64,000 bases of DNA from Serratia sp. Ag1. Its GTDB lineage: Bacteria; Pseudomonadota; Gammaproteobacteria; Enterobacterales; Enterobacteriaceae. Under the pieces are notes generated by a model, which was given only the letters and a program-made list of their open reading frames with translations, did no database searches and had not been told where the DNA came from. The stretch lies in contig NZ_JQEI01000023.1 in NCBI RefSeq assembly GCF_000743355.1, positions 1 through 64,000 on the forward strand. Reading direction: 5' to 3'. Position numbers and translations under genes: made by a program. The number at the start of each line of letters is the position of its first letter. Position 1 is the first letter of the stretch. Below are positions 1-64,000 of this stretch, piece by piece.

Positions 1-10
1 GATTTTGTGA

Positions 11-703
<693 letters not shown>

Positions 704-734
704 CTGGCTTGCGAGCCGCTCGTAAGCCAGTTTA
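704..734. terminator. bidirectional intrinsic terminator
   Basis: An inverted repeat CTGGCTTGCGAG / CTCGTAAGCCAG (one G-T mismatch, 3-nt loop) starts directly after the LysR stop codon and is followed by TTTAAA. It sits between two convergent genes and can serve both. Confidence 0.6.
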
Positions 735-738
735 AAGC

Positions 739-2677
<1,939 letters not shown>

Positions 2678-2762
2678 CTAAGGTTAATTAGCAGGGCTCA
2701 TTAATAGGGTTCCCAGAACGGTGGTAGCAGCGTGCCAGAACGATGCTACCGCCCGGTGGCTA

Positions 2763-3449
2763 TTAACCCTGGTTTTGCAGTGTCGCCAATAACGCCTCAG
2801 CAGTAGCCTCTGAAGACGCCGGGTTCTGCCCGGTAATCAGCAAATCATCCACCGCGACGTGGCTTTGCCAGTTTTCGGCACGGCTGTAGTGCCCGCCGTT
2901 GGCTTTGAGCATCTCTTCAACCAGGAACGGGACGACCTGGGTTAACTGGACGGCTTCTTCTTCGCTATTGCTAAAGCCCGTGACCTGTTTCCCCATCACC
3001 AACGGCTGGCCTGCCGCGTTTTTGGGGTGGCGCAGCACGGCAGGCGCGTGGCAAACCGCTGCCACCGGTTTACCCTGTGCCTGGAATTGCTCTATCAGGG
3101 CGATAGAGTGGGGATCTTCCGCCAAATCCCACAGCGGGCCATGGCCGCCAGGGTAAAACAGTGCATCAAAATCATCGGCGCTAACATCCTGCAATTTCAG
3201 GGTATTTGCCAGCGCTTGCTGCGCAGGAACGTCTTGAGCGAAGCGATGGGTGGATGCCGTTTGAGCATCTGGCTGGCTGCTTTTCGGGTCCAGAGGCGGC
3301 TGGCCACCGTTGGGCGAAGCCAGTGTGATTTCTGCACCGGCATCGCGGAAAACATAATACGGTGAGGCAAACTCTTCCAGCCAGAAACCGGTTTTGTGGC
3401 CCGTATTACCCAGCTTGTCGTGAGAGGTCAGTACCATCAGTATTTTCAT
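2763..3449 (-). CDS. DJ-1/PfpI family protein (type 1 glutamine amidotransferase-like)
   Basis: This 228-residue protein has the DJ-1/ThiJ/PfpI fold. The reactive cysteine is Cys133 in AVCHAPAVL, following the nucleophile elbow. Glu25/Glu26 in GFWLEEFASPYY and the FYPGGHGPLWDL strand complete the usual active-site surroundings. Related proteins act as glyoxalase III-like or chaperone-like enzymes on reactive carbonyls, which fits the two reductases nearby, but the reaction here is inferred. Of two adjacent ATGs, the one at 3449 has better spacing to CGGAG. A truncated LysR gene is transcribed divergently at 3559, so its ancestral regulator has probably been lost. Confidence 0.88.
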   Translation of the reverse strand: MKILMVLTSHDKLGNTGHKTGFWLEEFASPYYVFRDAGAEITLASPNGGQPPLDPKSSQPDAQTASTHRFAQDVPAQQALANTLKLQDVSADDFDALFYPGGHGPLWDLAEDPHSIALIEQFQAQGKPVAAVCHAPAVLRHPKNAAGQPLVMGKQVTGFSNSEEEAVQLTQVVPFLVEEMLKANGGHYSRAENWQSHVAVDDLLITGQNPASSEATAEALLATLQNQG

Positions 3450-3558
3450 CATTTGCTCCGTTAAGCGCCGTAGCGCGTGAATCAGTGAACTGGATATCAG
3501 CTTAGGCGACTCGCTATAATTCTAAAAATCAAAACTGTTCATTTCTGGTATTCAAAAA

Positions 3559-3693
3559 ATGAATATAGCCAACAAAGACCTTAATCTGCTGCTGTTCTTC
3601 CATGTGTTGTATCAGGAACGTAACGCCTCGCTGGTTGCGTCTGGAAATTCAGCAGCATGCCCAGTCTTTAGCCGAAAGCCGTTCTATGCTTGA
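3559..3693 (+). pseudogene. remnant of a LysR-family regulator (N-terminal fragment)
   Basis: From ATG 3559 the frame reads DLNLLLFFHVLYQERNAS, the typical start of a LysR helix-turn-helix, then loses similarity and stops at 3691-3693. No effector-binding domain follows. Half an ERIC repeat begins about 10 bases after the stop. The fragment is divergent from the DJ-1 gene, the usual position of a LysR regulator relative to its target. A deletion joining it to the ERIC element is the simplest explanation. Confidence 0.6.
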
Positions 3694-3703
3694 TATGTCT
3701 AGC

Positions 3704-3733
3704 ACCCAAGCAACTTGAAGTATGACGGGTATA
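3704..3733. repeat. ERIC fragment (one terminal arm)
   Basis: The stretch CCCAAGCAACTTGAAGTATG followed by ACGGGTATA is the right arm of an ERIC element, as seen complete at 51927-52053. Only one arm is present, directly after the truncated LysR remnant. The remaining bases to 3830 contain no convincing gene, only a short frame ending in GLN-stop. Confidence 0.6.
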
Positions 3734-3830
3734 TTCCTTATGCGGTGTGGATTGGCTTCGCCACCGTTTTGCATGGTGCAATTCATGGGCTTAACTAAAG
3801 GCGCTCAGGCATGGGCTTATCTGGGGCAAT

Positions 3831-5360
3831 ATGACGGAACTCAGGCTTATTTTAGGGGATCAGCTTAATCCCGAGCATTCCTGGTTCAGGCAACGGTCTG
3901 ATCGGGTGGTGTATGTGATGTTGGAACTGCGGCAAGAAACGCGCTATGTCCTCCATCACGCTCAAAAGATTATTGCCATCTTTGCCGCCATGCGTGAATT
4001 TGCCCGCCAATTAAGCCAGCAAGGCCACCGAGTGCGTTATGTTCAGCTTGACGATCCCTCGAACCGTGGATCGCTGACCGATAATCTGGACGCCCTGATT
4101 GCCCACTACCAGGCAGTTAAATTCAGTTGGCAACTCCCCGATGAATGGCGGCTGGATCAACAGTTAACACGCTGGGCTACGTCTTGCAAGGTGGTCACCC
4201 AAAGCGTAGACAGCGAACACTTTTTTTGTCATCGCGAACAGGTCGCGAGCTTTTTTGGCCAGCGTAAAACCTGGCGTATGGAAAATTTTTATCACGAAAT
4301 GCGCCGCCGTGAGCGGGTGCTGATGTGCCCGGACGGCCAGCCTGAAGGGGGCGCATGGAATTACGACGCCGAAAACCGCAAGCCATGGAAAGGCACTCCC
4401 GCAACGCCGGACGATCGTCGGCCAGTGCACAACCATGAAGCACTCTGGCAAAGCCTGACCGAGCTTGAGGTGCCAAGTTTTGGTGAGCCGCATGCCGCAG
4501 ACTTCCGCTGGCCGTTGGATCGCCAGGAAGCTTTAGCACTATTAGAATGCTTTATCCGCGACGATCTGCGCCATTTTGGACAGTGGCAGGATGCGATGCA
4601 CACGGACTGTTGGCATCTGTTTCACTCCCTGATCTCTTTTGCCCTCAATACTAAAATGCTGTCACCACGGGAAGTGGTGAGCAAGGCGCAGGCCGCTTGG
4701 CAAAATGGCGAAGTGCCTTTGGCTTCTGCAGAGGGATTTATCCGGCAGGTATTAGGTTGGCGCGAGTATGTGCGGGGCGTTTATTGGGCAAAAATGCCTG
4801 GCTATCGCGATAACAATTTCTTCAATCACCAGCGCCCGCTGCCTGCCTGGTTCTGGGATGCCAACACCAAAATGAACTGCATGGCGCATGCGATTGGGCA
4901 ATCGCTGGATCAGGCTTATGCGCACCACATCCAGCGGCTGATGATTGTCGGCAATTTTGCATTGCTCGCAGGGCTAGCCCCTGCCGAGGTTCATGCATGG
5001 TATTTAGGTATTTACATCGATGCTTTCGAATGGGTCGAACTCCCCAACACGCTCGGGATGAGTCAATTTACCGATGGTGGGTTGCTTGCCAGCAAACCTT
5101 ACGTCTCCAGCGCGGCTTATATCAATAAGATGAGTAATTACTGTTCTGGGTGTGAATACAATCCGCGAGAACGCCTTGGGCTAAACGCCTGCCCATTCAA
5201 TGCGCTGTACTGGCATTTTTTTATCCAGCATCAGTCGCAACTGGCGCATAACCTGCGTTTGTCGATGGTGTATCACCAGCTCAAAAAACTCTCGCCACAG
5301 GAGCAGGAAAATATCACTCAGCATGCGCAAAATCTGCTGATAGCGATAGAGAAACTGTAA
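3831..5360 (+). CDS. iron-sulfur bacterial cryptochrome/photolyase (PhrB-like, (6-4) photolyase family)
   Basis: This 509-residue protein matches the deoxyribodipyrimidine photolyase-related family that carries FAD, a second chromophore and a 4Fe-4S cluster. The four cluster cysteines are at 350, 438, 441 and 454 (NCMAHAIG, YCSGCEYNP, NACPFNALYW), the same spacing and numbering as I recall for Agrobacterium PhrB. The N-terminal LRLILGDQLNPEHSWF segment is the antenna-domain start. The protein should repair UV (6-4) photoproducts using blue light. The FeS class and length are certain; the exact lesion specificity is inferred. GGGGCA precedes the ATG. No partner gene is adjacent, and the next gene is convergent. 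Confidence 0.9.
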   Translation: MTELRLILGDQLNPEHSWFRQRSDRVVYVMLELRQETRYVLHHAQKIIAIFAAMREFARQLSQQGHRVRYVQLDDPSNRGSLTDNLDALIAHYQAVKFSWQLPDEWRLDQQLTRWATSCKVVTQSVDSEHFFCHREQVASFFGQRKTWRMENFYHEMRRRERVLMCPDGQPEGGAWNYDAENRKPWKGTPATPDDRRPVHNHEALWQSLTELEVPSFGEPHAADFRWPLDRQEALALLECFIRDDLRHFGQWQDAMHTDCWHLFHSLISFALNTKMLSPREVVSKAQAAWQNGEVPLASAEGFIRQVLGWREYVRGVYWAKMPGYRDNNFFNHQRPLPAWFWDANTKMNCMAHAIGQSLDQAYAHHIQRLMIVGNFALLAGLAPAEVHAWYLGIYIDAFEWVELPNTLGMSQFTDGGLLASKPYVSSAAYINKMSNYCSGCEYNPRERLGLNACPFNALYWHFFIQHQSQLAHNLRLSMVYHQLKKLSPQEQENITQHAQNLLIAIEKL

Positions 5361-5430
5361 TTGGGGTGGGTGTTAATGACTTAAAACGTTTTTCAGACCA
5401 GCCAATATTTATCCACCTTAAACCAAACAA

Positions 5431-5458
5431 GACGCCCCTATCGGCAGATGGGGGCGCT
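5431..5458 (-). terminator. hairpin terminator downstream of yjhX
   Basis: ACGCCCCTAT / ATGGGGGCGC forms a GC-rich hairpin between the convergent photolyase and yjhX genes. On the minus strand it is followed by CTTGTTTGG, a weak T-rich tract. Confidence 0.5.
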
Positions 5459-5476
5459 GTAGTCATGGCTTTTTCC

Positions 5477-6047
<571 letters not shown>

Positions 6048-6650
6048 ATGACTCTCTATAAGATCAAGCCTGCTTTTCAGGCGCTGTTACGGCCCAGTAT
6101 GCGTTGGTTGGATAAACGCCATGTGACAGCCAACCATGTTACCTTGGCGGCGATGCTGCTTTCGCTGCTGACCGGTGGATTGCTGGTGCTATTCCCGCAA
6201 CCGAGTCTGTTTTATCTCCTGCCGATAGTGTTATTTATTCGCATGGCGCTGAATGCGCTGGATGGCATGCTGGCCCGTGAGTGCGACCAGAAAAGCCGCC
6301 TCGGTGCCGTTCTTAATGAAATCGGCGATGTCCTCTCAGATGTCGCCCTGTATATCCCCTTTATCTTTTTACCCGGCAGCTACGCCCCGCTGGTATTGGC
6401 TATGCTGTTCTGCGCGGTGCTGACGGAGTTTTGCGGCATTTTGGCACAAACCATCAACGGCGTGCGTAGCTACGCCGGGCCGTTGGGCAAAAGTGACCGG
6501 GCGTTGCTGTTCGGCGCTTGGGGGCTGGTGCTGGCGATCTGGCCGCCAGCGGCGGAGTGGAGCAACCTGGTGTGGGGCGTCGCGACGCTATTGTTAGCCT
6601 GGACGGTGGTGAATCGTTGCCACAGTGCCTTGGTAGGGGAGCATCAATGA
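6048..6650 (+). CDS. ynbA: CDP-alcohol phosphatidyltransferase family protein (YnbA-like)
   Basis: This 200-residue integral membrane enzyme belongs to the family that transfers a phosphatidyl group from CDP-diacylglycerol to an alcohol. The signature lies at 69-94: DG at 72-73, AR at 76-77, Gly86 and Asp94 are present, but two aspartates of the canonical D-x2-DG-x2-AR-x8-G-x3-D-x3-D motif are asparagines (69 and 90). As far as I recall, E. coli YnbA shows the same changes. Five or six hydrophobic segments are visible. It is the first gene of a six-gene operon, and its stop overlaps the start of ynbB (ATGA). The acceptor alcohol is unknown. AGGGATG precedes the ATG. Confidence 0.88.
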   Translation: MTLYKIKPAFQALLRPSMRWLDKRHVTANHVTLAAMLLSLLTGGLLVLFPQPSLFYLLPIVLFIRMALNALDGMLARECDQKSRLGAVLNEIGDVLSDVALYIPFIFLPGSYAPLVLAMLFCAVLTEFCGILAQTINGVRSYAGPLGKSDRALLFGAWGLVLAIWPPAAEWSNLVWGVATLLLAWTVVNRCHSALVGEHQ

Positions 6651-7564
6651 TGTTGCTGGAAAAATCGCTGGCGGTCATTTTTGCCCTGTTGCTGTTCGCC
6701 ACGCTGGTGAACGGCTTGCTGCTCTGGTTGCGGCCAGAGAAAGACTGGCGTGAACTGACGCTGCGCATCCGTACCTGGTGGGTGATTATCGTGCTGTTTT
6801 CACTGGCGATGATCAGCCCGCACTGGCTGGCGTTGATCTTTTTCGCGCTGGTCAGTTTTATGGCTTTGAAAGAATTCCTGACGCTGGTGCCCTCCCGGCA
6901 TTCAGATCGCATGCCGATGCTGTGGATGTTTATTGCCATCCCCATCAACTACTGGCTGATCGGCATTGGCTGGTACGGCATGTTCATCGTGTTTATTCCG
7001 GTGTACGTGTTTTTATTCCTGCCCGCGCGCATGGTAATCGCTGGTGACACTCAGGGCTTTTTGAGTACGGCTGCGCAATTGCACTGGAGCCTGATGACCA
7101 CTGTTTTTGCCTTCAGCCATGTGGCATGCCTGCTGGTGCTGCCTGCTGATGGTCTGCAAACCGGGGCGCTGCTGGTGCTGTTTCTGGTCGGCCTGACCGA
7201 GTTTAACGACATCGCCCAGTATCTGTGGGGCAAATCGCTGGGGCGGATTAAGGTCACGCCGAAGGTCAGCCCGAATAAAACTCTGGCGGGCCTGCTGGGT
7301 GGCATTGGCAGCACCGCGTTGGCGGCATTGCTGCTTGGCCCGTTACTGACCCCGTTAAGCTGGCCGCTGGCGCTGTTGGCGGGGGTGATTATCGGCGTGA
7401 CGGGGTTCTGCGGTGATATTGTGATGTCGGCGATCAAGCGCGATATCGGCATAAAAGACAGCGGCACGCTGCTGCCGGGCCACGGTGGCATTCTCGATCG
7501 CCTGGACTCGCTGATCTTCACTGCGCCGGTTTTCTTCCACTTTATCCGTTACTTCTGCTACTGA
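6647..7564 (+). CDS. ynbB: CdsA-like phosphatidate cytidylyltransferase (YnbB-like)
   Basis: This 305-residue multi-pass membrane protein makes, by family, CDP-diacylglycerol from phosphatidate and CTP. The C-terminal CdsA signature is complete: KVSPNKTLAGLLGG, then GFCGDIVMSAIKRDIGIKDS and LPGHGGILDRLDSL, ending in FIRYFCY. ATG 6647 overlaps the ynbA stop; the open frame extending back to 6518 runs inside ynbA and is not used. It should supply the activated lipid for YnbA. Since the organism will also have housekeeping cdsA, this is a paralogue devoted to the operon. Confidence 0.9.
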   Translation: MMLLEKSLAVIFALLLFATLVNGLLLWLRPEKDWRELTLRIRTWWVIIVLFSLAMISPHWLALIFFALVSFMALKEFLTLVPSRHSDRMPMLWMFIAIPINYWLIGIGWYGMFIVFIPVYVFLFLPARMVIAGDTQGFLSTAAQLHWSLMTTVFAFSHVACLLVLPADGLQTGALLVLFLVGLTEFNDIAQYLWGKSLGRIKVTPKVSPNKTLAGLLGGIGSTALAALLLGPLLTPLSWPLALLAGVIIGVTGFCGDIVMSAIKRDIGIKDSGTLLPGHGGILDRLDSLIFTAPVFFHFIRYFCY

Positions 7565-7568
7565 CGCC

Positions 7569-8210
7569 ATGATGAAAAAATTCCTCAGAACGCTGTTTTC
7601 CCTGTGTATCGTCTGGCCAGTCATCTGGCTGTGGCTTGGGCTGCGGGTAAAGCACCGGGAACGCCTGCCGCAGCAGGGCCCGGCGATCCTGGTGGCGAAC
7701 CATAACAGCCATATGGATGTGTTTGTACTGTTGTCGCTGTTCCCGCTGGGGCAGCAGCATATCGTGCATCCGGTGGCCGCTGCAGACTACTTTCTGCGTA
7801 ACCGGTGGCTGGCGTGGTTTACGCTCAATATCCTCAATATTATCCCGATCTCGCGTCAGGGGGGCGAAGAGAACCCGCTGGCGCTGTGTGAGCAGGCGTT
7901 GCGCGACAACAAGATGCTGATCCTGTTTCCAGAAGGTTCACGCGGTGAGCCGGGTAAACTGGCACCGCTCAAATCAGGCTTGTGGCATCTCAGCCAAAGC
8001 ATGCCAGAGGTGCCGATCATTCCCGTCTGGCTGAAAGGCACCGAACGGGTGATGGCGAAGGGGAACCGCATCCCGCTGCCGCTGTTTATTGATGCCAATG
8101 TGGGTGAGGCAATGCAGTTTCACCCCGACAAAGGCCTGTTTAAGGAAGCGCTGTTGCAACGCTTACTGCAGCTTCGCCAGGAGATAAAAGGAAATGAATC
8201 CCATGGCTGA
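7569..8210 (+). CDS. 1-acyl-sn-glycerol-3-phosphate acyltransferase (PlsC-like)
   Basis: This 213-residue membrane-associated acyltransferase shows motif I as NHNSHMD (His45, Asp50) and motif III as FPEGSRG. One N-terminal hydrophobic segment (about residues 8-25) anchors it. It starts 4 bases after ynbB ends and overlaps the following ynbC. By family it acylates lysophosphatidate to phosphatidate, the substrate of CdsA. As I recall the E. coli ynbABCD operon lacks this gene, so here the module is more complete. The acyl donor and acceptor are not visible from sequence. Confidence 0.88.
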   Translation: MMKKFLRTLFSLCIVWPVIWLWLGLRVKHRERLPQQGPAILVANHNSHMDVFVLLSLFPLGQQHIVHPVAAADYFLRNRWLAWFTLNILNIIPISRQGGEENPLALCEQALRDNKMLILFPEGSRGEPGKLAPLKSGLWHLSQSMPEVPIIPVWLKGTERVMAKGNRIPLPLFIDANVGEAMQFHPDKGLFKEALLQRLLQLRQEIKGNESHG

Positions 8211-9963
8211 TATCCGCACACCAGACGAAAAAAGCTTTCTGACCAGTGATCATACCGAGCTGTTTTATCGCCACTGGCCAGCGCAAGAAAAGGGTGAGCT
8301 ACGCAAAGTCATCGTTCTGTTTCATCGTGGCCATGAACATTCCGGGCGTTTGCAGCACATCGTTGATGAACTGGCGATGCCGGATACCGCCTTCTACGCA
8401 TGGGATGCGCGCGGCCATGGGCGCTCACCGGGCCAGCGTGGGCACAGCCCCTCGTTGGCCCGCTCGGTGCAGGATGTAGACGAGTTTGTCCGCTTTGCCG
8501 CTGCCGACAGCCAGGCGGAGTTGGAACACGTGATCGTGGTGGCACAAAGCGTTGGTGCGGTGCTGGCGGCAACCTGGGTACACGACTATGCGCCCGCGAT
8601 CCGTGGGTTGGTGCTGGCATCGCCCGCCTTTAAGGTCAAACTGTATGTGCCGTTTGCTCGCCCTGGGTTGGCGCTGTTGCATCGCCTGCGCGGGCTGTTT
8701 TTCGTCAACTCCTACGTTAAAGGCAAATACCTGACGCACGATCCTGAGCGGATAGCGAGCTTTAATCATGATCCGCTGATTACCCGGCCGATAGCCGTCA
8801 ATATCCTGCTCGATCTGTACCGCACCGCCGAACGGATCGTGAGCGATGCCGCTGCGATCACCTTACCGACGCAGTTGCTGGTTTCCGGTGAGGATTATGT
8901 GGTTCACCGCAAGCCGCAGTTGGACTTCTACCAGCGCCTGCGCAGCCCACTCAAAGAACTGCACGTCTTACCAGGGTTATATCACGACACCCTCGGTGAA
9001 CGCGATCGGCACATCGCGTTCGACAAAATGCGCGCTTTTATCGACACCTTGTACGCCATGCCGCCACAGCGTTTCGATTACCAGAATGAAGATCGCTGGA
9101 GCCCTGGTGCGGACAACTGGCGGATGCTGAGCGGCGGCCCGACACCTTATTCCCTTGATGATATGACCTATCGCGCCATGCGTTATGGCATGAAAATGCT
9201 CGGCACCCAGTCAACCGGCGTGAAGCTGGGGTTTGAGACCGGCTTTGATTCTGGCAGCACGCTGGATTACGTCTATCGCAACCAGCCACACGGCAGCAGT
9301 TGGTTGGGGCGGCAAATTGATAAAAACTACCTTAACAGCGTGGGCTGGCAGGGGATTCGCCAGCGTAAGGTCCATTTGCAGCAGCTCATTCAGCAGGCGG
9401 TAGCACGGTTGGCGCAGCAGGGTAAACCGGTGCGGGTGGTCGATATCGCCGCCGGGCATGGCCGTTATGTGCTGGATGCGTTGGCGAGCGAAGCGGCGGT
9501 CAGCGAGATTTTACTGCGTGATTACAGCGAACTGAACGTGGCGAAGGGGCAGGAGATGATCGCTGAACGTGGCATGGCAGATAAAGCGCGTTTTGAACGC
9601 GGTGATGCCTTCAACCGCTCGGAACTGGCGACGTTAGCGCCACGCCCGACGCTGGGTATCGTTTCCGGCCTCTATGAGCTGTTCCCGGAAAATGCCTTGG
9701 TGCGTGGATCGCTGGCCGGGCTGGCGGACGCTATCGAACCGGGTGGAATGCTGATCTACACCGGGCAGCCCTGGCATCCGCAGTTGAAAACGATCGCCTG
9801 GTCGCTCACCAGCCATAAAGACGGCAAAGCGTGGGTGATGCGTGTACGCACTCAAGGCGAGATGGATGCGCTGGTACGGGAAGCCGGTTTTGATAAATGT
9901 GCTCAGTTGATCGATCAATGGGGGATTTTTACCGTCTCGCTGGCGGTGCGTCGTCACCTATGA
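8203..9963 (+). CDS. ynbC: bifunctional alpha/beta hydrolase / SAM-dependent methyltransferase (YnbC-like)
   Basis: This is a natural two-domain fusion of about 586 residues. Residues 1-290 form a serine hydrolase of the monoacylglycerol lipase/lysophospholipase type, with nucleophile Ser116 in VVAQSVGAV (Ala in place of the first Gly of GxSxG), HRGHEHSGR before it and a late His in GLYHDTLGE. Residues from about 380 form a class I methyltransferase with the SAM-binding loop [16 protein letters not shown] and an acidic LLRDYSE strand. ATG 8203 has AAGGAA at 9 bases; an ATG at 8194 is abutted by that site. It overlaps plsC by 8 bases and ynbD by 3. Hydrolysis plus methylation of a lipid product is inferred. 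Confidence 0.87.
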
Positions 9964-11255
9964 GCCACTTGGTAACGCGCCGTAGGCTGATTATTCAGGG
10001 GATGGGGTGGTTGCTCCTGCTGGCCCCGTTTTTCTTCCTCACTTATGGTCAGGTGAATCAGTTCACTGCGGGTAGGGATGGCGTAGGCAGCGTGGTGTTC
10101 GCCTGGGAGCCGCATATTCCTTTTATGCCGCTGACCATTATTCCTTACTGGAGCCTGGATTTGCTGTATGGCCTGTCGCTGTTTGTCTGTTTCTCGCTCA
10201 GCGAACAGCACCGATTGGTGGGGCGGCTGGTACTGGCGTCTTTGGTGGCCTGCGCCGGGTTCTTGCTGTTTCCGCTGCGTTTTACCTTTATCCGGCCACC
10301 GGTTTCTGGTTTTGCCGGTTGGCTGTTCGGGCAGTTGGAGCAGTTTGATTTGCCCTATAACCAGTCGCCTTCGCTGCACATTATTCTCTGTTGGCTGCTG
10401 TGGCGTCATTTCAACCACCACCTCACTGGCCGCTGGCGTTGGCTGTGCAGTGCGTGGTTTTTGCTTATTGCACTCTCGGTACTGACCACTTGGCAACACC
10501 ATGTTATTGATGTGATTACCGGGCTGGTGGCCGGGATGGTGATTGACTGGCTGATCCCTCAACGGGGGCATTGGCGCTGGCAGCGCCCAGATGCTCGCCG
10601 TCAAACGCTGGCCCGGCGTTATTTGTGTGGTGCGCTGATCTGCTTGGTGGCAGGCGGGGTTTCCCCTTGGCTGTGGTGGCCTGCACTGGCGTTGGGTATC
10701 GTCACGCTGGCCTATGCCGGGCTTGGCGTTGCCGCCTTGCAGAAAGATCAACAAGGGCAACTGACGCCCGCAGCACGTTGGCTGCTGCTGCCTTGGCGGT
10801 GCGGGATGTTTATCTCTCTGCTGGGTTACACCCGCCGTTTGCCAGCGGTCAGCCAACTGACTGACGAGGTGTTCCTTGGCAGTTACCCGCGTCGCCAGCC
10901 CGTGCAGCAGGCGGTACTGGATGTGACCAGTGAATTCCCTCGCTCGCGCCACCTCAACGGAGTAGCTTACCACTGTGTACCGATGCTGGATCTGGTGTGC
11001 CCGGACAACACCCAACTCCAACAGGCGGTAACGGCGTTGGAGCAGTTGCGGCAATCTCAGGGGACGGTGCTGGTGCATTGCGCACTGGGGCTGTCGCGCA
11101 GCGCGATGGTTGCTGCCGCCTGGTTGCTGCAGCAACAGCCGACGCTAACGGTGGCTCAGGCGGTAGCATTTATTCGCCAGCAACGGCCACAGATCGTTTT
11201 CACCTCTCAACACCTGGAGCAGTTGGAACAATGGCGAACGCAAATGACGAAGTGA
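9960..11255 (+). CDS. ynbD: membrane phosphatase: PAP2-like and dual-specificity phosphatase domains (YnbD-like)
   Basis: This 431-residue protein has an N-terminal multi-pass part resembling PAP2 lipid phosphatases ([10 protein letters not shown], then [17 protein letters not shown]) and a C-terminal cysteine phosphatase domain with the P-loop HCALGLSRS (Cys374, Arg380). The general acid is probably an Asp in [11 protein letters not shown] or VPMLDL. ATG 9960 overlaps the ynbC stop; the frame opening at 9897 lies inside ynbC. Cysteine phosphatases of this type include phosphatidylglycerophosphate phosphatases such as PTPMT1, so removal of a phosphate from the YnbA product is a reasonable inference. 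Confidence 0.87.
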
Positions 11256-11629
11256 CCGACGTGCAGGCAGCGCTGCTTGAGCGGACATTAGCAAGCTGGC
11301 GTTTTTTATTGCTGATGGCTGCGCCACCGCTGTTGTGGGTAATGTTCGCGGCATCGCCCAGCGTACTGCGGGTGGTAATTGCGTTGTTGAGCGGTGTGAG
11401 TGGTTACGGTTGTTGGCGGCTGTGGCTGGATGCCGGATATCTGGCGCGCTTTAACGCCGCACAGAATCAGCAGGCAGGGGCAGCGCTGGCGCTGATTTGG
11501 CAGCGGGAAAGGTTAACACAACTGTCATTGGCCGAGCGTCAGCAGGGGGCGCTGCAGCAACTCAGACGCACGATCCTGGTAACCCTGCTGCTGTGGGGGT
11601 GTTGGCTACTTGGTTTGGCGCTGTATTAA
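11231..11629 (+). CDS. small membrane protein of the ynb operon, function unknown
   Basis: This 132-residue protein has two hydrophobic segments near residues 24-60 and one near the C-terminus ([14 protein letters not shown]), with a charged helical stretch between them. I do not recognise its family. ATG 11231 overlaps the end of ynbD by 25 bases and has GGA 4-8 bases upstream. The longer open frame starting at 10997 lies inside ynbD and is a shadow. The position as last gene of the operon suggests an accessory or scaffold role in the lipid system. Confidence 0.65.
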
Positions 11630-11644
11630 TGAGGCTAGATAGCT

Positions 11645-11669
11645 CGGGAACGGAGCAATCCCGTTCCCG
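11645..11669. terminator. hairpin between the ynb operon and the nba operon
   Basis: CGGGAACGG / CCGTTCCCG is a perfect 9-bp stem with a 7-base loop, placed between convergent operons. No strong T-tract follows on either strand. Confidence 0.6.
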
Positions 11670-11678
11670 GCAGGCTGA

Positions 11679-13273
<1,595 letters not shown>

Positions 13274-13693
13274 TTATTGTTGCGGCTTATAGGCGATCGC
13301 CTTGATTTCAATTAACAAATGCGGGTGGGGCAATTGATGCACCGCTAAAGTAGTGCGGGTCGGGCCGTCGTAGTCAAAATACTCGGCATATACCGCGTTA
13401 TAACCGGCAAAATCGTTCATATTGACCAGATATGCAGCGATCTCGACCACATCATTCAGATCGGCACCGACGCTACGCAGAATATCGCGGATATTATCGA
13501 GCACCGCGCGGGTCTGCACACCGATATCCAGGCGGGTGGCTCCCATCGCATCCACTTCTGCACCGGCAATACTGTTGTCTGGCAGCCTTGAACTGGTGCC
13601 AGAGACAAACAGAAAATCACCGGCCCGTTTTACGTGCGGGAATCGTCCACGCGGAGTCGCTTTCCCTTTAACCACTACTGCCTGGCTGCTCAT
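13274..13693 (-). CDS. nbaF: RidA/YjgF-family 2-aminomuconate deaminase
   Basis: This 139-residue protein belongs to the RidA superfamily ([20 protein letters not shown], then [22 protein letters not shown] with the conserved Arg and Glu). In 2-aminophenol and 3-hydroxyanthranilate pathways this subgroup deaminates 2-aminomuconate to 4-oxalocrotonate. Its place between the decarboxylase/hydratase genes and the dioxygenase supports that role over general RidA imine hydrolysis. Start and stop overlap neighbouring genes by a few bases on the upstream side. Confidence 0.9.
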
Positions 13694-14472
13694 TGTCCAC
13701 CTCTGGTATGAAATGCTGTCCGGCCAAAACCGGAGATATCAACGCTGACGTGTAGCCCCGGAGAGAGTGCTTCGGCGGCGGTCGCGGCGCCAGCCAGGAT
13801 CACCGATCCTGCAGGCAAGACACGCTCTTGTTGATGTAACAGGCTGGCGATCTGTACTAGTGCACGCAGCGGATGCCCAAGGATTGCCGCCGAGCTACCA
13901 ACCTGCACCGGGCGGCCATTAAAGTTCATCACCACCCCCAGGTTATCAATGGCGCGCTGTGGGTTTTGCAACGCCCCCACAACGAATTTGGCTGATGAAC
14001 AGTTGTCGGCTACCACATCTTCCAGGGTGAAGCGGAAGTCCCGATAGCGGGAGTCGATGATCTCCAACGCCGGGCCAACTCCTTCCAGCACCAGACAAGC
14101 TTCGGCCAAAGATAGCGGCCCGTTGATCTCTGTGCGGGTGATAAAGCAAAGTTCAGGTTCAACGCGTGGGTGGATCAGCTCGCTCAGATCCAGTGAACCA
14201 CCTTCTTCAATTTGCATGGTGTCGGTCAGTTCACCCCAGATCAGGTGATCGACACCCATCTGCTGCATTTTTGCACGGCTGGTAAACCCGAGTTTCAGGC
14301 CGACACGGCGTTCACCACGCTGTTCGCGCAGGCGGATCCCCTCTGCCTGCACGCGGTAGGCGGTGGCAAGATCCAGCGCTACCTGCCCGGTTAACTGAGG
14401 GGCGGCCTGCTGGCGCAGCATGGCTTGGTCCAATTGGTTGGCCAAAGCGGTTAACTCCATGACTTTGCTCAT
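13690..14472 (-). CDS. nbaG: 4-oxalocrotonate decarboxylase (2-oxo-3-hexenedioate decarboxylase)
   Basis: This 260-residue enzyme belongs to the hydratase/decarboxylase family. The metal site VEPELCFI with a later [10 protein letters not shown] and the [16 protein letters not shown] segment are diagnostic. A second family member is encoded at 16447. Operon order (hydratase, acetaldehyde dehydrogenase, aldolase, this gene, deaminase) equals that of nbaHJIGF, which assigns this copy to decarboxylation of 4-oxalocrotonate. It overlaps both neighbours by 4 bases (ATGA type), typical of translational coupling. Which paralogue is hydratase and which decarboxylase rests on order. Confidence 0.88.
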
Positions 14473-15500
14473 ACGGTTTTCTCCCGTTGCCCGTTGCGTT
14501 GCGCCAGCAGATCCAGGGCGACATCAACGATCATATCTTCCTGGCCTCCCACCATGCGACGGCGGCCAACTTCCAGTAAAATATCGGCAGCTTTGAGCTG
14601 ATAACGTTCTGCGGCGTTCTCGGCGTGGCGCAAGAAGCTGGAGTAAACCCCGGCGTAGCCTAGCGACAGGCTTTCGCGATCGACGCGTACCGGGCGATCC
14701 TGCAATGGCCGCACCAGATCGTCGGCGGCATCCATCAGTTGCAACAGATCGCAACCATGGTTCCAACCCAGGCGTTCAGCGGTGGCGATAAATACTTCAA
14801 GCGGCGCATTACCGGCCCCTGCGCCCATGCCAGCCAAGCTGGCATCCACGCGGTCACAGCCTTCTTCCACTGCGACGATGGAGTTGGCAACGCCGAGCGC
14901 CAGATTATGGTGGGCGTGCATACCGAGTTCAGTGCTGTCGTTGAGCACCTCGCGCAGGGCGCGGAAGCGATCGCGGATGTCCTGCATCAACATAGCCCCG
15001 CCGGAGTCGACCACGTAAATACAGGTAGCTCCATAGGATTCCATCAGCTTGGCCTGCTGAGCCAGTTTTTGGGGTTCAGCCATGTGGGACATCATCAGAA
15101 AACCAACGGTATCCATCCCTAGTTGACGGGCAGAGGCAATATGCTGGCGTGAGATATCTGCTTCGGTGCAGTGGGTAGCGATGCGCACCACGCGAGCACC
15201 TGCGTCGTAGGCATGGCGCAAATCATGCACAGTGGCGATGCCTGGCAGTAACAGCGTGGCGATTTTGGCGTTGCTGACTGACTCGGCGGCGGCGGCAATC
15301 CACTCGACATCGCTGTGTGCACCAAAACCATAGTTGAAGCTGGAACCTGATAAACCATCGCCATGTGCGACTTCGATCGACGTGACCCCGGCGCGATCCA
15401 GCGCGCTGGCGATCTGCCGCACCTGCGGCAGCGAATAGCGGTGGCGCACGGCATGGGAGCCATCGCGCAGAGTCACATCGGAAATAGACAGTTTCTTCAT
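14469..15500 (-). CDS. nbaI: 4-hydroxy-2-oxovalerate aldolase
   Basis: This 343-residue DRE-TIM metallo-aldolase ([16 protein letters not shown] at the N-terminus, [15 protein letters not shown] for metal ligands) cleaves 4-hydroxy-2-oxovalerate to pyruvate and acetaldehyde. ATG 15500 is spaced 7-8 bases from AGGGAG; ATG 15506, two codons earlier, overlaps the preceding stop but lies too close to that site. It acts as a complex with the acylating acetaldehyde dehydrogenase encoded immediately upstream, which channels acetaldehyde. Confidence 0.95.
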
Positions 15501-15502
15501 CT

Positions 15503-16450
15503 TCATGCTCCCTGACGTTGCAACAGACGGGTGGCAATGTGCTCACCACAGGCCAGTGCGGCTGATGTCATGATGTCGAGATTACCTGCGTAGGCGGGCA
15601 GATAGTGGGCAGCCCCTTCTACCTCCAGAAAAATCGAGACCTTCAGGCCACCTTCTGGCCCCAGATCGGGATAAAGGTGTGCATCGGCTGAAGAGATTTC
15701 TTCAAACTGTACTTCCTGCTTCAGCCGATAACCGGGCACGTACTCCTGCACCTTGGCCGCCATGGCCGCCACTGCGGCGCTGATAGCGTGGCGATCGCCA
15801 TGTGGTGTCAGGCAGAAAACGGTATCGCGCATCATCAACGGTGGTTCGGCTGGGTTGAGGATAATGATGGCTTTGCCGCGCCGGGCTCCGCCGACCGTTT
15901 GCAGTGCCTGTGAAGTGGTTTCGGTGAATTCATCGATATTGGCGCGGGTGCCGGGGCCTGCGGAGCGGCTGGAGATCGAAGCCACGATTTCGGCGTAGTA
16001 AACGTCGGTCACGCTGGCGACGGCGGCGACCATTGGGATGGTGGCTTGCCCACCGCAGGTGACCATGTTCAGGTTGGGCGCATCACCTTGAGCTTTCAGA
16101 TTAACCACCGGCACCACGTAAGGGCCGATGGCCGCTGGGGTAAGATCGATTACCCGTACACCAAACTGTTGCAGCAACTGATTATGATGCGCATGTGCTC
16201 CAGCAGAGGTGGCGTCGAACACCAGTTTGATTGCACCGAAATCGGGCAGGGCCAGCAGCCCGTCAATGCCTTCATGGGTGGTTGTCACGCCGAGCCGGTT
16301 GGCGCGCGCCAGGCCGTCAGAGGTCGGATCGATACCGACCATCGCTGCCATTTTCAAGTGTTTACCGTGGCGTAGGATCTTGATCATCAGGTCGGTGCCG
16401 ATGTTACCTGAACCGATAATGGCGGCAGAAATCTGTGTAGGCTGGCTCAT
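15503..16450 (-). CDS. nbaJ: acetaldehyde dehydrogenase (acylating)
   Basis: This 315-residue NAD-dependent enzyme converts acetaldehyde to acetyl-CoA. The Rossmann motif [13 protein letters not shown] is at residues 9-21 and the catalytic cysteine is in [12 protein letters not shown]. It is the MhpF/DmpF type that forms a channelling complex with the aldolase encoded next. Both ends overlap neighbouring genes by four bases. The product enters central metabolism and so finishes the pathway. Confidence 0.95.
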
Positions 16451-17259
16451 TGCTTGCCTCCTGTGGGTTGCGCGAAGCGGGCACTGACTTGGCCAAGGCC
16501 CTCAATGCGTGCGGTGAATACCTCGCCTGCATTAGCGGCTACCATCGGGCCCAGTGCGCCGGTGAGGATAATATCGCCAGCTCGCAGAGCATCTCCCCGC
16601 TGTGCCAGCGTGTCCGCCAACCAGAGTGCGGCAAGCAGCGGATTGCCCAGGCAGGCGGTACCCGCGCCAACCGAAACAGGTTCCCCTGCACGTTCCAGCA
16701 CCATGCCACAACCGAGCAGATCCACGTCTTTCAACTGTACCGGGCGGTTGCCCAGTACGAACAGACCGCAGGAAGCGTTATCGGCAATGGTATCAGCCAG
16801 CGAGATATCCCAATTGGTAATGCGACTGTCGACAATTTCGATGGCGGGCAGCAGATAGGCGGTGGCGCGGATCAGATCGGCGAGCGTGTGTTTCTCATGG
16901 GGCAGATCTTGCTCAAGCACCAGCACGATCTCGGCCTCCACTTTGGGTTGTATCAGGCGGCCTGCGGTGATTTCTTCCCCGTCACACAGTGCCATGTCGG
17001 CGAACAGCCGACCAAAATCCGGCTGGTTGACGCCCAGTTGCCGCTGTACCGCTGGCGAAGTCAGACCGATTTTACTGCCAACCAGACGGCGGCCCTGTTT
17101 GAGCTGCTCGTCGTGATTCAACCGCTGCACTGCATAGGCGGCATCGATATCGTTGGAGCCAATCAGATTGCGTACTGGTGCACATGGCAGGCCGCTGCTG
17201 GCTGCCTGCCTGAGCAGAGTGGCGGCTTCATGATATTCAGGCTTCAGTGGGTTTGACAC
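16447..17259 (-). CDS. nbaH: 2-oxopent-4-enoate hydratase (2-keto-4-pentenoate hydratase)
   Basis: This 270-residue member of the MhpD/DmpE family carries [17 protein letters not shown] and the metal site [10 protein letters not shown] followed by [11 protein letters not shown]. It hydrates 2-oxopent-4-enoate to 4-hydroxy-2-oxovalerate. GTG 17259 is chosen because AGGAG lies 7 bases upstream; the open frame reaches a GTG at 17283, which lies upstream of that ribosome-binding site. It is the first gene of the seven-gene operon, so the promoter and operator must lie in 17260-17471, shared with the divergent LysR gene. Confidence 0.92.
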
Positions 17260-17378
17260 ATGGATCTCCTGTTGGTATGCCACGGATCACCAGCGGTGGT
17301 CGTGGGAGATATTCCTGGCTGATTTGCAATAGCCTGGTGCTGGACATATCGGCAGTCTAGCCAGCCTGGTAATAAGCG

Positions 17379-17407
17379 AAAATGAATAAAGTGGCTTTTG
17401 CTATTCC
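17379..17407. promoter_or_regulatory. candidate LysR operator, copy 1 (between nbaH and the LysR gene)
   Basis: This 29-bp site matches the reverse complement of 18455-18483 at 27 of 29 positions. Each copy contains the arms GAATA and TATTC 13 bases apart around AAGTGG-CTTT. It lies 120 bases from the nbaH start and 65 bases from the LysR start, where an autoregulatory LysR site is expected. Confidence 0.7.
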
Positions 17408-17471
17408 CTAAAGTTATGCCATAGTGGCCGCAAGCGTCGCCTTGGGCTGATGAATCTTGGAGTAAACGACA

Positions 17472-18461
17472 ATGAGTGAACGCGCCCCTTTTAGCGTTAG
17501 CGACATGATTCTCAATCGTCTCAAACTGCGTCCGTTGCTGATTTTTGATCGGGTATTGCGTAACCAGTCGATTGCGCGTGCGGCAAGGGAACTGAATCTG
17601 ACCCAGCCTGCGGTGACCAAAGCGATCCGCGAACTGGAGCAGCAATTGGATACGGTGTTGTTTGATCGTAATAATCGTGGCGTGACCCCCACGGATTGCG
17701 GGGTGCTGCTGGGGGAGCGGGTGAAGTCGGTGATTGCCGAACTGCGTTACCTGACCGATGAGCTGAATACCTTTAAAGGCGGTGTGGTGGGGCATGTGGT
17801 GGTGGGAACCCAAATCTCTGCCAGCGCCCGTTTGCTGCCACGTGCCATCCTGCTGCTGAAAGCACGTGCGCCAAAAATCCTGGTAACGGTGCGGGAAGGG
17901 CCGCAGGATTATCTGTTCCCTGCTTTGGCGAGCGGCGAGTTGGATGTGGTTGTGGGGCGCTTGCCGGAGCCTGATGCCCCTCTGACTGCCAGAATGGCTT
18001 TGAGCCACCGAGCACTGTATCGCAACAGCCTGTGCGTGGTTGCGGGTGGCCACCACCCCTTGGCTAAACAAACCGATATCCAGCTGCAGCATCTTGCCGA
18101 GTGGCCATGGATCCTGCCGCCGCTTGATTCACCCGCTCGACGGGTGGCCGATCACTTCTTCAAAGAGTCTGGGCTGGCGGCCCCGGAAAATATTGTCGAA
18201 TCATTGTCGCTGCTGACCAACGTTAACCTGCTGGTGGATTCCTCTTTCCTTGGATTGATGCCTGCCGCAGCGGCGCGGCGCTTTATTGCCGTGGGCCTGC
18301 TGATCCAACTGCCGCTTGGGGACGTGGGGCCACCGGCAGAAGTAGGGTTTTCGATCCGCGAAGATAAGCCATTGACCCCGGCGAGCAGACAACTGATCGA
18401 ATGCCTTAAGCAGGCGGTACAGGAAGATACTGACCTGCCCGGCTATAACCAAATGGAATAG
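17472..18461 (+). CDS. nbaR: LysR-family regulator of the 3-hydroxyanthranilate cluster
   Basis: This 329-residue LysR protein has a helix-turn-helix at about residues 35-55 (SIARAARELNLTQPAVTKAIRELE) and an effector domain that belongs to the GbpR/PcaQ-like branch. It is divergent from the seven-gene nba operon and precedes the dehydrogenase and transporter genes. A near-identical 29-bp site occurs both upstream of it and across its stop codon, in front of the dehydrogenase gene. It therefore probably controls both arms, with a pathway intermediate as inducer. The symbol nbaR is by position; the regulator need not be orthologous. Confidence 0.88.
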   Translation: MSERAPFSVSDMILNRLKLRPLLIFDRVLRNQSIARAARELNLTQPAVTKAIRELEQQLDTVLFDRNNRGVTPTDCGVLLGERVKSVIAELRYLTDELNTFKGGVVGHVVVGTQISASARLLPRAILLLKARAPKILVTVREGPQDYLFPALASGELDVVVGRLPEPDAPLTARMALSHRALYRNSLCVVAGGHHPLAKQTDIQLQHLAEWPWILPPLDSPARRVADHFFKESGLAAPENIVESLSLLTNVNLLVDSSFLGLMPAAAARRFIAVGLLIQLPLGDVGPPAEVGFSIREDKPLTPASRQLIECLKQAVQEDTDLPGYNQME

Positions 18462-18483
18462 CAAAGCCCACTTTATTCATTTT
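18455..18483. promoter_or_regulatory. candidate LysR operator, copy 2 (upstream of the dehydrogenase gene)
   Basis: This is the inverted counterpart of 17379-17407, with two adjacent mismatches. It overlaps the stop codon of the LysR gene (TAG 18459-18461) and lies 129 bases upstream of the dehydrogenase start. Confidence 0.7.
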
Positions 18484-18611
18484 CAACTTATTTCAACGGC
18501 TCCTTACACTGCGTAACGATACTTGGCCGAAGGTTACCTGCAACGGCGTTGCACTCAGACGCAAATGAATGGTGACTCCGTGCCGATTTGTGACTCAGGA
18601 GGAACAGTGCC

Positions 18612-20084
18612 GTGGCAACTTACCAATCCGCACCGGATTTACCCTTGTATATCGACGGGCAGTTTATCGATGGGATCCGGCAGTTCGACAATATCAGCCC
18701 GGTTGACGGGCATCTGGTTGCGCGTGTAGCCGAAGCCGGTGAGGCCCAGGTTGCCGCAGCGGTCAAAGCCGCACAGGCCGCACTTTCTGGGCCTTGGGGG
18801 CAATTGAGCGTGCCGGAACGCAGCGCGCTGTTACACCGGATCGCCGACGGGATCGAGGCTCGTTTTGATGATTTCGTCGCGGCAGAAGTGGCTGATACCG
18901 GGCGGCCAGAGAATCTGGCACGTACGCTGGACGTGCCGCGTGCTATTGCCAACTTCCGAACCTTTGCCGATCTGGCGGCGACTTCGGTGAGTGAATGCTG
19001 TGAAACCCCGCAGGCTGACGGTGGTCTGCTGTTCAACTACACGGTACGCAAACCCCTTGGCGTTGTTGCCGTTATCTCTCCCTGGAACTTACCGTTGCTG
19101 TTGCTGACCTGGAAACTCGGGCCCACATTGGCTATGGGGAACACCGTGGTGTGCAAACCATCGGAAGAAACGCCCTCTTCTGCCAGTCTGTTGGCGGAAG
19201 TGATGCACGCAGCTGGTCTGCCTGCTGGGGTCTTTAACCTGCTCCACGGTTTTGGCCCCGGTTCGGCTGGGGAGTTCCTGACCCGCCAACCTGAGATCGC
19301 GGCCGTTTCTTTTACCGGTGAATCCCGTACCGGTAGCGCGATTATGAAGGCCGTGGCAGATGGCGTAAAAGAGGTCTCTTTCGAACTGGGTGGGAAAAAC
19401 GCAGCGGTGGTGTTTGCCGATGCCGACTTTGACGCCGCCGTAGCGGGTGTGGCGCGTTCTTCATTCTTTAATACCGGGCAGGTGTGTTTGTGCTCTGAAC
19501 GGGTGTATGTCGAACGCCCGATCTTTGAGCGCTTTGTCACAGCCTTGAAGGCGCGGGCCGAAGCCTTGAAGATGGGGTATCCCGATGAGCCGGGGGTAGA
19601 TCTTGGCCCGCTAGTGTCGCAGAAACATCGGGATAAAGTGCTTTCTTACTTTGCGCTGGCGCGTTCCGAAGGCGCTAATGTGATCACTGGCGGTGAAGTG
19701 CCGGTGTTCGGCGACACGCGCGATAACGGTTCCTGGATCCGCCCGACCATCTGGACTGGGTTAGGTGATGATGCGCGCTGTGTGCGGGAAGAGATCTTCG
19801 GGCCAGTGTGCCACATCGCGCCTTTCGATGACGAAGAAGAAGTGCTGGCGCGGGTTAACGACAGCCAGTATGGCTTGGCCTGCGCGCTGTGGACCAGCCA
19901 GGTGGGGCGTGCTCACCGTCTGGCACGCCGTATCCATACCGGGATTGTCTGGGTCAACAGCTGGTACGCCCGCGATCTGCGCACCCCGTTTGGCGGTAGC
20001 AAACTGTCGGGCATGGGGCGCGAAGGTGGCCGCCACTCGCTGGATTTTTACTCTGAAATCAGCAATATCTGCATAAAACTATAA
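18612..20084 (+). CDS. nbaE: 2-aminomuconate 6-semialdehyde dehydrogenase (NAD-dependent aldehyde dehydrogenase)
   Basis: This 490-residue aldehyde dehydrogenase of the hydroxymuconic semialdehyde dehydrogenase group has the catalytic Cys in NTGQVCLCSERVY and Glu in SFELGGKNAAVVF. The C-terminal WVNSWYARDLRTPFGGSKLSG is typical of this subgroup. It oxidises 2-aminomuconate semialdehyde to 2-aminomuconate, between the decarboxylase and deaminase steps. The start is GTG 18612 with AGGAGG 7 bases upstream. Unlike the other enzyme genes it lies on the plus strand, behind the regulator, with its own operator copy. Confidence 0.92.
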   Translation: MATYQSAPDLPLYIDGQFIDGIRQFDNISPVDGHLVARVAEAGEAQVAAAVKAAQAALSGPWGQLSVPERSALLHRIADGIEARFDDFVAAEVADTGRPENLARTLDVPRAIANFRTFADLAATSVSECCETPQADGGLLFNYTVRKPLGVVAVISPWNLPLLLLTWKLGPTLAMGNTVVCKPSEETPSSASLLAEVMHAAGLPAGVFNLLHGFGPGSAGEFLTRQPEIAAVSFTGESRTGSAIMKAVADGVKEVSFELGGKNAAVVFADADFDAAVAGVARSSFFNTGQVCLCSERVYVERPIFERFVTALKARAEALKMGYPDEPGVDLGPLVSQKHRDKVLSYFALARSEGANVITGGEVPVFGDTRDNGSWIRPTIWTGLGDDARCVREEIFGPVCHIAPFDDEEEVLARVNDSQYGLACALWTSQVGRAHRLARRIHTGIVWVNSWYARDLRTPFGGSKLSGMGREGGRHSLDFYSEISNICIKL

Positions 20085-20211
20085 TTGACCACTGGCCGCA
20101 GCCAGAGTGGTTGACGGCCAGCTGAGTCTTGCCCCAGACCCTAAATAATGCGAGTTGCAGGAATACTGGCAGCTTGAAATATGGCAGGGTCGCTGACAGG
20201 AGCGTTACCTC

Positions 20212-21576
20212 ATGCCTAACCCTACATCGCTGGATATTGAAGCTTTTATCGATCGCACCACGTTTTCTCCATTCCAATGGTTGCTGCTATTACTGTGCTT
20301 TTTAGTGATTTTTATGGATGGCTACGACATGGCTGCCATTGCCTATGTAGCCCCTTCGCTGTTGGATGAGTGGGGGTTGCAAAAAGCAGAACTTGGCCCG
20401 GCCATGAGCGCCGCGTTGTTCGGGTTGGCCTTCGGTTCGCTGCTGTCTGGGCCGCTGGCGGATCGGATTGGCCGCAAGCCGGCGGTGATCTATTCCGTGT
20501 TGTTGTTTGGGGTGTTCAGCCTGGCGACGGCCTGGTCTTCATCAGTCGGCTCACTGACTGCGCTGCGCTTTGTCACAGGGCTGGGGCTAGGGGCTGCGAT
20601 GCCTAATGCCATCACGCTGCTGTCTGAATATTGCCCCAGCAAACGCCGTACTATGATCGTCAGCGCTATGCTGTGTGGCTTCCCGCTGGGGGCTGCAGCC
20701 GGTGGTTTGCTGGCAGGCTATCTGATCCCCGCGTTTGGCTGGCGTTCGGTGCTGGTGATAGGGGGCGTTGTACCGATTGTGCTGTGCGTTATATTGCCTT
20801 GGGTGCTGCCGGAATCGGTGCGCTATATGGTGCTTAAGGGCTATCCTAATGCCAGCATCCGCGCCATTCTGCAGCGGGTACAGAGCGAAGGCATGGAGCA
20901 GATAGAACATTTTGTGATTGCGGAAAAAATTGGCGATGGTCATTCAGCCATTCGTGCCATTTTAACCACGCCGCACCGTACTATTACCGCTCTGCTCTGG
21001 CTGAGCTGTTTTATGAGTATGCTGGTGTTTTATATGATCGTCAGTTGGATGCCGCTACTGCTGAAAGAGGCGGGGCTCGAGGTGCAGCAATTTTCCCACA
21101 TCAGTGCGCTGTTTCCATTGGGGGGCGGGATAGGCTCAATCCTGATCGGCTGGGTGATGGATCGCCGTGAACCGAATAAGGTACTGGCTTTCACCTATCT
21201 GCTGGCTGGATTGTTGGCTTATGGCGTCGGGCTGGCGGTGGGTAATGTCGAGCAGACCCTGATATTGGGCTCGCTGGTGTTCTTTATGGGTTTTGCTTCT
21301 GGTGGTGGGCAGTCTGCTCTGGCTTCACTGGCGGCGTCGTACTACCCCACCAGTTGCCGTGCGACAGGGGTGGGCAGTATGTATGGTGTAGGGCGTTTTG
21401 GAGCGATCTCTGGCGTGCTGGCCGGTGCCGAACTGCTGCGCTACCAGTTCCCGGCCACTACTATTTTCAGCCTGTTGCTGATCCCTGCTTGGCTGGTCTG
21501 TCTGGCACTGATATTGAAATATTACAGTGGGCGGCGGCGTGCACCTTTGTTGACCCATTTGCAGAATAAACTCTGA
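20212..21576 (+). CDS. MFS transporter, aromatic acid:H+ symporter (AAHS) type
   Basis: This 454-residue twelve-helix transporter has the AAHS signature FMDGYDMAAIAYVAP in the first helix and GPLADRIGRKPAV between helices 2 and 3. Family members (PcaK, BenK, MhpT) import aromatic acids with protons. Its place directly after the dehydrogenase gene, ending the plus-strand arm, points to uptake of 3-hydroxyanthranilate or a close relative; the exact substrate is inferred. GGAGCG precedes the ATG. A strong hairpin follows the stop codon. Confidence 0.9.
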   Translation: MPNPTSLDIEAFIDRTTFSPFQWLLLLLCFLVIFMDGYDMAAIAYVAPSLLDEWGLQKAELGPAMSAALFGLAFGSLLSGPLADRIGRKPAVIYSVLLFGVFSLATAWSSSVGSLTALRFVTGLGLGAAMPNAITLLSEYCPSKRRTMIVSAMLCGFPLGAAAGGLLAGYLIPAFGWRSVLVIGGVVPIVLCVILPWVLPESVRYMVLKGYPNASIRAILQRVQSEGMEQIEHFVIAEKIGDGHSAIRAILTTPHRTITALLWLSCFMSMLVFYMIVSWMPLLLKEAGLEVQQFSHISALFPLGGGIGSILIGWVMDRREPNKVLAFTYLLAGLLAYGVGLAVGNVEQTLILGSLVFFMGFASGGGQSALASLAASYYPTSCRATGVGSMYGVGRFGAISGVLAGAELLRYQFPATTIFSLLLIPAWLVCLALILKYYSGRRRAPLLTHLQNKL

Positions 21577-21581
21577 ACACC

Positions 21582-21604
21582 TCACCCGCCGCGATGGCGG
21601 GTGA
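21582..21604. terminator. bidirectional hairpin terminator
   Basis: TCACCCGCC / GGCGGGTGA is a perfect 9-bp stem with a 5-base loop, between the convergent transporter and LacI genes. Confidence 0.7.
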
Positions 21605-21606
21605 TA

Positions 21607-22623
21607 CTATTCTGTAGCAGGGAAGAGGGGGGCGATTTCAAGACGTTTATTACCCCTCTCATTGGCATCGATCAGCGCGAACAGTGCATCTAGCATGCTG
21701 CTGACATCCTGTTGCACCATCACAATGTCATGGCCCAACAGCATCACGAACGGATCCCAGTCAAAGCAACCCATCACTGGCTGTTTTGCGCCGCGATAGC
21801 CTGCCGAAATCATCCAGCGCATTACGCCCTCAAGGGAGATCGTCGAGTTCACAAACAGCCCGGTGTCGAGGTTACCGCCTTTGGCGATGAAATCGCTGAG
21901 CACTTTTTCTGCTTTGTCGGGGGAATAGCCGCAGGTCAGGATGTTTTCCTCGATCACTTCAAGGCCCCACTGCTGGTGGGCGCTCCGGAACCCTCTGAGC
22001 CTTTCCATGGTATTGTGATCGCTGCCGCGCCCACCCACGAAAATAAGCGGTTGCGCGCGCCCCAGCCGTTGTTCACCGTTTGCCAGAATGCGCAAAGCCA
22101 ACTCTTTGGCACCAGCATAGTTATCGGTAATCACCGAAGGGGCCAAGGTGCCTGGTAAATCCAGGTTAAAGGTGGGTACGCCAGCGGCAGAGCAGATTTG
22201 GCTAATGTGGTCCGGGGCGGTCGCACCCGTTGAGACGATCCCGTTCACCTGATAAGAAAGCATGGTGCGTGCCGCTTCGATCTCCAGCTCAGGATCGCGG
22301 TTGGTGCAGGTAATCACCGGGAACAGGCCGCGTTCACGGGCCATGGACTCGAAGCGCTCGACGATCGAACCAAAATACCGGTTGTCATATTTGGGCACGA
22401 TCATACCGATCATGGTTGATTTCCGGCGGCGCAGCAGACTGGCTTGCTGGTTTAGCGTATACCCTTGTTGCTCAGCAAGTTGCAGCACTTTCTCTGCCAG
22501 TTGCGCGCTGATCCGCCGCTTTTTCCAGCTGCCATTGAGCACCGCGCTGACCGCGCTGGAAGAAGCTCCAGCCAGTTCTGCCAGATCGTAAATAGTTGTT
22601 TTCTTTGATTTGAAGTCAGTCAC
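21607..22623 (-). CDS. LacI-family transcriptional regulator
   Basis: This 338-residue protein has a LacI helix-turn-helix (TTIYDLAELAGASSSAVSAVL) followed by a periplasmic-binding-protein-like sugar domain. GTG 22623 with GGGGTG 7 bases upstream gives the usual LacI start. The open frame extends 48 residues further but has no family support. It is divergent from an FGGY kinase gene and a 27-bp palindrome lies between them, so it probably represses the kinase and perhaps itself. The effector sugar is unknown. Confidence 0.9.
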   Translation of the reverse strand: MTDFKSKKTTIYDLAELAGASSSAVSAVLNGSWKKRRISAQLAEKVLQLAEQQGYTLNQQASLLRRRKSTMIGMIVPKYDNRYFGSIVERFESMARERGLFPVITCTNRDPELEIEAARTMLSYQVNGIVSTGATAPDHISQICSAAGVPTFNLDLPGTLAPSVITDNYAGAKELALRILANGEQRLGRAQPLIFVGGRGSDHNTMERLRGFRSAHQQWGLEVIEENILTCGYSPDKAEKVLSDFIAKGGNLDTGLFVNSTISLEGVMRWMISAGYRGAKQPVMGCFDWDPFVMLLGHDIVMVQQDVSSMLDALFALIDANERGNKRLEIAPLFPATE

Positions 22624-22650
22624 AAATTGCACCCCAAAATTTTCTACATC

Positions 22651-22712
22651 TTGACAGTAATATTTTAAAGTAGCAATTAGGCTCCATCGATTGAGCTTGG
22701 TGCGCAATCGAT
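22651..22712 (+). promoter_or_regulatory. candidate promoter and LacI operator upstream of the FGGY kinase
   Basis: TTGACA at 22651-22656 is a perfect -35 hexamer, though the -10 region is poor. At 22686-22712 the arms ATCGATTGAGC and GCGCAATCGAT (one mismatch) flank a 5-base centre. It ends 25 bases before the kinase start, a normal repressor position. Confidence 0.6.
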
Positions 22713-22737
22713 AAAGCCGATGACAAAGTGAGGAATT

Positions 22738-24378
22738 ATGAACAGTGAAAAAAACAACGGAAATCATTCAGGCGAACGGGTAGTGATTGGCGTTGATGTG
22801 GGATCGGGCAGCGCGCGGGCTGGGGTGTTTGATCTTTCCGGCGAGATGTTGGCACATGCCAGCCAGGAGATTAGCCTGTTCCGTGGCCCGGAAAATTTTG
22901 TCGAACAATCAAGCCGCGAGATCTGGGACGCGGTGTGCAACAGCATAAAAAGCGCGGTAGCGTTATCGGGGGTTGCCCCTTCTAGCGTTGCCGGAATAGG
23001 TTTTGATGCCACCTGCTCATTGGTGGTTCTGGGGGAAGGGGGGGAACCGCTTCCCGTGGGGCCGTCGGGGGATCCCGATCGCAACATCATTGTGTGGATG
23101 GATCACCGTGCGACCCCGCAGGCGGAACGGATTAATGCCACCGGGCACCCGGTGCTCAAGTATGTGGGCGGAAAGATTTCACCCGAGATGGAAACGCCCA
23201 AAATTGCCTGGCTGAAGGAAAACAAGCCTGATGTTTACGCCAGTGCCTGGCAGTTTTTCGATCTCGCGGATTTTCTCACCTGGCGTGCTACTGGCGATCT
23301 GGCGCGTTCGGTTTGTACGGTGACGTGTAAATGGACCTATCTGGCGCACGAAAAGCGTTGGGATCCGGACTATTTTCACACCATCGGGCTGGGGGAACTT
23401 GCCGATGAAGGTTTTCGGCGCATTGGGGAACGGGTTGTGGAGCCCGGAACGCCGTGCGGTAACGGCCTGACGGCACAGGCCGCCGAGCAAATGGGGCTAC
23501 CGGCGGGCACTCCCGTTGCCGCCGGGATGATTGATGCACATGCTGGCGGCATTGGCACCGTCGGCGTCGGCAGTGGGGCGATCAATAATCTGGCCTACGT
23601 TTTTGGCACCTCTTCATGCACCATGACCACCACGGCAACCCCGGCTTTTGTGCCTGGCGTTTGGGGGCCTTACTATTCCGCTATGGTCCCAGGCTTGTGG
23701 CTAAACGAAGGCGGGCAAAGCGCCGCCGGGGCGGCAATCAAACAGCTGCTCTCTTTCCACCCGGCGGCGGTTGAAGCAACAGAACAGGCCAAAATGGCGG
23801 GTTGGTCGTTACCGGTGTTTCTGGCCAATCTGGCGCTGGAAAGAATGCCTTCGGCCTCTGCAGCGGCCAAACTCGCAGACGGTATGCATGTGGTTCCGGA
23901 GTTCCTCGGCAACCGCGCCCCTTTTGCCGATCCCCATTCTCGCGCCATCATTGTTGGCTTAGGGATGGAAAGCGATCTCGACAATCTGCTGTCATTGTAT
24001 ATTGCGGGTCTCTGTGGCGTTGGTTATGGCTTGAGGCAGATTATCGAAGCTCAGGCTCAAATGGGGGTCAACATTGAAAAAATTGCGATCAGCGGTGGTG
24101 CCGGGCAACACCCGCTCGTGCGCCAACTGATTGCGGATACCTGTGGTTACACCGTGCTGGCGACCAAAGCCAGCGAACCGGTTTTGCTGGGGGCGGCGAT
24201 TTTAGGGGCGGTTGCAGCTCAACTTGCACCATCGGTTCAGGACGCGATGGAACATTTCGCCGTATTGGATAAGCAGTATCAGCCAGATGCCCATTTCAGC
24301 CAACTGCATGCCCGGCGCTACGAAGCGTATAAACGCCTGCAGTACAGTGCAAAACAGATCAGAGATGAATTACAGTAA
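22738..24378 (+). CDS. FGGY-family pentulose kinase
   Basis: This 546-residue kinase phosphorylates a ketopentose or related polyol with ATP. The N-terminal phosphate loop VIGVDVGSGSARAGVFD, the substrate segment IVWMDHRATPQAERI and the C-terminal KIAISGGAGQHPLVRQL are characteristic of the long pentulose kinase branch, which includes D-ribulokinase-like enzymes. GAGGAATT precedes the ATG. No transporter or isomerase gene is adjacent, so the substrate is probably delivered by genes elsewhere. It is paired with the divergent LacI gene. Confidence 0.88.
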   Translation: MNSEKNNGNHSGERVVIGVDVGSGSARAGVFDLSGEMLAHASQEISLFRGPENFVEQSSREIWDAVCNSIKSAVALSGVAPSSVAGIGFDATCSLVVLGEGGEPLPVGPSGDPDRNIIVWMDHRATPQAERINATGHPVLKYVGGKISPEMETPKIAWLKENKPDVYASAWQFFDLADFLTWRATGDLARSVCTVTCKWTYLAHEKRWDPDYFHTIGLGELADEGFRRIGERVVEPGTPCGNGLTAQAAEQMGLPAGTPVAAGMIDAHAGGIGTVGVGSGAINNLAYVFGTSSCTMTTTATPAFVPGVWGPYYSAMVPGLWLNEGGQSAAGAAIKQLLSFHPAAVEATEQAKMAGWSLPVFLANLALERMPSASAAAKLADGMHVVPEFLGNRAPFADPHSRAIIVGLGMESDLDNLLSLYIAGLCGVGYGLRQIIEAQAQMGVNIEKIAISGGAGQHPLVRQLIADTCGYTVLATKASEPVLLGAAILGAVAAQLAPSVQDAMEHFAVLDKQYQPDAHFSQLHARRYEAYKRLQYSAKQIRDELQ

Positions 24379-24438
24379 TTTTTTATTTATTACGCCAGCA
24401 GGCATAACCGGTTGGCGTTTCAATAGGGGAATAGCGCG

Positions 24439-24867
24439 ATGAGTAAGGTAACCATTTATCATAATCCGGCCTGTGGCACGTCACGTAACACGCTGGAGTT
24501 AATCCGCAACAGTGGGGTTGAACCCACGGTTATTCATTACTTGGAGACACCGCCAAGCCGGGCGGAGTTAGTCCAACTGATCGCGGATATGGGGATTGAG
24601 GTTCGGGCACTATTGCGCAAGAACGTTGAGCCTTTTGAACAGTTGGGGTTGGCAGAAGAATCTTTTAGCGACGATCAACTGATCGATTTTATGTTGCAGC
24701 ACCCGATTCTGATCAATCGCCCAATAGTGGTCACCCCTTTGGGGACTAAACTGTGCCGTCCTTCTGAAGCCGTGCTGGATATTTTACCCGACGCCCAACG
24801 TGCGGCCTTCACCAAGGAAGATGGCGAGCGAGTCGTGGATGCTCAGGGGAAACGCGTAGACCAGTAA
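24439..24867 (+). CDS. arsC: arsenate reductase (glutaredoxin type)
   Basis: This 142-residue protein is of the E. coli ArsC type. Cys12 lies in YHNPACGTSRNT, and the arginines that bind arsenate are in LLRKN, NRPIVVTP and LCRPSE. It reduces arsenate to arsenite using glutathione and glutaredoxin. No arsR, arsB or arsA is next to it, so it is an isolated copy. Its stop codon lies inside a partial ERIC repeat (TAAGTGACTGGGG). Confidence 0.93.
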   Translation: MSKVTIYHNPACGTSRNTLELIRNSGVEPTVIHYLETPPSRAELVQLIADMGIEVRALLRKNVEPFEQLGLAEESFSDDQLIDFMLQHPILINRPIVVTPLGTKLCRPSEAVLDILPDAQRAAFTKEDGERVVDAQGKRVDQ

Positions 24868-24915
24868 GTGACTGGGGTGAGCGAGGAAAGCCAACGTTGA
24901 AGTATAACGGGTATA
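24863..24915. repeat. partial ERIC element overlapping the end of arsC
   Basis: The ERIC core GTAAGTGACTGGGGTGAGCG and the terminal arm TTGAAGTATAACGGGTATA are present, the left half is missing. The arsC TAA lies within the core sequence. Confidence 0.75.
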
Positions 24916-25026
24916 GATATCCCCAACTGTACGCCACGGCAGGGATATTATTGACCCATGACAAGGCGGCCAAGGTATTGGCCTCTTTATAATCACAGCT
25001 GTTTGTCTTCTCACAGGTGTGAACGT

Positions 25027-26199
25027 ATGGCGTATCAACTGAACCTTAACTGGCCAGAATTTCTAGAGAAATACTGGCAGAAACAACCGGTCGTACTGAA
25101 AAATGCCTTGCCAGACTTTGTCGACCCGATCACGCCGGATGAGCTGGCGGGTTTGGCAATGGAAGCGGAGGTTGATAGCCGTTTGGTCAGCCAGGAAAAT
25201 GGCCTGTGGCAGGCCAGTAACGGGCCGTTTGAGCATTTTGATCATCTGGGGGAAACCGGCTGGTCGTTGCTGGCTCAGGCGGTTAACCATTGGCACGCTC
25301 CCTCTGCGGAGCTGGTGCGCCCGTTCCGTGTGTTGCCGGATTGGCGCCTGGACGATCTGATGATCTCCTTTTCTGTGCCAGGTGGTGGCGTCGGGCCACA
25401 TATCGATCAGTATGATGTTTTTATCATTCAGGGAATGGGTAGCCGCCGCTGGCGCGTGGGCGATAAGTTGCCTCTCAAGCAGTTTTGTCCACACCCGGCG
25501 CTGCTGCATGTGGAGCCGTTTACGCCGATCATCGATGAAGATCTGGCTCCGGGCGATATCCTGTATATCCCGCCGGGCTTTCCGCACGATGGTTTTACTC
25601 ACGAAGCCGCACTTAACTACTCGGTCGGTTTCCGTGGCCCCAATGGCCGGGATTTAATCAGCAGCTTCGCTGATTATGCGCTGGAAAACGATCTCGGCGG
25701 TGAACACTACAGCGATCCTGATTTAACCTGCCGCGAACACCCGGGTAAGGTTGAGGATTATGAGCTTGATCGCCTGCGCCGGATGATGATCGACATGATT
25801 AATCAGCCAGAAGATTTTAAGCAGTGGTTTGGCCGCTTTGCTACCACGCCGCGCCATGAACTGGATATTGCCCCCGCGCACCCGCCTTATGAGCCGAGTG
25901 AGATTGTTGATGCTCTGATGAGTGGTGAAGTTCTGACGCGGCTGAGTGGGTTGCGGGTTCTACGCATTGGCGATGGCTTTTTTATCAATAGCGAACCGCT
26001 GGAAACGGTAGCACCGAAAGCGGCTGATGCCCTGTGCCGTTACACGATGCTCGGCAAAAAAGAGCTGGGCGAGGCGCTGCATAATCCGGCATTTGTTACC
26101 GAGTTAACCGGGCTGATCAATCAGGGGTACTGGTTCTTCGACGACTATACCCGTCATACTTCAAGTTGCTTGGGTGTTGGCTGCGTTACTCGGCCCTGA
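25027..26199 (+). CDS. roxA: ribosomal oxygenase RoxA (50S protein L16 3-hydroxylase)
   Basis: This JmjC-type Fe(II)/2-oxoglutarate oxygenase hydroxylates an arginine of ribosomal protein L16, by comparison with E. coli YcfD. The iron ligands are His125, Asp127 (GPHIDQYD) and His187 (GFPHDG). ATG 25027 gives the family start MAYQLNLNWPEF; the open frame back to 24958 is not supported. The normal family end is GYWFF plus one or two residues. Here the frame continues for about 17 residues (YTRHTSSCLGVGCVTRP) encoded by an inserted ERIC element, so the C-terminus is repeat-derived. Confidence 0.95.
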   Translation: MAYQLNLNWPEFLEKYWQKQPVVLKNALPDFVDPITPDELAGLAMEAEVDSRLVSQENGLWQASNGPFEHFDHLGETGWSLLAQAVNHWHAPSAELVRPFRVLPDWRLDDLMISFSVPGGGVGPHIDQYDVFIIQGMGSRRWRVGDKLPLKQFCPHPALLHVEPFTPIIDEDLAPGDILYIPPGFPHDGFTHEAALNYSVGFRGPNGRDLISSFADYALENDLGGEHYSDPDLTCREHPGKVEDYELDRLRRMMIDMINQPEDFKQWFGRFATTPRHELDIAPAHPPYEPSEIVDALMSGEVLTRLSGLRVLRIGDGFFINSEPLETVAPKAADALCRYTMLGKKELGEALHNPAFVTELTGLINQGYWFFDDYTRHTSSCLGVGCVTRP

Positions 26200-26345
26200 C
26201 TGGGCCTCGCCCCTTCGGGGCCGCTGCAAGCAGCGTTCAAATCTGCTTACGCAGATTTGTCACTCACCCCAGTCACTTACTTGAGTAAGCTCCTGGGGCT
26301 TCGTTCCGTTGCCGCCTACAAGCAACTCGAATTATTTTGGGTATA
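26146..26345. repeat. ERIC element with internal insertion, 200 bp
   Basis: It begins TATACCCGTCATACTTCAAG and ends ACTCGAATTATTTTGGGTAT plus A, with the ERIC core CCCCAGTCACTTAC inside. Compared with the 127-bp copy at 51927 it carries about 70 extra bases containing two small hairpins (GGCCTCGCCCC/GGGGCC and AAATCTGC/GCAGATTT). It overlaps the last 54 bases of roxA. Confidence 0.9.
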
Positions 26346-26412
26346 ATAGCGCTGTGAAGAACGGCTGCCAAATGCACAGGTTTAATGTGATTTGGCAGCC
26401 GTTTTTTGGAAC

Positions 26413-27744
26413 TTACTCAGCCATAACCGGTTTCACCCTATGGTGTGGTTGGGCCGTGACGCGATGTTTAAGCACAAAACAGGCGACGATGCCAAAGCAT
26501 GCCATCACGACGGTGTAACCAAAATAAAGCTGGTAACCGGTTTCCTGGTTGGGGGCGTAGTCCATAATGTAGCCGTTAATCAACGGGATAAAGATATCTG
26601 GGCAATAGCCCACCGCAGAAATCACCCCGATTGCCAGGCCGAGTTTGTTTTCTGGCACCTTCAGATTTTCAATAATCGCCCAATACAGACCACGTACTGC
26701 GTAAGTCAGTAGGCCGACGAACAGAATAAAGAACACACAGAAGCCAATCACGACGTTTGAAGGTAATTGCGTTGCAGGGATACAGATAAGGCCGACAAGC
26801 CCAAGCGCGCTAAGTATTAATGCGTAGGTTAATACCCTGATATTGCCCAGTTTGTCCCCCAGGAATCCACCGGCGACCCCGCCAATCGGGCGCAACCACA
26901 GTTTGATGGTGGTAATCGTCCCCGCCATCACGGCGGTGAAGCCCCAGCCACCGGCTTGCAGATAGCCCGAAAAGCTGTAGGTAGACCAGAATAAGTGATA
27001 GCCAGAGGAGATGATGATGGCGATCAGCCACACTTCAGGTTGCCGCAGGATAAACCCCAAATCCTTAATAACGTTTTTATGGCTGGTTTTAGGCTGTTTC
27101 TCCTCTGTTGTACTCGGCAGATTGCCTTCAAACCAGATGCAGACAAAACAGACGATGGCCAACGCAATACAGAACCAGGAATACATGTGAATAACGTAGA
27201 CCAATCCCTGCACCACATTTTTGTCATTCGGGCCAACCGTAACCGAGAAAATAAATAACGCAATGCTCGCCAGGATCGATTCCACTAAACCACGGCCACC
27301 GTCGTAAATACCGTAAAATCGCCCGGCTTCATTTTTGGCCGCAAGCAGCTTAATGCGCTTCATCACCGCTCCCCAGAAGGTCAAACCGGTGGTTACGCCC
27401 CAGCCAGAAAAAATGATGAGCAGCGCGGTGTAGGAGGGTAAGGTGCTGTACCACAGCCCCAGCAGCCCGGTCCCCAGCAGAGACAGGGTAATTAACTTCA
27501 TCGGTTTTACTCTGTCTGCTAACCAACCGCTGGGCGTATAACAGATAAAGAATAAAAGCCCCATGATTGAATACAGTTCACCGAGTTGCACATTGGTAAT
27601 ATTAAAAGCGTGCAGCATGGTATCCTGATAAATCTGCCTTAAATATAACATCGGATATATTGCACCACCGGCAGCGGTCAGCAGCAAGATCTGCATATAT
27701 CGGGTGCTATTCTTTACTTGCTCTGTCTTTATTGTATTTTCCAT
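26413..27744 (-). CDS. yqcE: MFS transporter (YqcE/YihN-like)
   Basis: This 443-residue twelve-helix transporter of the major facilitator superfamily carries YPMLYLRQIY in helix 1, then PSGWLADRVKPMK between helices 2 and 3. Its position with ygcE-, ygcU- and ygcW-like genes matches the E. coli ygc/yqcE locus, so the symbol is given by context and resemblance. It probably imports the sugar or polyol that the oxidoreductases and kinase convert. It is the last gene of the minus-strand operon. The substrate is unknown in any organism I can name. Confidence 0.85.
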   Translation of the reverse strand: MENTIKTEQVKNSTRYMQILLLTAAGGAIYPMLYLRQIYQDTMLHAFNITNVQLGELYSIMGLLFFICYTPSGWLADRVKPMKLITLSLLGTGLLGLWYSTLPSYTALLIIFSGWGVTTGLTFWGAVMKRIKLLAAKNEAGRFYGIYDGGRGLVESILASIALFIFSVTVGPNDKNVVQGLVYVIHMYSWFCIALAIVCFVCIWFEGNLPSTTEEKQPKTSHKNVIKDLGFILRQPEVWLIAIIISSGYHLFWSTYSFSGYLQAGGWGFTAVMAGTITTIKLWLRPIGGVAGGFLGDKLGNIRVLTYALILSALGLVGLICIPATQLPSNVVIGFCVFFILFVGLLTYAVRGLYWAIIENLKVPENKLGLAIGVISAVGYCPDIFIPLINGYIMDYAPNQETGYQLYFGYTVVMACFGIVACFVLKHRVTAQPHHRVKPVMAE

Positions 27745-27801
27745 AATTGTCTACCTGTATGATGTCGGTTACCCTCTGACTCCCAAACGGCAAGGCGCCA
27801 T

Positions 27802-27830
27802 CACTCAGGTATTTGTTTAATACCTGAGTG
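27802..27830. repeat. perfect intercistronic hairpin between the kinase and transporter genes
   Basis: CACTCAGGTATT and AATACCTGAGTG form a perfect 12-bp stem with a 5-base loop. It lies in the 125-base gap between two genes of one operon and lacks a T-tract, so it more likely stabilises mRNA ends or lowers downstream expression than terminates. Confidence 0.6.
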
Positions 27831-27869
27831 TTATACCGGCGTCGGCCGGGAGTGGGGATAGCGATGTAT

Positions 27870-29309
27870 TTATCTTGCTTGTCTATTAAGGAAGCTATAA
27901 GCCTCAGACAGGAGTGGATCCGTGTAATTACGGACTTTTGTGTACACATTCTTATTAATGGCATCATAGTAAATATGATTGTCGTTATTCGGTGTGTACT
28001 TTTTCTTTATCTGTACCATTTCTTTTTTCGCCTGGTTAAAATCCTGCACTACGCCTAAACCAACAGCAGCACACATAGCAGCACCCAGGCAGGCCGAACT
28101 GTTAGCTTTTAGCGTGTAGGTCTCTTTACCAAACAGATCGCAGATAATCTGTACTAAAACATCACTTTTTGCACCGCCGCCAATAATGCGAATGCTGTTT
28201 ATGTTCGATGCGGTTTCTTGCAACATGGCATCTATATTATTTTTTATCGTGTAGGCAATAGCCTCCAGAATAGAACGGTAAATATGGTACTTAGTATGTC
28301 GTTGATCAAAGCCAAGCATAATCCCTTTGCGGAATTGATGGCTCGGCGGGCTCAACCAGTCAAGAATAGTAATCAACCCTTCAGAGCCTGGCGCAATAGA
28401 GTCGGCAATACGGTTTAAAACATCTTCCTCACTGATGTTTTCCATCTCGGCAATTTTGCTGATATCTTCCCCGGCTAAATTTTTAAACCAGCTCACCGTC
28501 CACATACCACGCCGGATCCCGGTGGATTCATAGACATATTTAAACGGTTCACACGCCAGCGTTGGGAAAAAGCTCTCGGCATTAGAGTAGTAATCATGGC
28601 GATAGAGCATGGCTGAAATAAATGTCCCTAACGAGATCATGATTTCATTGGCATCGGTGATCCCAGCCCCCAATACTTCAACCGCCTTGTCATTGCCTGT
28701 AGCGAACACCTGGATAGCCGTGTTCAGGCCAAAACGCTCGGCCAGTTCTGCACGTAGCGGGCCGTAACTCTCACCGGGTTTGATCAGTTCAAACAGTTGG
28801 CTGCGTGTTAGCCCCTGGCGCTGAATTTCGGCGTCATCTGCCCACTGCAGAGTTTGCCAATTCATCGGCCAGTAAACTTCCTGATTGGAACAGCTGTCCT
28901 TAAAAGCACCGGTTAAGCGTAACCCAAGGTAACCGGAAGTGGTGGTGACATATTTCACCGCATCATTCTGGTGAACATAGGGTTGCGACATGCGCATATC
29001 CATCCAGCTAATAACCGGTTCAACCAGCTCACCGTTTTTACCCAGCAGAACTCGGCAGCAACGGATGGTACATAACCCAATTCCCACAATCTGCTGGCGA
29101 TCGCCGGTAAATTTATTCAGGCAATTTTCTATCGCTCGCTGTAGGCTTTCCCAGAGATCTTCTCCTGGGTGGTAAACCACACCGGGGGCCGGTGTTTCGG
29201 TGTTCTGCAATTGATCGCTGCCATAACAGATTTCATTACCCTGTTGATCGAAAATACCCACCTTGGTACTTTGCGAGCCGCTATCAATACCCATGAATAG
29301 TTTTTTCAT
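27870..29309 (-). CDS. ygcE: FGGY-family carbohydrate kinase (YgcE-like)
   Basis: This 479-residue kinase of the xylulokinase/glycerol kinase superfamily has the phosphate loop FMGIDSGSQSTKVGIFD at the N-terminus and RIIGGGAKSDVLVQI near the C-terminus. GGAAG precedes the ATG. Gene content around it (ygcU-, ygcW-, yqcE-like genes) is that of the E. coli ygc locus. It should phosphorylate the ketose made by the dehydrogenase(s) of the operon. It is unrelated in detail to the FGGY kinase at 22738, so the window holds two different members. Confidence 0.87.
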   Translation of the reverse strand: MKKLFMGIDSGSQSTKVGIFDQQGNEICYGSDQLQNTETPAPGVVYHPGEDLWESLQRAIENCLNKFTGDRQQIVGIGLCTIRCCRVLLGKNGELVEPVISWMDMRMSQPYVHQNDAVKYVTTTSGYLGLRLTGAFKDSCSNQEVYWPMNWQTLQWADDAEIQRQGLTRSQLFELIKPGESYGPLRAELAERFGLNTAIQVFATGNDKAVEVLGAGITDANEIMISLGTFISAMLYRHDYYSNAESFFPTLACEPFKYVYESTGIRRGMWTVSWFKNLAGEDISKIAEMENISEEDVLNRIADSIAPGSEGLITILDWLSPPSHQFRKGIMLGFDQRHTKYHIYRSILEAIAYTIKNNIDAMLQETASNINSIRIIGGGAKSDVLVQIICDLFGKETYTLKANSSACLGAAMCAAVGLGVVQDFNQAKKEMVQIKKKYTPNNDNHIYYDAINKNVYTKVRNYTDPLLSEAYSFLNRQAR

Positions 29310-29452
29310 TATTCACTTCCATTATTTTTGATCTAGGTGGAGTGAGGGAATGATTAAATGTCGAGACGGCCTGAGTTGCAGCAGCGTTGAATACAACATC
29401 AGGCACGTCGGATATTACACAGACTCCTCGTTGAGGGATTTATCCGTGAAGA

Positions 29453-30925
29453 TTACTCAAAAAAATGCTCTGTGCCAGGTTGTGGGTAAATACAACCAAA
29501 GTTCATGATGCCTTTCGGGTCATAAACCTGCTTCAGCCCTTGCAGAATATAATAGGCACTGCCATGTTCCTGCTCAGTCCATTGGTTACGATATTTACCA
29601 ATACCGTGGTGGTGGCACATGGACCCGCCCAATTTCAGCGTTTCTTCTACAATAATGCGCTGGATAGGGTGGTGATAAATGCGCATTTCATCTTTCGGTT
29701 CGCAATGAATATTGTAGTTATAAACAAAGTACATATTGGTACCGTTGATATAGCTATGCGACGAGTGCCCGCCCAACATGGTGAGATCTTCACTCCGTTC
29801 AAATTCAGAGCGGATACGCTGGATCACGCGATCGTAGATTTTCGGGATCATTTCCCAGCTTGCGGAGATCTCCGTGGTGAAGCCGTCGTGCCGACTGTGA
29901 TTCACCATGTCGCTGACTTCTTGCTCAATGCGCGCCTGGGACCAGTTGAGATGGTTGAACCAGTTTTCGATCAGTTGGCTTTTAACCGGTTTCAAGATCC
30001 CGGCCGCATGCTCAGCAATGATCTGATTGATGCCATCAATGGTGGCATTCACGATGCCGGAGGGCCCTTCCACCATAAAGATCAGAACGCATTTGCCTTC
30101 GTGGAAGGCGGAGAAATGCTGCGCGGCATCTTCTTCTGAGTAAACCCGTGCTACGGAAGGGCGGTAGCCTGCAACCATGACGTCACGCAGGATCTTGATC
30201 CCTGAAGCAACGTCTTTGATTAAGTGGCCGATAAAGCGGTTGTTCTCCGGGTAGAACTTGAACAGTTTCACCGTAACTTCGGTGATAAAACACAGGGTGC
30301 CTTCGTTACCAATCACCACATGGCGGATGTCCGGGCCGCCAGCACGGCGTGCAACACTCTTGATGCGCGAGATGTGCCCATCAGGGAAGACGCACTCCAA
30401 GCCGAGCACCATGTCCTCGATCCCGCCGTACAGAGTAGAAAACTGGCCGATACTGCGCGTGGCTACCAGCCCGCCATACTGTGCAACCGGTTTGGACTGC
30501 GGCGAATGGCCGGTTGTCAGCCCCTGCTTACGCGCTTCGTCTTCCAGCGTTTGCAGGCAAACCCCCGCTTGCACCGTAGCTTCCATATTGTAGCTGTCGA
30601 TTTTGATGATTTTATTCAGGCGTGCCGAGTCAATCACCAGGGTATTGTCTTTCCAGTTTTCCAGGCCACCTTCGGTTGCCGTTTTGCCACTTCTCGGGAT
30701 AACGTTAATGGCGTTTTGATTACAGAATTGAAGTATTTCCGCCACCTCGGTGGCACTTTCTGGCAGCACAATAGCCGTAGGGAGCGGCACATTAAGTTGC
30801 TCTTTGGCCTTGGCATATTTTTTATATCTGTCGGCTGCTGCATCATATAATTTTGCATGATCGGTCACGATCTGATCGGCTTTCAGCAGATGACGCAATT
30901 GCTCTAATGTTTCGTGCTTGTTCAT
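29453..30925 (-). CDS. ygcU: FAD-binding oxidoreductase (YgcU-like)
   Basis: This 490-residue flavoprotein of the PCMH/VAO type has an FAD-binding N-terminal half (VIPRSGKTATEGGLE, HSPQSKPVAQYGGLVATRS, GNEGTLCFITEVTVK) and an alkyl-DHAP-synthase-like C-terminal half ending GSMCHHHGIGKYR. The central segments are closely similar to E. coli YgcU as I recall it. ATG 30925 with AAGGG upstream is preferred to the longer frame at 30943. It lies 21 bases after the SDR gene. It is expected to oxidise a hydroxy-acid or sugar alcohol with electrons passed to the respiratory chain or oxygen; the substrate is unknown. Confidence 0.87.
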   Translation of the reverse strand: MNKHETLEQLRHLLKADQIVTDHAKLYDAAADRYKKYAKAKEQLNVPLPTAIVLPESATEVAEILQFCNQNAINVIPRSGKTATEGGLENWKDNTLVIDSARLNKIIKIDSYNMEATVQAGVCLQTLEDEARKQGLTTGHSPQSKPVAQYGGLVATRSIGQFSTLYGGIEDMVLGLECVFPDGHISRIKSVARRAGGPDIRHVVIGNEGTLCFITEVTVKLFKFYPENNRFIGHLIKDVASGIKILRDVMVAGYRPSVARVYSEEDAAQHFSAFHEGKCVLIFMVEGPSGIVNATIDGINQIIAEHAAGILKPVKSQLIENWFNHLNWSQARIEQEVSDMVNHSRHDGFTTEISASWEMIPKIYDRVIQRIRSEFERSEDLTMLGGHSSHSYINGTNMYFVYNYNIHCEPKDEMRIYHHPIQRIIVEETLKLGGSMCHHHGIGKYRNQWTEQEHGSAYYILQGLKQVYDPKGIMNFGCIYPQPGTEHFFE

Positions 30926-30946
30926 AATTACCCTTATCATCATTGA

Positions 30947-31732
30947 TTAACGCACTAAAAAGCCACCATCAACCGCTATTACTGAGCCGTTAACATAATT
31001 AGAGGCATCGGAAGCCAAAAAGACCGCTGTTCCCATCAGGTCGGCAATATTTCCCCAACGATTAGCCGCAATATGCGAAAGCACTCGTTTATTAGCTTCT
31101 GGATCTGAACGTGTCTTTTCAGTTAATGGTGTTGCATAATATCCAGGTGCAATAGCGGTAACCTGAATGTTGAATTGTGCCAGTTCATCACAATAGGCTT
31201 TGGTCAACCCGACAATACCGTGTTTGCTGGCTGAATATGCCGGTGACCACTGCCCGCCCAAGTACGAGAACATGGAGGCGATGTTGATAATTTTCCCGCT
31301 GCGTTGGGGAATCAGATATTTGGCAACTTCGTGTGACATTTCAAATGCGGCACTCAGGTTGAGTGCGATCATTTTGTCCCACTGCACGCGGGTAAATTTA
31401 AGGACATCGGGCTCGTTAATACACATTCCGGCGTTGTTAACCAGTATGTCGATGCGGCCAAAGCGTGCGGCTACTTTGTCGATTGCCTGCTGCGGTTCTC
31501 CTTCACGGGTAATGTCAGCAAGAATAAACTGATAATCCACTCCGCACTCTTCCACTAAACGCCGTGTTTCCCCTTCGTCGTCTGCAATCGCAATCACCGC
31601 TACATTGGCCCCGGCTTTGGCAAATGCGACGCTGTATGCCTGGCCCAACCCGCTGTTACCTCCTGTGACAATCGCTGTTTTTCCCTTTAAAGAGAACAGG
31701 TTCAAACTGAAGTCTGTGATTTTTTCCAACAT
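30947..31732 (-). CDS. ygcW: SDR-family oxidoreductase (YgcW-like)
   Basis: This 261-residue short-chain dehydrogenase has the cofactor motif TGGNSGLGQ near residue 22, NNAG, the catalytic Ser in INIASMFSYLGGQ and YSASK (Tyr, Lys). The SYLGGQWSPAYSASKHG region is the same as in E. coli YgcW. It is the first gene of the four-gene minus operon and would interconvert a sugar acid or polyol and its keto form. Its promoter lies in the AT-rich gap shared with the divergent RpiR gene. Confidence 0.9.
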   Translation of the reverse strand: MLEKITDFSLNLFSLKGKTAIVTGGNSGLGQAYSVAFAKAGANVAVIAIADDEGETRRLVEECGVDYQFILADITREGEPQQAIDKVAARFGRIDILVNNAGMCINEPDVLKFTRVQWDKMIALNLSAAFEMSHEVAKYLIPQRSGKIINIASMFSYLGGQWSPAYSASKHGIVGLTKAYCDELAQFNIQVTAIAPGYYATPLTEKTRSDPEANKRVLSHIAANRWGNIADLMGTAVFLASDASNYVNGSVIAVDGGFLVR

Positions 31733-32105
31733 GATCGTTTCCTGATGATTTTTAACATTTAACTTTCATTAACCCTGATCCTGGGTAACATTTATACCGA
31801 TTATTTTCCATAAAACTATGCTTTAGATCCATTTTGTGGAAAATTATTTAAATTAAATTCCTATTGGCTGTTTTTTTGAATTTATTTGGACTTTTGTTTT
31901 ATTAAATTTAATTTAAATGGATTTTAATTCTTAATTTATGTGATTGTATGGATATTTTGTTTGTCATAACGTGGTTTTTAAGGCTGTAACCGAGGGGGAA
32001 TTCTGTAGAGGTGGTTATATCTTCGGCAAGCGGGGTACTCATCTGGAGGTTTTTCTCGTACCATTGGGCCGGGATGATGATTAGGGTGAACATCGGAAAC
32101 AAATC
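31733..32105. promoter_or_regulatory. AT-rich divergent promoter region with an inverted repeat
   Basis: The 373-base gap between ygcW and the RpiR gene is strongly AT-rich, unlike most of the window. At 31804-31815 and 31832-31843 TTTTCCATAAAA and TTTTGTGGAAAA form an inverted repeat with one mismatch and a 16-base spacer, a candidate operator for the RpiR protein. No gene was found; a 64-codon frame at 31908-32102 has no support. Confidence 0.55.
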
Positions 32106-32810
32106 ATGATAAAAATCGATTACAACAATTTGAATACCTTGGAAAAAAAACTATTAGACAGTACCAAAGAGTGTATTCAGCATAACTCAAAGATCTCCAT
32201 TACCGAGCTCAGTACCCAGTTCGATGTTTCAACTTCAAAGATATCCAAATTTGTGAGAAAGCTAGGGTTTGAATCTTTTAAGCAATATAAAAAATTTATT
32301 ATCAGCGAGCATAATAATGCCCCCCCAGAAAGGCCATCGAGTGAACTACAGCGCATCTCAGACTATGTTGCCAATTTTGATGACCATCTCGCTTATGAAT
32401 TTTGGATGAAAATAAAAGACTGCAATAAGTTGATTATCTATGGACTAGGCCCTTCATTTATTTGTGCTGATTATTTTGCCTATCGGTTGCGTATTTTTTC
32501 TGATGTTTTTTCGTTAGCAACTAATGAAGTCACCACGCTCAGGAATTCTGACAGTAAGGACACGAAGCTACTGGTGTTATCTACCACGGGATTATTCAAG
32601 TCTTTTGATGAAGAGCTCTCAGGATTGAATTACAAAGAGGTGATCTTCTTATTTGAAGAGTTTCGCTATTTCCCTAAATTACAACAGCATACGCTTTTTT
32701 ATCTGACCAATAGCGGTGGTAACAGTGCGCTTAAACCCTATGAGAAATCGAGAACGTTGTTTTTTATTTTCTTGGAAGAGGTTATACAAAAATTCAAACC
32801 GCCTAGTTAG
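32106..32810 (+). CDS. RpiR/MurR-family transcriptional regulator
   Basis: This 234-residue regulator has an N-terminal RpiR helix-turn-helix (ITELSTQFDVSTSKISKFVRKLG) and a degenerate SIS domain (LIIYGLGPSFICADYFAYRL, then LVLSTTGLFKSF). It is divergent from the ygcW-ygcU-ygcE-yqcE operon and is probably its regulator, sensing a phosphorylated sugar. It is AT-rich with many AAA, ATA and TTT codons, unlike its neighbours, which suggests acquisition from another source. Note that the E. coli ygc locus, as I recall it, uses a different regulator. Confidence 0.85.
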   Translation: MIKIDYNNLNTLEKKLLDSTKECIQHNSKISITELSTQFDVSTSKISKFVRKLGFESFKQYKKFIISEHNNAPPERPSSELQRISDYVANFDDHLAYEFWMKIKDCNKLIIYGLGPSFICADYFAYRLRIFSDVFSLATNEVTTLRNSDSKDTKLLVLSTTGLFKSFDEELSGLNYKEVIFLFEEFRYFPKLQQHTLFYLTNSGGNSALKPYEKSRTLFFIFLEEVIQKFKPPS

Positions 32811-32830
32811 TTCGCTGTTGGCATATATCC

Positions 32831-32866
32831 GTTATGCTGCAAGTTGCAGGTAGTAAACATCCCTGC
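32831..32866. terminator. imperfect palindrome between RpiR and VOC genes (ERIC-arm-like or terminator)
   Basis: GCAAGTTGCAGG and CCTGCAACTCGC form a 12-base stem with one mismatch around a 10-base loop. The left arm resembles the ERIC terminal arm. It lies between convergent genes and may end both transcripts. Confidence 0.5.
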
Positions 32867-32893
32867 AACTCGCATTGCTACAGTGCAAATATT

Positions 32894-33265
32894 TTATTTC
32901 ATTGAATGCAGACCGATCACATTGCCTTCGGTGTCTTTTGCGATCGTAATAAAGCCGTTTTCGCCGATAGAAAACTTGGCGCGCAAGATTTCGCCGCCGT
33001 TAGGCACAATTCGCGCCTCTTCTACGGCGCAATCTTCACAAATAAAGTACACCATGGTGCCACCAGGCCCTGGCGTAACGCCGTCCATTTTAGCCAGCGC
33101 ACCACCAGCTCCTTCGCTCCCACCCTGGTAAGGGAATAACCAGTAATCCATTTCCTCGCTTGGCATCTTTTCAAGCTGAGTGTTGAAAACCGACTCGTAG
33201 AATTTTTTAGCACGTGACATATCGGCAACATAAATCTCAAACCAACCAACGATATTCGTTTTCAT
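32894..33265 (-). CDS. VOC family (glyoxalase/dioxygenase-like) protein
   Basis: This 123-residue protein has the vicinal oxygen chelate fold: FEIYVADMSRAKKFYESVF at the start and ITIAKDTEGNVIGLHS at the end, with a metal-site candidate Glu8 but few histidines. ATG 33265 is chosen because AAAGGAAAG lies just upstream; the longer frame starts at 33307. VOC proteins of this type are often of unknown substrate. It is a monocistronic gene, and its neighbours give no clue. Confidence 0.85.
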   Translation of the reverse strand: MKTNIVGWFEIYVADMSRAKKFYESVFNTQLEKMPSEEMDYWLFPYQGGSEGAGGALAKMDGVTPGPGGTMVYFICEDCAVEEARIVPNGGEILRAKFSIGENGFITIAKDTEGNVIGLHSMK

Positions 33266-33376
33266 GGCACTTTCCTTTAGGGTTTTGATCGACTTGTTTT
33301 CTGGCAAGGATTGTCACTAATAATGTATGTTTATACAGTGATCTGGATCATGTAATCAGTACAAATTATGTACATT

Positions 33377-33937
33377 TTACCTGCGGTGATTCCACTCGTC
33401 TTTGGTGATCTCCCAAATCTCGGTTTCCATACGACCACCAACAAAATCAGCCCATTGGGTGGCAACTACGCGCATGCCATTGCGTTCTGATATGCGCCTC
33501 GAAGCCAGGTTGGCTTTCGCTTTGGGTACGCGTAACACGGGTTTATCAAGCTGATTGAACCAGAAATCGGTAACGGCCTCACTGGCTTCGCTCATTAATC
33601 CCTTACCCTGAAATGCCGCTGTCAGCCAGAACCCACGGTTGGCATTAGGTGTGTCACAAAGATTGATAACGCCAATTAAGTGGTCAGGATCTTCTTGGAG
33701 CCGAAGGGACCAATACCAGCCAGAGTTTTTCTCCATACTGGGTAAGGCGATCTCTTGGATAAACTGCCGTGCAGCGCCTTCGGGATAAGGCCAAGGGACT
33801 TGACTGGTGATGTATTTGACGATTTCCCACTGGGGGAACAGCCGCTGAATATCTTCCGAGTCTGATAGTTCAAGTGGCGGCAATATCAGCCTGTGGGTTT
33901 TTAACGTCGGAACAGCATGTTTTCTCTCTGTTTTCAT
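33377..33937 (-). CDS. GNAT-family N-acetyltransferase (RimJ/RimL type)
   Basis: This 186-residue acetyltransferase has TLKTHRLILPPLELSDSEDI at the N-terminus, GFWLTAAFQGKGLMSEA as the acetyl-CoA pyrophosphate loop (QGKG) and ANLASRRISERNGMRVV, typical of the RimJ subgroup. These enzymes acetylate N-termini, antibiotics or small molecules. The substrate is not predictable here. It stands alone downstream of tehB on the same strand, separated by a strong hairpin. Confidence 0.85.
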   Translation of the reverse strand: MKTERKHAVPTLKTHRLILPPLELSDSEDIQRLFPQWEIVKYITSQVPWPYPEGAARQFIQEIALPSMEKNSGWYWSLRLQEDPDHLIGVINLCDTPNANRGFWLTAAFQGKGLMSEASEAVTDFWFNQLDKPVLRVPKAKANLASRRISERNGMRVVATQWADFVGGRMETEIWEITKDEWNHRR

Positions 33938-33989
33938 CAGTCATTGCTCCTTGAAACTCATGCGGCGTACCGTTTACTGGCATTTATGC

Positions 33990-34017
33990 CCTCCTTGTCA
34001 CAAGCCTGACAAGGAGG
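33990..34017. terminator. hairpin downstream of tehB
   Basis: CCTCCTTGTC / GACAAGGAGG is a perfect 10-bp stem with an 8-base loop, six bases after the tehB stop on the minus strand. Confidence 0.7.
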
Positions 34018-34022
34018 CTGCG

Positions 34023-34640
34023 TTACTTGCGTGCCAGCAAAGTTGCAAAGCGCAGCTTGATACGGTGACCTGCGGCATCCGTTTTGTGCAGTTCGCCGGG
34101 GTTTTCATTGTATTTAATGATTTCCCAATCCTGGTAATAATTCCGCAGTTCGTCGGGTTTGAAGGTAAAAGGAAACGGCATTGAGCATGGGTAATCCGGT
34201 GTGTCCATGGCGGCGACGATCAGGTTGTAACCCCCTTTCACCGTGCTGTCTTGCATATTACGCACGATTGCCGGGATCTGCTCAGGGTGCAGGAACATGA
34301 ACACCACGGTTGAAAGAATAAAATCGTATTGGCCGCTGAAGCGATGGGTATTGAGATCCTGCTCGCTGGCGGTGATATGGTGCAACTGTTCACTGTCGAT
34401 GATTTGCTTCAAACGGGCCACAGCCAGCGGGTTCTTATCCCAGGCGGTTACCGCAAAACCTTTCATATTGAGGTAGAGTGCGTTACGTCCGCTGCCACAG
34501 CCCAGGTCCAGAACCCTGCCGGGCGTGATCTGTTGTGCCGCCGCAATCACTTCAGAGTGGGTGGGGGTCAGAGAATACTTTTGGCTGTAGTAGTCTTCCG
34601 GTAAAGCGTGATTTGTCGCCTGATGGTTCATCGTCGTCAT
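34023..34640 (-). CDS. tehB: TehB-like SAM-dependent methyltransferase
   Basis: This 205-residue class I methyltransferase has the SAM loop VLDLGCGSGRNALYL and TAWDKNPLAV, and the family N-terminus PEDYYSQKYSLTPTHSEV. It corresponds in length and sequence to TehB, which detoxifies tellurite by methylation. The transporter-like partner tehA is not adjacent. Tellurite resistance is a family property; physiological substrates remain unclear. Confidence 0.9.
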   Translation of the reverse strand: MTTMNHQATNHALPEDYYSQKYSLTPTHSEVIAAAQQITPGRVLDLGCGSGRNALYLNMKGFAVTAWDKNPLAVARLKQIIDSEQLHHITASEQDLNTHRFSGQYDFILSTVVFMFLHPEQIPAIVRNMQDSTVKGGYNLIVAAMDTPDYPCSMPFPFTFKPDELRNYYQDWEIIKYNENPGELHKTDAAGHRIKLRFATLLARK

Positions 34641-34748
34641 CCTGTTTTATATGTTGCATATAAAATACATCTTTATTGCAGGGTTGACCAGACTTCTGCT
34701 GGCCAACCCTGCTCTCCATGAAAAAGATGAGACTGAACCTTATGGAAA

Positions 34749-36425
34749 TCATGCTCCAGGCTGTGGATCGTGCTGGCCAAAGTTGAAGCGGTTGCAGCGC
34801 TGGCAAAATTCTTTCATGGCCGATGGTGCATCCATCATCGGCAATTTTACCTCAATAAAGGCCAGTCTATCCTGCCTTGAAGCCTGTTCCAGCGCCATTT
34901 CCAATTGCTGACTGGTCTCAACCGCTACACAGAACGGCGTGGCCTGGTGGTTCAGCACGGCTGGCAGTTTGGCATAATCCCATGAGCCGATATCGTTATA
35001 AGACGATAACTCGCCAAGGATATAGCGCTCAATGGTGTACCCCTCATTATTGATCAGAAAGATAATCGGTTTCAGATTGCAACGCAGCAAGGTAGACACC
35101 TCCTGCGCAGTAAATTGGAATGAGCCATCACCGATAAATAGCAACTGCCGGCGTGCAGGGGCCGCCATCAGGGTGCCGAGCAGTGCAGGCAAGGTGTAGC
35201 CGATCGATCCCCAAATGGGCTGATTCACTACCGTTATGCCATCCGGCATACGCATAGCACCCACGGCTGCGCCGGAGGTACCGTTCTCAACCACCAGTAC
35301 ATCATCCGCCTGAATAAAGTGGTTGATACGCTGCCAGAAATAAGCCTGATCGAGTGCGGTATCGCTGGGAATCGCCAATCTTCGCTGCGCTTTTGGCAGA
35401 ACCGCCTGCGCTGGGGCGTTTGTCTCCTCAGCCAGTTCCAGCAGCGTTTGCAGCACATCTGCCGTTGTCACCGTCGGGTATAAAGTACCATCCAGTCGCA
35501 ATGAGTAGGGCTGGATGTCTACCACCGCCTGCATGGGGATTTGCTGGCTGAAATAACCGGTGGTGGAATCGACCAGGCGTGTGCCAAAGCTGAGCACGCA
35601 GTCGGCCTGAGCCAGCTTTTCGAACAGCGCAGGGGAGGAGAGATCGCCGCTGTAGCCCCCTTGCCAGCCCGGCGTGCTTTCTGGAATGACGCATTTTGCC
35701 GTGGGCATGTTGGTTAATGGAATGGCAAATTTATGAGCTACCGCAAGCACCAGTGGTTGGAGCCGAAAACGATCGACCATCTGGTCGATCAGGATCATTG
35801 GCCGCTGTGCCTGCTGAATGCGTTGCAATAAGGCTGCTGCTGCCATGCGTAACTTCTGGGGATCGCTGCAGGGTAAACGTAGTGGGAGAAAGTCGTCTAC
35901 CTCGATCTCGAAGTTGTGAATGTCGGAAGGCAATTGCAGATAAACCGGTTTTTTCTGTTGCCAGCCGGTGGACAATACGCGCGGGATCTCATTGGCCGCA
36001 TTTTCCGGGGTGATCAGCGCCTGCGCCACGGTGAATTGCTTAAAGCAGTTCATGACATTATCAAAATTGCCGTCTGCCAATGAGTGATGCACCAGAGCCC
36101 GGTTTTTCATGGCGTGCAGCGGTGGTGTGCCAGCGAGGCAGATAACCGGGGCTGATTCCGCATAAGCTCCGGCAATGCCAGAGAGCGCGGCCAGATCGCC
36201 CACCCCGTAGGTGGTGATTAACGCGCCCGCCCCGTTGAGCCGGGCATAGCCATCGGCTGCGTAAGCGGCATTCAGCTCATTACAGTTACCGATAAATTCA
36301 ACGCTGGCGTCATGCTCAATCAATTCCAGCAGAGCCAGGTTGTAATCACCGGGCACGCCATAGAGATGTCTGATGCGCAGGGCACGCAGTTGCTGCAGGA
36401 GGAATGCACCTATGGTTATTTTCAT
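34749..36425 (-). CDS. ipdC: indolepyruvate/phenylpyruvate decarboxylase (thiamine diphosphate-dependent)
   Basis: This 558-residue enzyme of the pyruvate decarboxylase group has the catalytic Glu in GNCNELNAAYAADGYAR, the HHS motif in VHHSLADGNF and the ThDP/Mg motif GDGSFQFTAQEV ... NNEGYTIE. Length and sequence are typical of IpdC of plant-associated enterics, which converts indole-3-pyruvate to indole-3-acetaldehyde on the way to indole-3-acetic acid. Phenylpyruvate and pyruvate activity are alternatives. It is monocistronic; an inverted repeat lies upstream. Confidence 0.9.
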   Translation of the reverse strand: MKITIGAFLLQQLRALRIRHLYGVPGDYNLALLELIEHDASVEFIGNCNELNAAYAADGYARLNGAGALITTYGVGDLAALSGIAGAYAESAPVICLAGTPPLHAMKNRALVHHSLADGNFDNVMNCFKQFTVAQALITPENAANEIPRVLSTGWQQKKPVYLQLPSDIHNFEIEVDDFLPLRLPCSDPQKLRMAAAALLQRIQQAQRPMILIDQMVDRFRLQPLVLAVAHKFAIPLTNMPTAKCVIPESTPGWQGGYSGDLSSPALFEKLAQADCVLSFGTRLVDSTTGYFSQQIPMQAVVDIQPYSLRLDGTLYPTVTTADVLQTLLELAEETNAPAQAVLPKAQRRLAIPSDTALDQAYFWQRINHFIQADDVLVVENGTSGAAVGAMRMPDGITVVNQPIWGSIGYTLPALLGTLMAAPARRQLLFIGDGSFQFTAQEVSTLLRCNLKPIIFLINNEGYTIERYILGELSSYNDIGSWDYAKLPAVLNHQATPFCVAVETSQQLEMALEQASRQDRLAFIEVKLPMMDAPSAMKEFCQRCNRFNFGQHDPQPGA

Positions 36426-36460
36426 TACGGCTCCACATTCACATTAATTTTTTTGTTATT

Positions 36461-36503
36461 TAAAGGAACAGGGCAGAGATCGACCGGCGATGTTGTTCCT
36501 TTA
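36461..36503. promoter_or_regulatory. inverted repeat upstream of ipdC
   Basis: TAAAGGAACA and TGTTCCTTTA are perfect 10-bp inverted arms separated by 23 bases, 36 bases upstream of the ipdC start. It could be an operator or a leader hairpin. It does not resemble a TyrR box. Confidence 0.5.
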
Positions 36504-37242
36504 GGCGTTGAACATGCGAGAGTCAGAACAGCCTGAGAATCAGTGTTAACAGTTGGTTAAAATAGGGCGTTGTTCAAGCCTGCCCGGCTTGCTGGTCGGG
36601 AGCCTGCCGTATCCGGGGGTTTACGCTTTGCAAGATGGGGGCGGTGGGGCGAATAAAGACGGTGAGCACTTTTCCTGAGAGGGTATTCTGAGACAACTTG
36701 CAGAATGGCCGGGTTTGGGACAGATAGCGTCTACTGAGGCAGGTGCTCAACCGGTATTTCTCACGTGAGCCTTCAGCTATTTGAATCATCAAGAGAAAAT
36801 GGGTAATAGCAGATAAAGGTAAATGACCTCTTTTGGGTGTTTCTAACCGCAGAAACAAGCAGATTCAATAACATACCTGATGTATGACTTCCTTTTCTTG
36901 AGCCATTGCCATGAGTGGCACCGTGGCTTTACATGCTGGGCCGCAAAAAATTATAATATCATTCATTTGTATAAGGATAATGTAACTTTTTCTTTCAGAA
37001 AAAATGTTAAAAATTTGCAATAATCCATTGATATATAAGCGTAAGAAAAAGAGTTTTCTGACGGACAATCTGGTGGAAAATGAGTAGATTAGCTGTGTTT
37101 TTTTACAGAAAACAGACCCGGAGGTGGAGGTAAACCAAACTTCAATAAGCGGGTATAAAAGGCGCGGTGCCAGTACGATACGGCTTGATCTCGGCATAGC
37201 GATCGGTAAAAATCCCCCGCTTATTTTTATGGGAGCTTGATA
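36504..37242. other. long intergenic region between ipdC and pagP
   Basis: About 740 bases without a convincing gene. Two minus-strand frames (36574-36858 and 36865-37197) lack a ribosome-binding site and family features. The right third is AT-rich and must hold the pagP promoter. No clear PhoP box was found by eye. Confidence 0.4.
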
Positions 37243-37830
37243 ATGTATTTTGAAAGGACTCTTTCGGCATGTTCGCTGGCGTTGTTATTTTCTGCACTGC
37301 CTTCTTACGCTGAGGTTGGTACAGAAAGTAACAGCACAACGGCAGAAGAACAGAGTTTGTGGGGGCGTTTTAAGAGTAACGTTGCCGAAACCTGGAACGA
37401 TTCGCCGAACAAAGAACTCTACCTGCCTGCGATCACCTGGCATAACCGCTGGACTTACTCGCAGGAAAAGATCGATAGCTACAATGAACGTCCGTGGGGG
37501 CTGGGGTACGGTATCTCGCGCTTTGACGCAGACGGTGACTGGCACACCATCTACTTTATGATGTTCAAAGATTCGTTCAACAAGTGGGAACCGATCGGTG
37601 GCTATGCCTATGAGAATATCTGGCGGCCAATTGAGGGCGAGGATTTTCGCCTTGGCCTCGGTTTTACCGCCAGCATCACCGCGCGCGATAACTGGAGCTA
37701 TATTCCGCTCCCGGCTCCGTTGCCGATGGCTTCCATTGGTTATCAGCAGCTTACTTTCCAGGCAACCTACATTCCAGGTACCTACAACAACGGCAACGTG
37801 TTCTTTGCCTGGTTGCGCTGGCAGTTTTGA
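37243..37830 (+). CDS. pagP: lipid A palmitoyltransferase PagP
   Basis: This 195-residue outer membrane enzyme transfers palmitate from phospholipid to lipid A. A signal peptide ends at about residue 23 (SALPSYA). The mature part has the amphipathic helix [15 protein letters not shown], the catalytic His in ITWHNRW and Asp-Ser in [12 protein letters not shown], and an aromatic C-terminus (WLRWQF) for barrel insertion. ATG 37243 has GGGAG 7 bases upstream; TTG 37237 is rejected. In relatives it is induced by PhoPQ under low magnesium or peptides. Confidence 0.95.
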
Positions 37831-37851
37831 TTTGAGCTGAATCGTTAAGGT

Positions 37852-38463
37852 TCAGAACTCACTGTCGCTAATCGGGTGATAGAGTTCTGAATCTTCTCCC
37901 GATAATTTTAACGATAATTGCCCGCCCTGATGTTCAGCCACGGAAAGGGTTGCCGAACGGAAACTGCAACCGCTTTTGAGATCCTTGGCTTTCATCACGT
38001 ATTCCCCTGCCGCATCCATTTTGACCGTGAAACTGCCAGCAGCGGGGATAAACACCTCCGCAGGCTGCTGCGGTGCCAAGGTATTCTCCAGTTTGACCAG
38101 AATGGCAAAAGCGTTTTGCCGGTTATCCAGCGTGAACTCGCGCAGGGAACTGCCCGCTGGCCATTGGGGCTGTTGCAGATAACCGGCAGCAGTCGGCCAG
38201 GGTTGCCCTTGATTATCGAGCAGTGGCCCACCGCAATGTTCACGAGCCTCTCGTAAAGGCACTTCGCGCGGGATCTGGTAATTCTTCGGTGTGGTAAGCG
38301 CCACTGTTTCTTGGTGTTGCTGTGTGTACAGATGGCGCTTGGCGGCAAAAATGCTCGCAGCAACCAACATAAAAAAGATCAGTATCGTCAGGCGATTTCT
38401 GAAGATGGGGGCAAACAGCCTGCCAGGAAGTTGAAATAGCCAACTGGCGATTCTCAATAACAT
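37852..38463 (-). CDS. single-pass membrane protein with extracytoplasmic domain, function unknown
   Basis: This 203-residue protein has one transmembrane segment near residues 25-42 (LTILIFFMLVAASIFAA) and a periplasmic-looking domain with two cysteines (REHCGGP and SGCSFRS) that may form a disulfide. The domain contains a beta-rich repeat-like stretch (FTVKMDAAGEYVMKAKDL). I do not recognise its family. AGGGGAG lies 4-5 bases before ATG 38463. It converges on pagP, 22 bases apart, which hints at an envelope role but proves nothing. Confidence 0.6.
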   Translation of the reverse strand: MLLRIASWLFQLPGRLFAPIFRNRLTILIFFMLVAASIFAAKRHLYTQQHQETVALTTPKNYQIPREVPLREAREHCGGPLLDNQGQPWPTAAGYLQQPQWPAGSSLREFTLDNRQNAFAILVKLENTLAPQQPAEVFIPAAGSFTVKMDAAGEYVMKAKDLKSGCSFRSATLSVAEHQGGQLSLKLSGEDSELYHPISDSEF

Positions 38464-38742
38464 CACTCTCCCCTTGCGCCTGATGGGTTACGCCTGCACT
38501 GACACCCGTTTTTCCAGTATAGCCAACATCCTGCTTGGCTAAATTGGCTACGGAATTTTTTGTCAAACTGATGGGACGGTGGTGATCGTTTAATCGCTAA
38601 GAGGAAGCCATCATGGCAAAATTGCTGCCGAATGAACGTTTTTGCCCGCCATGGCCCACTGCGGGCATTCACCGTTTGAACCGCAGGTGGCGCGCAGTGG
38701 CGGTAACCTGCTCTACATTCCTTCAACCTCTGGAGAATGATG

Positions 38743-39126
38743 ATGAAAATAGCCCATGTTGCGCTATGGACGCAGAATATTGAGGCGCAGGTTGCTTTTT
38801 GGCAGCGTTATTTCAACGGCGTTGCCGGAGAAGAGTATGTCAGCAAGAATCGCCCTGGTTTTGTTTCCCGCTTTGTCAGCCTGGCTTCTGGGCCAACGCT
38901 GGAGATCATGGCCGTTCCGGGTTTGCTGCCGGGCAAACCGGGTGAGGAGGGTATCGGTTGGGCGCACATAGCCATTTCATTGGGCAGTGAGGCCTTGGTG
39001 GACGAACTGGCACAGCGGGCAAAGCAGGATGGTATTTTGCGTGCCGCGCCGCGTTATACCGGCGATGGGTTCTATGAGGCGATCATTCAGGATCCTGACG
39101 GCAATGCCATCGAGATCACTGGCTGA
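38743..39126 (+). CDS. VOC family protein (glyoxalase/bleomycin resistance-like)
   Basis: This 127-residue vicinal oxygen chelate protein begins MKIAHVALWTQNIEAQVAFW, with His6 as first metal ligand, has GWAHIAISLGS (second His) and ends in IIQDPDGNAIEITG with Glu as third ligand. The metal site is thus complete, unlike the VOC protein at 32894. Of three consecutive ATGs the third, 38743, has the best spacing to GGAG. The substrate is unknown; lactoylglutathione lyase-like or resistance functions are possible. Confidence 0.87.
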   Translation: MKIAHVALWTQNIEAQVAFWQRYFNGVAGEEYVSKNRPGFVSRFVSLASGPTLEIMAVPGLLPGKPGEEGIGWAHIAISLGSEALVDELAQRAKQDGILRAAPRYTGDGFYEAIIQDPDGNAIEITG

Positions 39127-39293
39127 ACCCGCTTTTTCAAGTGGGTTAAACGGTTGTTGAATTAAGCAACGAACCAACCTGCTGGCTTGCTGTAATGGCG
39201 TTTGCTGATATTTACGCATCTTTACGGTGTAATTCATTGAAATGTCAGCAATCCTGTTACATATAATGGAACGTTGAGCCAAAAGGAGAACGT

Positions 39294-39548
39294 ATGGGAA
39301 TCAGTGAAGAAGAGTCGATCCGCCGTTTAACCTCCGAGAAAAATGCCGTAGGGAATTCGGCCAAATGGGTGGCGATTGTTTCAGCCGTTTATTTTATTTT
39401 GATGCTATTTTATGACCACCCTATTGGGGTGCTGGCCATGTCTGGGGCCATTTTTGTCGTTTCTTTCACTACCTGGTTGAAGAAACGCAGAAAGGTACAG
39501 GCTTACCTCACGGCGCTGGCAAAAATCAGCGACGATCAAGCCCCTTGA
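39294..39548 (+). CDS. small two-helix membrane protein, function unknown
   Basis: This 84-residue protein has a charged N-terminus, two hydrophobic segments (about 24-42 and 46-62) and a basic C-terminal tail (KKRRKVQAYL). AAAGGAG lies 6 bases before the ATG, so translation is well supported. Its last 23 bases overlap the end of the convergent regulator gene. I do not recognise a family. Confidence 0.7.
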   Translation: MGISEEESIRRLTSEKNAVGNSAKWVAIVSAVYFILMLFYDHPIGVLAMSGAIFVVSFTTWLKKRRKVQAYLTALAKISDDQAP

Positions 39549-40350
39549 GCCCGGTACTATCGTCTGGCGGCAAAGGCATTAACATCACCAGTTTGAGCCC
39601 ATGGTGCTCCGCAGGGTAAAAGGTGACCTGCTGATAATGCAGTTCCCCTCTGTATGGGTGGGTAAAAGCGCGGGCTCCCCCCTCGCGTGCCATAACGTCC
39701 TGCTGCTTCCACCAATGGTGAAAAGTCTGGCTGTTGTGCGTCATATTGCGCACAAAAGCGCGTATCTCTTCGGTTCCCTGGTGGTGGCTGGTTTCCGCTC
39801 GGAACTCTGCCACTACACGACGGGCACGATCTTCCCAATTGCTTACCAGTTTTTTTGCCTGCGGGTGGAAGAACATAAAATGTAGCAGGTTTGGTGTTTT
39901 GGCCTGTTGCAGCCAGCCGCTGAACAACTCTGCTGCCTGCTGATTCCAGGCCACCATATTCCAGGTGAGATCGAGCAGATAACAAGGCACGGTCATCTGG
40001 TGCACGCTGTGCAGGACGGCGGCATTCACCGTTTCCTGCTGTTGCTCCAACTCAGGATCGGCGATCCGTGCCAGCGTAAACAGGTAGTGACGTTCGGCAT
40101 GGCCGAGCCGCAGCGCTTTGGCGATCCGCGCCAGCGTGTACGGTGAAATCGATACCTCGCGCCCCTGTTCGATCCAGGTATACCAGGTGGCACTGATGCC
40201 GCTGATTTGCGCCAGTTCCTCACGGCGCAAGCCGCTGGTGCGGCGGCGTGAAGCAGTGGGCAAGCCCAGCATTTCTGGCGTGACCCGTTCACGGTGCGCA
40301 CGCAGAAAAGCGCCAAGGGCTTTTGGGCCGGATAAAGCATCTGATTCCAT
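39526..40350 (-). CDS. helix-turn-helix (XRE/MmyB-type) transcriptional regulator
   Basis: This 274-residue regulator has an XRE helix-turn-helix in residues 10-75 (RRTSGLRREELAQISGISATWYTWIEQGR) and the MmyB-like ligand-binding domain (YLLDLTWNMVAWNQQAAELF). The arrangement LRREELAxLAGxSxxWYxxLEQGR is diagnostic for this family. ATG 40350 gives the usual start; the open frame extends to 40419. It is divergent from the methyltransferase gene at 40458, with about 100 bases between, so it is likely to control that gene and itself. Confidence 0.88.
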   Translation of the reverse strand: MESDALSGPKALGAFLRAHRERVTPEMLGLPTASRRRTSGLRREELAQISGISATWYTWIEQGREVSISPYTLARIAKALRLGHAERHYLFTLARIADPELEQQQETVNAAVLHSVHQMTVPCYLLDLTWNMVAWNQQAAELFSGWLQQAKTPNLLHFMFFHPQAKKLVSNWEDRARRVVAEFRAETSHHQGTEEIRAFVRNMTHNSQTFHHWWKQQDVMAREGGARAFTHPYRGELHYQQVTFYPAEHHGLKLVMLMPLPPDDSTGLKGLDRR

Positions 40351-40457
40351 AGCGTGGTACCTAATCATACTAGGATAAATGGTCATATTGTACCCGTATA
40401 GCAAGTTAATTATAGTCACTGCAGGCCATCCGGCACCACTACCATTAAGGGGGAGAT

Positions 40458-41228
40458 ATGAGCATCAGTGACAGCCACAAGAATGCGGTTGAAAGGCAGT
40501 TTGGCGATCAGGCCCAGGCCTATTTGAACAGTGCCGTACATGCACAGGGGAAAGATTTGCAACGCTTGGCGGGCCTGTTGCAAGGCAGCCCTAACGCCCG
40601 GCTGCTTGATTTGGGCTGTGGGGCAGGGCATGCCAGTTTTGTTGCTGCGGCAAAGGTGGCTCAGGTAGTAGCATACGATCTTTCTGCACAAATGCTGTCA
40701 GTGGTTGGCCAGGCGGCGGCGGAGAAAGGGCTGGAGAATATTCAGTTACAACAAGGTGTGGCTGAATCACTGCCGTTTGACGATGGTAGTTTCGACATCG
40801 CGATCAGCCGCTATTCTGCACACCACTGGCACGACGTTGGCCGCGCATTGCGTGAAGTGAGGCGGGTGCTGAAACCTGGTGGCCGCGCCATTTTTATGGA
40901 TGTGGTCTCCCCAGGGCATCCGTTGCTGGATATCTATTTGCAGACGGTAGAAGTGTTGCGCGATACCTCACACGTACGCAACTATGCGCCTGGTGAATGG
41001 TTGGGAATGTTCACTGAGGCTGGGTTGGTGGTGCGGCAAGTCACCTCGGATCGTCTGGATCTGGAGTTCGGCAGTTGGGTAGCGCGGATGCGTACCCCGG
41101 AACATTTTGTGACGGCGATTCGCGCTCTGCAGCAAGGGGTAGCAGAAGATGTGCGGCAGCATTTCGCCATTCAGGACGATGGCTCATTTACCAGTGACAT
41201 TATGATGTTTGAAGTGAGCAAGGGATAA
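40458..41228 (+). CDS. class I SAM-dependent methyltransferase (UbiE/YafE-like)
   Basis: This 256-residue methyltransferase has the SAM loop LLDLGCGAGHASFVAA, VVAYDLSAQML, LPFDDGSFDIAISRYSAHH and RVLKPGGRAIFMD, the classic Methyltransf_11 order. AGGGGGAGAT precedes the ATG. It resembles E. coli YafE, whose function is not established. It is divergent from an MmyB-type regulator, a pairing common for small-molecule modifying enzymes, and ends in a strong terminator. Confidence 0.88.
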   Translation: MSISDSHKNAVERQFGDQAQAYLNSAVHAQGKDLQRLAGLLQGSPNARLLDLGCGAGHASFVAAAKVAQVVAYDLSAQMLSVVGQAAAEKGLENIQLQQGVAESLPFDDGSFDIAISRYSAHHWHDVGRALREVRRVLKPGGRAIFMDVVSPGHPLLDIYLQTVEVLRDTSHVRNYAPGEWLGMFTEAGLVVRQVTSDRLDLEFGSWVARMRTPEHFVTAIRALQQGVAEDVRQHFAIQDDGSFTSDIMMFEVSKG

Positions 41229-41234
41229 TCGCCG

Positions 41235-41270
41235 CAGGGCAACCATTAAAGGTTGCCCTGAGATTCATGT
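41235..41270. terminator. bidirectional intrinsic terminator
   Basis: CAGGGCAACC / GGTTGCCCTG is a perfect 10-bp stem with a 6-base loop. It is followed on the plus strand by a T-rich stretch and separates the methyltransferase from the convergent aqpZ. Confidence 0.8.
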
Positions 41271-41966
41271 TTATTTTTTCTCTTCCAGCAGGCAACGGTA
41301 AATCAGCCCACCGATAACGCCGCCAATTAATGGCACTAACCAGAATACCCACAGTTGCTGCAATGCCCAAGTACCCTGGAATATTGCCACACCGGTGCTG
41401 CGCGCCGGGTTAACGGAGGTATTGGTGACTGGAATACTGATTAAATGAATCAGCGTTAATGCCAGGCCGATAGCCAGGGGGGCAAATCCTGCAGGGGCGC
41501 GTTTATCTGTCGCACCATGAATAACGATCAGGAAGAAGGCAGTCAGCACCAGCTCAATAACGATTGCAGCCTGCAGAGAATAGCCATTTGGCGAATGCTC
41601 GCCGTAGCCATTGGAAGCAAAACCACTGCTGGTGGCATCAAAGCCGGTTTTACCGCTGGCGACTAAATACAGCACCGCAGCTGCGGCAATAGCCCCAATA
41701 ACCTGAGTAATCACGTAAGGGATAACATCTTTTGCCGGGAAACGGCCACCGGCAAATAATCCCAGAGTAACTGCCGGGTTAAAATGCCCACCAGAAATAT
41801 GACCGACGGCATACGCCATGGTGACAACGGTGAGACCAAACGCTAGAGCTACACCGGTAAAACCAATACCCAGTTGTGGGAATGCGGCGGCTAAGACAGC
41901 GCTGCCACAACCACCGAATACCAACCAAAATGTACCAAAAAATTCGGCAAAGAGTCGCTTTGACAT
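41271..41966 (-). CDS. aqpZ: aquaporin Z
   Basis: This 231-residue water channel of the inner membrane has both NPA loops ([11 protein letters not shown] and [10 protein letters not shown]) and six helices. The selectivity filter residues expected for a water channel (Phe, His, Thr, Arg) are compatible with FFGTFW, IHLIS and NPARST. ATG 41966 gives the family start [16 protein letters not shown]; a longer frame starts at 41984. It is monocistronic. Confidence 0.95.
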
Positions 41967-42042
41967 ATAGATTGAACCCTGCAAGAAAAATAGATTTTTA
42001 TCAGCACTAACACTATGAACCCCGGTTTTTATTCCCAGAATT

Positions 42043-42082
42043 TATATCCGTCATACTTCAAGCTGCTTGGGTGTTGATTGCC
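42043..42082. repeat. ERIC fragment (left arm)
   Basis: The stretch starts TATATCCGTCATACTTCAAG and continues CTGCTTGGGTGTTG, the left arm of ERIC. The core and right arm are missing. Confidence 0.6.
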
Positions 42083-42562
42083 TTGGTTGCGCGAGCACAG
42101 CCAACTCCCCGTATCTTGGAAGGTTATGGGTATGAGTGATGGTGTTTGATAGGCCTTTAATTACGGGGGTATTAAATCCCTATTATTATAATTTGTCTAG
42201 AACACGGAATTGATTTTAAGAAACGTCTTGCTTTTCTTGTCTTGTTTATTCTTTTATAGGTGACTTTCTTGGTTATTGTCTGAAAAAATCCTGATTTGTA
42301 CTATTCCTACTTGGTACTTATTGTGTTCAAAATAATTCAAGTCGCAGGAAAGCCAATACGCCGACAACTTGATATACGACGAACTTAGCGTTGTTTAAAT
42401 AAAGCAGGGTATGAGGTTATATGGTAAATATCCCTTTATGGTTGAGAAATAAAAGCTCTCATTTCCTCCTCATTTTCTTCACAATCATTGAGCTTCTTTA
42501 CCTTGAGTGACGTCCGTTTGCATTTGCTGGCTAATAATTAAATCGCTGAGAACGAATCGGAT

Positions 42563-42595
42563 TATACCCAAGCAACTTTAAGTATGGCGGGTATA
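42563..42595. repeat. ERIC fragment (inverted arm)
   Basis: TATACCCAAGCAACTTTAAG then TATGGCGGGTATA: one arm flanked by TATA at both ends, 32 bases upstream of the next gene start. Confidence 0.55.
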
Positions 42596-42627
42596 GCCAT
42601 CAAAACATTAAAGTAACGGAGTCAATC

Positions 42628-42909
42628 ATGAAACTATTACCTTGTCTCGCTGCAGCACTGATCGCCACGGCTTCATTCTCAACTTTGGCGGCCAATATGT
42701 CTGCTCAACAGGTCAACAGCAATCAGGCCAGCACGATGCAGAGTATGGGAGTTGTCTCGGTATCTGGCATCAGTGGTTCGCCAGATGATGCTGTCCACGC
42801 GTTAAAACAGAAAGCGACGGAGGACGGGGCCACACATTATCGTATCATTGGGCTGGATAACCCTGGCGATTCCAGCAATTGGCGTGGTAATGCGGAAATC
42901 TATCGTTAA
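42628..42909 (+). CDS. YhcN/BhsA-type small periplasmic protein (DUF1471)
   Basis: This 93-residue protein has a signal peptide (cleavage after about residue 22, STLAA) and a C-terminal DUF1471 domain (GVVSVSGISGSPDDAVHALKQKATEDGATHYRIIG). Family members are small secreted or periplasmic proteins induced by acid, peroxide or metal stress and affecting biofilm. GGAG lies before the ATG. It is a single gene; an ERIC arm sits just upstream. Confidence 0.9.
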   Translation: MKLLPCLAAALIATASFSTLAANMSAQQVNSNQASTMQSMGVVSVSGISGSPDDAVHALKQKATEDGATHYRIIGLDNPGDSSNWRGNAEIYR

Positions 42910-42926
42910 TAAATCAACCGCAGCAA

Positions 42927-42976
42927 GGCGGCAAATGAGTGAGCCCCAGGAGCAGAGATCGCCAGGTGACTGGGGC
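42927..42976. repeat. degenerate ERIC core
   Basis: GGCGGCAA, then GAGCCCCAGGAGC and GTGACTGGGGCG in order match the central part of ERIC, arms missing. The surrounding gap up to aroL (42910-43224) holds no gene; a 63-codon frame at 43012 has no support. Confidence 0.55.
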
Positions 42977-43224
42977 GTTTAGGCTTTTACTCGTTGTGAC
43001 AATCTGTTTAAATGACGCGCTCTGAACCGATAGGATGCACGATGGTGAACCATTCTGGTGCAGAATTTCGTGCGTGCAGGCCGCTGTGCCATAAGATTTA
43101 CACTATCGTAAATATTGAAATACAGTGCAGGGGCGGTATGATGCTGCAGCCACGCTCGATCTCTCTGTCAGATATCCTGTTGGTAAGTAATGCACTCAAG
43201 TGACCGCATAAGGGACAACCTGTA

Positions 43225-43749
43225 ATGACACAAACCATTTTTATGGTAGGCGCGCGCGGAGCTGGTAAAACCACGGTGGGTAGCGCATTGGCGCAGGCTC
43301 TGGGTTATCAGTTTATCGATACCGATCTGTTTATGCAGCAGGCTGCGCAAATGAGTGTAGCAGAGATGGTGGTGCAAGAAGGGTGGCTGGGGTTCCGCCG
43401 CCGTGAAACACTGGCTTTGCAAGAAGTAACACAGCCGTCAACCCTGGTTGCCACCGGGGGCGGTATGATCCTGGCGGAAGAGAACCGTCGGTTTATGCGG
43501 CAGCACGGCACGGTGATTTATCTGCGTGCGCCAGCCAGCGTGTTAGCGCAGCGTTTGACTGAGTATCCGCAGGATGCACAACGCCCGACCTTGACGGGCC
43601 GCCCGATAGCGGAAGAAATGCTGGAAGTATTGGCGCAGCGTGAAGCGCTGTATCAAGAAGCGGCACATTATGTGATGGACTGTACTCTGCCTCCGGCGCA
43701 GGTGGTTGAGCAAATCCTTGTAGCTTTACAGGGTGAAGCGGTTAAGTAA
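43225..43749 (+). CDS. aroL: shikimate kinase II
   Basis: This 174-residue P-loop kinase phosphorylates shikimate in the aromatic amino acid pathway. The Walker A motif [11 protein letters not shown] is at residues 8-18, shikimate-binding residues lie in FIDTDLFM and RRRETLALQ, and GGGMIL follows. It is the left anchor of the enteric aroL-ppnP-rdgC-mak-sbcC order. In E. coli aroL is repressed by TyrR and TrpR; no clear TyrR box was recognised upstream here. yaiA and aroM, its E. coli neighbours, are absent. Confidence 0.95.
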
Positions 43750-43758
43750 CGGTTTTCT

Positions 43759-43787
43759 GGGGCACGTTTCTGGTGCTCCTTTCTTAT
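43759..43787 (+). terminator. intrinsic terminator downstream of aroL
   Basis: GGGGCAC / GTGCTCC (one G-T pair, 7-base loop) followed by TTTCTTAT, ten bases after the aroL stop. The rest of the gap to 44080 is AT-rich and shows no gene. Confidence 0.65.
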
Positions 43788-44093
43788 CAAATGGCTAGAG
43801 CCCAGAGTAAATCAATTTACTCTGCCAATCCGGCATTGTCCGATAAAGTGGAATTTGAGATCTCAACGACTTTTTTGATAACTTCTGATGAAGTTGGTTT
43901 TATCAGAGTTTTGTGCTGAGATACTTATCCTGCCCCGACTATATGCAAAGTTTCATTAGTGATACTTATGCATTATTTCCTATATTTCTGTTATAGAAGC
44001 ATTATTTGCTGCAATTAAACCTGATTATCAAAAATAAACCTCTTGACGATAAGTGCTATGAGTTCTAGTTTTTAAATATTGAATAGGAACTTA

Positions 44094-44110
44094 GTTCCGC
44101 ATAGTGGAAC
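44094..44110. promoter_or_regulatory. candidate IclR-type operator, copy 1
   Basis: GTTCC-N7-GGAAC with ATAG in the centre, 10 bases upstream of the IclR gene start at 44121. A further GGAAC at 44086-44090 makes an adjoining palindrome. The same motif recurs at 45082-45098. Confidence 0.65.
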
Positions 44111-44120
44111 AAAGAGTGTC

Positions 44121-44909
44121 ATGACCACATTAGAGAATGCTGCGGCAGTATTAAAGTTATTTTCTCAACAGGGCATGACTTACGGTCAGCCGGGTATTTC
44201 GTTCAGCGATGTGGTGGAGCAACTTGGTTTGCCGAAAAGCACCGTGTCGCGCTTGTTACAAACCATGGAAAACCAAGGGATGTTGGAGCGCGATCCCACG
44301 AGCCGTCTGTATAGGATCGGGCAGGTACTGCTTTCGGTGGCTAGCCATTATCTGTCAACGCCGCTGGTGGAAAACGCTGCGGCGTTGATGACTCAGCTTG
44401 ACCAGTTAACCTTTTGCACAGGGTATATCGCGATGCTGGATGGGCGTGATGGTCGGGTGATGCGTACATTCCCGGGGCGCCATTTCTTTCAGGTGATTAC
44501 ACCGGTAGGCGTCTGTTCACCGGCAGCGGAAACCTCGGTGGGCCGTGCATTGCTGGCGCGCGACAGCGATGAACAGGTATGCGAACGCTTTGCGGCAGGT
44601 TATCGGGCGGTGGCTGCCAACTCGCCGCAAACGTTGGAGGAATTGCTGCAAAAACTGGCCTTGGTCAGGCAGCGGGGCTGGTCATTGGCGCGTAACGAAA
44701 CGCTGCCTGGTATCAGTTCATTAGCAACAGCGGTAACCAATAAGCACCGCAATGAGACGGTGGGGTTATGTTTATCCTTTCCTTCACAGCGCGAGGAACA
44801 ACCTTATTCACCTCAGGTACTTGAGGCGCTGATGACGGTTTCTCGCCAACTGGCAGAAAGGCTCGGTGATGAATATTGGCAACAGCGCGTTTGGGAATAT
44901 TCTCGCTGA
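44121..44909 (+). CDS. IclR-family transcriptional regulator
   Basis: This 262-residue regulator has an N-terminal winged helix-turn-helix (ISFSDVVEQLGLPKSTVSRLLQTMENQGML) and a C-terminal IclR effector domain (VGVCSPAAETSVGRALLA). ATG 44121 is chosen; the open frame reaching back to TTG 44079 would run through a palindrome that looks like its own operator. It precedes the OPT transporter and DUF1177 genes on the same strand. A second copy of the palindrome lies in front of the transporter, so it most likely controls both. Confidence 0.88.
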   Translation: MTTLENAAAVLKLFSQQGMTYGQPGISFSDVVEQLGLPKSTVSRLLQTMENQGMLERDPTSRLYRIGQVLLSVASHYLSTPLVENAAALMTQLDQLTFCTGYIAMLDGRDGRVMRTFPGRHFFQVITPVGVCSPAAETSVGRALLARDSDEQVCERFAAGYRAVAANSPQTLEELLQKLALVRQRGWSLARNETLPGISSLATAVTNKHRNETVGLCLSFPSQREEQPYSPQVLEALMTVSRQLAERLGDEYWQQRVWEYSR

Positions 44910-45081
44910 AAAGGTAGCATTACGGCTGAATTAATTAGCGTTCCAACACCAGGGAACTTGGCTTGCGGTTTAATGATCAGGCCGTAATTAATCAGCCTAA
45001 ATATACCTATCAGAATTCAATATATTACGCGTAACTTGAATGATTTAGAGTATTGGCAGGAAATCAATCATTTCACTGTAA

Positions 45082-45098
45082 GTTCCAAATAGCGGAAC
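45082..45098. promoter_or_regulatory. candidate IclR-type operator, copy 2
   Basis: GTTCC-N7-GGAAC, 67 bases upstream of the OPT transporter start. It agrees with copy 1 in both arms and in the central ATAG. Confidence 0.65.
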
Positions 45099-45165
45099 TG
45101 CAGCGCTGGCGGGTACCTGAAATATTATTTTTGCCGGACAATAGGGATAATCAGGAATACTGTGT

Positions 45166-46734
45166 ATGCAATCAGAGAAAACCATTAACCCATTAAAAGA
45201 TCTTGGCACGCTACTGGTGATGGTGCTGCTGTCCATTATTGGTGCCATTATCGGTGTGCAGTTGATCACCACGCTAGGCGTAACGCCCAATACCTCAATT
45301 ATCGGTGCGCTGTTTGCCATGCTGCTGGCGCGAATTCCGTTGCAGATGTTTCAACGTTACCGCTCGATACACACGCAAAACCTGGCACAAACGGTGATCT
45401 CTTCTGCCACCTTCGGTGCTGCCAACAGCCTGTTAATGCCGATTGCCGTCCCTTACGTGATGGGGCAACCTCAGTTAATTATGCCGATGTTCTGCGGCGT
45501 GGCTGCGGCGATGCTGCTGGATGCCTATCTGTTGTATCGCCTGTTTGATACCAAAGTGTTCCCTGCTGCTAATGCCTGGCCACCGGGTGTTGCTGCTGCA
45601 GAAGCTATCAAGGCGGGGGATCGCGGGGGGAAACAGGCGTGGTTGCTGGTCGTGGGCGTGGTGATCGGGGTTGCCGGTTCGATGCTCAAGATCCCGATGG
45701 CCGCCTTTGGTACAGCATTTATCGGCAATATCTGGGCGTTGAGCATGTTCGGTATTGGCCTGTTGCTGCGCGCCTACGGTCAACCACTGACCGGGGTGGA
45801 TATCAACGCGCAGTATATTCCACACGGTGTCATGGTGGGGGCCGGGCTGGTGGCGTTGATCCAGGTGGTTCAGGTGATCCGCAATAAAAACGCAGACGCT
45901 GCCTCCACCCATACGCAGCCCGACAGCGAAGTGCGTAAAGCACTGGGTCTGGGGGCTGGTGGATATGTGGCGATCGCTGCGCTGCTGGCGCTGGCGGGTG
46001 GGCTGTACAGTGAAATGTCACTGACCATGCTGCTGTTGTTTGTGCTTTATGCGGCTTTCGCCGCCTTTGTGCATGAACTGATTGTTGGCATCGCGGCGAT
46101 GCACTCCGGTTGGTTCCCGGCTTTTGCCGTGGCGTTGATCACTTTGATTGTCGGCATTTTGCTTGGTTTTCCGCCGTTGGCGCTGTGCATTTTAACCGGT
46201 TTCACTGCGGCAACCGGCCCGGCGTTTGCCGATATGGGCTTTGACCTGAAAGCGGGCTTCATCCTGCGCGGTTATGGCAAGGATTTGCAGCAGGAACTGC
46301 TGGGCCGCCGTATTCAATTGATTGCCGCGATGATCGCGTTTGTGATCGCCATTCCAGTGGTTTATTTCTCCTATAACAGCTATTTCCTGCAGGATCTGGT
46401 TCCGCCGGTGGCGCGTGTGTATGCCAAAACGATTGAGGCCGGGGCGCAGCCGGGCATCGCTTTCAGCCTGCTGATCTGGGCTATTCCGGGGGCCATCGTG
46501 CAGTGGATTGGTGGGCCAAAACGCCAGTTAGGCGTGCTGCTGGCAACCGGTTTGCTGATCAACAATCCATTGGCTGGTTGGGCGGTGGTGGTGGGTATTG
46601 CATTACGCATTCTGATTATTAAGCGTTGGGGTGATAAAGGCCGTACCCCGATGGAGATTATGGCTGCCGGATTTATTGCCGGTGACGCATTGTACAACTT
46701 CTTTAACTCGATTTTTTCCAGTAAAGGGAAGTAA
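45166..46734 (+). CDS. OPT/YSL-family transporter
   Basis: This 522-residue polytopic membrane protein has about fourteen hydrophobic segments and resembles the oligopeptide transporter (OPT/YSL) family: GALFAMLLARIPLQMF, NAWPPGVAAAEAIKAG and TGFTAATGPAFADMGFDLKAG are typical conserved blocks. These transporters import small peptides or metal chelates by proton symport. It is followed after 44 bases by a DUF1177 gene, a fixed pairing that suggests import and hydrolysis of one substrate. The substrate is not known. Confidence 0.85.
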   Translation: MQSEKTINPLKDLGTLLVMVLLSIIGAIIGVQLITTLGVTPNTSIIGALFAMLLARIPLQMFQRYRSIHTQNLAQTVISSATFGAANSLLMPIAVPYVMGQPQLIMPMFCGVAAAMLLDAYLLYRLFDTKVFPAANAWPPGVAAAEAIKAGDRGGKQAWLLVVGVVIGVAGSMLKIPMAAFGTAFIGNIWALSMFGIGLLLRAYGQPLTGVDINAQYIPHGVMVGAGLVALIQVVQVIRNKNADAASTHTQPDSEVRKALGLGAGGYVAIAALLALAGGLYSEMSLTMLLLFVLYAAFAAFVHELIVGIAAMHSGWFPAFAVALITLIVGILLGFPPLALCILTGFTAATGPAFADMGFDLKAGFILRGYGKDLQQELLGRRIQLIAAMIAFVIAIPVVYFSYNSYFLQDLVPPVARVYAKTIEAGAQPGIAFSLLIWAIPGAIVQWIGGPKRQLGVLLATGLLINNPLAGWAVVVGIALRILIIKRWGDKGRTPMEIMAAGFIAGDALYNFFNSIFSSKGK

Positions 46735-46778
46735 CGCCAAGCGTATCGCCACACCAGAGAAATTGATGAGGTACCAAC

Positions 46779-47705
46779 ATGAGTTTGCAACAAACACTGC
46801 AGGTTTTTGAGCTGATTGACAACGCCTATGTCAGCGGTCAGGACATTGTTGACTTATTCGCTCCATATCCGGCGGTAAAGGCCAGCACCAGCCGCGCCAG
46901 CGGTACAAAAGGCTCGACCGATTTTGTCCGTATCGAGATTGCAGGTAACGCGGGTAAAAGTGCAGGCGGCAGCGCGCCGACTCTGGGGATTATTGGGCGC
47001 TTGGGGGGCATTGGTGCGCGCCCGACGCGTATTGGGCTGGTTTCTGACGGTGATGGTGCCATTGCAGCAATTGCCTGTGCTTTGAAGCTGGCAGAGATGC
47101 AGCGTAAAGGCGATGTGTTGCCAGGGGATGTGATTGTAACCACCCACATTTGCCCTAATGCACCAACGCGCCCGCACGATCCGGTGGATTTTATGGATTC
47201 ACCGATTGATGACGTCACAATGAACGCTCACGAAGTGGTGCCAGAAGCGGATGCCATTTTGTCGATCGATACCACCAAAGGTAACAGGATCATTAACCAC
47301 AAAGGTTATGCCCTGTCGCCGACGGTGAAAGAGGGGTACATCCTGCGGGTAGCGGAAGATCTGCTGCGCATTATGGAGATGACCAGTGGCCGCGCGGCGG
47401 TGACGTTCCCGATCACCATGCAGGACATTACGCCTTACGGCAACGATGTGCATCATCTCAACAGTATTCTGCAGCCCTCAACCGCCACGACGGCACCAGT
47501 GGTTGGGGTGGCGATCTGCACGGAGTCGGTGGTGCCGGGGTGTGGCACCGGGGCTAGCCATGAAACGGACATCGCGTTAACGGTGAAATTTGCTGTGGAA
47601 GTGGCGAAAGAGTTCGGGCGCGGTACCTGCCATTTTTATGACGCGGCTGAATATGCCCGCCTGTTGGCGTTGTATGGCAGCATGCGCCATCTGCAACAGC
47701 GTTAA
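46779..47705 (+). CDS. DUF1177 domain-containing protein
   Basis: This 308-residue cytosolic protein matches DUF1177 along its whole length. It contains conserved polar blocks suggestive of a metal site or hydrolase: TTHICPNAPTRPHDPVDFMD, ILSIDTTKGNR, CTESVVPGCGTGASHETD. The pattern recalls peptide or amide hydrolases, but this is inference. It forms an operon with the OPT transporter and ends in a textbook terminator. No function has been assigned to the family as far as I know. Confidence 0.85.
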   Translation: MSLQQTLQVFELIDNAYVSGQDIVDLFAPYPAVKASTSRASGTKGSTDFVRIEIAGNAGKSAGGSAPTLGIIGRLGGIGARPTRIGLVSDGDGAIAAIACALKLAEMQRKGDVLPGDVIVTTHICPNAPTRPHDPVDFMDSPIDDVTMNAHEVVPEADAILSIDTTKGNRIINHKGYALSPTVKEGYILRVAEDLLRIMEMTSGRAAVTFPITMQDITPYGNDVHHLNSILQPSTATTAPVVGVAICTESVVPGCGTGASHETDIALTVKFAVEVAKEFGRGTCHFYDAAEYARLLALYGSMRHLQQR

Positions 47706-47753
47706 TCAAGATTTGTCTTCTTTTCCTTTAATCCTGTTAACTTGTTATTCTTT

Positions 47754-47779
47754 GGGGCCTGCGGGCCCCGTTTTTTATT
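47754..47779 (+). terminator. intrinsic terminator of the OPT/DUF1177 operon
   Basis: GGGGCC / GGCCCC perfect stem with a 4-base loop, followed by GTTTTTTATT. Confidence 0.9.
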
Positions 47780-47878
47780 CTGCCCGGCTGTTTTGAACCG
47801 CTAGGAAAAACCGGTGCAACCCTCCCGCGCATCGCGATCGCATTTCGTGTGAAAAACCAGTGACAGATCAGGCTCAAT

Positions 47879-47893
47879 CCCCCAATATGGGGG
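47879..47893. promoter_or_regulatory. short palindrome upstream of ppnP
   Basis: CCCCC-AATAT-GGGGG, 31 bases upstream of the ppnP start. It could be a protein-binding site or leader hairpin. Confidence 0.4.
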
Positions 47894-47923
47894 TCTACTA
47901 AGATGATAACGTGAGGCCAGTCT

Positions 47924-48214
47924 ATGCTGAAAGTAAATGAGTATTTTGGCGGGAAAGTGAAGTCTATCGGTTTCGATAGTAGCAGCATCGGTCTTACCAG
48001 CGTCGGTGTGATGGAGGAGGGGCAGTACACTTTCAGCACCGCACAACCGGAGGAAATGACGGTGATCACCGGCGCATTAAAAGTGTTGCTGCCGGGCGCG
48101 CCGGACTGGCAGGTATTTACGCCAGGCGAAAAGTTCTTCGTACCGGGGCACAGTGAGTTCAACCTGCAGGTTGCGGATGCTACCGCTTATCTTTGCCGTT
48201 ATCTGAGTAAATAA
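47924..48214 (+). CDS. ppnP: pyrimidine/purine nucleoside phosphorylase PpnP
   Basis: This 96-residue single-domain cupin corresponds to E. coli YaiE/PpnP, which phosphorolyses a broad range of nucleosides. Family blocks are [17 protein letters not shown] and [19 protein letters not shown], then [13 protein letters not shown]. Its position just before convergent rdgC is the same as in E. coli. GTGAGG precedes the ATG at a slightly long distance. A very strong hairpin follows. Confidence 0.95.
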
Positions 48215-48218
48215 TTTA

Positions 48219-48248
48219 CCGCCGGGTGCAACCTGTTGCACCCGGCGG
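48219..48248. terminator. bidirectional terminator between ppnP and rdgC
   Basis: CCGCCGGGTGCAAC / GTTGCACCCGGCGG is a perfect 14-bp stem with a 2-base loop between convergent genes. Confidence 0.85.
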
Positions 48249-48259
48249 CTTTGCCAGCG

Positions 48260-49171
48260 TTATCGCTGCGCTTCGCCACCCAAGGCTTCAATGGTATTGC
48301 TGATTAACGCTGCCAGCTCGCTGGTCATCAGGATGAAGTCAGCATCAAAGCGCTGGGCAAAGTCTTCGCGGTCGATGTCAGCGTTCTGCTCGCGTAAGAC
48401 GTCGGCAAACTTCAGGCGCTTGAGCGAGCCATCGTCGGCCAGCACCAGTTGGATCCGCTCCTGCCAATCCACCGCCAGTTTGGTCACCAGCTTGCCCGCT
48501 TCAATATGCACGGCGATCTCATCGCTAATCAGGTTCTGCTTTTTGCAGCGGATCACGCCGCCATCTTCCAGAATGGCTTTCAGTTCGGCTTCGTCCTGAA
48601 TGATAAAACCGGCGGGCAGTTCACCGGAGCGCACCCATTCGGTCAGCGTCAGCTCGATCGGGCTTTCCATGGTTAACGGGACTACCGGCAGGGAACCGAG
48701 GCTTTTGCGCAACAGCGCCAGGGTGTCTTCGGCGCGTTTGGCACTGGCGGCATCCACCATGATCAGGCTGTTGACGGTGTCGATCCACATAAACGTCTGG
48801 TTAAAGCGGCTGAAAGCGCGCGGCAACAGGCTGTGCAACACTTCATCTTTCAGTGAGTCTTTCTCGGTTTTCTTCAGTTTGCGGTGCTGCTCGCCTTCCA
48901 GCTTATCAATCTTCGCCTGCAATTCCTGTTTTAGCACCGGAGAGGGCAGGATCTTCTCTTCTTTACGGGCGCAGATCACGATCTGCCCGTTAACCGCATG
49001 CGTCAGTGCGTCGCTGTGAGAGCCCATTGGTGAGACCCAGCCGGTTTTCGCCATATCCTGGCTTCCGCACGGGGTGAACGCAAAGGCGCTGAGCTGTTTT
49101 TCCATTTCATCCGCGTTTAGCGCAACGTCGCGGCTCAAACGGTAAACCATCAAATTCTTAAACCACAGCAT
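48260..49171 (-). CDS. rdgC: recombination-associated protein RdgC
   Basis: This 303-residue protein equals E. coli RdgC in length and starts [16 protein letters not shown]. RdgC forms a ring dimer on double-stranded DNA and restrains RecA filament formation at the nucleoid. ATG 49171 is chosen; the open frame extends 13 residues further upstream without family support. In E. coli mak lies next to rdgC, divergently. Here a 10-kb sugar module separates them. Confidence 0.95.
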
Positions 49172-49283
49172 AATGTTATCCCAGGCTGGGCGTGCACTTA
49201 TCCCCCTCATATCTCGTCAGGGTTGCACGCAGATTCATCAAAAGCAGGGCGGCATGATAACGAATTGACGCGGGGAAATCGCC

Positions 49284-51896
49284 TTATTCCCGTGGTTTTG
49301 CGGTGTCTCCCGCGTTTCTGTGCCTTGCCCGTTGCAACGCAGAAGCCAGTTGCCGCTGGCTGAACGGCTTACGCAACAGTTCGATATCCAATGATTCATC
49401 TTCGCTGTGCTGGCGCATATCCTGGCCGCTGATCAGCAACGTGCTTAGCCGTGGATTGACCGCACGTGCCTGATTGATCACCTGCACGCCGTTCAACTCA
49501 CCGGGTAGCATCAAATCGCTGATCAACAACGTGATATCCGCCGTCTGGCGCAGCATGGCCAGCGCTTCCTGGCTGTCGGCGCTGTCGAGCGTCAGATAGC
49601 CGAGTTGATGCAAGTGCTCGCACAGGGTATGGCGCACGTCATTTTCATCTTCCAGCACCAGAACCAGATGATCGGTAGCGTCGTTTGCTTCTGCAGGTAA
49701 AACCTGTGGCGCATCAGCGGTAGCCGCTTGCGCACGCGGCAGTTGCAGCCGCACCAGCGTCCCGCTACCGGGAGCGCTTTCCACCTGCACCCGGCCACCG
49801 GACTGGCGCACAAAGCCATAGACCATCGACAGGCCCAACCCGCTGCCGCTGCCAACGGCCTTGGTGGTGAAGAAAGGTTCGAACACCCGTGCTTTGACCT
49901 CTTCCGACATTCCGCTACCGGTATCAATGACCTCCAGCGCCACCATATCCTGTTTTTTACCCCCGGTTCGCACCACTCGCTGATTGTAAATGCGGATACG
50001 CACCGTGCCGCTGCGGCCTTCCATGGCATCGCGGGCATTCACCACCAGGTTCAGTAGCGCATTCTCTAATTGATTGACGTCGATCCACGCCAGCCAACCG
50101 GGCTGTTGAGCCTCAATGGTCAGGGAAAGCGTCGTCGGGAGTGAATGGCGCAGCAGTTCCTGCAGGTTTTCCACCAGGTCTTTTAACGCCACCGCCTGCG
50201 GGTGCAGCGCCTGCTTGCGGGAAAAGGCCAGCAGGCGCTGCGTCAACTGTGCGCCGCGCTCGGCGGCTTTCAGGGCGCGGGCGATGCGCTGCTCGCTCTG
50301 GGCGTCCAACCGGTGCTGGGTGGTCAGTTCCAGGCTACCGATAATCACGGCCAGCAGATTATTGAAATCATGTGCCAAACCGCCGGTCAGTTGACCCACC
50401 GCTTTCATTTTCTGGCTGTGCAACAGCGCTTCTTCCAGCGCTTTGCGCTCGGTGCGTTCCAGCACCACGTTCACTACGCCACGGTTGGGCACCGGGCTGA
50501 AACGCAGTTCAACGGTGCGCCCCCCGGCCAGTTGCAGCTCTTGTGGATGCGGTAGCTCGCTGGAGATATTGGCCAGCACCTCTTCCCAACGCTGGCCGTG
50601 GGGTGGCGTAACGTGCTGTAGCAAGGCGCGATAGTGCTGGCCGCGATGCAACTGCTGCTCGTTCAGCCCCAGCAGCAGCGGATATTGCGGATTCCACACC
50701 ACCAGATGGCCGTTATTGTCGAACAGCGCAAAGCCGTCACGCATTGCCAGAAAAGTGGTTTCCAACTGGGTACTTTTCTCTTTCAGCAGGCGTGAAGTCT
50801 GTTCCAGCGAAGCGGTGTTCCGGGCAAAAACGTTAAACGCGCGCGCCAGTTCCCCCAATTCATCACGCCGTTGCAGGGCGGGTACGTTAACTTCACGCTC
50901 ACCACGCGTTAAGCGCGTCATGGCGTTGGCAATCGCCGTCAGGTTGGAACCCAGATTGCGGTAGATATAGAGCCCGGCAAAACCGGTAATCACCAGCGAC
51001 AGCAAGGCAAACAGGCCGATAAACGCGATAATCGAGTTAAGTTCACTGTGTGTTTTGTGGGTGCGTTGCTCCGACTCATCCGCCACCTTTTGCACGTAGA
51101 GGTTAATGTCATCGCTGAGCATCGCTACCAGGGCTTTGATGTGGTAGGTGTAATAGGCCAGTGCCAGATCGCTCTGCTCCAGTTCCAGAGTTTGTGGCAG
51201 TAACGACAGCTCGCTGTGGCGGAACTGGCGCATTTTCTCATCGATCAGCGCGTCGCTGCTGTGCGCGGGCCAAGCGGCCATCACCTGGTTAATCTGTTGG
51301 GTGGCTGCCTTGGGGATCGGCGTCTGGATGGCAATCACCAATAAGCGATCGAGCTGGCTGAGCAATGCCGGTGGTGGCTGCTTAAGGTCGGCGTGCTGAC
51401 TGAGGCTGGTGATATGGCGCAGCGTGCTTTGCGCCTGATACAGCTCACTCAACAGGATATTGCGCTGCAGATGGCGGGTGTGCCCCAGTTCCAGCATGCG
51501 GGTCACGCTGGTTTCCAGCGCATTACTGCGTTCAATAATGCGGTTGACCAACGCCGGTTCGCTGTGGGCCAGTGGGGCATCGGCCAGACGAGCCAAAGAG
51601 GCTTGCAACGCCAATTGGGTCTGTTTCAGCCGTGCTGATTCACTCTGATATTCCAGCGCCCCGACCACCTGTGAAAGCCGGATGGCCGCCGTGGCGACGT
51701 TTGAGGTATCGCGGCTCAGCGCCATGCTGTCGCTCATTTCTTGCAGCGTTTGCGCCTGCATCTGTTCTTGCAGTTTGCCTGCGTGATTGAAACCGATGAT
51801 CGCCACGCCGCTGACCATCAGCGTGACGGCCACCACCAGCAGATTGAACATCAGCAAGCGCCCACGAGCACTGGCGAGAAAAGGCGTTTTGCGCAT
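49284..51896 (-). CDS. hybrid sensor histidine kinase
   Basis: This 870-residue membrane kinase has, in order: TM1 (14-36), a helical periplasmic sensor of about 250 residues, TM2 (288-312), HAMP (to about 366), PAS (about 375-480), a HisKA domain with His509 (GGLAHDFNNLLA), an HATPase domain (NLVVNARDAM, DTGSGM, GSGSGLGLSM) and a C-terminal receiver with Asp794 (LLISDLMLPGE). No HPt domain is present. ATG 51896 has GAGGGAGA upstream. It stands at the left of a sugar transport operon, and an OmpR-type regulator gene stands at the right end, so the pair probably controls that operon. The ligand is unknown. Confidence 0.9.
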   Translation of the reverse strand: MRKTPFLASARGRLLMFNLLVVAVTLMVSGVAIIGFNHAGKLQEQMQAQTLQEMSDSMALSRDTSNVATAAIRLSQVVGALEYQSESARLKQTQLALQASLARLADAPLAHSEPALVNRIIERSNALETSVTRMLELGHTRHLQRNILLSELYQAQSTLRHITSLSQHADLKQPPPALLSQLDRLLVIAIQTPIPKAATQQINQVMAAWPAHSSDALIDEKMRQFRHSELSLLPQTLELEQSDLALAYYTYHIKALVAMLSDDINLYVQKVADESEQRTHKTHSELNSIIAFIGLFALLSLVITGFAGLYIYRNLGSNLTAIANAMTRLTRGEREVNVPALQRRDELGELARAFNVFARNTASLEQTSRLLKEKSTQLETTFLAMRDGFALFDNNGHLVVWNPQYPLLLGLNEQQLHRGQHYRALLQHVTPPHGQRWEEVLANISSELPHPQELQLAGGRTVELRFSPVPNRGVVNVVLERTERKALEEALLHSQKMKAVGQLTGGLAHDFNNLLAVIIGSLELTTQHRLDAQSEQRIARALKAAERGAQLTQRLLAFSRKQALHPQAVALKDLVENLQELLRHSLPTTLSLTIEAQQPGWLAWIDVNQLENALLNLVVNARDAMEGRSGTVRIRIYNQRVVRTGGKKQDMVALEVIDTGSGMSEEVKARVFEPFFTTKAVGSGSGLGLSMVYGFVRQSGGRVQVESAPGSGTLVRLQLPRAQAATADAPQVLPAEANDATDHLVLVLEDENDVRHTLCEHLHQLGYLTLDSADSQEALAMLRQTADITLLISDLMLPGELNGVQVINQARAVNPRLSTLLISGQDMRQHSEDESLDIELLRKPFSQRQLASALQRARHRNAGDTAKPRE

Positions 51897-51926
51897 TATA
51901 TCTCCCTCAACGGTTTGCCCACAGTA

Positions 51927-52053
51927 TATACCCGTCATACTTCAAGTTGCTTGGGTGTTGGCTGCCCTCACTCACCCCAGTCACTTACCTGAGTAAGCTC
52001 CTGGGGACTCGTTCCGTTGCCGCCTACAAGCCACTCGAATTATTTAGGGTATA
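51927..52053. repeat. complete ERIC element, 127 bp
   Basis: It begins TATACCCGTCATACTTCAAG, has the core CCCCAGTCACTTACCTGAGT and AAGCTCCTGGGGACTCG, and ends CGAATTATTTAGGGTATA. Length and core agree with the canonical ERIC (the sequences behind the standard ERIC1R and ERIC2 primers). It separates the kinase gene from the divergent ABC transporter operon. Confidence 0.95.
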
Positions 52054-52114
52054 AAAGCCCCGCCGTTAACATTATGACAATCATGAATGGTGGCTGACAT
52101 TTTGTATTTATTCG

Positions 52115-52138
52115 GGCGTGATTAACTGCCATCACGCC
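52115..52138. promoter_or_regulatory. inverted repeat upstream of the sugar ABC operon
   Basis: GGCGTGAT and ATCACGCC are perfect 8-bp arms 8 bases apart, ending 17 bases before the first ATG. It may be an operator overlapping the transcription start or a leader hairpin near the ribosome-binding site. Confidence 0.5.
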
Positions 52139-52155
52139 AAACCGTAATCTGGGGA

Positions 52156-53685
52156 ATGATGATGGGCGCTACGCCGATTCTGGAAATGCAGAATATTGCC
52201 AAAAGTTTTGGCCAGTTTTACGCGCTGAATGGGGTCAATCTGACGGTATATCGCGGTGAAATCCATGCGCTGATGGGGGAAAACGGCGCAGGAAAAAGTA
52301 CATTGATGAAGATCTTGGCCGGTGCGTATACCGCCAGCAGCGGGGAAATTTTTATCGACGGACAGCCGTTTGCCATCAAAGGGCCAAAAGATGCTCTGGC
52401 AGCGGGGATCACCCTGATTTATCAGGAAATGAATCTGGCACCGAATCTGACAGTGGCAGAGAACATATTTCTCGGCAGCGAGATCCAGCGTGCTGGCCTG
52501 GTGCAGCGCCAGCAGATGCAGGAAGAGGCCCAGAAGGTGATTGATCGCTTAGGGGCGCAGTTCCGTGCCAGCGATCGGGTGATGAAACTGACCATTGCCG
52601 AGCAGCAACAGGTGGAGATCGCCCGTGCGCTGTACCGTAACAGCCGTATTCTGGTGATGGATGAACCGACCGCTGCACTGTCATCACGCGAGACACAGCG
52701 CCTGTTTGCCTTGATCAAACGCCTGCGCGACGAAGGCATGGCGATCATCTATATCAGCCACCGTATGGCAGAAGTATATGAGCTTTCTGATCGGGTCAGC
52801 GTGCTGCGCGACGGCCAATATGTGGGCAGCCTGACGCGCGACACACTCTCCGCCAGCGAACTGGTGCGCATGATGGTCGGGCGGCCACTGAGCGATCTGT
52901 TCAATAAAGAACGAGGGATCGCGGTGGGTGAAGCCCGCCTGGCGCTGCATGGCCTGACGGACGGTAACAAGATCAAACCGATCAACCTACAGGTAGGTTC
53001 CGGGGAGATCGTCGCTTTGGCCGGGTTGGTGGGGGCCGGGCGCTCTGAACTGGCACAGTTGATTTTTGGTGTGCGCAAGGCCACTGCGGGCACGATCGAG
53101 ATCGACGGCAAACCGGCTGTAATCCATTCCCCGCGTGATGCCATTGCTCTCGGCATTGGTTTTTTAACGGAAAACCGCAAAGAGCAGGGGTTGTTCCTCG
53201 ATCTGGCAGCCCATGAAAATATCGTGATGGCGACGCTGGAACGCGATGCGCGCTATGGGCTGCTGAACCGCGCTAAGGCACAGACTATCTCCAGCGACGC
53301 TATCAAGTTGCTGAACATCCGCGTACCTCATGCGCAAGTACGTGCCGGGGGGCTTTCCGGTGGTAATCAACAGAAATTGCTGATCTCGCGCTGGGTGGCG
53401 ATTGGCCCGCGCATTCTGATCCTCGACGAACCCACGCGCGGAGTGGATGTCGGGGCGAAAAGCGAAATCTACCGCATCATGAGCCAAATGGCGCAACAAG
53501 GTGTGGCGATCCTGATGATTTCCAGCGAGTTACCGGAGGTGGTCGGGATGAGCGACCGCGTGTATGTGATGCATGAAGGCAGCATTGCCGGTGAGCTGGC
53601 CGGTGCTGATATCACTCAGGAAAACATCATGACGCTGGCAACCGGCGTCGAAACAGGCCAACCACAGGTCGCTCATCATGAATAA
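52156..53685 (+). CDS. sugar ABC transporter, ATP-binding protein (RbsA/MglA type)
   Basis: This 509-residue protein has two ABC domains in tandem. The first has Walker [10 protein letters not shown] and Walker [11 protein letters not shown]; the second has a degenerate Walker A (LVGAGRSEL), the signature [14 protein letters not shown] and [13 protein letters not shown]. This is the CUT2 monosaccharide importer type. Three ATGs follow each other at 52156-52164; GGGG is best spaced to the third. It overlaps or nearly touches the permease gene and is the first gene of the sugar operon. Confidence 0.93.
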
Positions 53686-53713
53686 CCCTAGCCGAATGCT
53701 CAAGGAACCTGCT

Positions 53714-54682
53714 ATGACCACTAAAGCCCCAGCCTTGAAACGGGCGTTACTCGGCGATCTGATGCAAACGGTCGGTATTTTGCCGATATTGATCCTGATC
53801 GTCGCCATTTTTGGCTTTGTTGCCCCTAACTTTTTCACCGATGCCAACCTGCTGAATATCGCCCGTCAGGCTTCGATCAATATCGTGCTGGCGGCTGGGA
53901 TGACTTTCATCATCCTCACCGGGGGGATCGATCTCTCTGTTGGTTCGATGCTGGGGACGACCGCCGTGGTGGCGATGGCGGTATCGCTGATGCCGGGTGT
54001 TGCCGGGCTGGCTATTCCACTGGCTTTGCTGGCCGGGCTGGGCATGGGATTGTTTAACGGCATTCTGGTGGCTTATGCCGGTTTGCCACCGTTTATCGTG
54101 ACGCTCGGCACCTACACGGCGCTGCGTGGTGCGGCGTATCTGCTGGCGGATGGCACCACCATTATTAATTCCGATATCAGTTTTGAATGGATCGGTAACG
54201 CTTATCTGGGGCCGATCCCGTGGCTGGTGGTGATTGCCTTTGCGGTCATTGCTCTGTGCTGGTTCATCCTGCGCCGTACGACGCTGGGCGTACATATTTA
54301 CGCCGTGGGCGGCAACATGCAGGCGGCTCGTTTGACCGGGATTAAAGTTGGTGCGGTGCTGCTGTTTGTGTACGGCATGAGCGGCCTGCTTTCCGGGTTG
54401 GGCGGTGTGATGAGTGCTTCGCGCCTCTACAGCGCCAACGGCAACCTGGGGATGGGCTATGAGCTGGATGCGATTGCGGCCGTGATCCTGGGCGGCACCA
54501 GTTTTGTGGGTGGCATCGGCACCATTACCGGCACTCTGGTGGGGGCGTTAATCATCGCCACCCTGAATAACGGTATGACGCTGATGGGCGTTTCGTATTT
54601 TTGGCAGTTGGTGATTAAAGGTGCGGTGATCATTGTTGCGGTAATGATCGACAAATACCGTACCCGCAATTACCAGCATTGA
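53714..54682 (+). CDS. sugar ABC transporter permease (RbsC type)
   Basis: This 322-residue inner membrane permease has about nine or ten helices and the BPD_transp_2 signature blocks GMTFIILTGGIDLSVGSM, YAVGGNMQAARLTGI and YELDAIAAVILGG. ATG 53714 has AAGGAAC upstream and gives a RbsC-like N-terminus. A start at 53678 overlapping the ATPase gene is possible but has no ribosome-binding site. It pairs with the ATPase upstream and the binding protein downstream. Confidence 0.92.
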   Translation: MTTKAPALKRALLGDLMQTVGILPILILIVAIFGFVAPNFFTDANLLNIARQASINIVLAAGMTFIILTGGIDLSVGSMLGTTAVVAMAVSLMPGVAGLAIPLALLAGLGMGLFNGILVAYAGLPPFIVTLGTYTALRGAAYLLADGTTIINSDISFEWIGNAYLGPIPWLVVIAFAVIALCWFILRRTTLGVHIYAVGGNMQAARLTGIKVGAVLLFVYGMSGLLSGLGGVMSASRLYSANGNLGMGYELDAIAAVILGGTSFVGGIGTITGTLVGALIIATLNNGMTLMGVSYFWQLVIKGAVIIVAVMIDKYRTRNYQH

Positions 54683-54754
54683 TTTACCCGTCGTCCTGCA
54701 GGTTACAGCGCCATTCGCTGCAACTTGGAGTCCATAAATAACGAGGAAAACACT

Positions 54755-55696
54755 ATGCGTTTCAAGCCATTGATGACCGCTTTACTGGTAACTGCTGCGT
54801 TGGGCAGCGCCACGCTGGTACAGGCGAAAGAGTTGAAATCGATTGGGGTGACGGTGGGCGATCTGGCTAACCCGTTCTTTGTGCAGATCACCAAAGGCGC
54901 GGAGCTGAAAGCGCGTGAACTGGCGGGGGATAAGGTCAACGTTACGCTGGTGTCGAGTGGTTACGATCTGGGGCAACAGGTGGCGCAGATCGATAACTTT
55001 ATCGCTGCCAAGGTCGATATGATCATCCTGAACGCTGCCGACTCCAAAGGTATCGGCCCGGCGGTGAAGCGCGCTAAAGACGCCGGGATTGTGGTGGTAG
55101 CGGTGGACGTGGCGGCAGACGGTGCCGATGCCACCATTACTTCTGATAACACCCAGGCGGGGGAAATGGCCTGTAAGTACATTTCTGATCGGCTGAAAAA
55201 CAAAGGCAACGTGGTGATCATTAACGGGCCGCCGGTTTCTGCAGTACAAAACCGGGTAGAAGGCTGTATGAACGAACTGAAGAAACACCCGGAGATCAAG
55301 CTGCTTTCCCATAACCAGAATGCCAAGGGCAGCCGTGAGGGTGGGCTGGAGATTATGACTTCTCTGTTGGCGGCGAACCCACATATTGACGGGGTGTTTG
55401 CGATTAACGATCCGACGGCGATTGGCGCCGATCTGGCCGCCAAGCAGGCGCAACGCAACGAATTCTTTATCGCCGGTGTTGATGGTTCACCGGATGGTGA
55501 AGAAGCGTTAAAACGCGGTAACTCGCTGTTTGTCGCGACTCCGGCGCAGGATCCGCAGGTGATGGCGGCGAAAGCGGTAGAGATCGGCTATGACATTCTG
55601 CAAGGCAAACCGGCACCGACAGGGCCAGTGCTGATCCCGGTTACCCTGATCGATAAAAACAATATCGGCAGCTACAAAGGCTGGACGGTGAAATAA
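54755..55696 (+). CDS. sugar ABC transporter substrate-binding protein (RbsB type)
   Basis: This 313-residue periplasmic protein has a signal peptide (MRFKPLMTALLVTAALGSATLVQA) and a type I periplasmic binding fold: GVTVGDLANPFFVQITKGAE, MIILNAADSKGIGPAVKRA, VDGSPDGEEALKRG. AGGAAAA lies before ATG 54755; a longer frame begins at 54725. It captures the sugar imported by the operon. Given the D-lyxose/D-mannose isomerase downstream, a pentose or hexose of that stereochemistry is likely. Confidence 0.93.
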   Translation: MRFKPLMTALLVTAALGSATLVQAKELKSIGVTVGDLANPFFVQITKGAELKARELAGDKVNVTLVSSGYDLGQQVAQIDNFIAAKVDMIILNAADSKGIGPAVKRAKDAGIVVVAVDVAADGADATITSDNTQAGEMACKYISDRLKNKGNVVIINGPPVSAVQNRVEGCMNELKKHPEIKLLSHNQNAKGSREGGLEIMTSLLAANPHIDGVFAINDPTAIGADLAAKQAQRNEFFIAGVDGSPDGEEALKRGNSLFVATPAQDPQVMAAKAVEIGYDILQGKPAPTGPVLIPVTLIDKNNIGSYKGWTVK

Positions 55697-55726
55697 CCGT
55701 CGCATCCCGCTCAGGTTGGGGTGAGA

Positions 55727-55744
55727 GGGGGCTCTTGAGCCCCC
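55727..55744. terminator. GC-rich hairpin after the binding protein gene
   Basis: GGGGGCTC / GAGCCCCC is a perfect 8-bp stem with a 2-base loop. Without a T-tract it is probably an attenuating or mRNA-stabilising hairpin, explaining higher expression of the binding protein than of the downstream enzymes. Confidence 0.55.
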
Positions 55745-55833
55745 AGCTCGGTTGCATTCACCGCGTTACCGAATAAACCCAAACATGCGTCCGCAGTCTT
55801 AAGATGTGAACAGGAGTCCACTCAGGAGGCAGG

Positions 55834-56520
55834 ATGAAACGTTCCAGCGTGAACCAGATCTTACAGCAGACCCGGCATTTCTTCGTTCAGCACGGCGTCC
55901 ATTTACCGCCTTTTGCTCATTTCAGCCCACAGGTGTGGCAAAAAATCGATCGTAAACCCTGGCAGGAAGTGTTCGACCTGAAGCTGGGGTGGGACGTCAC
56001 CGCCTTCGGTGAAGATGATTTTACCCACTGTGGCCTGACGCTGTTCACGCTGCGTAACGGTTCCCCCAGCGGCCAGCCGTACAGCAAATGCTATGCGGAA
56101 AAGGTGATGCACTGCCGCGAAGCGCAGGTGACGCCGATGCATTTTCACTGGCACAAGAGTGAGGACATCATTAATCGTGGCGGTGGCAACCTGGTTATTG
56201 AACTGCACAAGGCCGATCCACAAGGGCAACTGGCGGCAGAGGAAGTGACGGTAGTGCTCGACGGTTGCCGCCAGACCCACGCAGCGGGCTCACGCCTGCG
56301 CCTGGCTCCGGGGGAGAGCATTTGCCTGACACCGGGGATCTACCACAGTTTTTGGGGTGAAGAAGGCTTTGGCGACGTACTGGTCGGGGAGGTGTCGATG
56401 GTGAACGATGACGACACCGATAACCGCTTCCTGAAGCCCCTCAGCCGTTTTGATCGGATCGAAGAAGATCAGCCGCCAAAGTGGCTGCTGTGCAATGAGT
56501 ATTTGGGCTTTATTGAGTAA
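55834..56520 (+). CDS. D-lyxose/D-mannose ketol-isomerase
   Basis: This 228-residue cupin isomerase matches the D-lyxose isomerase family (YdaE-like). The Mn2+ ligands lie in TPMHFHWHKSEDIINRGGG (two His, Glu) and TPGIYHSFWGE (His). Family enzymes interconvert D-lyxose and D-xylulose and also D-mannose and D-fructose. GGAGGC lies before the ATG. It is the first enzyme gene after the transporter and produces the ketose used by the kinase downstream. Confidence 0.92.
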   Translation: MKRSSVNQILQQTRHFFVQHGVHLPPFAHFSPQVWQKIDRKPWQEVFDLKLGWDVTAFGEDDFTHCGLTLFTLRNGSPSGQPYSKCYAEKVMHCREAQVTPMHFHWHKSEDIINRGGGNLVIELHKADPQGQLAAEEVTVVLDGCRQTHAAGSRLRLAPGESICLTPGIYHSFWGEEGFGDVLVGEVSMVNDDDTDNRFLKPLSRFDRIEEDQPPKWLLCNEYLGFIE

Positions 56521-56531
56521 GGGGTAATACC

Positions 56532-57392
56532 ATGGCTTTGATTTCATTGGCACAAGGGCTGGCCCATGCGCGCCAGCACGGCTATGCCCTGGGGGCATTT
56601 AACGTACTCGACAGCCACTTTCTACGCGCCTTGTTCAACGCCGCCAAGCAGGCGCGATCGCCGTTTATCATTAATATCGCCGAAGTGCATTTCAAATATG
56701 TCTCGTTGGAATCTCTGGTAGCGGCGATTAAAAGCGAAGTGGCACAGCACGATATTCCGGTGGTGCTGAACCTCGATCACGGCCTGCATTTTGAGGCAAT
56801 CGTACAGGCGTTGCGGTTGGGCTTCAGCTCGGTGATGTTTGATGGTTCGGGTTTGAGCTATGAAGAGAATCTGCGCCAGACCAAAGAAGTGGTGCGCATG
56901 TGCCACGCCGTGGGGGTTTCGGTTGAGGCCGAACTGGGCGCGGTGGGCGGTGATGAAGGCGGCGCGCTGTACGGTGAGGCGGACAGCAACAAATTTACCG
57001 ATCCAGAACGGGCGCGGGAGTTTGTCAGGCACACCGGTATCGATGCGTTAGCGGTGGCGATTGGCAACGCACACGGTAAATACAAAGGGGAGCCACGACT
57101 GGATTTTGCCCGCCTGGCGGCGATCCAGCAGCAGACGGGGTTACCGCTGGTGCTGCACGGCGGTTCCGGGATCAGTGATGCCGATTTCAAACGCGCCATT
57201 GCTTCAGGTATCCACAAGATCAACTTTTACACCGGGATGTCGCAGGCCGCGCTGGCAACGATCGAGCAGCGTATAGCACAGCGCCACGCGATTTATGATG
57301 AGTTTGCCGAAGTGCTGCTGGCGATCGAACAGTCAATCAGTGAAGTGGTGCAGCAGCAGATGCAGATCTTCGGCAGCGCCGGGCGGCTGTAA
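56532..57392 (+). CDS. class II ketose-bisphosphate aldolase (GatY/KbaY-like)
   Basis: This 286-residue zinc aldolase has the catalytic Asp-His in VLNLDHGLHFE and further metal histidines in IGNAHGKYKG and LVLHGGSGI. Members cleave fructose- or tagatose-1,6-bisphosphate to triose phosphates. It begins 11 bases after the isomerase gene, and its stop overlaps the kinase start (TAATG). Stereospecificity cannot be told from the sequence. Confidence 0.92.
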   Translation: MALISLAQGLAHARQHGYALGAFNVLDSHFLRALFNAAKQARSPFIINIAEVHFKYVSLESLVAAIKSEVAQHDIPVVLNLDHGLHFEAIVQALRLGFSSVMFDGSGLSYEENLRQTKEVVRMCHAVGVSVEAELGAVGGDEGGALYGEADSNKFTDPERAREFVRHTGIDALAVAIGNAHGKYKGEPRLDFARLAAIQQQTGLPLVLHGGSGISDADFKRAIASGIHKINFYTGMSQAALATIEQRIAQRHAIYDEFAEVLLAIEQSISEVVQQQMQIFGSAGRL

Positions 57393-58408
57393 TGAAGCGG
57401 CGCGGTATTCTTGCGGCTGGCAATATGCTGGTGGATCACGTGCATCAGATCGCCCACTGGCCGCAGCCCGGCTGGTTGGTAGAGATTGAGCATAGCGAAC
57501 GGGCCAGCGGTGGTGCGCCGCTCAACGTATTGCTGACGCTGGCGCGCATGCAGACGGGGCTGCCGCTGGCGGCGATCGGGCTGATTGGTTGCGATGCTGA
57601 CGGCGATTACCTGCTGCAAATGCTGGAGCAGCATCAGGTTGAGCACCGTGGGGTGCAGCGTAACCCGCAGGCGATGACCGCGATGACACAGGTGATGACC
57701 GAACCAGGTGGGCAGCGCACGTTCTTTCATGCTCCAGGGGCTAACCGCCTGCTGGATTTGGCCGCTTTTGAGCGGGTTAACAGCGAGCACAAGATTTTTC
57801 ACCTGGGTTATCTGCTGTTGCTCGACAGCCTGGATCGCTCCGATGCGGAGTTTGGTACACGCAGTGCGCGGTTGCTGGCACAGATGCAGCAACGCGGTTA
57901 TCACACTTCACTGGATCTGGTTTCGCGCCAGGGCGATCCGCGCTATCGCCCGCTGGTGTTGCCCGCATTGCGCTGGCTGGATTATCTGGTGATCAACGAA
58001 CTGGAAGCCGGGGAGTTTACCGGGCTGGTACTGCGTGCCGCCGATGGCACCTTGCAACAGCATTTAATGGCGCAGGCTGCAGAACAGCTGATGAACGAAG
58101 GTGTGCGGCGGCGGGTGGTGATCCACTGCCCTGAGGGCGCTTATGGGCTGGAGCGGAACGGCGCAGCACGTTGGCAGCCTTCCTGGCCTTTGGATGCGGC
58201 CCAAATTGTTGGCAGCGTTGGGGCGGGGGATGCGTTCTGTGCTGGTGTGCTGTATGCCAGCCATGAAAACTGGCCGTTAGAAGAAACGCTGCAACTGGCA
58301 CATACCTGTGCCCGTTTTAACCTGCTGTGTGCCAACGCGATCGATGGTGCACGGCCATTAGCAGAATTGATGGCGTATATTACCCTCAATAATTCGAGTT
58401 GCCTGTAG
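57392..58408 (+). CDS. PfkB-family carbohydrate kinase
   Basis: This 338-residue ribokinase-fold enzyme has GGAPLNVLLTLARM and the C-terminal signature VGSVGAGDAFCAGVLYA with the catalytic Asp. It would phosphorylate the ketose or ketose phosphate between the isomerase and the aldolase. Its start overlaps the aldolase stop. The last residues (NNSSCL) and the stop codon are encoded by an ERIC repeat, so the C-terminal tail is not ancestral. Confidence 0.9.
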   Translation: MKRRGILAAGNMLVDHVHQIAHWPQPGWLVEIEHSERASGGAPLNVLLTLARMQTGLPLAAIGLIGCDADGDYLLQMLEQHQVEHRGVQRNPQAMTAMTQVMTEPGGQRTFFHAPGANRLLDLAAFERVNSEHKIFHLGYLLLLDSLDRSDAEFGTRSARLLAQMQQRGYHTSLDLVSRQGDPRYRPLVLPALRWLDYLVINELEAGEFTGLVLRAADGTLQQHLMAQAAEQLMNEGVRRRVVIHCPEGAYGLERNGAARWQPSWPLDAAQIVGSVGAGDAFCAGVLYASHENWPLEETLQLAHTCARFNLLCANAIDGARPLAELMAYITLNNSSCL

Positions 58409-58457
58409 GCGACAGCGCGCAGCCAACAACCAAGCAACCTGAAGTATGCCGGGGATA
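58380..58457. repeat. partial ERIC element at the end of the PfkB gene
   Basis: AATAATTCGAGTTGCCTGTA starts the element inside the kinase gene, and CCAAGCAACCTGAAGTATG then CCGGGGATA ends it. Both arms are present, but the core is largely deleted. It separates the kinase gene from the convergent response regulator gene. Confidence 0.75.
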
Positions 58458-59198
58458 TCAGACCGCAGCGGTTGGCTGGCTGACATCGGCAGCAAATACA
58501 TAGCCCAGCCCGCGAATGGTGCGGATCAGTTCTGGCTGATGTGGATTGGTTTCGATCTTGCGGCGCAGGCGCATAATGAGCACATCGATGGTGCGATCAA
58601 ACACTTCCAGCGTTTCGCTGTGGGTTAGTTCCAGCAGGCGATCGCGCGTCAGGACTTTACGGGCATGCTGCACCAGCGCCAGCAGCAGGCCATATTCGCC
58701 TTGAGTGAGATCGACGGTTTGCCGCTGCGGATTCTGCAAGGTGCAATGGGTGGTATCCAGGCACCAGCCGTTAAACTGCCAACCTTCGGGCAGGTTGTGG
58801 CTGGGTATCACGGGATCGAGCGCCAGCGCCCCGGTGCGGCGCAGCACCGCTTTGGCGCGAGCGACCACGACCCGTGGGTTAAAGGGTTTGGCGATGTAAT
58901 CATCGGCCCCCATCTCCAGCCCGACCACCACGTCGGACTCGGAGCCAAGGCCGGTCAACATCACTACCGGCAGATCTGGCCGCAGGCGGTGGATCTGTTG
59001 CAGCACCAGTAACCCGTTGGTGTCTGGCAGGATCAGATCGAGCAGAACCAGTGCAATATCCGGTTGTTGGCTGAGCAGCGTTAACGCATCGCTCCCCCGG
59101 TGGCAGGTGTGTACGGTAAACACGTGCTCATGCAGCACGTCATTGAGTAACTCACAAATGGCCGGATCGTCATCAACGATCAGCACGGCAGGTTTCAT
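58458..59198 (-). CDS. OmpR-family response regulator
   Basis: This 246-residue regulator has a receiver domain (DDD at 9-11, phosphorylated Asp54 in LVLLDLILPD, Lys104 in IAKPFNP) and a winged-helix DNA-binding domain (VDLTQGEYGLLLALVQHARKVLTRDRLLEL, then RTIDVLIMRLRRKIE and IRTIRGLGYVF). It is convergent with the sugar operon and lies at its right end; the only histidine kinase nearby is at its left end. The two are probably a split pair. Confidence 0.92.
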   Translation of the reverse strand: MKPAVLIVDDDPAICELLNDVLHEHVFTVHTCHRGSDALTLLSQQPDIALVLLDLILPDTNGLLVLQQIHRLRPDLPVVMLTGLGSESDVVVGLEMGADDYIAKPFNPRVVVARAKAVLRRTGALALDPVIPSHNLPEGWQFNGWCLDTTHCTLQNPQRQTVDLTQGEYGLLLALVQHARKVLTRDRLLELTHSETLEVFDRTIDVLIMRLRRKIETNPHQPELIRTIRGLGYVFAADVSQPTAAV

Positions 59199-59488
59199 CG
59201 CTGCTCTCCTGATTTTGTATGGCTATGAAGGTTATCAACCAGTTCAAGGCAGTGTGCCTGAAGGGATTTACCCCGTTTCAAGCTGCACCTGCGTTGGCGG
59301 CGTGACTCGGCGCAGGTTGGCCGCCCCGCCTGCCTGCAATGCGGATTATTGAGTGTATCAGCGGTAGTCAACCACCGCCGGATGCGGAAATTGCCAGCAT
59401 CGTCACATTCGGTGTGAATCGCGTGATTCCAAGCGCGGCTTACATTAGGCTAAAGAGCAGTTATCGTCGTGCGTTGAGGAGAAAAATC

Positions 59489-60394
59489 GTGCGCATTGGT
59501 ATTGATCTGGGTGGCACCAAAATTGAAGTGATCGCGTTAGCCAATGACGGGCGGGAACTGTTCCGCCATCGTATCGCCACGCCGCGCCATGACTATCAGC
59601 AGACGCTGGAGGCGATTGTGGGGCTGGTGAGACTGGCGGAAGAGCAAACCGGCCAGCAGGGGTCGGTTGGCGTCGGCATCCCCGGCACGCTATCGCCCTT
59701 TACCGGGCTGGTGAAAAATGCCAACTCGACCTGGCTGAATGGCCAACCGCTGGATAAACATCTTTCGGCTATGCTAGCGCGTGAAGTGCGGCTGGCTAAT
59801 GACGCTAACTGCCTGGCGGTGTCGGAAGCCACCGATGGTGCAGCCGCAGGCTGCCAAACGGTGTTTGCGGTGATTATTGGCACCGGTTGCGGTGCGGGCG
59901 TGGCGATTAACGGCCAGGTACATGCCGGGGGTAACGGTATTTCCGGTGAATGGGGCCATAACCCGCTGCCTTGGCTGGATGACGACGAACTGCGCTTTCG
60001 CGCAGAAGTGCCTTGCTACTGCGGCAAACAGGGCTGTATCGAGACCTTTATCTCCGGCACCGGCTTTGCTACCGACTACGCGCGGCTGAGCGGCACTGGG
60101 TTAAAAGGGAGCGAGATCATGGCGCTGGTGCAACAGCAGGATGCCACTGCCGAGCAGGCGATTGCCCGCTATGAAATGCGGCTGGCGAAGTCGTTGGCGC
60201 ACGTGATCAATCTGTTTGACCCAGACGTGATCGTCCTCGGGGGCGGTATGAGCAACGTTGAGCGCCTGTACCAGCATGTGCCGCAGTTGGTGAAGCCTTG
60301 GGTATTCGGCGGCGAATGTGAAACCCCAATCCGCAAAGCGGTCCACGGCGATTCCAGCGGCGTGCGCGGCGCGGCCTGGTTGTGGCCGCAGTAA
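59489..60394 (+). CDS. mak: fructokinase Mak (ROK family)
   Basis: This 301-residue ROK kinase phosphorylates fructose (also mannose) to the 6-phosphate. It has the ATP loop [15 protein letters not shown] at the N-terminus, the zinc-binding [15 protein letters not shown] and GEWGHNPLP with the catalytic region. The start is GTG 59489 with GAGGAG 7 bases upstream. The longer open frame back to 59339 would add 50 unrelated residues. Length equals E. coli Mak. Its position between rdgC and sbcC is the conserved one. Confidence 0.94.
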
Positions 60395-60418
60395 TGGCTG
60401 TTGCCAAGGAGGGCAGCC

Positions 60419-61276
60419 TCACTCCTTGGCGATGTAATTCCCCTCGCTTTCGCTGCGTACCCGTTCAATGTGAATGGTGAGAAACATCATCTCTTCGCGG
60501 GTCAGCCGGTGCTGATAGTGCTTTTCGATGTGCTGGTTGATTTTGCCAGCACAGGCGAATGACTCGTGATATTTGTCTTTCACTACCTGATACAGCGAGT
60601 CATCGTCGCTATCGACGTAGTTTTTCCCCAGCAGGCGCTGAGCGAAGAATTTGAGATGGGTGACGAAGCGGTGATAGCTGAGCGCTTCTTCATTGTAATC
60701 AAAGCGGAAATGGTATTTGACGATATTCAGGATCTCCTGCATCACGCGGGTGATATGCAGGGTGTTGTGCATTTCGTCATTGAGCTGGGCGTTGACCAGG
60801 TGCAGGGCAATAAATCCGGCTTCGTCTTCTGGCAACTGGGTTTGCAGGCGTTGGGCGATGATCGTCAAGGCTTCCAGCCCGAGAGCGAATTCGTTCGGGT
60901 AGAGCTTTTTGATTTCCCACAGCAACACATTCTTGATATCCAACCCCTGCGCATGGCGCTGCAGCGCGAAATGGATATGGTCGGTCAGGGTGATGTAGAC
61001 GATGTTGTGCAACTTCCCCGGCAGCCGCTGGCGGGCGAGGGTGATAATGCGGTCGGCGGTGGTAATGCAGGCCAGCGGGATCTCGGCCAGCAGCTCTTTG
61101 TAACGTTCGCTCATCTCGCCGCTGTTGAGGGTAAATACCTTCTCGATCAGGCTTTCATCGATGCTATCACCGGCTTTCTTTTTAAAGCCGATGCCACGAC
61201 CCATAACCACCGTTTCTTCCTGATGGTCATTCAGCGTAATCACTACGTTATTATTGAGTATTTTAGCGATTTTCAT
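60419..61276 (-). CDS. BglG/LicT-family transcription antiterminator
   Basis: This 285-residue protein has the RNA-binding CAT domain (residues 1-55, MKIAKILNNNVVITLNDH and GIGFKKKAGD) and two PRD domains with conserved histidines (DHIHFALQRH, FIALHLVNAQ, TIHIERV). It binds a RAT hairpin and prevents termination when active, controlled by PTS phosphorylation. A RAT and terminator are found in its own leader. No beta-glucoside PTS gene follows: the next gene, mak, is convergent. It must therefore act on itself and on targets elsewhere. Confidence 0.92.
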   Translation of the reverse strand: MKIAKILNNNVVITLNDHQEETVVMGRGIGFKKKAGDSIDESLIEKVFTLNSGEMSERYKELLAEIPLACITTADRIITLARQRLPGKLHNIVYITLTDHIHFALQRHAQGLDIKNVLLWEIKKLYPNEFALGLEALTIIAQRLQTQLPEDEAGFIALHLVNAQLNDEMHNTLHITRVMQEILNIVKYHFRFDYNEEALSYHRFVTHLKFFAQRLLGKNYVDSDDDSLYQVVKDKYHESFACAGKINQHIEKHYQHRLTREEMMFLTIHIERVRSESEGNYIAKE

Positions 61277-61302
61277 GGCTATTCCTGGTTTTCAGCCCGC
61301 TG

Positions 61303-61350
61303 AAAAAGAAAAAACCCGACGCCCAGGAGCGATCCCAGAGGTCAGGTTTT
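61303..61350 (-). terminator. leader terminator of the antiterminator gene
   Basis: On the minus strand AAAACCTGAC pairs with GTCGGGTTTT (one T-G pair) and TTCTTTTT follows. It lies 27 bases before the antiterminator start. Its left arm shares bases with the RAT, as required for mutually exclusive structures. Confidence 0.85.
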
Positions 61351-61372
61351 GCCTGTGTTACAGTAACAATCC
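61345..61372 (-). promoter_or_regulatory. RAT (ribonucleic antiterminator) site
   Basis: The minus strand reads GGATTGTTACTG ... CAGGCAAAACC, which agrees with the BglG/LicT-type RAT consensus in both outer parts. The last bases overlap the terminator stem. Confidence 0.88.
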
Positions 61373-61385
61373 TTTTATCTGCTGC

Positions 61386-61413
61386 ATAATAACCACTGCC
61401 AGCCCTGGCTCAA
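61386..61413 (-). promoter_or_regulatory. candidate sigma-70 promoter of the antiterminator gene
   Basis: On the minus strand TTGAGC and TATTAT are 16 bases apart, ending 13 bases upstream of the RAT, so transcription would start just before it. Confidence 0.6.
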
Positions 61414-61467
61414 CGCGTTTCGCTTTGTACTGCCGCCGCGATCACATTTTATCGCGTTCTCTTCCGC

Positions 61468-64000
61468 TCATTCGACGCGGAATTGCGCGTCAAGCCTGCT
61501 GACGCCCAGCCCGTTAACCTTTTTCACCTTGATCTGCACCGGAATGCGCTCTTTCATGGCTTCGACATGGCTGATGACGCCGATGGTTTTGCCGGTGGCA
61601 TTGAGGCTGTCGAGGGCATCCAGCGCGGTATCGAGGGTTTCGGCGTCCAACGTGCCGAAGCCTTCATCAAGAAATAGCGAGTCAATGCTGGTTTTATGGC
61701 TGACCAAGTCCGACAGCGCTAAGGCCAGCGCCAGGCTGACCAGGAAACTCTCGCCGCCGGACAGAGTGCGGGTGTCGCGTAGAGCGTCGGCTTGCCAGGT
61801 ATCCACCACCTGCAACTCCAGCGCGTCGCTGGTTTTGCGCTGCAACAGGTAGCGCCCGTGCAAGCGGCCAAGCTGGTGGTTGGCCAGATACACCAGATGA
61901 TCGAGGGTTAACCCTTGGGCAAATTTGCGGAACTTGTCGCCTTCTTTCGAACCAATCAACTGATTGAGCGTGCTCCAGTCGTCATACTGCTGCTGGCTTT
62001 GGGCGATCTGCTCAAACAGCGCCTGCTGGTTTAAGCGGCGATCCGCATCGCTGCTTAACTGGTTGCGTACTTCACCTTGGCGCAGTTGCAGCGTTTTCAA
62101 CTGTTCGGCGAGCTGACTGAGGGCTTCCGGAGTCGCCAGCGCCTCATCCAGATCCGCCGGGCGGCTCATGCGTTGCTGTTCCAGCGTTTGCGCCGCCTGC
62201 GCTAACAGAGTGCTGGCCTGCAGTTGGCGCTGCTGGAGCTGCTCTTTCTGCTGTTGCAATTGCTGGCGCAAGCTCTCTTCGAGCAGGGCGGTGCGCAGTG
62301 CAGCTTCATCGGCAAATTCGCTGTTGGCGAGCGCCTGCAGCCACTGCTGTTCAGCCTGTTGCAAGCGTTCGGCCTGCTGTTGTTGCTGCTGTTGCAGACC
62401 GGTGAGCTGGCCCTTTAAGCGTTCGCGCTGCTCTTGTGCTTGGCTGAGCTGCTCTGCCGCCTGTTTCAAGGCGTCATCACAGGCCGTTTGTGCCGCCTGC
62501 AACCGTTGGCGGACTTGCGCTACCTGCTGTTCACCCAACAAGGCGCTGCGCTGGTGGCGCAATTCGGCCAGCTGTTGTGCTTGCTGCTGTGCCAATTGTT
62601 GTAACTTTTCAAGCTGGCGCAGGGCTTCGGCATGGTTGGTTTGCAGCAGACCAAAACGTTCTTCCAGCAGCGCGATATCCTGCTGGTTTTTTTGCTGCTC
62701 GCGTTGCAGGGCGTTGAGTGCATCTTTGGCCTGCTGAACGGTGTGGGCGGCCTGCTGGTGCTGCAACAGCCGTTGCTGAACCTGGTTTTCTTCTTGATCA
62801 CAAGCCGCCAGCCAATCGTTCAGGTGCTGTGCGTCGTGCAGGGTGAAGTCTAATGCCAGCGGCGCGCTGAGTACCTGCCAACCTTGCAGATGCTGTTCCT
62901 GTTGCTGCTGTTGCCGTTCCAATTGCGATTGTAGCTGCTGTTGCTGCTCTTTCAGGTTTTCGCAACGCGCGCGCAACTCCGTGCCTTGCGTGTGCAGCGC
63001 TTGGTCTTTCGCCCGCATTTCGGCCAGGCGTTGCTCGGTTTCCGAAGATTTCACCGCCTGATACTGGGCAATCGCCGGGTGCTGGGTGGAGCCGCACAGC
63101 GGGCAGGGTTCGCCGGTTTGCAGCCGGGCACGTTCCGCCTCCAGGCTGACGATCCGTTTTTCCAACTCGTAGGTTTTCTCAAGGTCATTGAGATGCGCTT
63201 TGTGCTGTTTGTACTGTGAGCGGATTTGCTCAAGCTGCGTTTCTGCTGCAGCCAACTGCTTTTGGCGCGCGTCAAACTCCAGCCGTTGCTGCTCCAGATG
63301 CTGCTGGCCTTGTTGAAACAGTAACGCCAGATTGGATAACCGTTGGCGCACCGGTCGCAGTTCGGTCAGCTCGGTTTGGCGCTGACGCAGTTGCTCTTGC
63401 GGAGACTGCGTTTCCAACGCCGCTTGCTGTTGTTGCTGCTGTTCCAGCGCGGTGGTCAGTTTGGCCTGCTGCGCCTGCGATTGCGCAAACTGATTGGCAA
63501 GCTGTGCGCGCTGGTTGGTCAATTGTTCCAGCGTATGACTGCGTTCCTGATGCTGATTCTGGCTGTCGGTAAGATTTTTTTGCGTTTCGGCCAGCGTGAT
63601 TTGCAATAGGTTAATCTGCTGATCGAGCGGCAGCACTTCATCGATCAGGGTCTGTTGTTGCTGTTGATGCGCAACCTGTGCCTGTTTTGCCGTTTGTGCC
63701 AGTTCCCACTGCTGTTGCAGTGGCACAATTTGCGCCAATTGCTGTTGCTGCTGTTGGACTAACCGCGCGATCTGCTGTTGCAGATCCTGGTTATCCTGCT
63801 GGCAGCGGTGGCGAGCCTCCAATAGCGGTCGCAGTTTTTCTGCCGGTTCGCTGCGCGCCAACTGCTGCAACTGCGGTTCCGCCTGCTGATGATCTTGCTG
63901 CACGGCGCTGAGTTGCTGCTGATACTCCTGCAATTGCTGTTGGGAGTGGTGCCACTGCTGCAGCCAGTTCAACTGATGCTGGCGCTGCTGCGCCAACTGG
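61468..64000 (-). CDS. sbcC: exonuclease subunit SbcC, C-terminal part (gene continues beyond the window)
   Basis: The 844 codons present cover part of the coiled coils, the zinc hook (GEPCPLCGSTQHPAI) and the C-terminal ATPase half with the ABC signature LSGGESFLVSLALALALSDL and Walker B SLFLDEGFGTLD. The N-terminal Walker A half lies outside the window. SbcCD is a Mre11-Rad50-type nuclease that cleaves hairpins and DNA ends. The coiled coil is strongly glutamine-rich (long CAG/CAA runs), which creates many long false frames on the other strand. The neighbour order mak-sbcC is as in E. coli apart from the antiterminator. Confidence 0.95.
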   Translation of the reverse strand, partial: QLAQQRQHQLNWLQQWHHSQQQLQEYQQQLSAVQQDHQQAEPQLQQLARSEPAEKLRPLLEARHRCQQDNQDLQQQIARLVQQQQQQLAQIVPLQQQWELAQTAKQAQVAHQQQQQTLIDEVLPLDQQINLLQITLAETQKNLTDSQNQHQERSHTLEQLTNQRAQLANQFAQSQAQQAKLTTALEQQQQQQAALETQSPQEQLRQRQTELTELRPVRQRLSNLALLFQQGQQHLEQQRLEFDARQKQLAAAETQLEQIRSQYKQHKAHLNDLEKTYELEKRIVSLEAERARLQTGEPCPLCGSTQHPAIAQYQAVKSSETEQRLAEMRAKDQALHTQGTELRARCENLKEQQQQLQSQLERQQQQQEQHLQGWQVLSAPLALDFTLHDAQHLNDWLAACDQEENQVQQRLLQHQQAAHTVQQAKDALNALQREQQKNQQDIALLEERFGLLQTNHAEALRQLEKLQQLAQQQAQQLAELRHQRSALLGEQQVAQVRQRLQAAQTACDDALKQAAEQLSQAQEQRERLKGQLTGLQQQQQQQAERLQQAEQQWLQALANSEFADEAALRTALLEESLRQQLQQQKEQLQQRQLQASTLLAQAAQTLEQQRMSRPADLDEALATPEALSQLAEQLKTLQLRQGEVRNQLSSDADRRLNQQALFEQIAQSQQQYDDWSTLNQLIGSKEGDKFRKFAQGLTLDHLVYLANHQLGRLHGRYLLQRKTSDALELQVVDTWQADALRDTRTLSGGESFLVSLALALALSDLVSHKTSIDSLFLDEGFGTLDAETLDTALDALDSLNATGKTIGVISHVEAMKERIPVQIKVKKVNGLGVSRLDAQFRVE

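What the first reader, a model, noticed from the sequence alone, without database searches (positions are those of the whole stretch)
6048..11629. Self-contained alternative phospholipid operon (ynbAB-plsC-ynbCD plus a small membrane protein)
Six genes overlap or nearly touch each other and encode, in order, a CDP-alcohol phosphatidyltransferase, a CdsA-like cytidylyltransferase, a PlsC-like acyltransferase, a hydrolase-methyltransferase fusion, a PAP2/cysteine phosphatase and an unknown membrane protein. Together they could turn lysophosphatidate into phosphatidate, CDP-diacylglycerol, a phosphatidyl-alcohol phosphate and then its dephosphorylated, possibly methylated, form. The E. coli ynb operon is uncharacterised in product and, as I recall, lacks the acyltransferase. 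The product here could be an undescribed membrane lipid.
Basis: partly seen in the sequence, partly recalled or inferred. Interest (0 to 1): 0.72.

Follow-up and report, generated by a model that had tools for sequence, protein, structure and literature searches.

The report
Defence-linked operon for unknown membrane lipid
Six neighbouring genes look like a complete, movable kit for making a special membrane lipid; the same six genes help another bacterium survive attack by rivals, but which lipid they make is not known.

Summary
In detail: six tightly packed genes at 6048-11629 encode YnbA, YnbB, a PlsC-like acyltransferase (P), YnbC, YnbD and a small membrane protein (X). The set is not peculiar to this window: profiles find all six in 59 of 70 full-flank named loci; E. 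coli K-12 lacks P and X. The same six genes, in another order, match arc1A-F (PA2541-PA2536) of Pseudomonas aeruginosa, a Gac/Rsm-controlled cluster needed to survive type VI secretion attack (PMC8926400); primers printed in that paper fall on the edges of the orthologous genes. No paper in the held library names both arc1A and ynbA. New here: YnbA replaces two of four signature aspartates of CDP-alcohol phosphotransferases with asparagine (84 of 84 rows). It keeps the arginines that hold an acceptor's phosphate but not the inositol contacts, and inositol-phosphate synthase is missing from 39 of 41 ynbC-bearing genomes. So the product is probably neither phosphatidylinositol nor ordinary phosphatidylglycerol. 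Best reading: an inducible, horizontally mobile pathway for a dedicated phospholipid that protects the envelope during attack. Defence is published for P. aeruginosa; the lipid and the defence role here are inferred.

The parts
6036..6043 (+). CAGGGATG over the ribosome-binding site of ynbA, resembling a CsrA/RsmA site (consensus recalled)
   Evidence: Sequence. CARGGA in 12 of 26 GGA-bearing ynbA leaders against 56 of 674 control leaders; the longer CARGGATG is in 0 of 39 other ynbA leaders and 2 of 635 controls; not in a hairpin loop here
6048..6650 (+). ynbA: divergent CDP-alcohol phosphotransferase homologue (signature N-x2-DG-x2-AR-x8-G-x3-N-x3-D)
   Evidence: PF01066; N69 and N90 invariant in 84 of 84 rows; orthologue of arc1A/PA2541
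6647..7564 (+). ynbB: CdsA-like phosphatidate cytidylyltransferase
   Evidence: PF01148 227 bits; this genome has one other PF01148 gene; orthologue of PA2536
7569..8210 (+). PlsC-like (lyso)phospholipid acyltransferase
   Evidence: PF01553 82 bits; NHxSHxD and FPEG motifs conserved in 65 rows; counterpart of PA2537
8194..9963 (+). ynbC: monoglyceride-lipase-like hydrolase fused to a Methyltransf_20 domain
   Evidence: PF12146 and PF12147; AF2 model pLDDT 87.4, hydrolase half closest to monoglyceride lipases; S119, D234, H264 invariant in 24 of 24 rows, nearly invariant in the 32-row set with divergent members
9960..11255 (+). ynbD: PAP2-like membrane domain, two further helices, dual-specificity phosphatase domain
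   Evidence: PF00782; C374, R380, D344, H140, H180, D184 invariant in 30 of 30 rows; AF2 pLDDT 93.5, DSP fold
11231..11629 (+). X: small membrane protein of unknown function (132 aa)
   Evidence: R63, D67 and R103 invariant in 29 of 29 rows; no Pfam, NCBIfam, PADLOC, PHROGs or PDB match

Best explanation
This is the Serratia-type arrangement (A-B-P-C-D-X) of the arc1/ynb operon: an accessory, horizontally mobile, self-supplied pathway for a dedicated phospholipid, made when the cell senses attack on its envelope. P and B build CDP-diacylglycerol apart from the housekeeping pool. YnbA transfers the phosphatidyl group to a phosphorylated alcohol other than inositol phosphate. The YnbD phosphatase domain removes that phosphate. 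The YnbC hydrolase and methyltransferase trim and methylate the lipid or clear lyso-lipids. X is probably a partner of D or an assembly factor. The altered membrane resists injected effectors. SHOWN HERE: gene content, conservation, homology to arc1, signature changes, other copies of the CdsA, acyltransferase and CDP-alcohol families in the genome. PUBLISHED ELSEWHERE: a P. aeruginosa PA2541 (arc1A) mutant survives T6SS attack poorly and a further PA2536 deletion adds nothing; E. coli YnbB makes CDP-DAG in vitro. INFERRED: the order of reactions, the phospho-alcohol acceptor, the roles of C, D and X, induction and a defence role in this organism.
For: In that locus (L219) four different primer segments match, at the start and end of the YnbA orthologue, at the start of the YnbB orthologue and inside the operon, with C, D, X and P between (47, 58, 46, 37, 44% identity to the window for A, C, D, P, B; X by profile only). 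PA2537 is listed as 'probable acyltransferase'. Loss of PA2541 lowers survival under T6SS attack, partly complemented, with no effect on heat, peroxide, salt or detergent survival. Unit: all six genes in 59 of 70 full-flank named loci, in three orders; apart from shared chromosomal flanks among Escherichia, Citrobacter and Klebsiella, no gene is conserved next to it; Serratia oryzae shares the operon (85% DNA identity) but, within the 21.8 kb held, not the flanks; the operon also lies on plasmids. Dedicated: this genome has one other PF01066 gene, one other PF01148 gene and five other acyltransferase-domain loci. All 27 of 27 PF12147-bearing genomes among 398 carry YnbA. Phospho-alcohol acceptor: YnbA R151 (84/84) and R190 (82/84) align with R155 and R195 of M. 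tuberculosis PIP synthase, which hold the acceptor's phosphate; PgsA-type controls have Q and Y there, 30 of 30. Not inositol: R94, K135 and S132 of that enzyme are not kept, and inositol-phosphate synthase is absent in 39 of 41 ynbC-bearing genomes (41 of the 42 found). Regulation: PA2541 is listed as an RsmA target with a site around its ribosome-binding site; CARGGA is enriched there in the family.
Against: YnbA fails the CDP-alcohol phosphotransferase signature at D1 and D3, so the transfer reaction may be changed or lost. E. coli YnbD replaces neither PGP nor undecaprenyl-PP phosphatase, so its substrate is unproved. No lipid product is named in the passages I saw. In the eLife study no single-effector mutation of the attacker relieved the arc1 defect; in its transposon screens one arc1 gene passed the cut-off for Tle3 and one for ColA, and arc1 loss also modestly raised attacker survival, so the role is not purely or simply defensive. 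In the papers I saw, defence is tested in P. aeruginosa alone; an E. coli ynbB mutant grows normally with normal MPIase. Six of nine fetched YnbA loci without PF12147 are A-B-P triads without C and D, so the full chain is not always present. The CARGGA leaders are related sequences, not independent events; the window's own CAGGGATG recurs in 0 of 39 other leaders, and its leader has no special fold.
Confidence: 0.58

Rival explanations
1. Lipid-damage repair unit: the operon clears or recycles lysophospholipids, monoglycerides or phosphatidate made by phospholipase effectors (C hydrolyses, P re-acylates, B and A drain phosphatidate), and no special lipid is the point.
For: The YnbC hydrolase half is closest to monoglyceride lipases; P is a PlsC-like acyltransferase; the arc1 phenotype is mainly defensive; in one transposon screen one arc1 gene contributed to defence against the phospholipase Tle3.
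Against: Inactivating Tle1 or Tle3 of the attacker did not relieve the arc1 defect. The methyltransferase and YnbA are not needed for repair, yet A is more widespread than C (37 against 27 of 398 genomes). B and P are not found in 6 of 70 full-flank loci that keep A, C, D and X.
Confidence: 0.2
2. Emergency copy of phosphatidylglycerol synthesis (PlsC, CdsA, PgsA, PGP phosphatase), as the eLife authors' annotation suggests.
For: Four of the six genes resemble enzymes of phosphatidylglycerol synthesis (PMC8926400).
Against: YnbA has K/R/R where PgsA-type proteins have T/Q/Y and lacks D1 and D3; E. coli YnbD does not replace PGP phosphatase; C and X have no known part in that pathway.
Confidence: 0.12
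3. YnbA has lost catalysis and is a CDP-DAG-binding sensor or scaffold; the operon senses membrane state.
For: N69 and N90 replace two metal-ligand aspartates in 84 of 84 rows.
Against: The other six signature residues, including the catalytic base D94, are invariant and the phosphate-binding arginines nearly so, and CDP-DAG-making genes travel with it.
Confidence: 0.06
4. The operon supports MPIase, the glycolipid for membrane-protein insertion, through YnbB.
For: Overproduced E. coli YnbB raises MPIase, and YnbB makes CDP-DAG in vitro (PMC6362211, PMC7018664).
Against: A ynbB mutant has normal MPIase; B is not found in ACDX operons, so B cannot be the core; nothing in the MPIase proposal as I saw it calls for A, C or D.
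Confidence: 0.04

Closest known systems
arc1A-F (PA2541-PA2536), antagonism resistance cluster 1 of Pseudomonas aeruginosa (PMC8926400)
   Same: All six gene families side by side; 37-58% protein identity for A, C, D, P and B, X by profile (in the genome that matches the paper's primers).
   Different: Gene order A-C-D-X-P-B against A-B-P-C-D-X here; regulation and defence untested here.
E. coli K-12 ynbABCD
   Same: A, B, C, D orthologous (identity to the window 71% for A, 60% for D, 76% for C) in the same order.
   Different: Lacks P and X.
Bacterial phosphatidylinositol-phosphate synthase (M. tuberculosis PgsA1, Renibacterium PIPS)
   Same: Homologous by profile search; arginines for the acceptor phosphate kept.
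   Different: D1 and D3 are Asn; the inositol contacts R94, K135, S132 are not kept.
Bacteroides inositol-lipid cluster BT_1522-BT_1526 (PMC9246714, passages)
   Same: Similar logic: a CDP-alcohol phosphotransferase and a lipid phosphatase in one cluster.
   Different: It has its own inositol-phosphate synthase and an AUR1-like synthase; the passage lists no hydrolase-methyltransferase, CdsA or PlsC.

Membership tests
arc1/ynb operon | Six orthologous genes side by side on one strand | tested here: met
arc1/ynb operon | Gac/Rsm (RsmA/CsrA) control of the first gene | tested here: inconclusive
   CARGGA motif over the ribosome-binding site, enriched across related leaders; longer form not shared; no hairpin; no binding data
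arc1/ynb operon | Protection against T6SS attack | not testable with these tools
   Published for P. aeruginosa
CDP-alcohol phosphotransferase (catalytically standard member) | Eight-residue signature D1xxD2G1xxAR...G2xxxD3xxxD4 (PMC4634129) | tested here: not met
   D1 and D3 are N in 84 of 84 rows; the other six residues are kept; 30 of 30 controls have D and D
CDP-alcohol phosphotransferase superfamily (by descent) | PF01066 above its gathering score | tested here: met
   39.2 bits against 22
Phosphatidylinositol-phosphate synthase | R155 and R195 equivalents | tested here: met
   R151 84/84, R190 82/84
Phosphatidylinositol-phosphate synthase | R94 equivalent, NCBIfam cut-off, and a source of inositol phosphate | tested here: not met
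   V or I at 95; NF045883 50.6 of 170 and NF040950 68 of 180 bits; PF01658 absent in 39 of 41 genomes including this one
PgsA (PGP synthase) | The T, Q and Y that PgsA-type controls have at the aligned pocket positions; NCBIfam cut-off | tested here: not met
   K/R/R against T/Q/Y in 30 of 30 controls; TIGR00560 25.3 of 109.1 bits
CdsA (housekeeping) | NCBIfam CdsA cut-off | tested here: not met
   92.5 bits against 385, though PF01148 is met
PlsC (housekeeping) | NCBIfam 1-acylglycerol-3-phosphate acyltransferase cut-off | tested here: not met
   62.6 against 102.95 bits, though PF01553 is met
PAP2 superfamily (YnbD N-terminal half) | PF01569 or PF14378 above cut-off | tested here: not met
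   17.7 of 27.2 and 24.6 of 27 bits; PSxH and HxxxD residues kept; called a putative PAP2 in PMC7413402
Dual-specificity phosphatase (YnbD C-terminal half) | C(x)5R loop and general-acid Asp | tested here: met
   C374, R380, D344 invariant in 30 of 30 rows; fold match
PGP phosphatase (YnbD) | Replaces E. coli PGP phosphatases | not testable with these tools
   E. coli YnbD failed in published complementation (PMC7413402)

The most novel reading that the evidence does not exclude
A distinct clade of CDP-alcohol phosphotransferases with Asn in place of two metal-ligand aspartates, together with a sister set (Asn at D1 in 8 of 9 rows, at D3 in 9 of 9) that also travels with CdsA-like or PlsC-like genes, makes an undescribed phospholipid from a non-inositol phosphorylated alcohol. 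In the arc1/ynb branch that lipid is dephosphorylated and methylated, and serves as an inducible shield against injected toxins in many Proteobacteria, E. coli included.
Probability: 0.35. Interest if true: 0.82.

Novelty: new member of a known kind. Interest (0 to 1): 0.57.

Why it matters
It joins two unsolved threads: the orphan ynb operon of E. coli, whose CdsA-like member has been read as an MPIase enzyme, and the arc1 defence cluster of P. aeruginosa, whose mechanism is not given in the paper that named it. If they are one system, the lipid can be sought in the best-studied bacterium, and lipid remodelling joins the ways in which bacteria withstand type VI attack. The Asn signature would also widen what a CDP-alcohol phosphotransferase active site can be.

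Tried and rejected
Phage defence: PADLOC gave nothing for five of the six proteins and two weak methyltransferase-like matches to YnbC; rejected. Prophage origin: PHROGs gave four matches to A, C and D, the named ones generic (esterase/lipase, dual-specificity phosphatase), none to B, P or X. Guilt by association beyond the six genes: clusters shared by three or more genera lie at scattered distances, except the chromosomal flanks that Escherichia, Citrobacter and Klebsiella share. Phosphatidylinositol: rejected on residues and on the absence of inositol-phosphate synthase (two of the 41 genomes do have it). Phosphatidylcholine: EcoCyc once listed YnbA as a cholinephosphotransferase and withdrew it (PMC3781023, passage). 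PRK12361 (YnbD 258-449 matches it at 101 bits, cut-off 505): in 36 genomes nothing passed its cut-off, and most of the other matches fall on its C-terminal half; that this half is a lipid-kinase domain is recalled, not tested; not used. YnbD PAP2 half: the 50 Foldseek hits shown all reflect the DSP half, so its subtype stayed open; kinship with AUR1 or sphingomyelin synthase was a recalled idea, not tested. YnbA was not modelled: the two structure jobs went to YnbD and YnbC. PMC12663445 (2025, T6SS resistance, arc1A 18 times) and PMC11888443 were seen in a listing only, because 15 papers had already been fetched; the first may bear on the mechanism. The leader of ynbA has no unusual fold.
Full report
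1. The observation. Six co-directional genes fill 6048-11629. Neighbours overlap by 4 to 25 bases or lie 4 bases apart. Pfam assigns YnbA to PF01066, YnbB to PF01148, P to PF01553, YnbC to PF12146 plus PF12147 and the C-terminal half of YnbD to PF00782; the N-terminal half of YnbD matches PAP2 families below their cut-offs and X matches nothing. The genome looks like a Serratia-related enterobacterium: the nearest named locus is Serratia oryzae, with 94% identity in YnbC (records very near the window may be left out there). The genome holds one other PF01066 gene, one other PF01148 gene and five other acyltransferase-domain loci, so the operon is not the sole housekeeping set.

2. How general it is. 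PF12147 occurs in 18 of 197 genomes of the order and 27 of 398 of the phylum. Of the 70 with enough flank, profiles find all six genes in 59: 20 in the order A-B-P-C-D-X (Enterobacterales, Neisseriales and one unplaced MAG; order names recalled), 38 as A-C-D-X-P-B (Pseudomonas, Variovorax, Cupriavidus and others) and one as A-C-D-X-B-P. Six (Providencia, Xenorhabdus, Morganella) have A-C-D-X; five show other partial sets (Escherichia, Citrobacter, Rahnella, Klebsiella, Xenorhabdus). These counts rest on profile matches, not on intact genes: some are split or short. E. coli K-12 has ynbABCD without P and X. A match to the first four kilobases was found in 4563 of 5426 complete E. coli genomes, at 80% coverage or more in 556. 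Plasmids carry all six in Citrobacter and Burkholderia, A, B, P, C and a short D in E. coli, and a set with some split genes and a weak X match in Shinella. Between the window and Serratia oryzae the operon aligns, 85% over 5.6 kb; the flanks held do not, apart from short repeats. Beyond chromosomal flanks shared by Escherichia, Citrobacter and Klebsiella, no gene is conserved next to the operon. The unit is therefore self-contained and appears to move as a unit.

3. Sub-modules. Among 398 genomes a YnbA profile finds 37 at E of 1e-50 or better, including all 27 with PF12147. Ten have YnbA without PF12147. Of the nine I fetched, six are A-B-P triads, two have A without a recognised partner and one has a degenerate motif; the tenth, whose match contains a stop, was not fetched. 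Eight further loci hold a sister type (58 to 74 bits); B and/or P was listed in six of the eight (the listing hides overlapped ORFs). So A is the common core, B+P would supply CDP-diacylglycerol and C+D+X would tailor.

4. The active site of YnbA. Published work defines the family by eight residues; D1 to D3 hold the metal and D4 is the likely base (PMC4634129, passages; PMC6506517, passages). The profile alignment to the M. tuberculosis enzyme puts N69 at D1 and N90 at D3; both are invariant in 84 of 84 rows, as are D72, G73, A76, R77, G86 and D94. A pattern that allowed D or N at D1 and D, N or E at D3 found N/N 122 times in the loci then held (loci overlap, so these are not independent) and D/D in the 30 PF01066 controls only. 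The controls are the best-scoring hits of 60 genomes and are PgsA-like, so they do not sample every subfamily. R155 and R195 of the M. tuberculosis enzyme, which bind the acceptor's phosphate, correspond to R151 (84 of 84) and R190 (82 of 84); K148 (84 of 84) takes the place of R152. The inositol-linked residues R94, K135 and S132 correspond to V/I, mostly G/A, and G. PgsA-type controls have T, Q, Y at 148, 151, 190, 30 of 30. Inositol-phosphate synthase is missing in 39 of 41 ynbC-bearing genomes searched, this one included, and present in two. The acceptor is therefore probably a phosphorylated alcohol that is not inositol phosphate and is held differently from glycerol phosphate in PgsA. 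The nine sister-set rows (the eight above and the degenerate one) keep K, R and R in 9 of 9, have N at D1 in 8 and at D3 in 9, have lost R77 in 9, and have the R94 equivalent in 8; so the sister type is closer to inositol enzymes at that point than YnbA is.

5. The other proteins. YnbC: a model with pLDDT 87.4 whose hydrolase half is closest to monoglyceride lipases (TM-score over the target 0.76-0.86), with S119, D234 and H264 invariant in 24 of 24 rows (nearly so in 32 rows with divergent members). YnbD: a model with pLDDT 93.5, a membrane half with invariant H140, H180 and D184 and a phosphatase half with invariant C374, R380 and D344 (30 rows); Foldseek confirms the latter as a dual-specificity phosphatase, with PTPMT1 among the matches at ranks 25 and 31, not the top. 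That the two halves act on opposite faces of the membrane would be inference. X: R63, D67 and R103 invariant in 29 rows, function unknown.

6. What is published. For E. coli: YnbB makes CDP-DAG in vitro, raises MPIase when overproduced, cannot replace CdsA and is dispensable (PMC6362211, passages; PMC7018664, passages; also PMC10881803, passages). YnbD replaces neither PGP nor undecaprenyl-PP phosphatase (PMC7413402, passages). ynbB was one of five hits in a screen of a strain making ECA-PG alone, but was then found not necessary for ECA-PG synthesis (PMC8609368, passages). A ynbC insertion led to polyphosphate accumulation in one background but not in Keio strains (PMC2435150, passages). ynbA appears in a table of a c-di-GMP screen (PMC13031359, passage) and ynbC in a table of persistence variants (PMC13313352, passage); neither was pursued. 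For P. aeruginosa: PA2541-PA2536 is arc1A-F (PMC8926400, sections 5 and 6 and passages). It is Gac/Rsm-regulated; deletion of PA2541 lowers survival under T6SS attack by Burkholderia thailandensis, is partly complemented, and a second deletion (PA2536) adds nothing. It has no role in four general stresses. [quoted passage not shown] in transposon screens one arc1 gene passed the cut-off for Tle3 and one for ColA. Arc1 loss also modestly raised attacker survival. The authors describe five of six genes as phospholipid-related, four of them resembling phosphatidylglycerol synthesis. 'ynb', 'methyltransferase' and 'CdsA' do not occur in its text as searched.

7. The link. Segments of the paper's deletion primers were used as patterns. 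One of 25 genomes of an unnamed genus, taken to be Pseudomonas, matched the PA2541 start. In its locus the PA2541 segments sit exactly at the start and end of the YnbA orthologue and the PA2536 segment at the start of the YnbB orthologue; C, D, X and P lie between them in that order, and a further PA2536 primer matches inside the operon. Five other patterns did not match, so the genome need not be PAO1 itself. PA2537 is elsewhere called a probable acyltransferase (PMC2246019, passages). No paper of the held library contains both arc1A and ynbA. That search covers open-licence PMC texts only, and PMC12663445 (arc1A 18 times) was not read.

8. Regulation. PA2541 is listed as an RsmA target with one site around its ribosome-binding site (PMC4066749, passage). 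In the window CAGGGATG lies just upstream of the ynbA start. CARGGA occurs in 12 of 26 GGA-bearing ynbA leaders (38 leaders examined, the window's not among them) against 56 of 674 GGA-bearing controls (2437 examined), Fisher p 9e-7. Against it: the window's longer form CARGGATG is in 0 of 39 other leaders, the leaders are related, control starts are approximate, and the window's leader shows no special fold. Suggestive only.

9. Verdict. Confirmed observation; interpretation partly supported. It is a member of the arc1/ynb kind, in another gene order than arc1 and with a fuller gene set than E. coli. The unproved and most interesting part is the product: a non-inositol, probably non-PG phospholipid made through an Asn-type CDP-alcohol phosphotransferase.

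Noticed in passing
L210-L217 (unnamed Proteobacteria): A sister type of YnbA also has Asn at D1 and D3 and has lost the signature Arg; CdsA-like and/or PlsC-like genes were listed beside it in six of eight loci.
   Followed up: partly
L201-L206: Three-gene sets A, B, P without C, D and X, including one in the window's own family (L201).
   Followed up: partly
window 26146-26345 and 51920-52053; L051 7474-7604 and 20496-20629: Repeats of about 130-200 bp, the one at 26146-26345 bounded by inverted repeats (MITE-like), occur in the window and beside the operon in Serratia oryzae.
   Followed up: partly
window 11679-13234, minus strand: Amidohydrolase and 3-hydroxyanthranilate 3,4-dioxygenase genes downstream, facing the operon: possibly part of a kynurenine-type catabolic cluster.
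   Followed up: no
window 3831-5360: Deoxyribodipyrimidine photolyase-related (PF04244) gene upstream.
   Followed up: no
window 26000-34000: G+C falls to 43-49% against about 53% immediately on either side, perhaps an acquired stretch.
   Followed up: no
L003 (E. coli plasmid NZ_CP045714.1): A plasmid copy of the operon in which ynbD appears cut short and ynbA has no listed gene; the gene table of that collection is incomplete.
   Followed up: no
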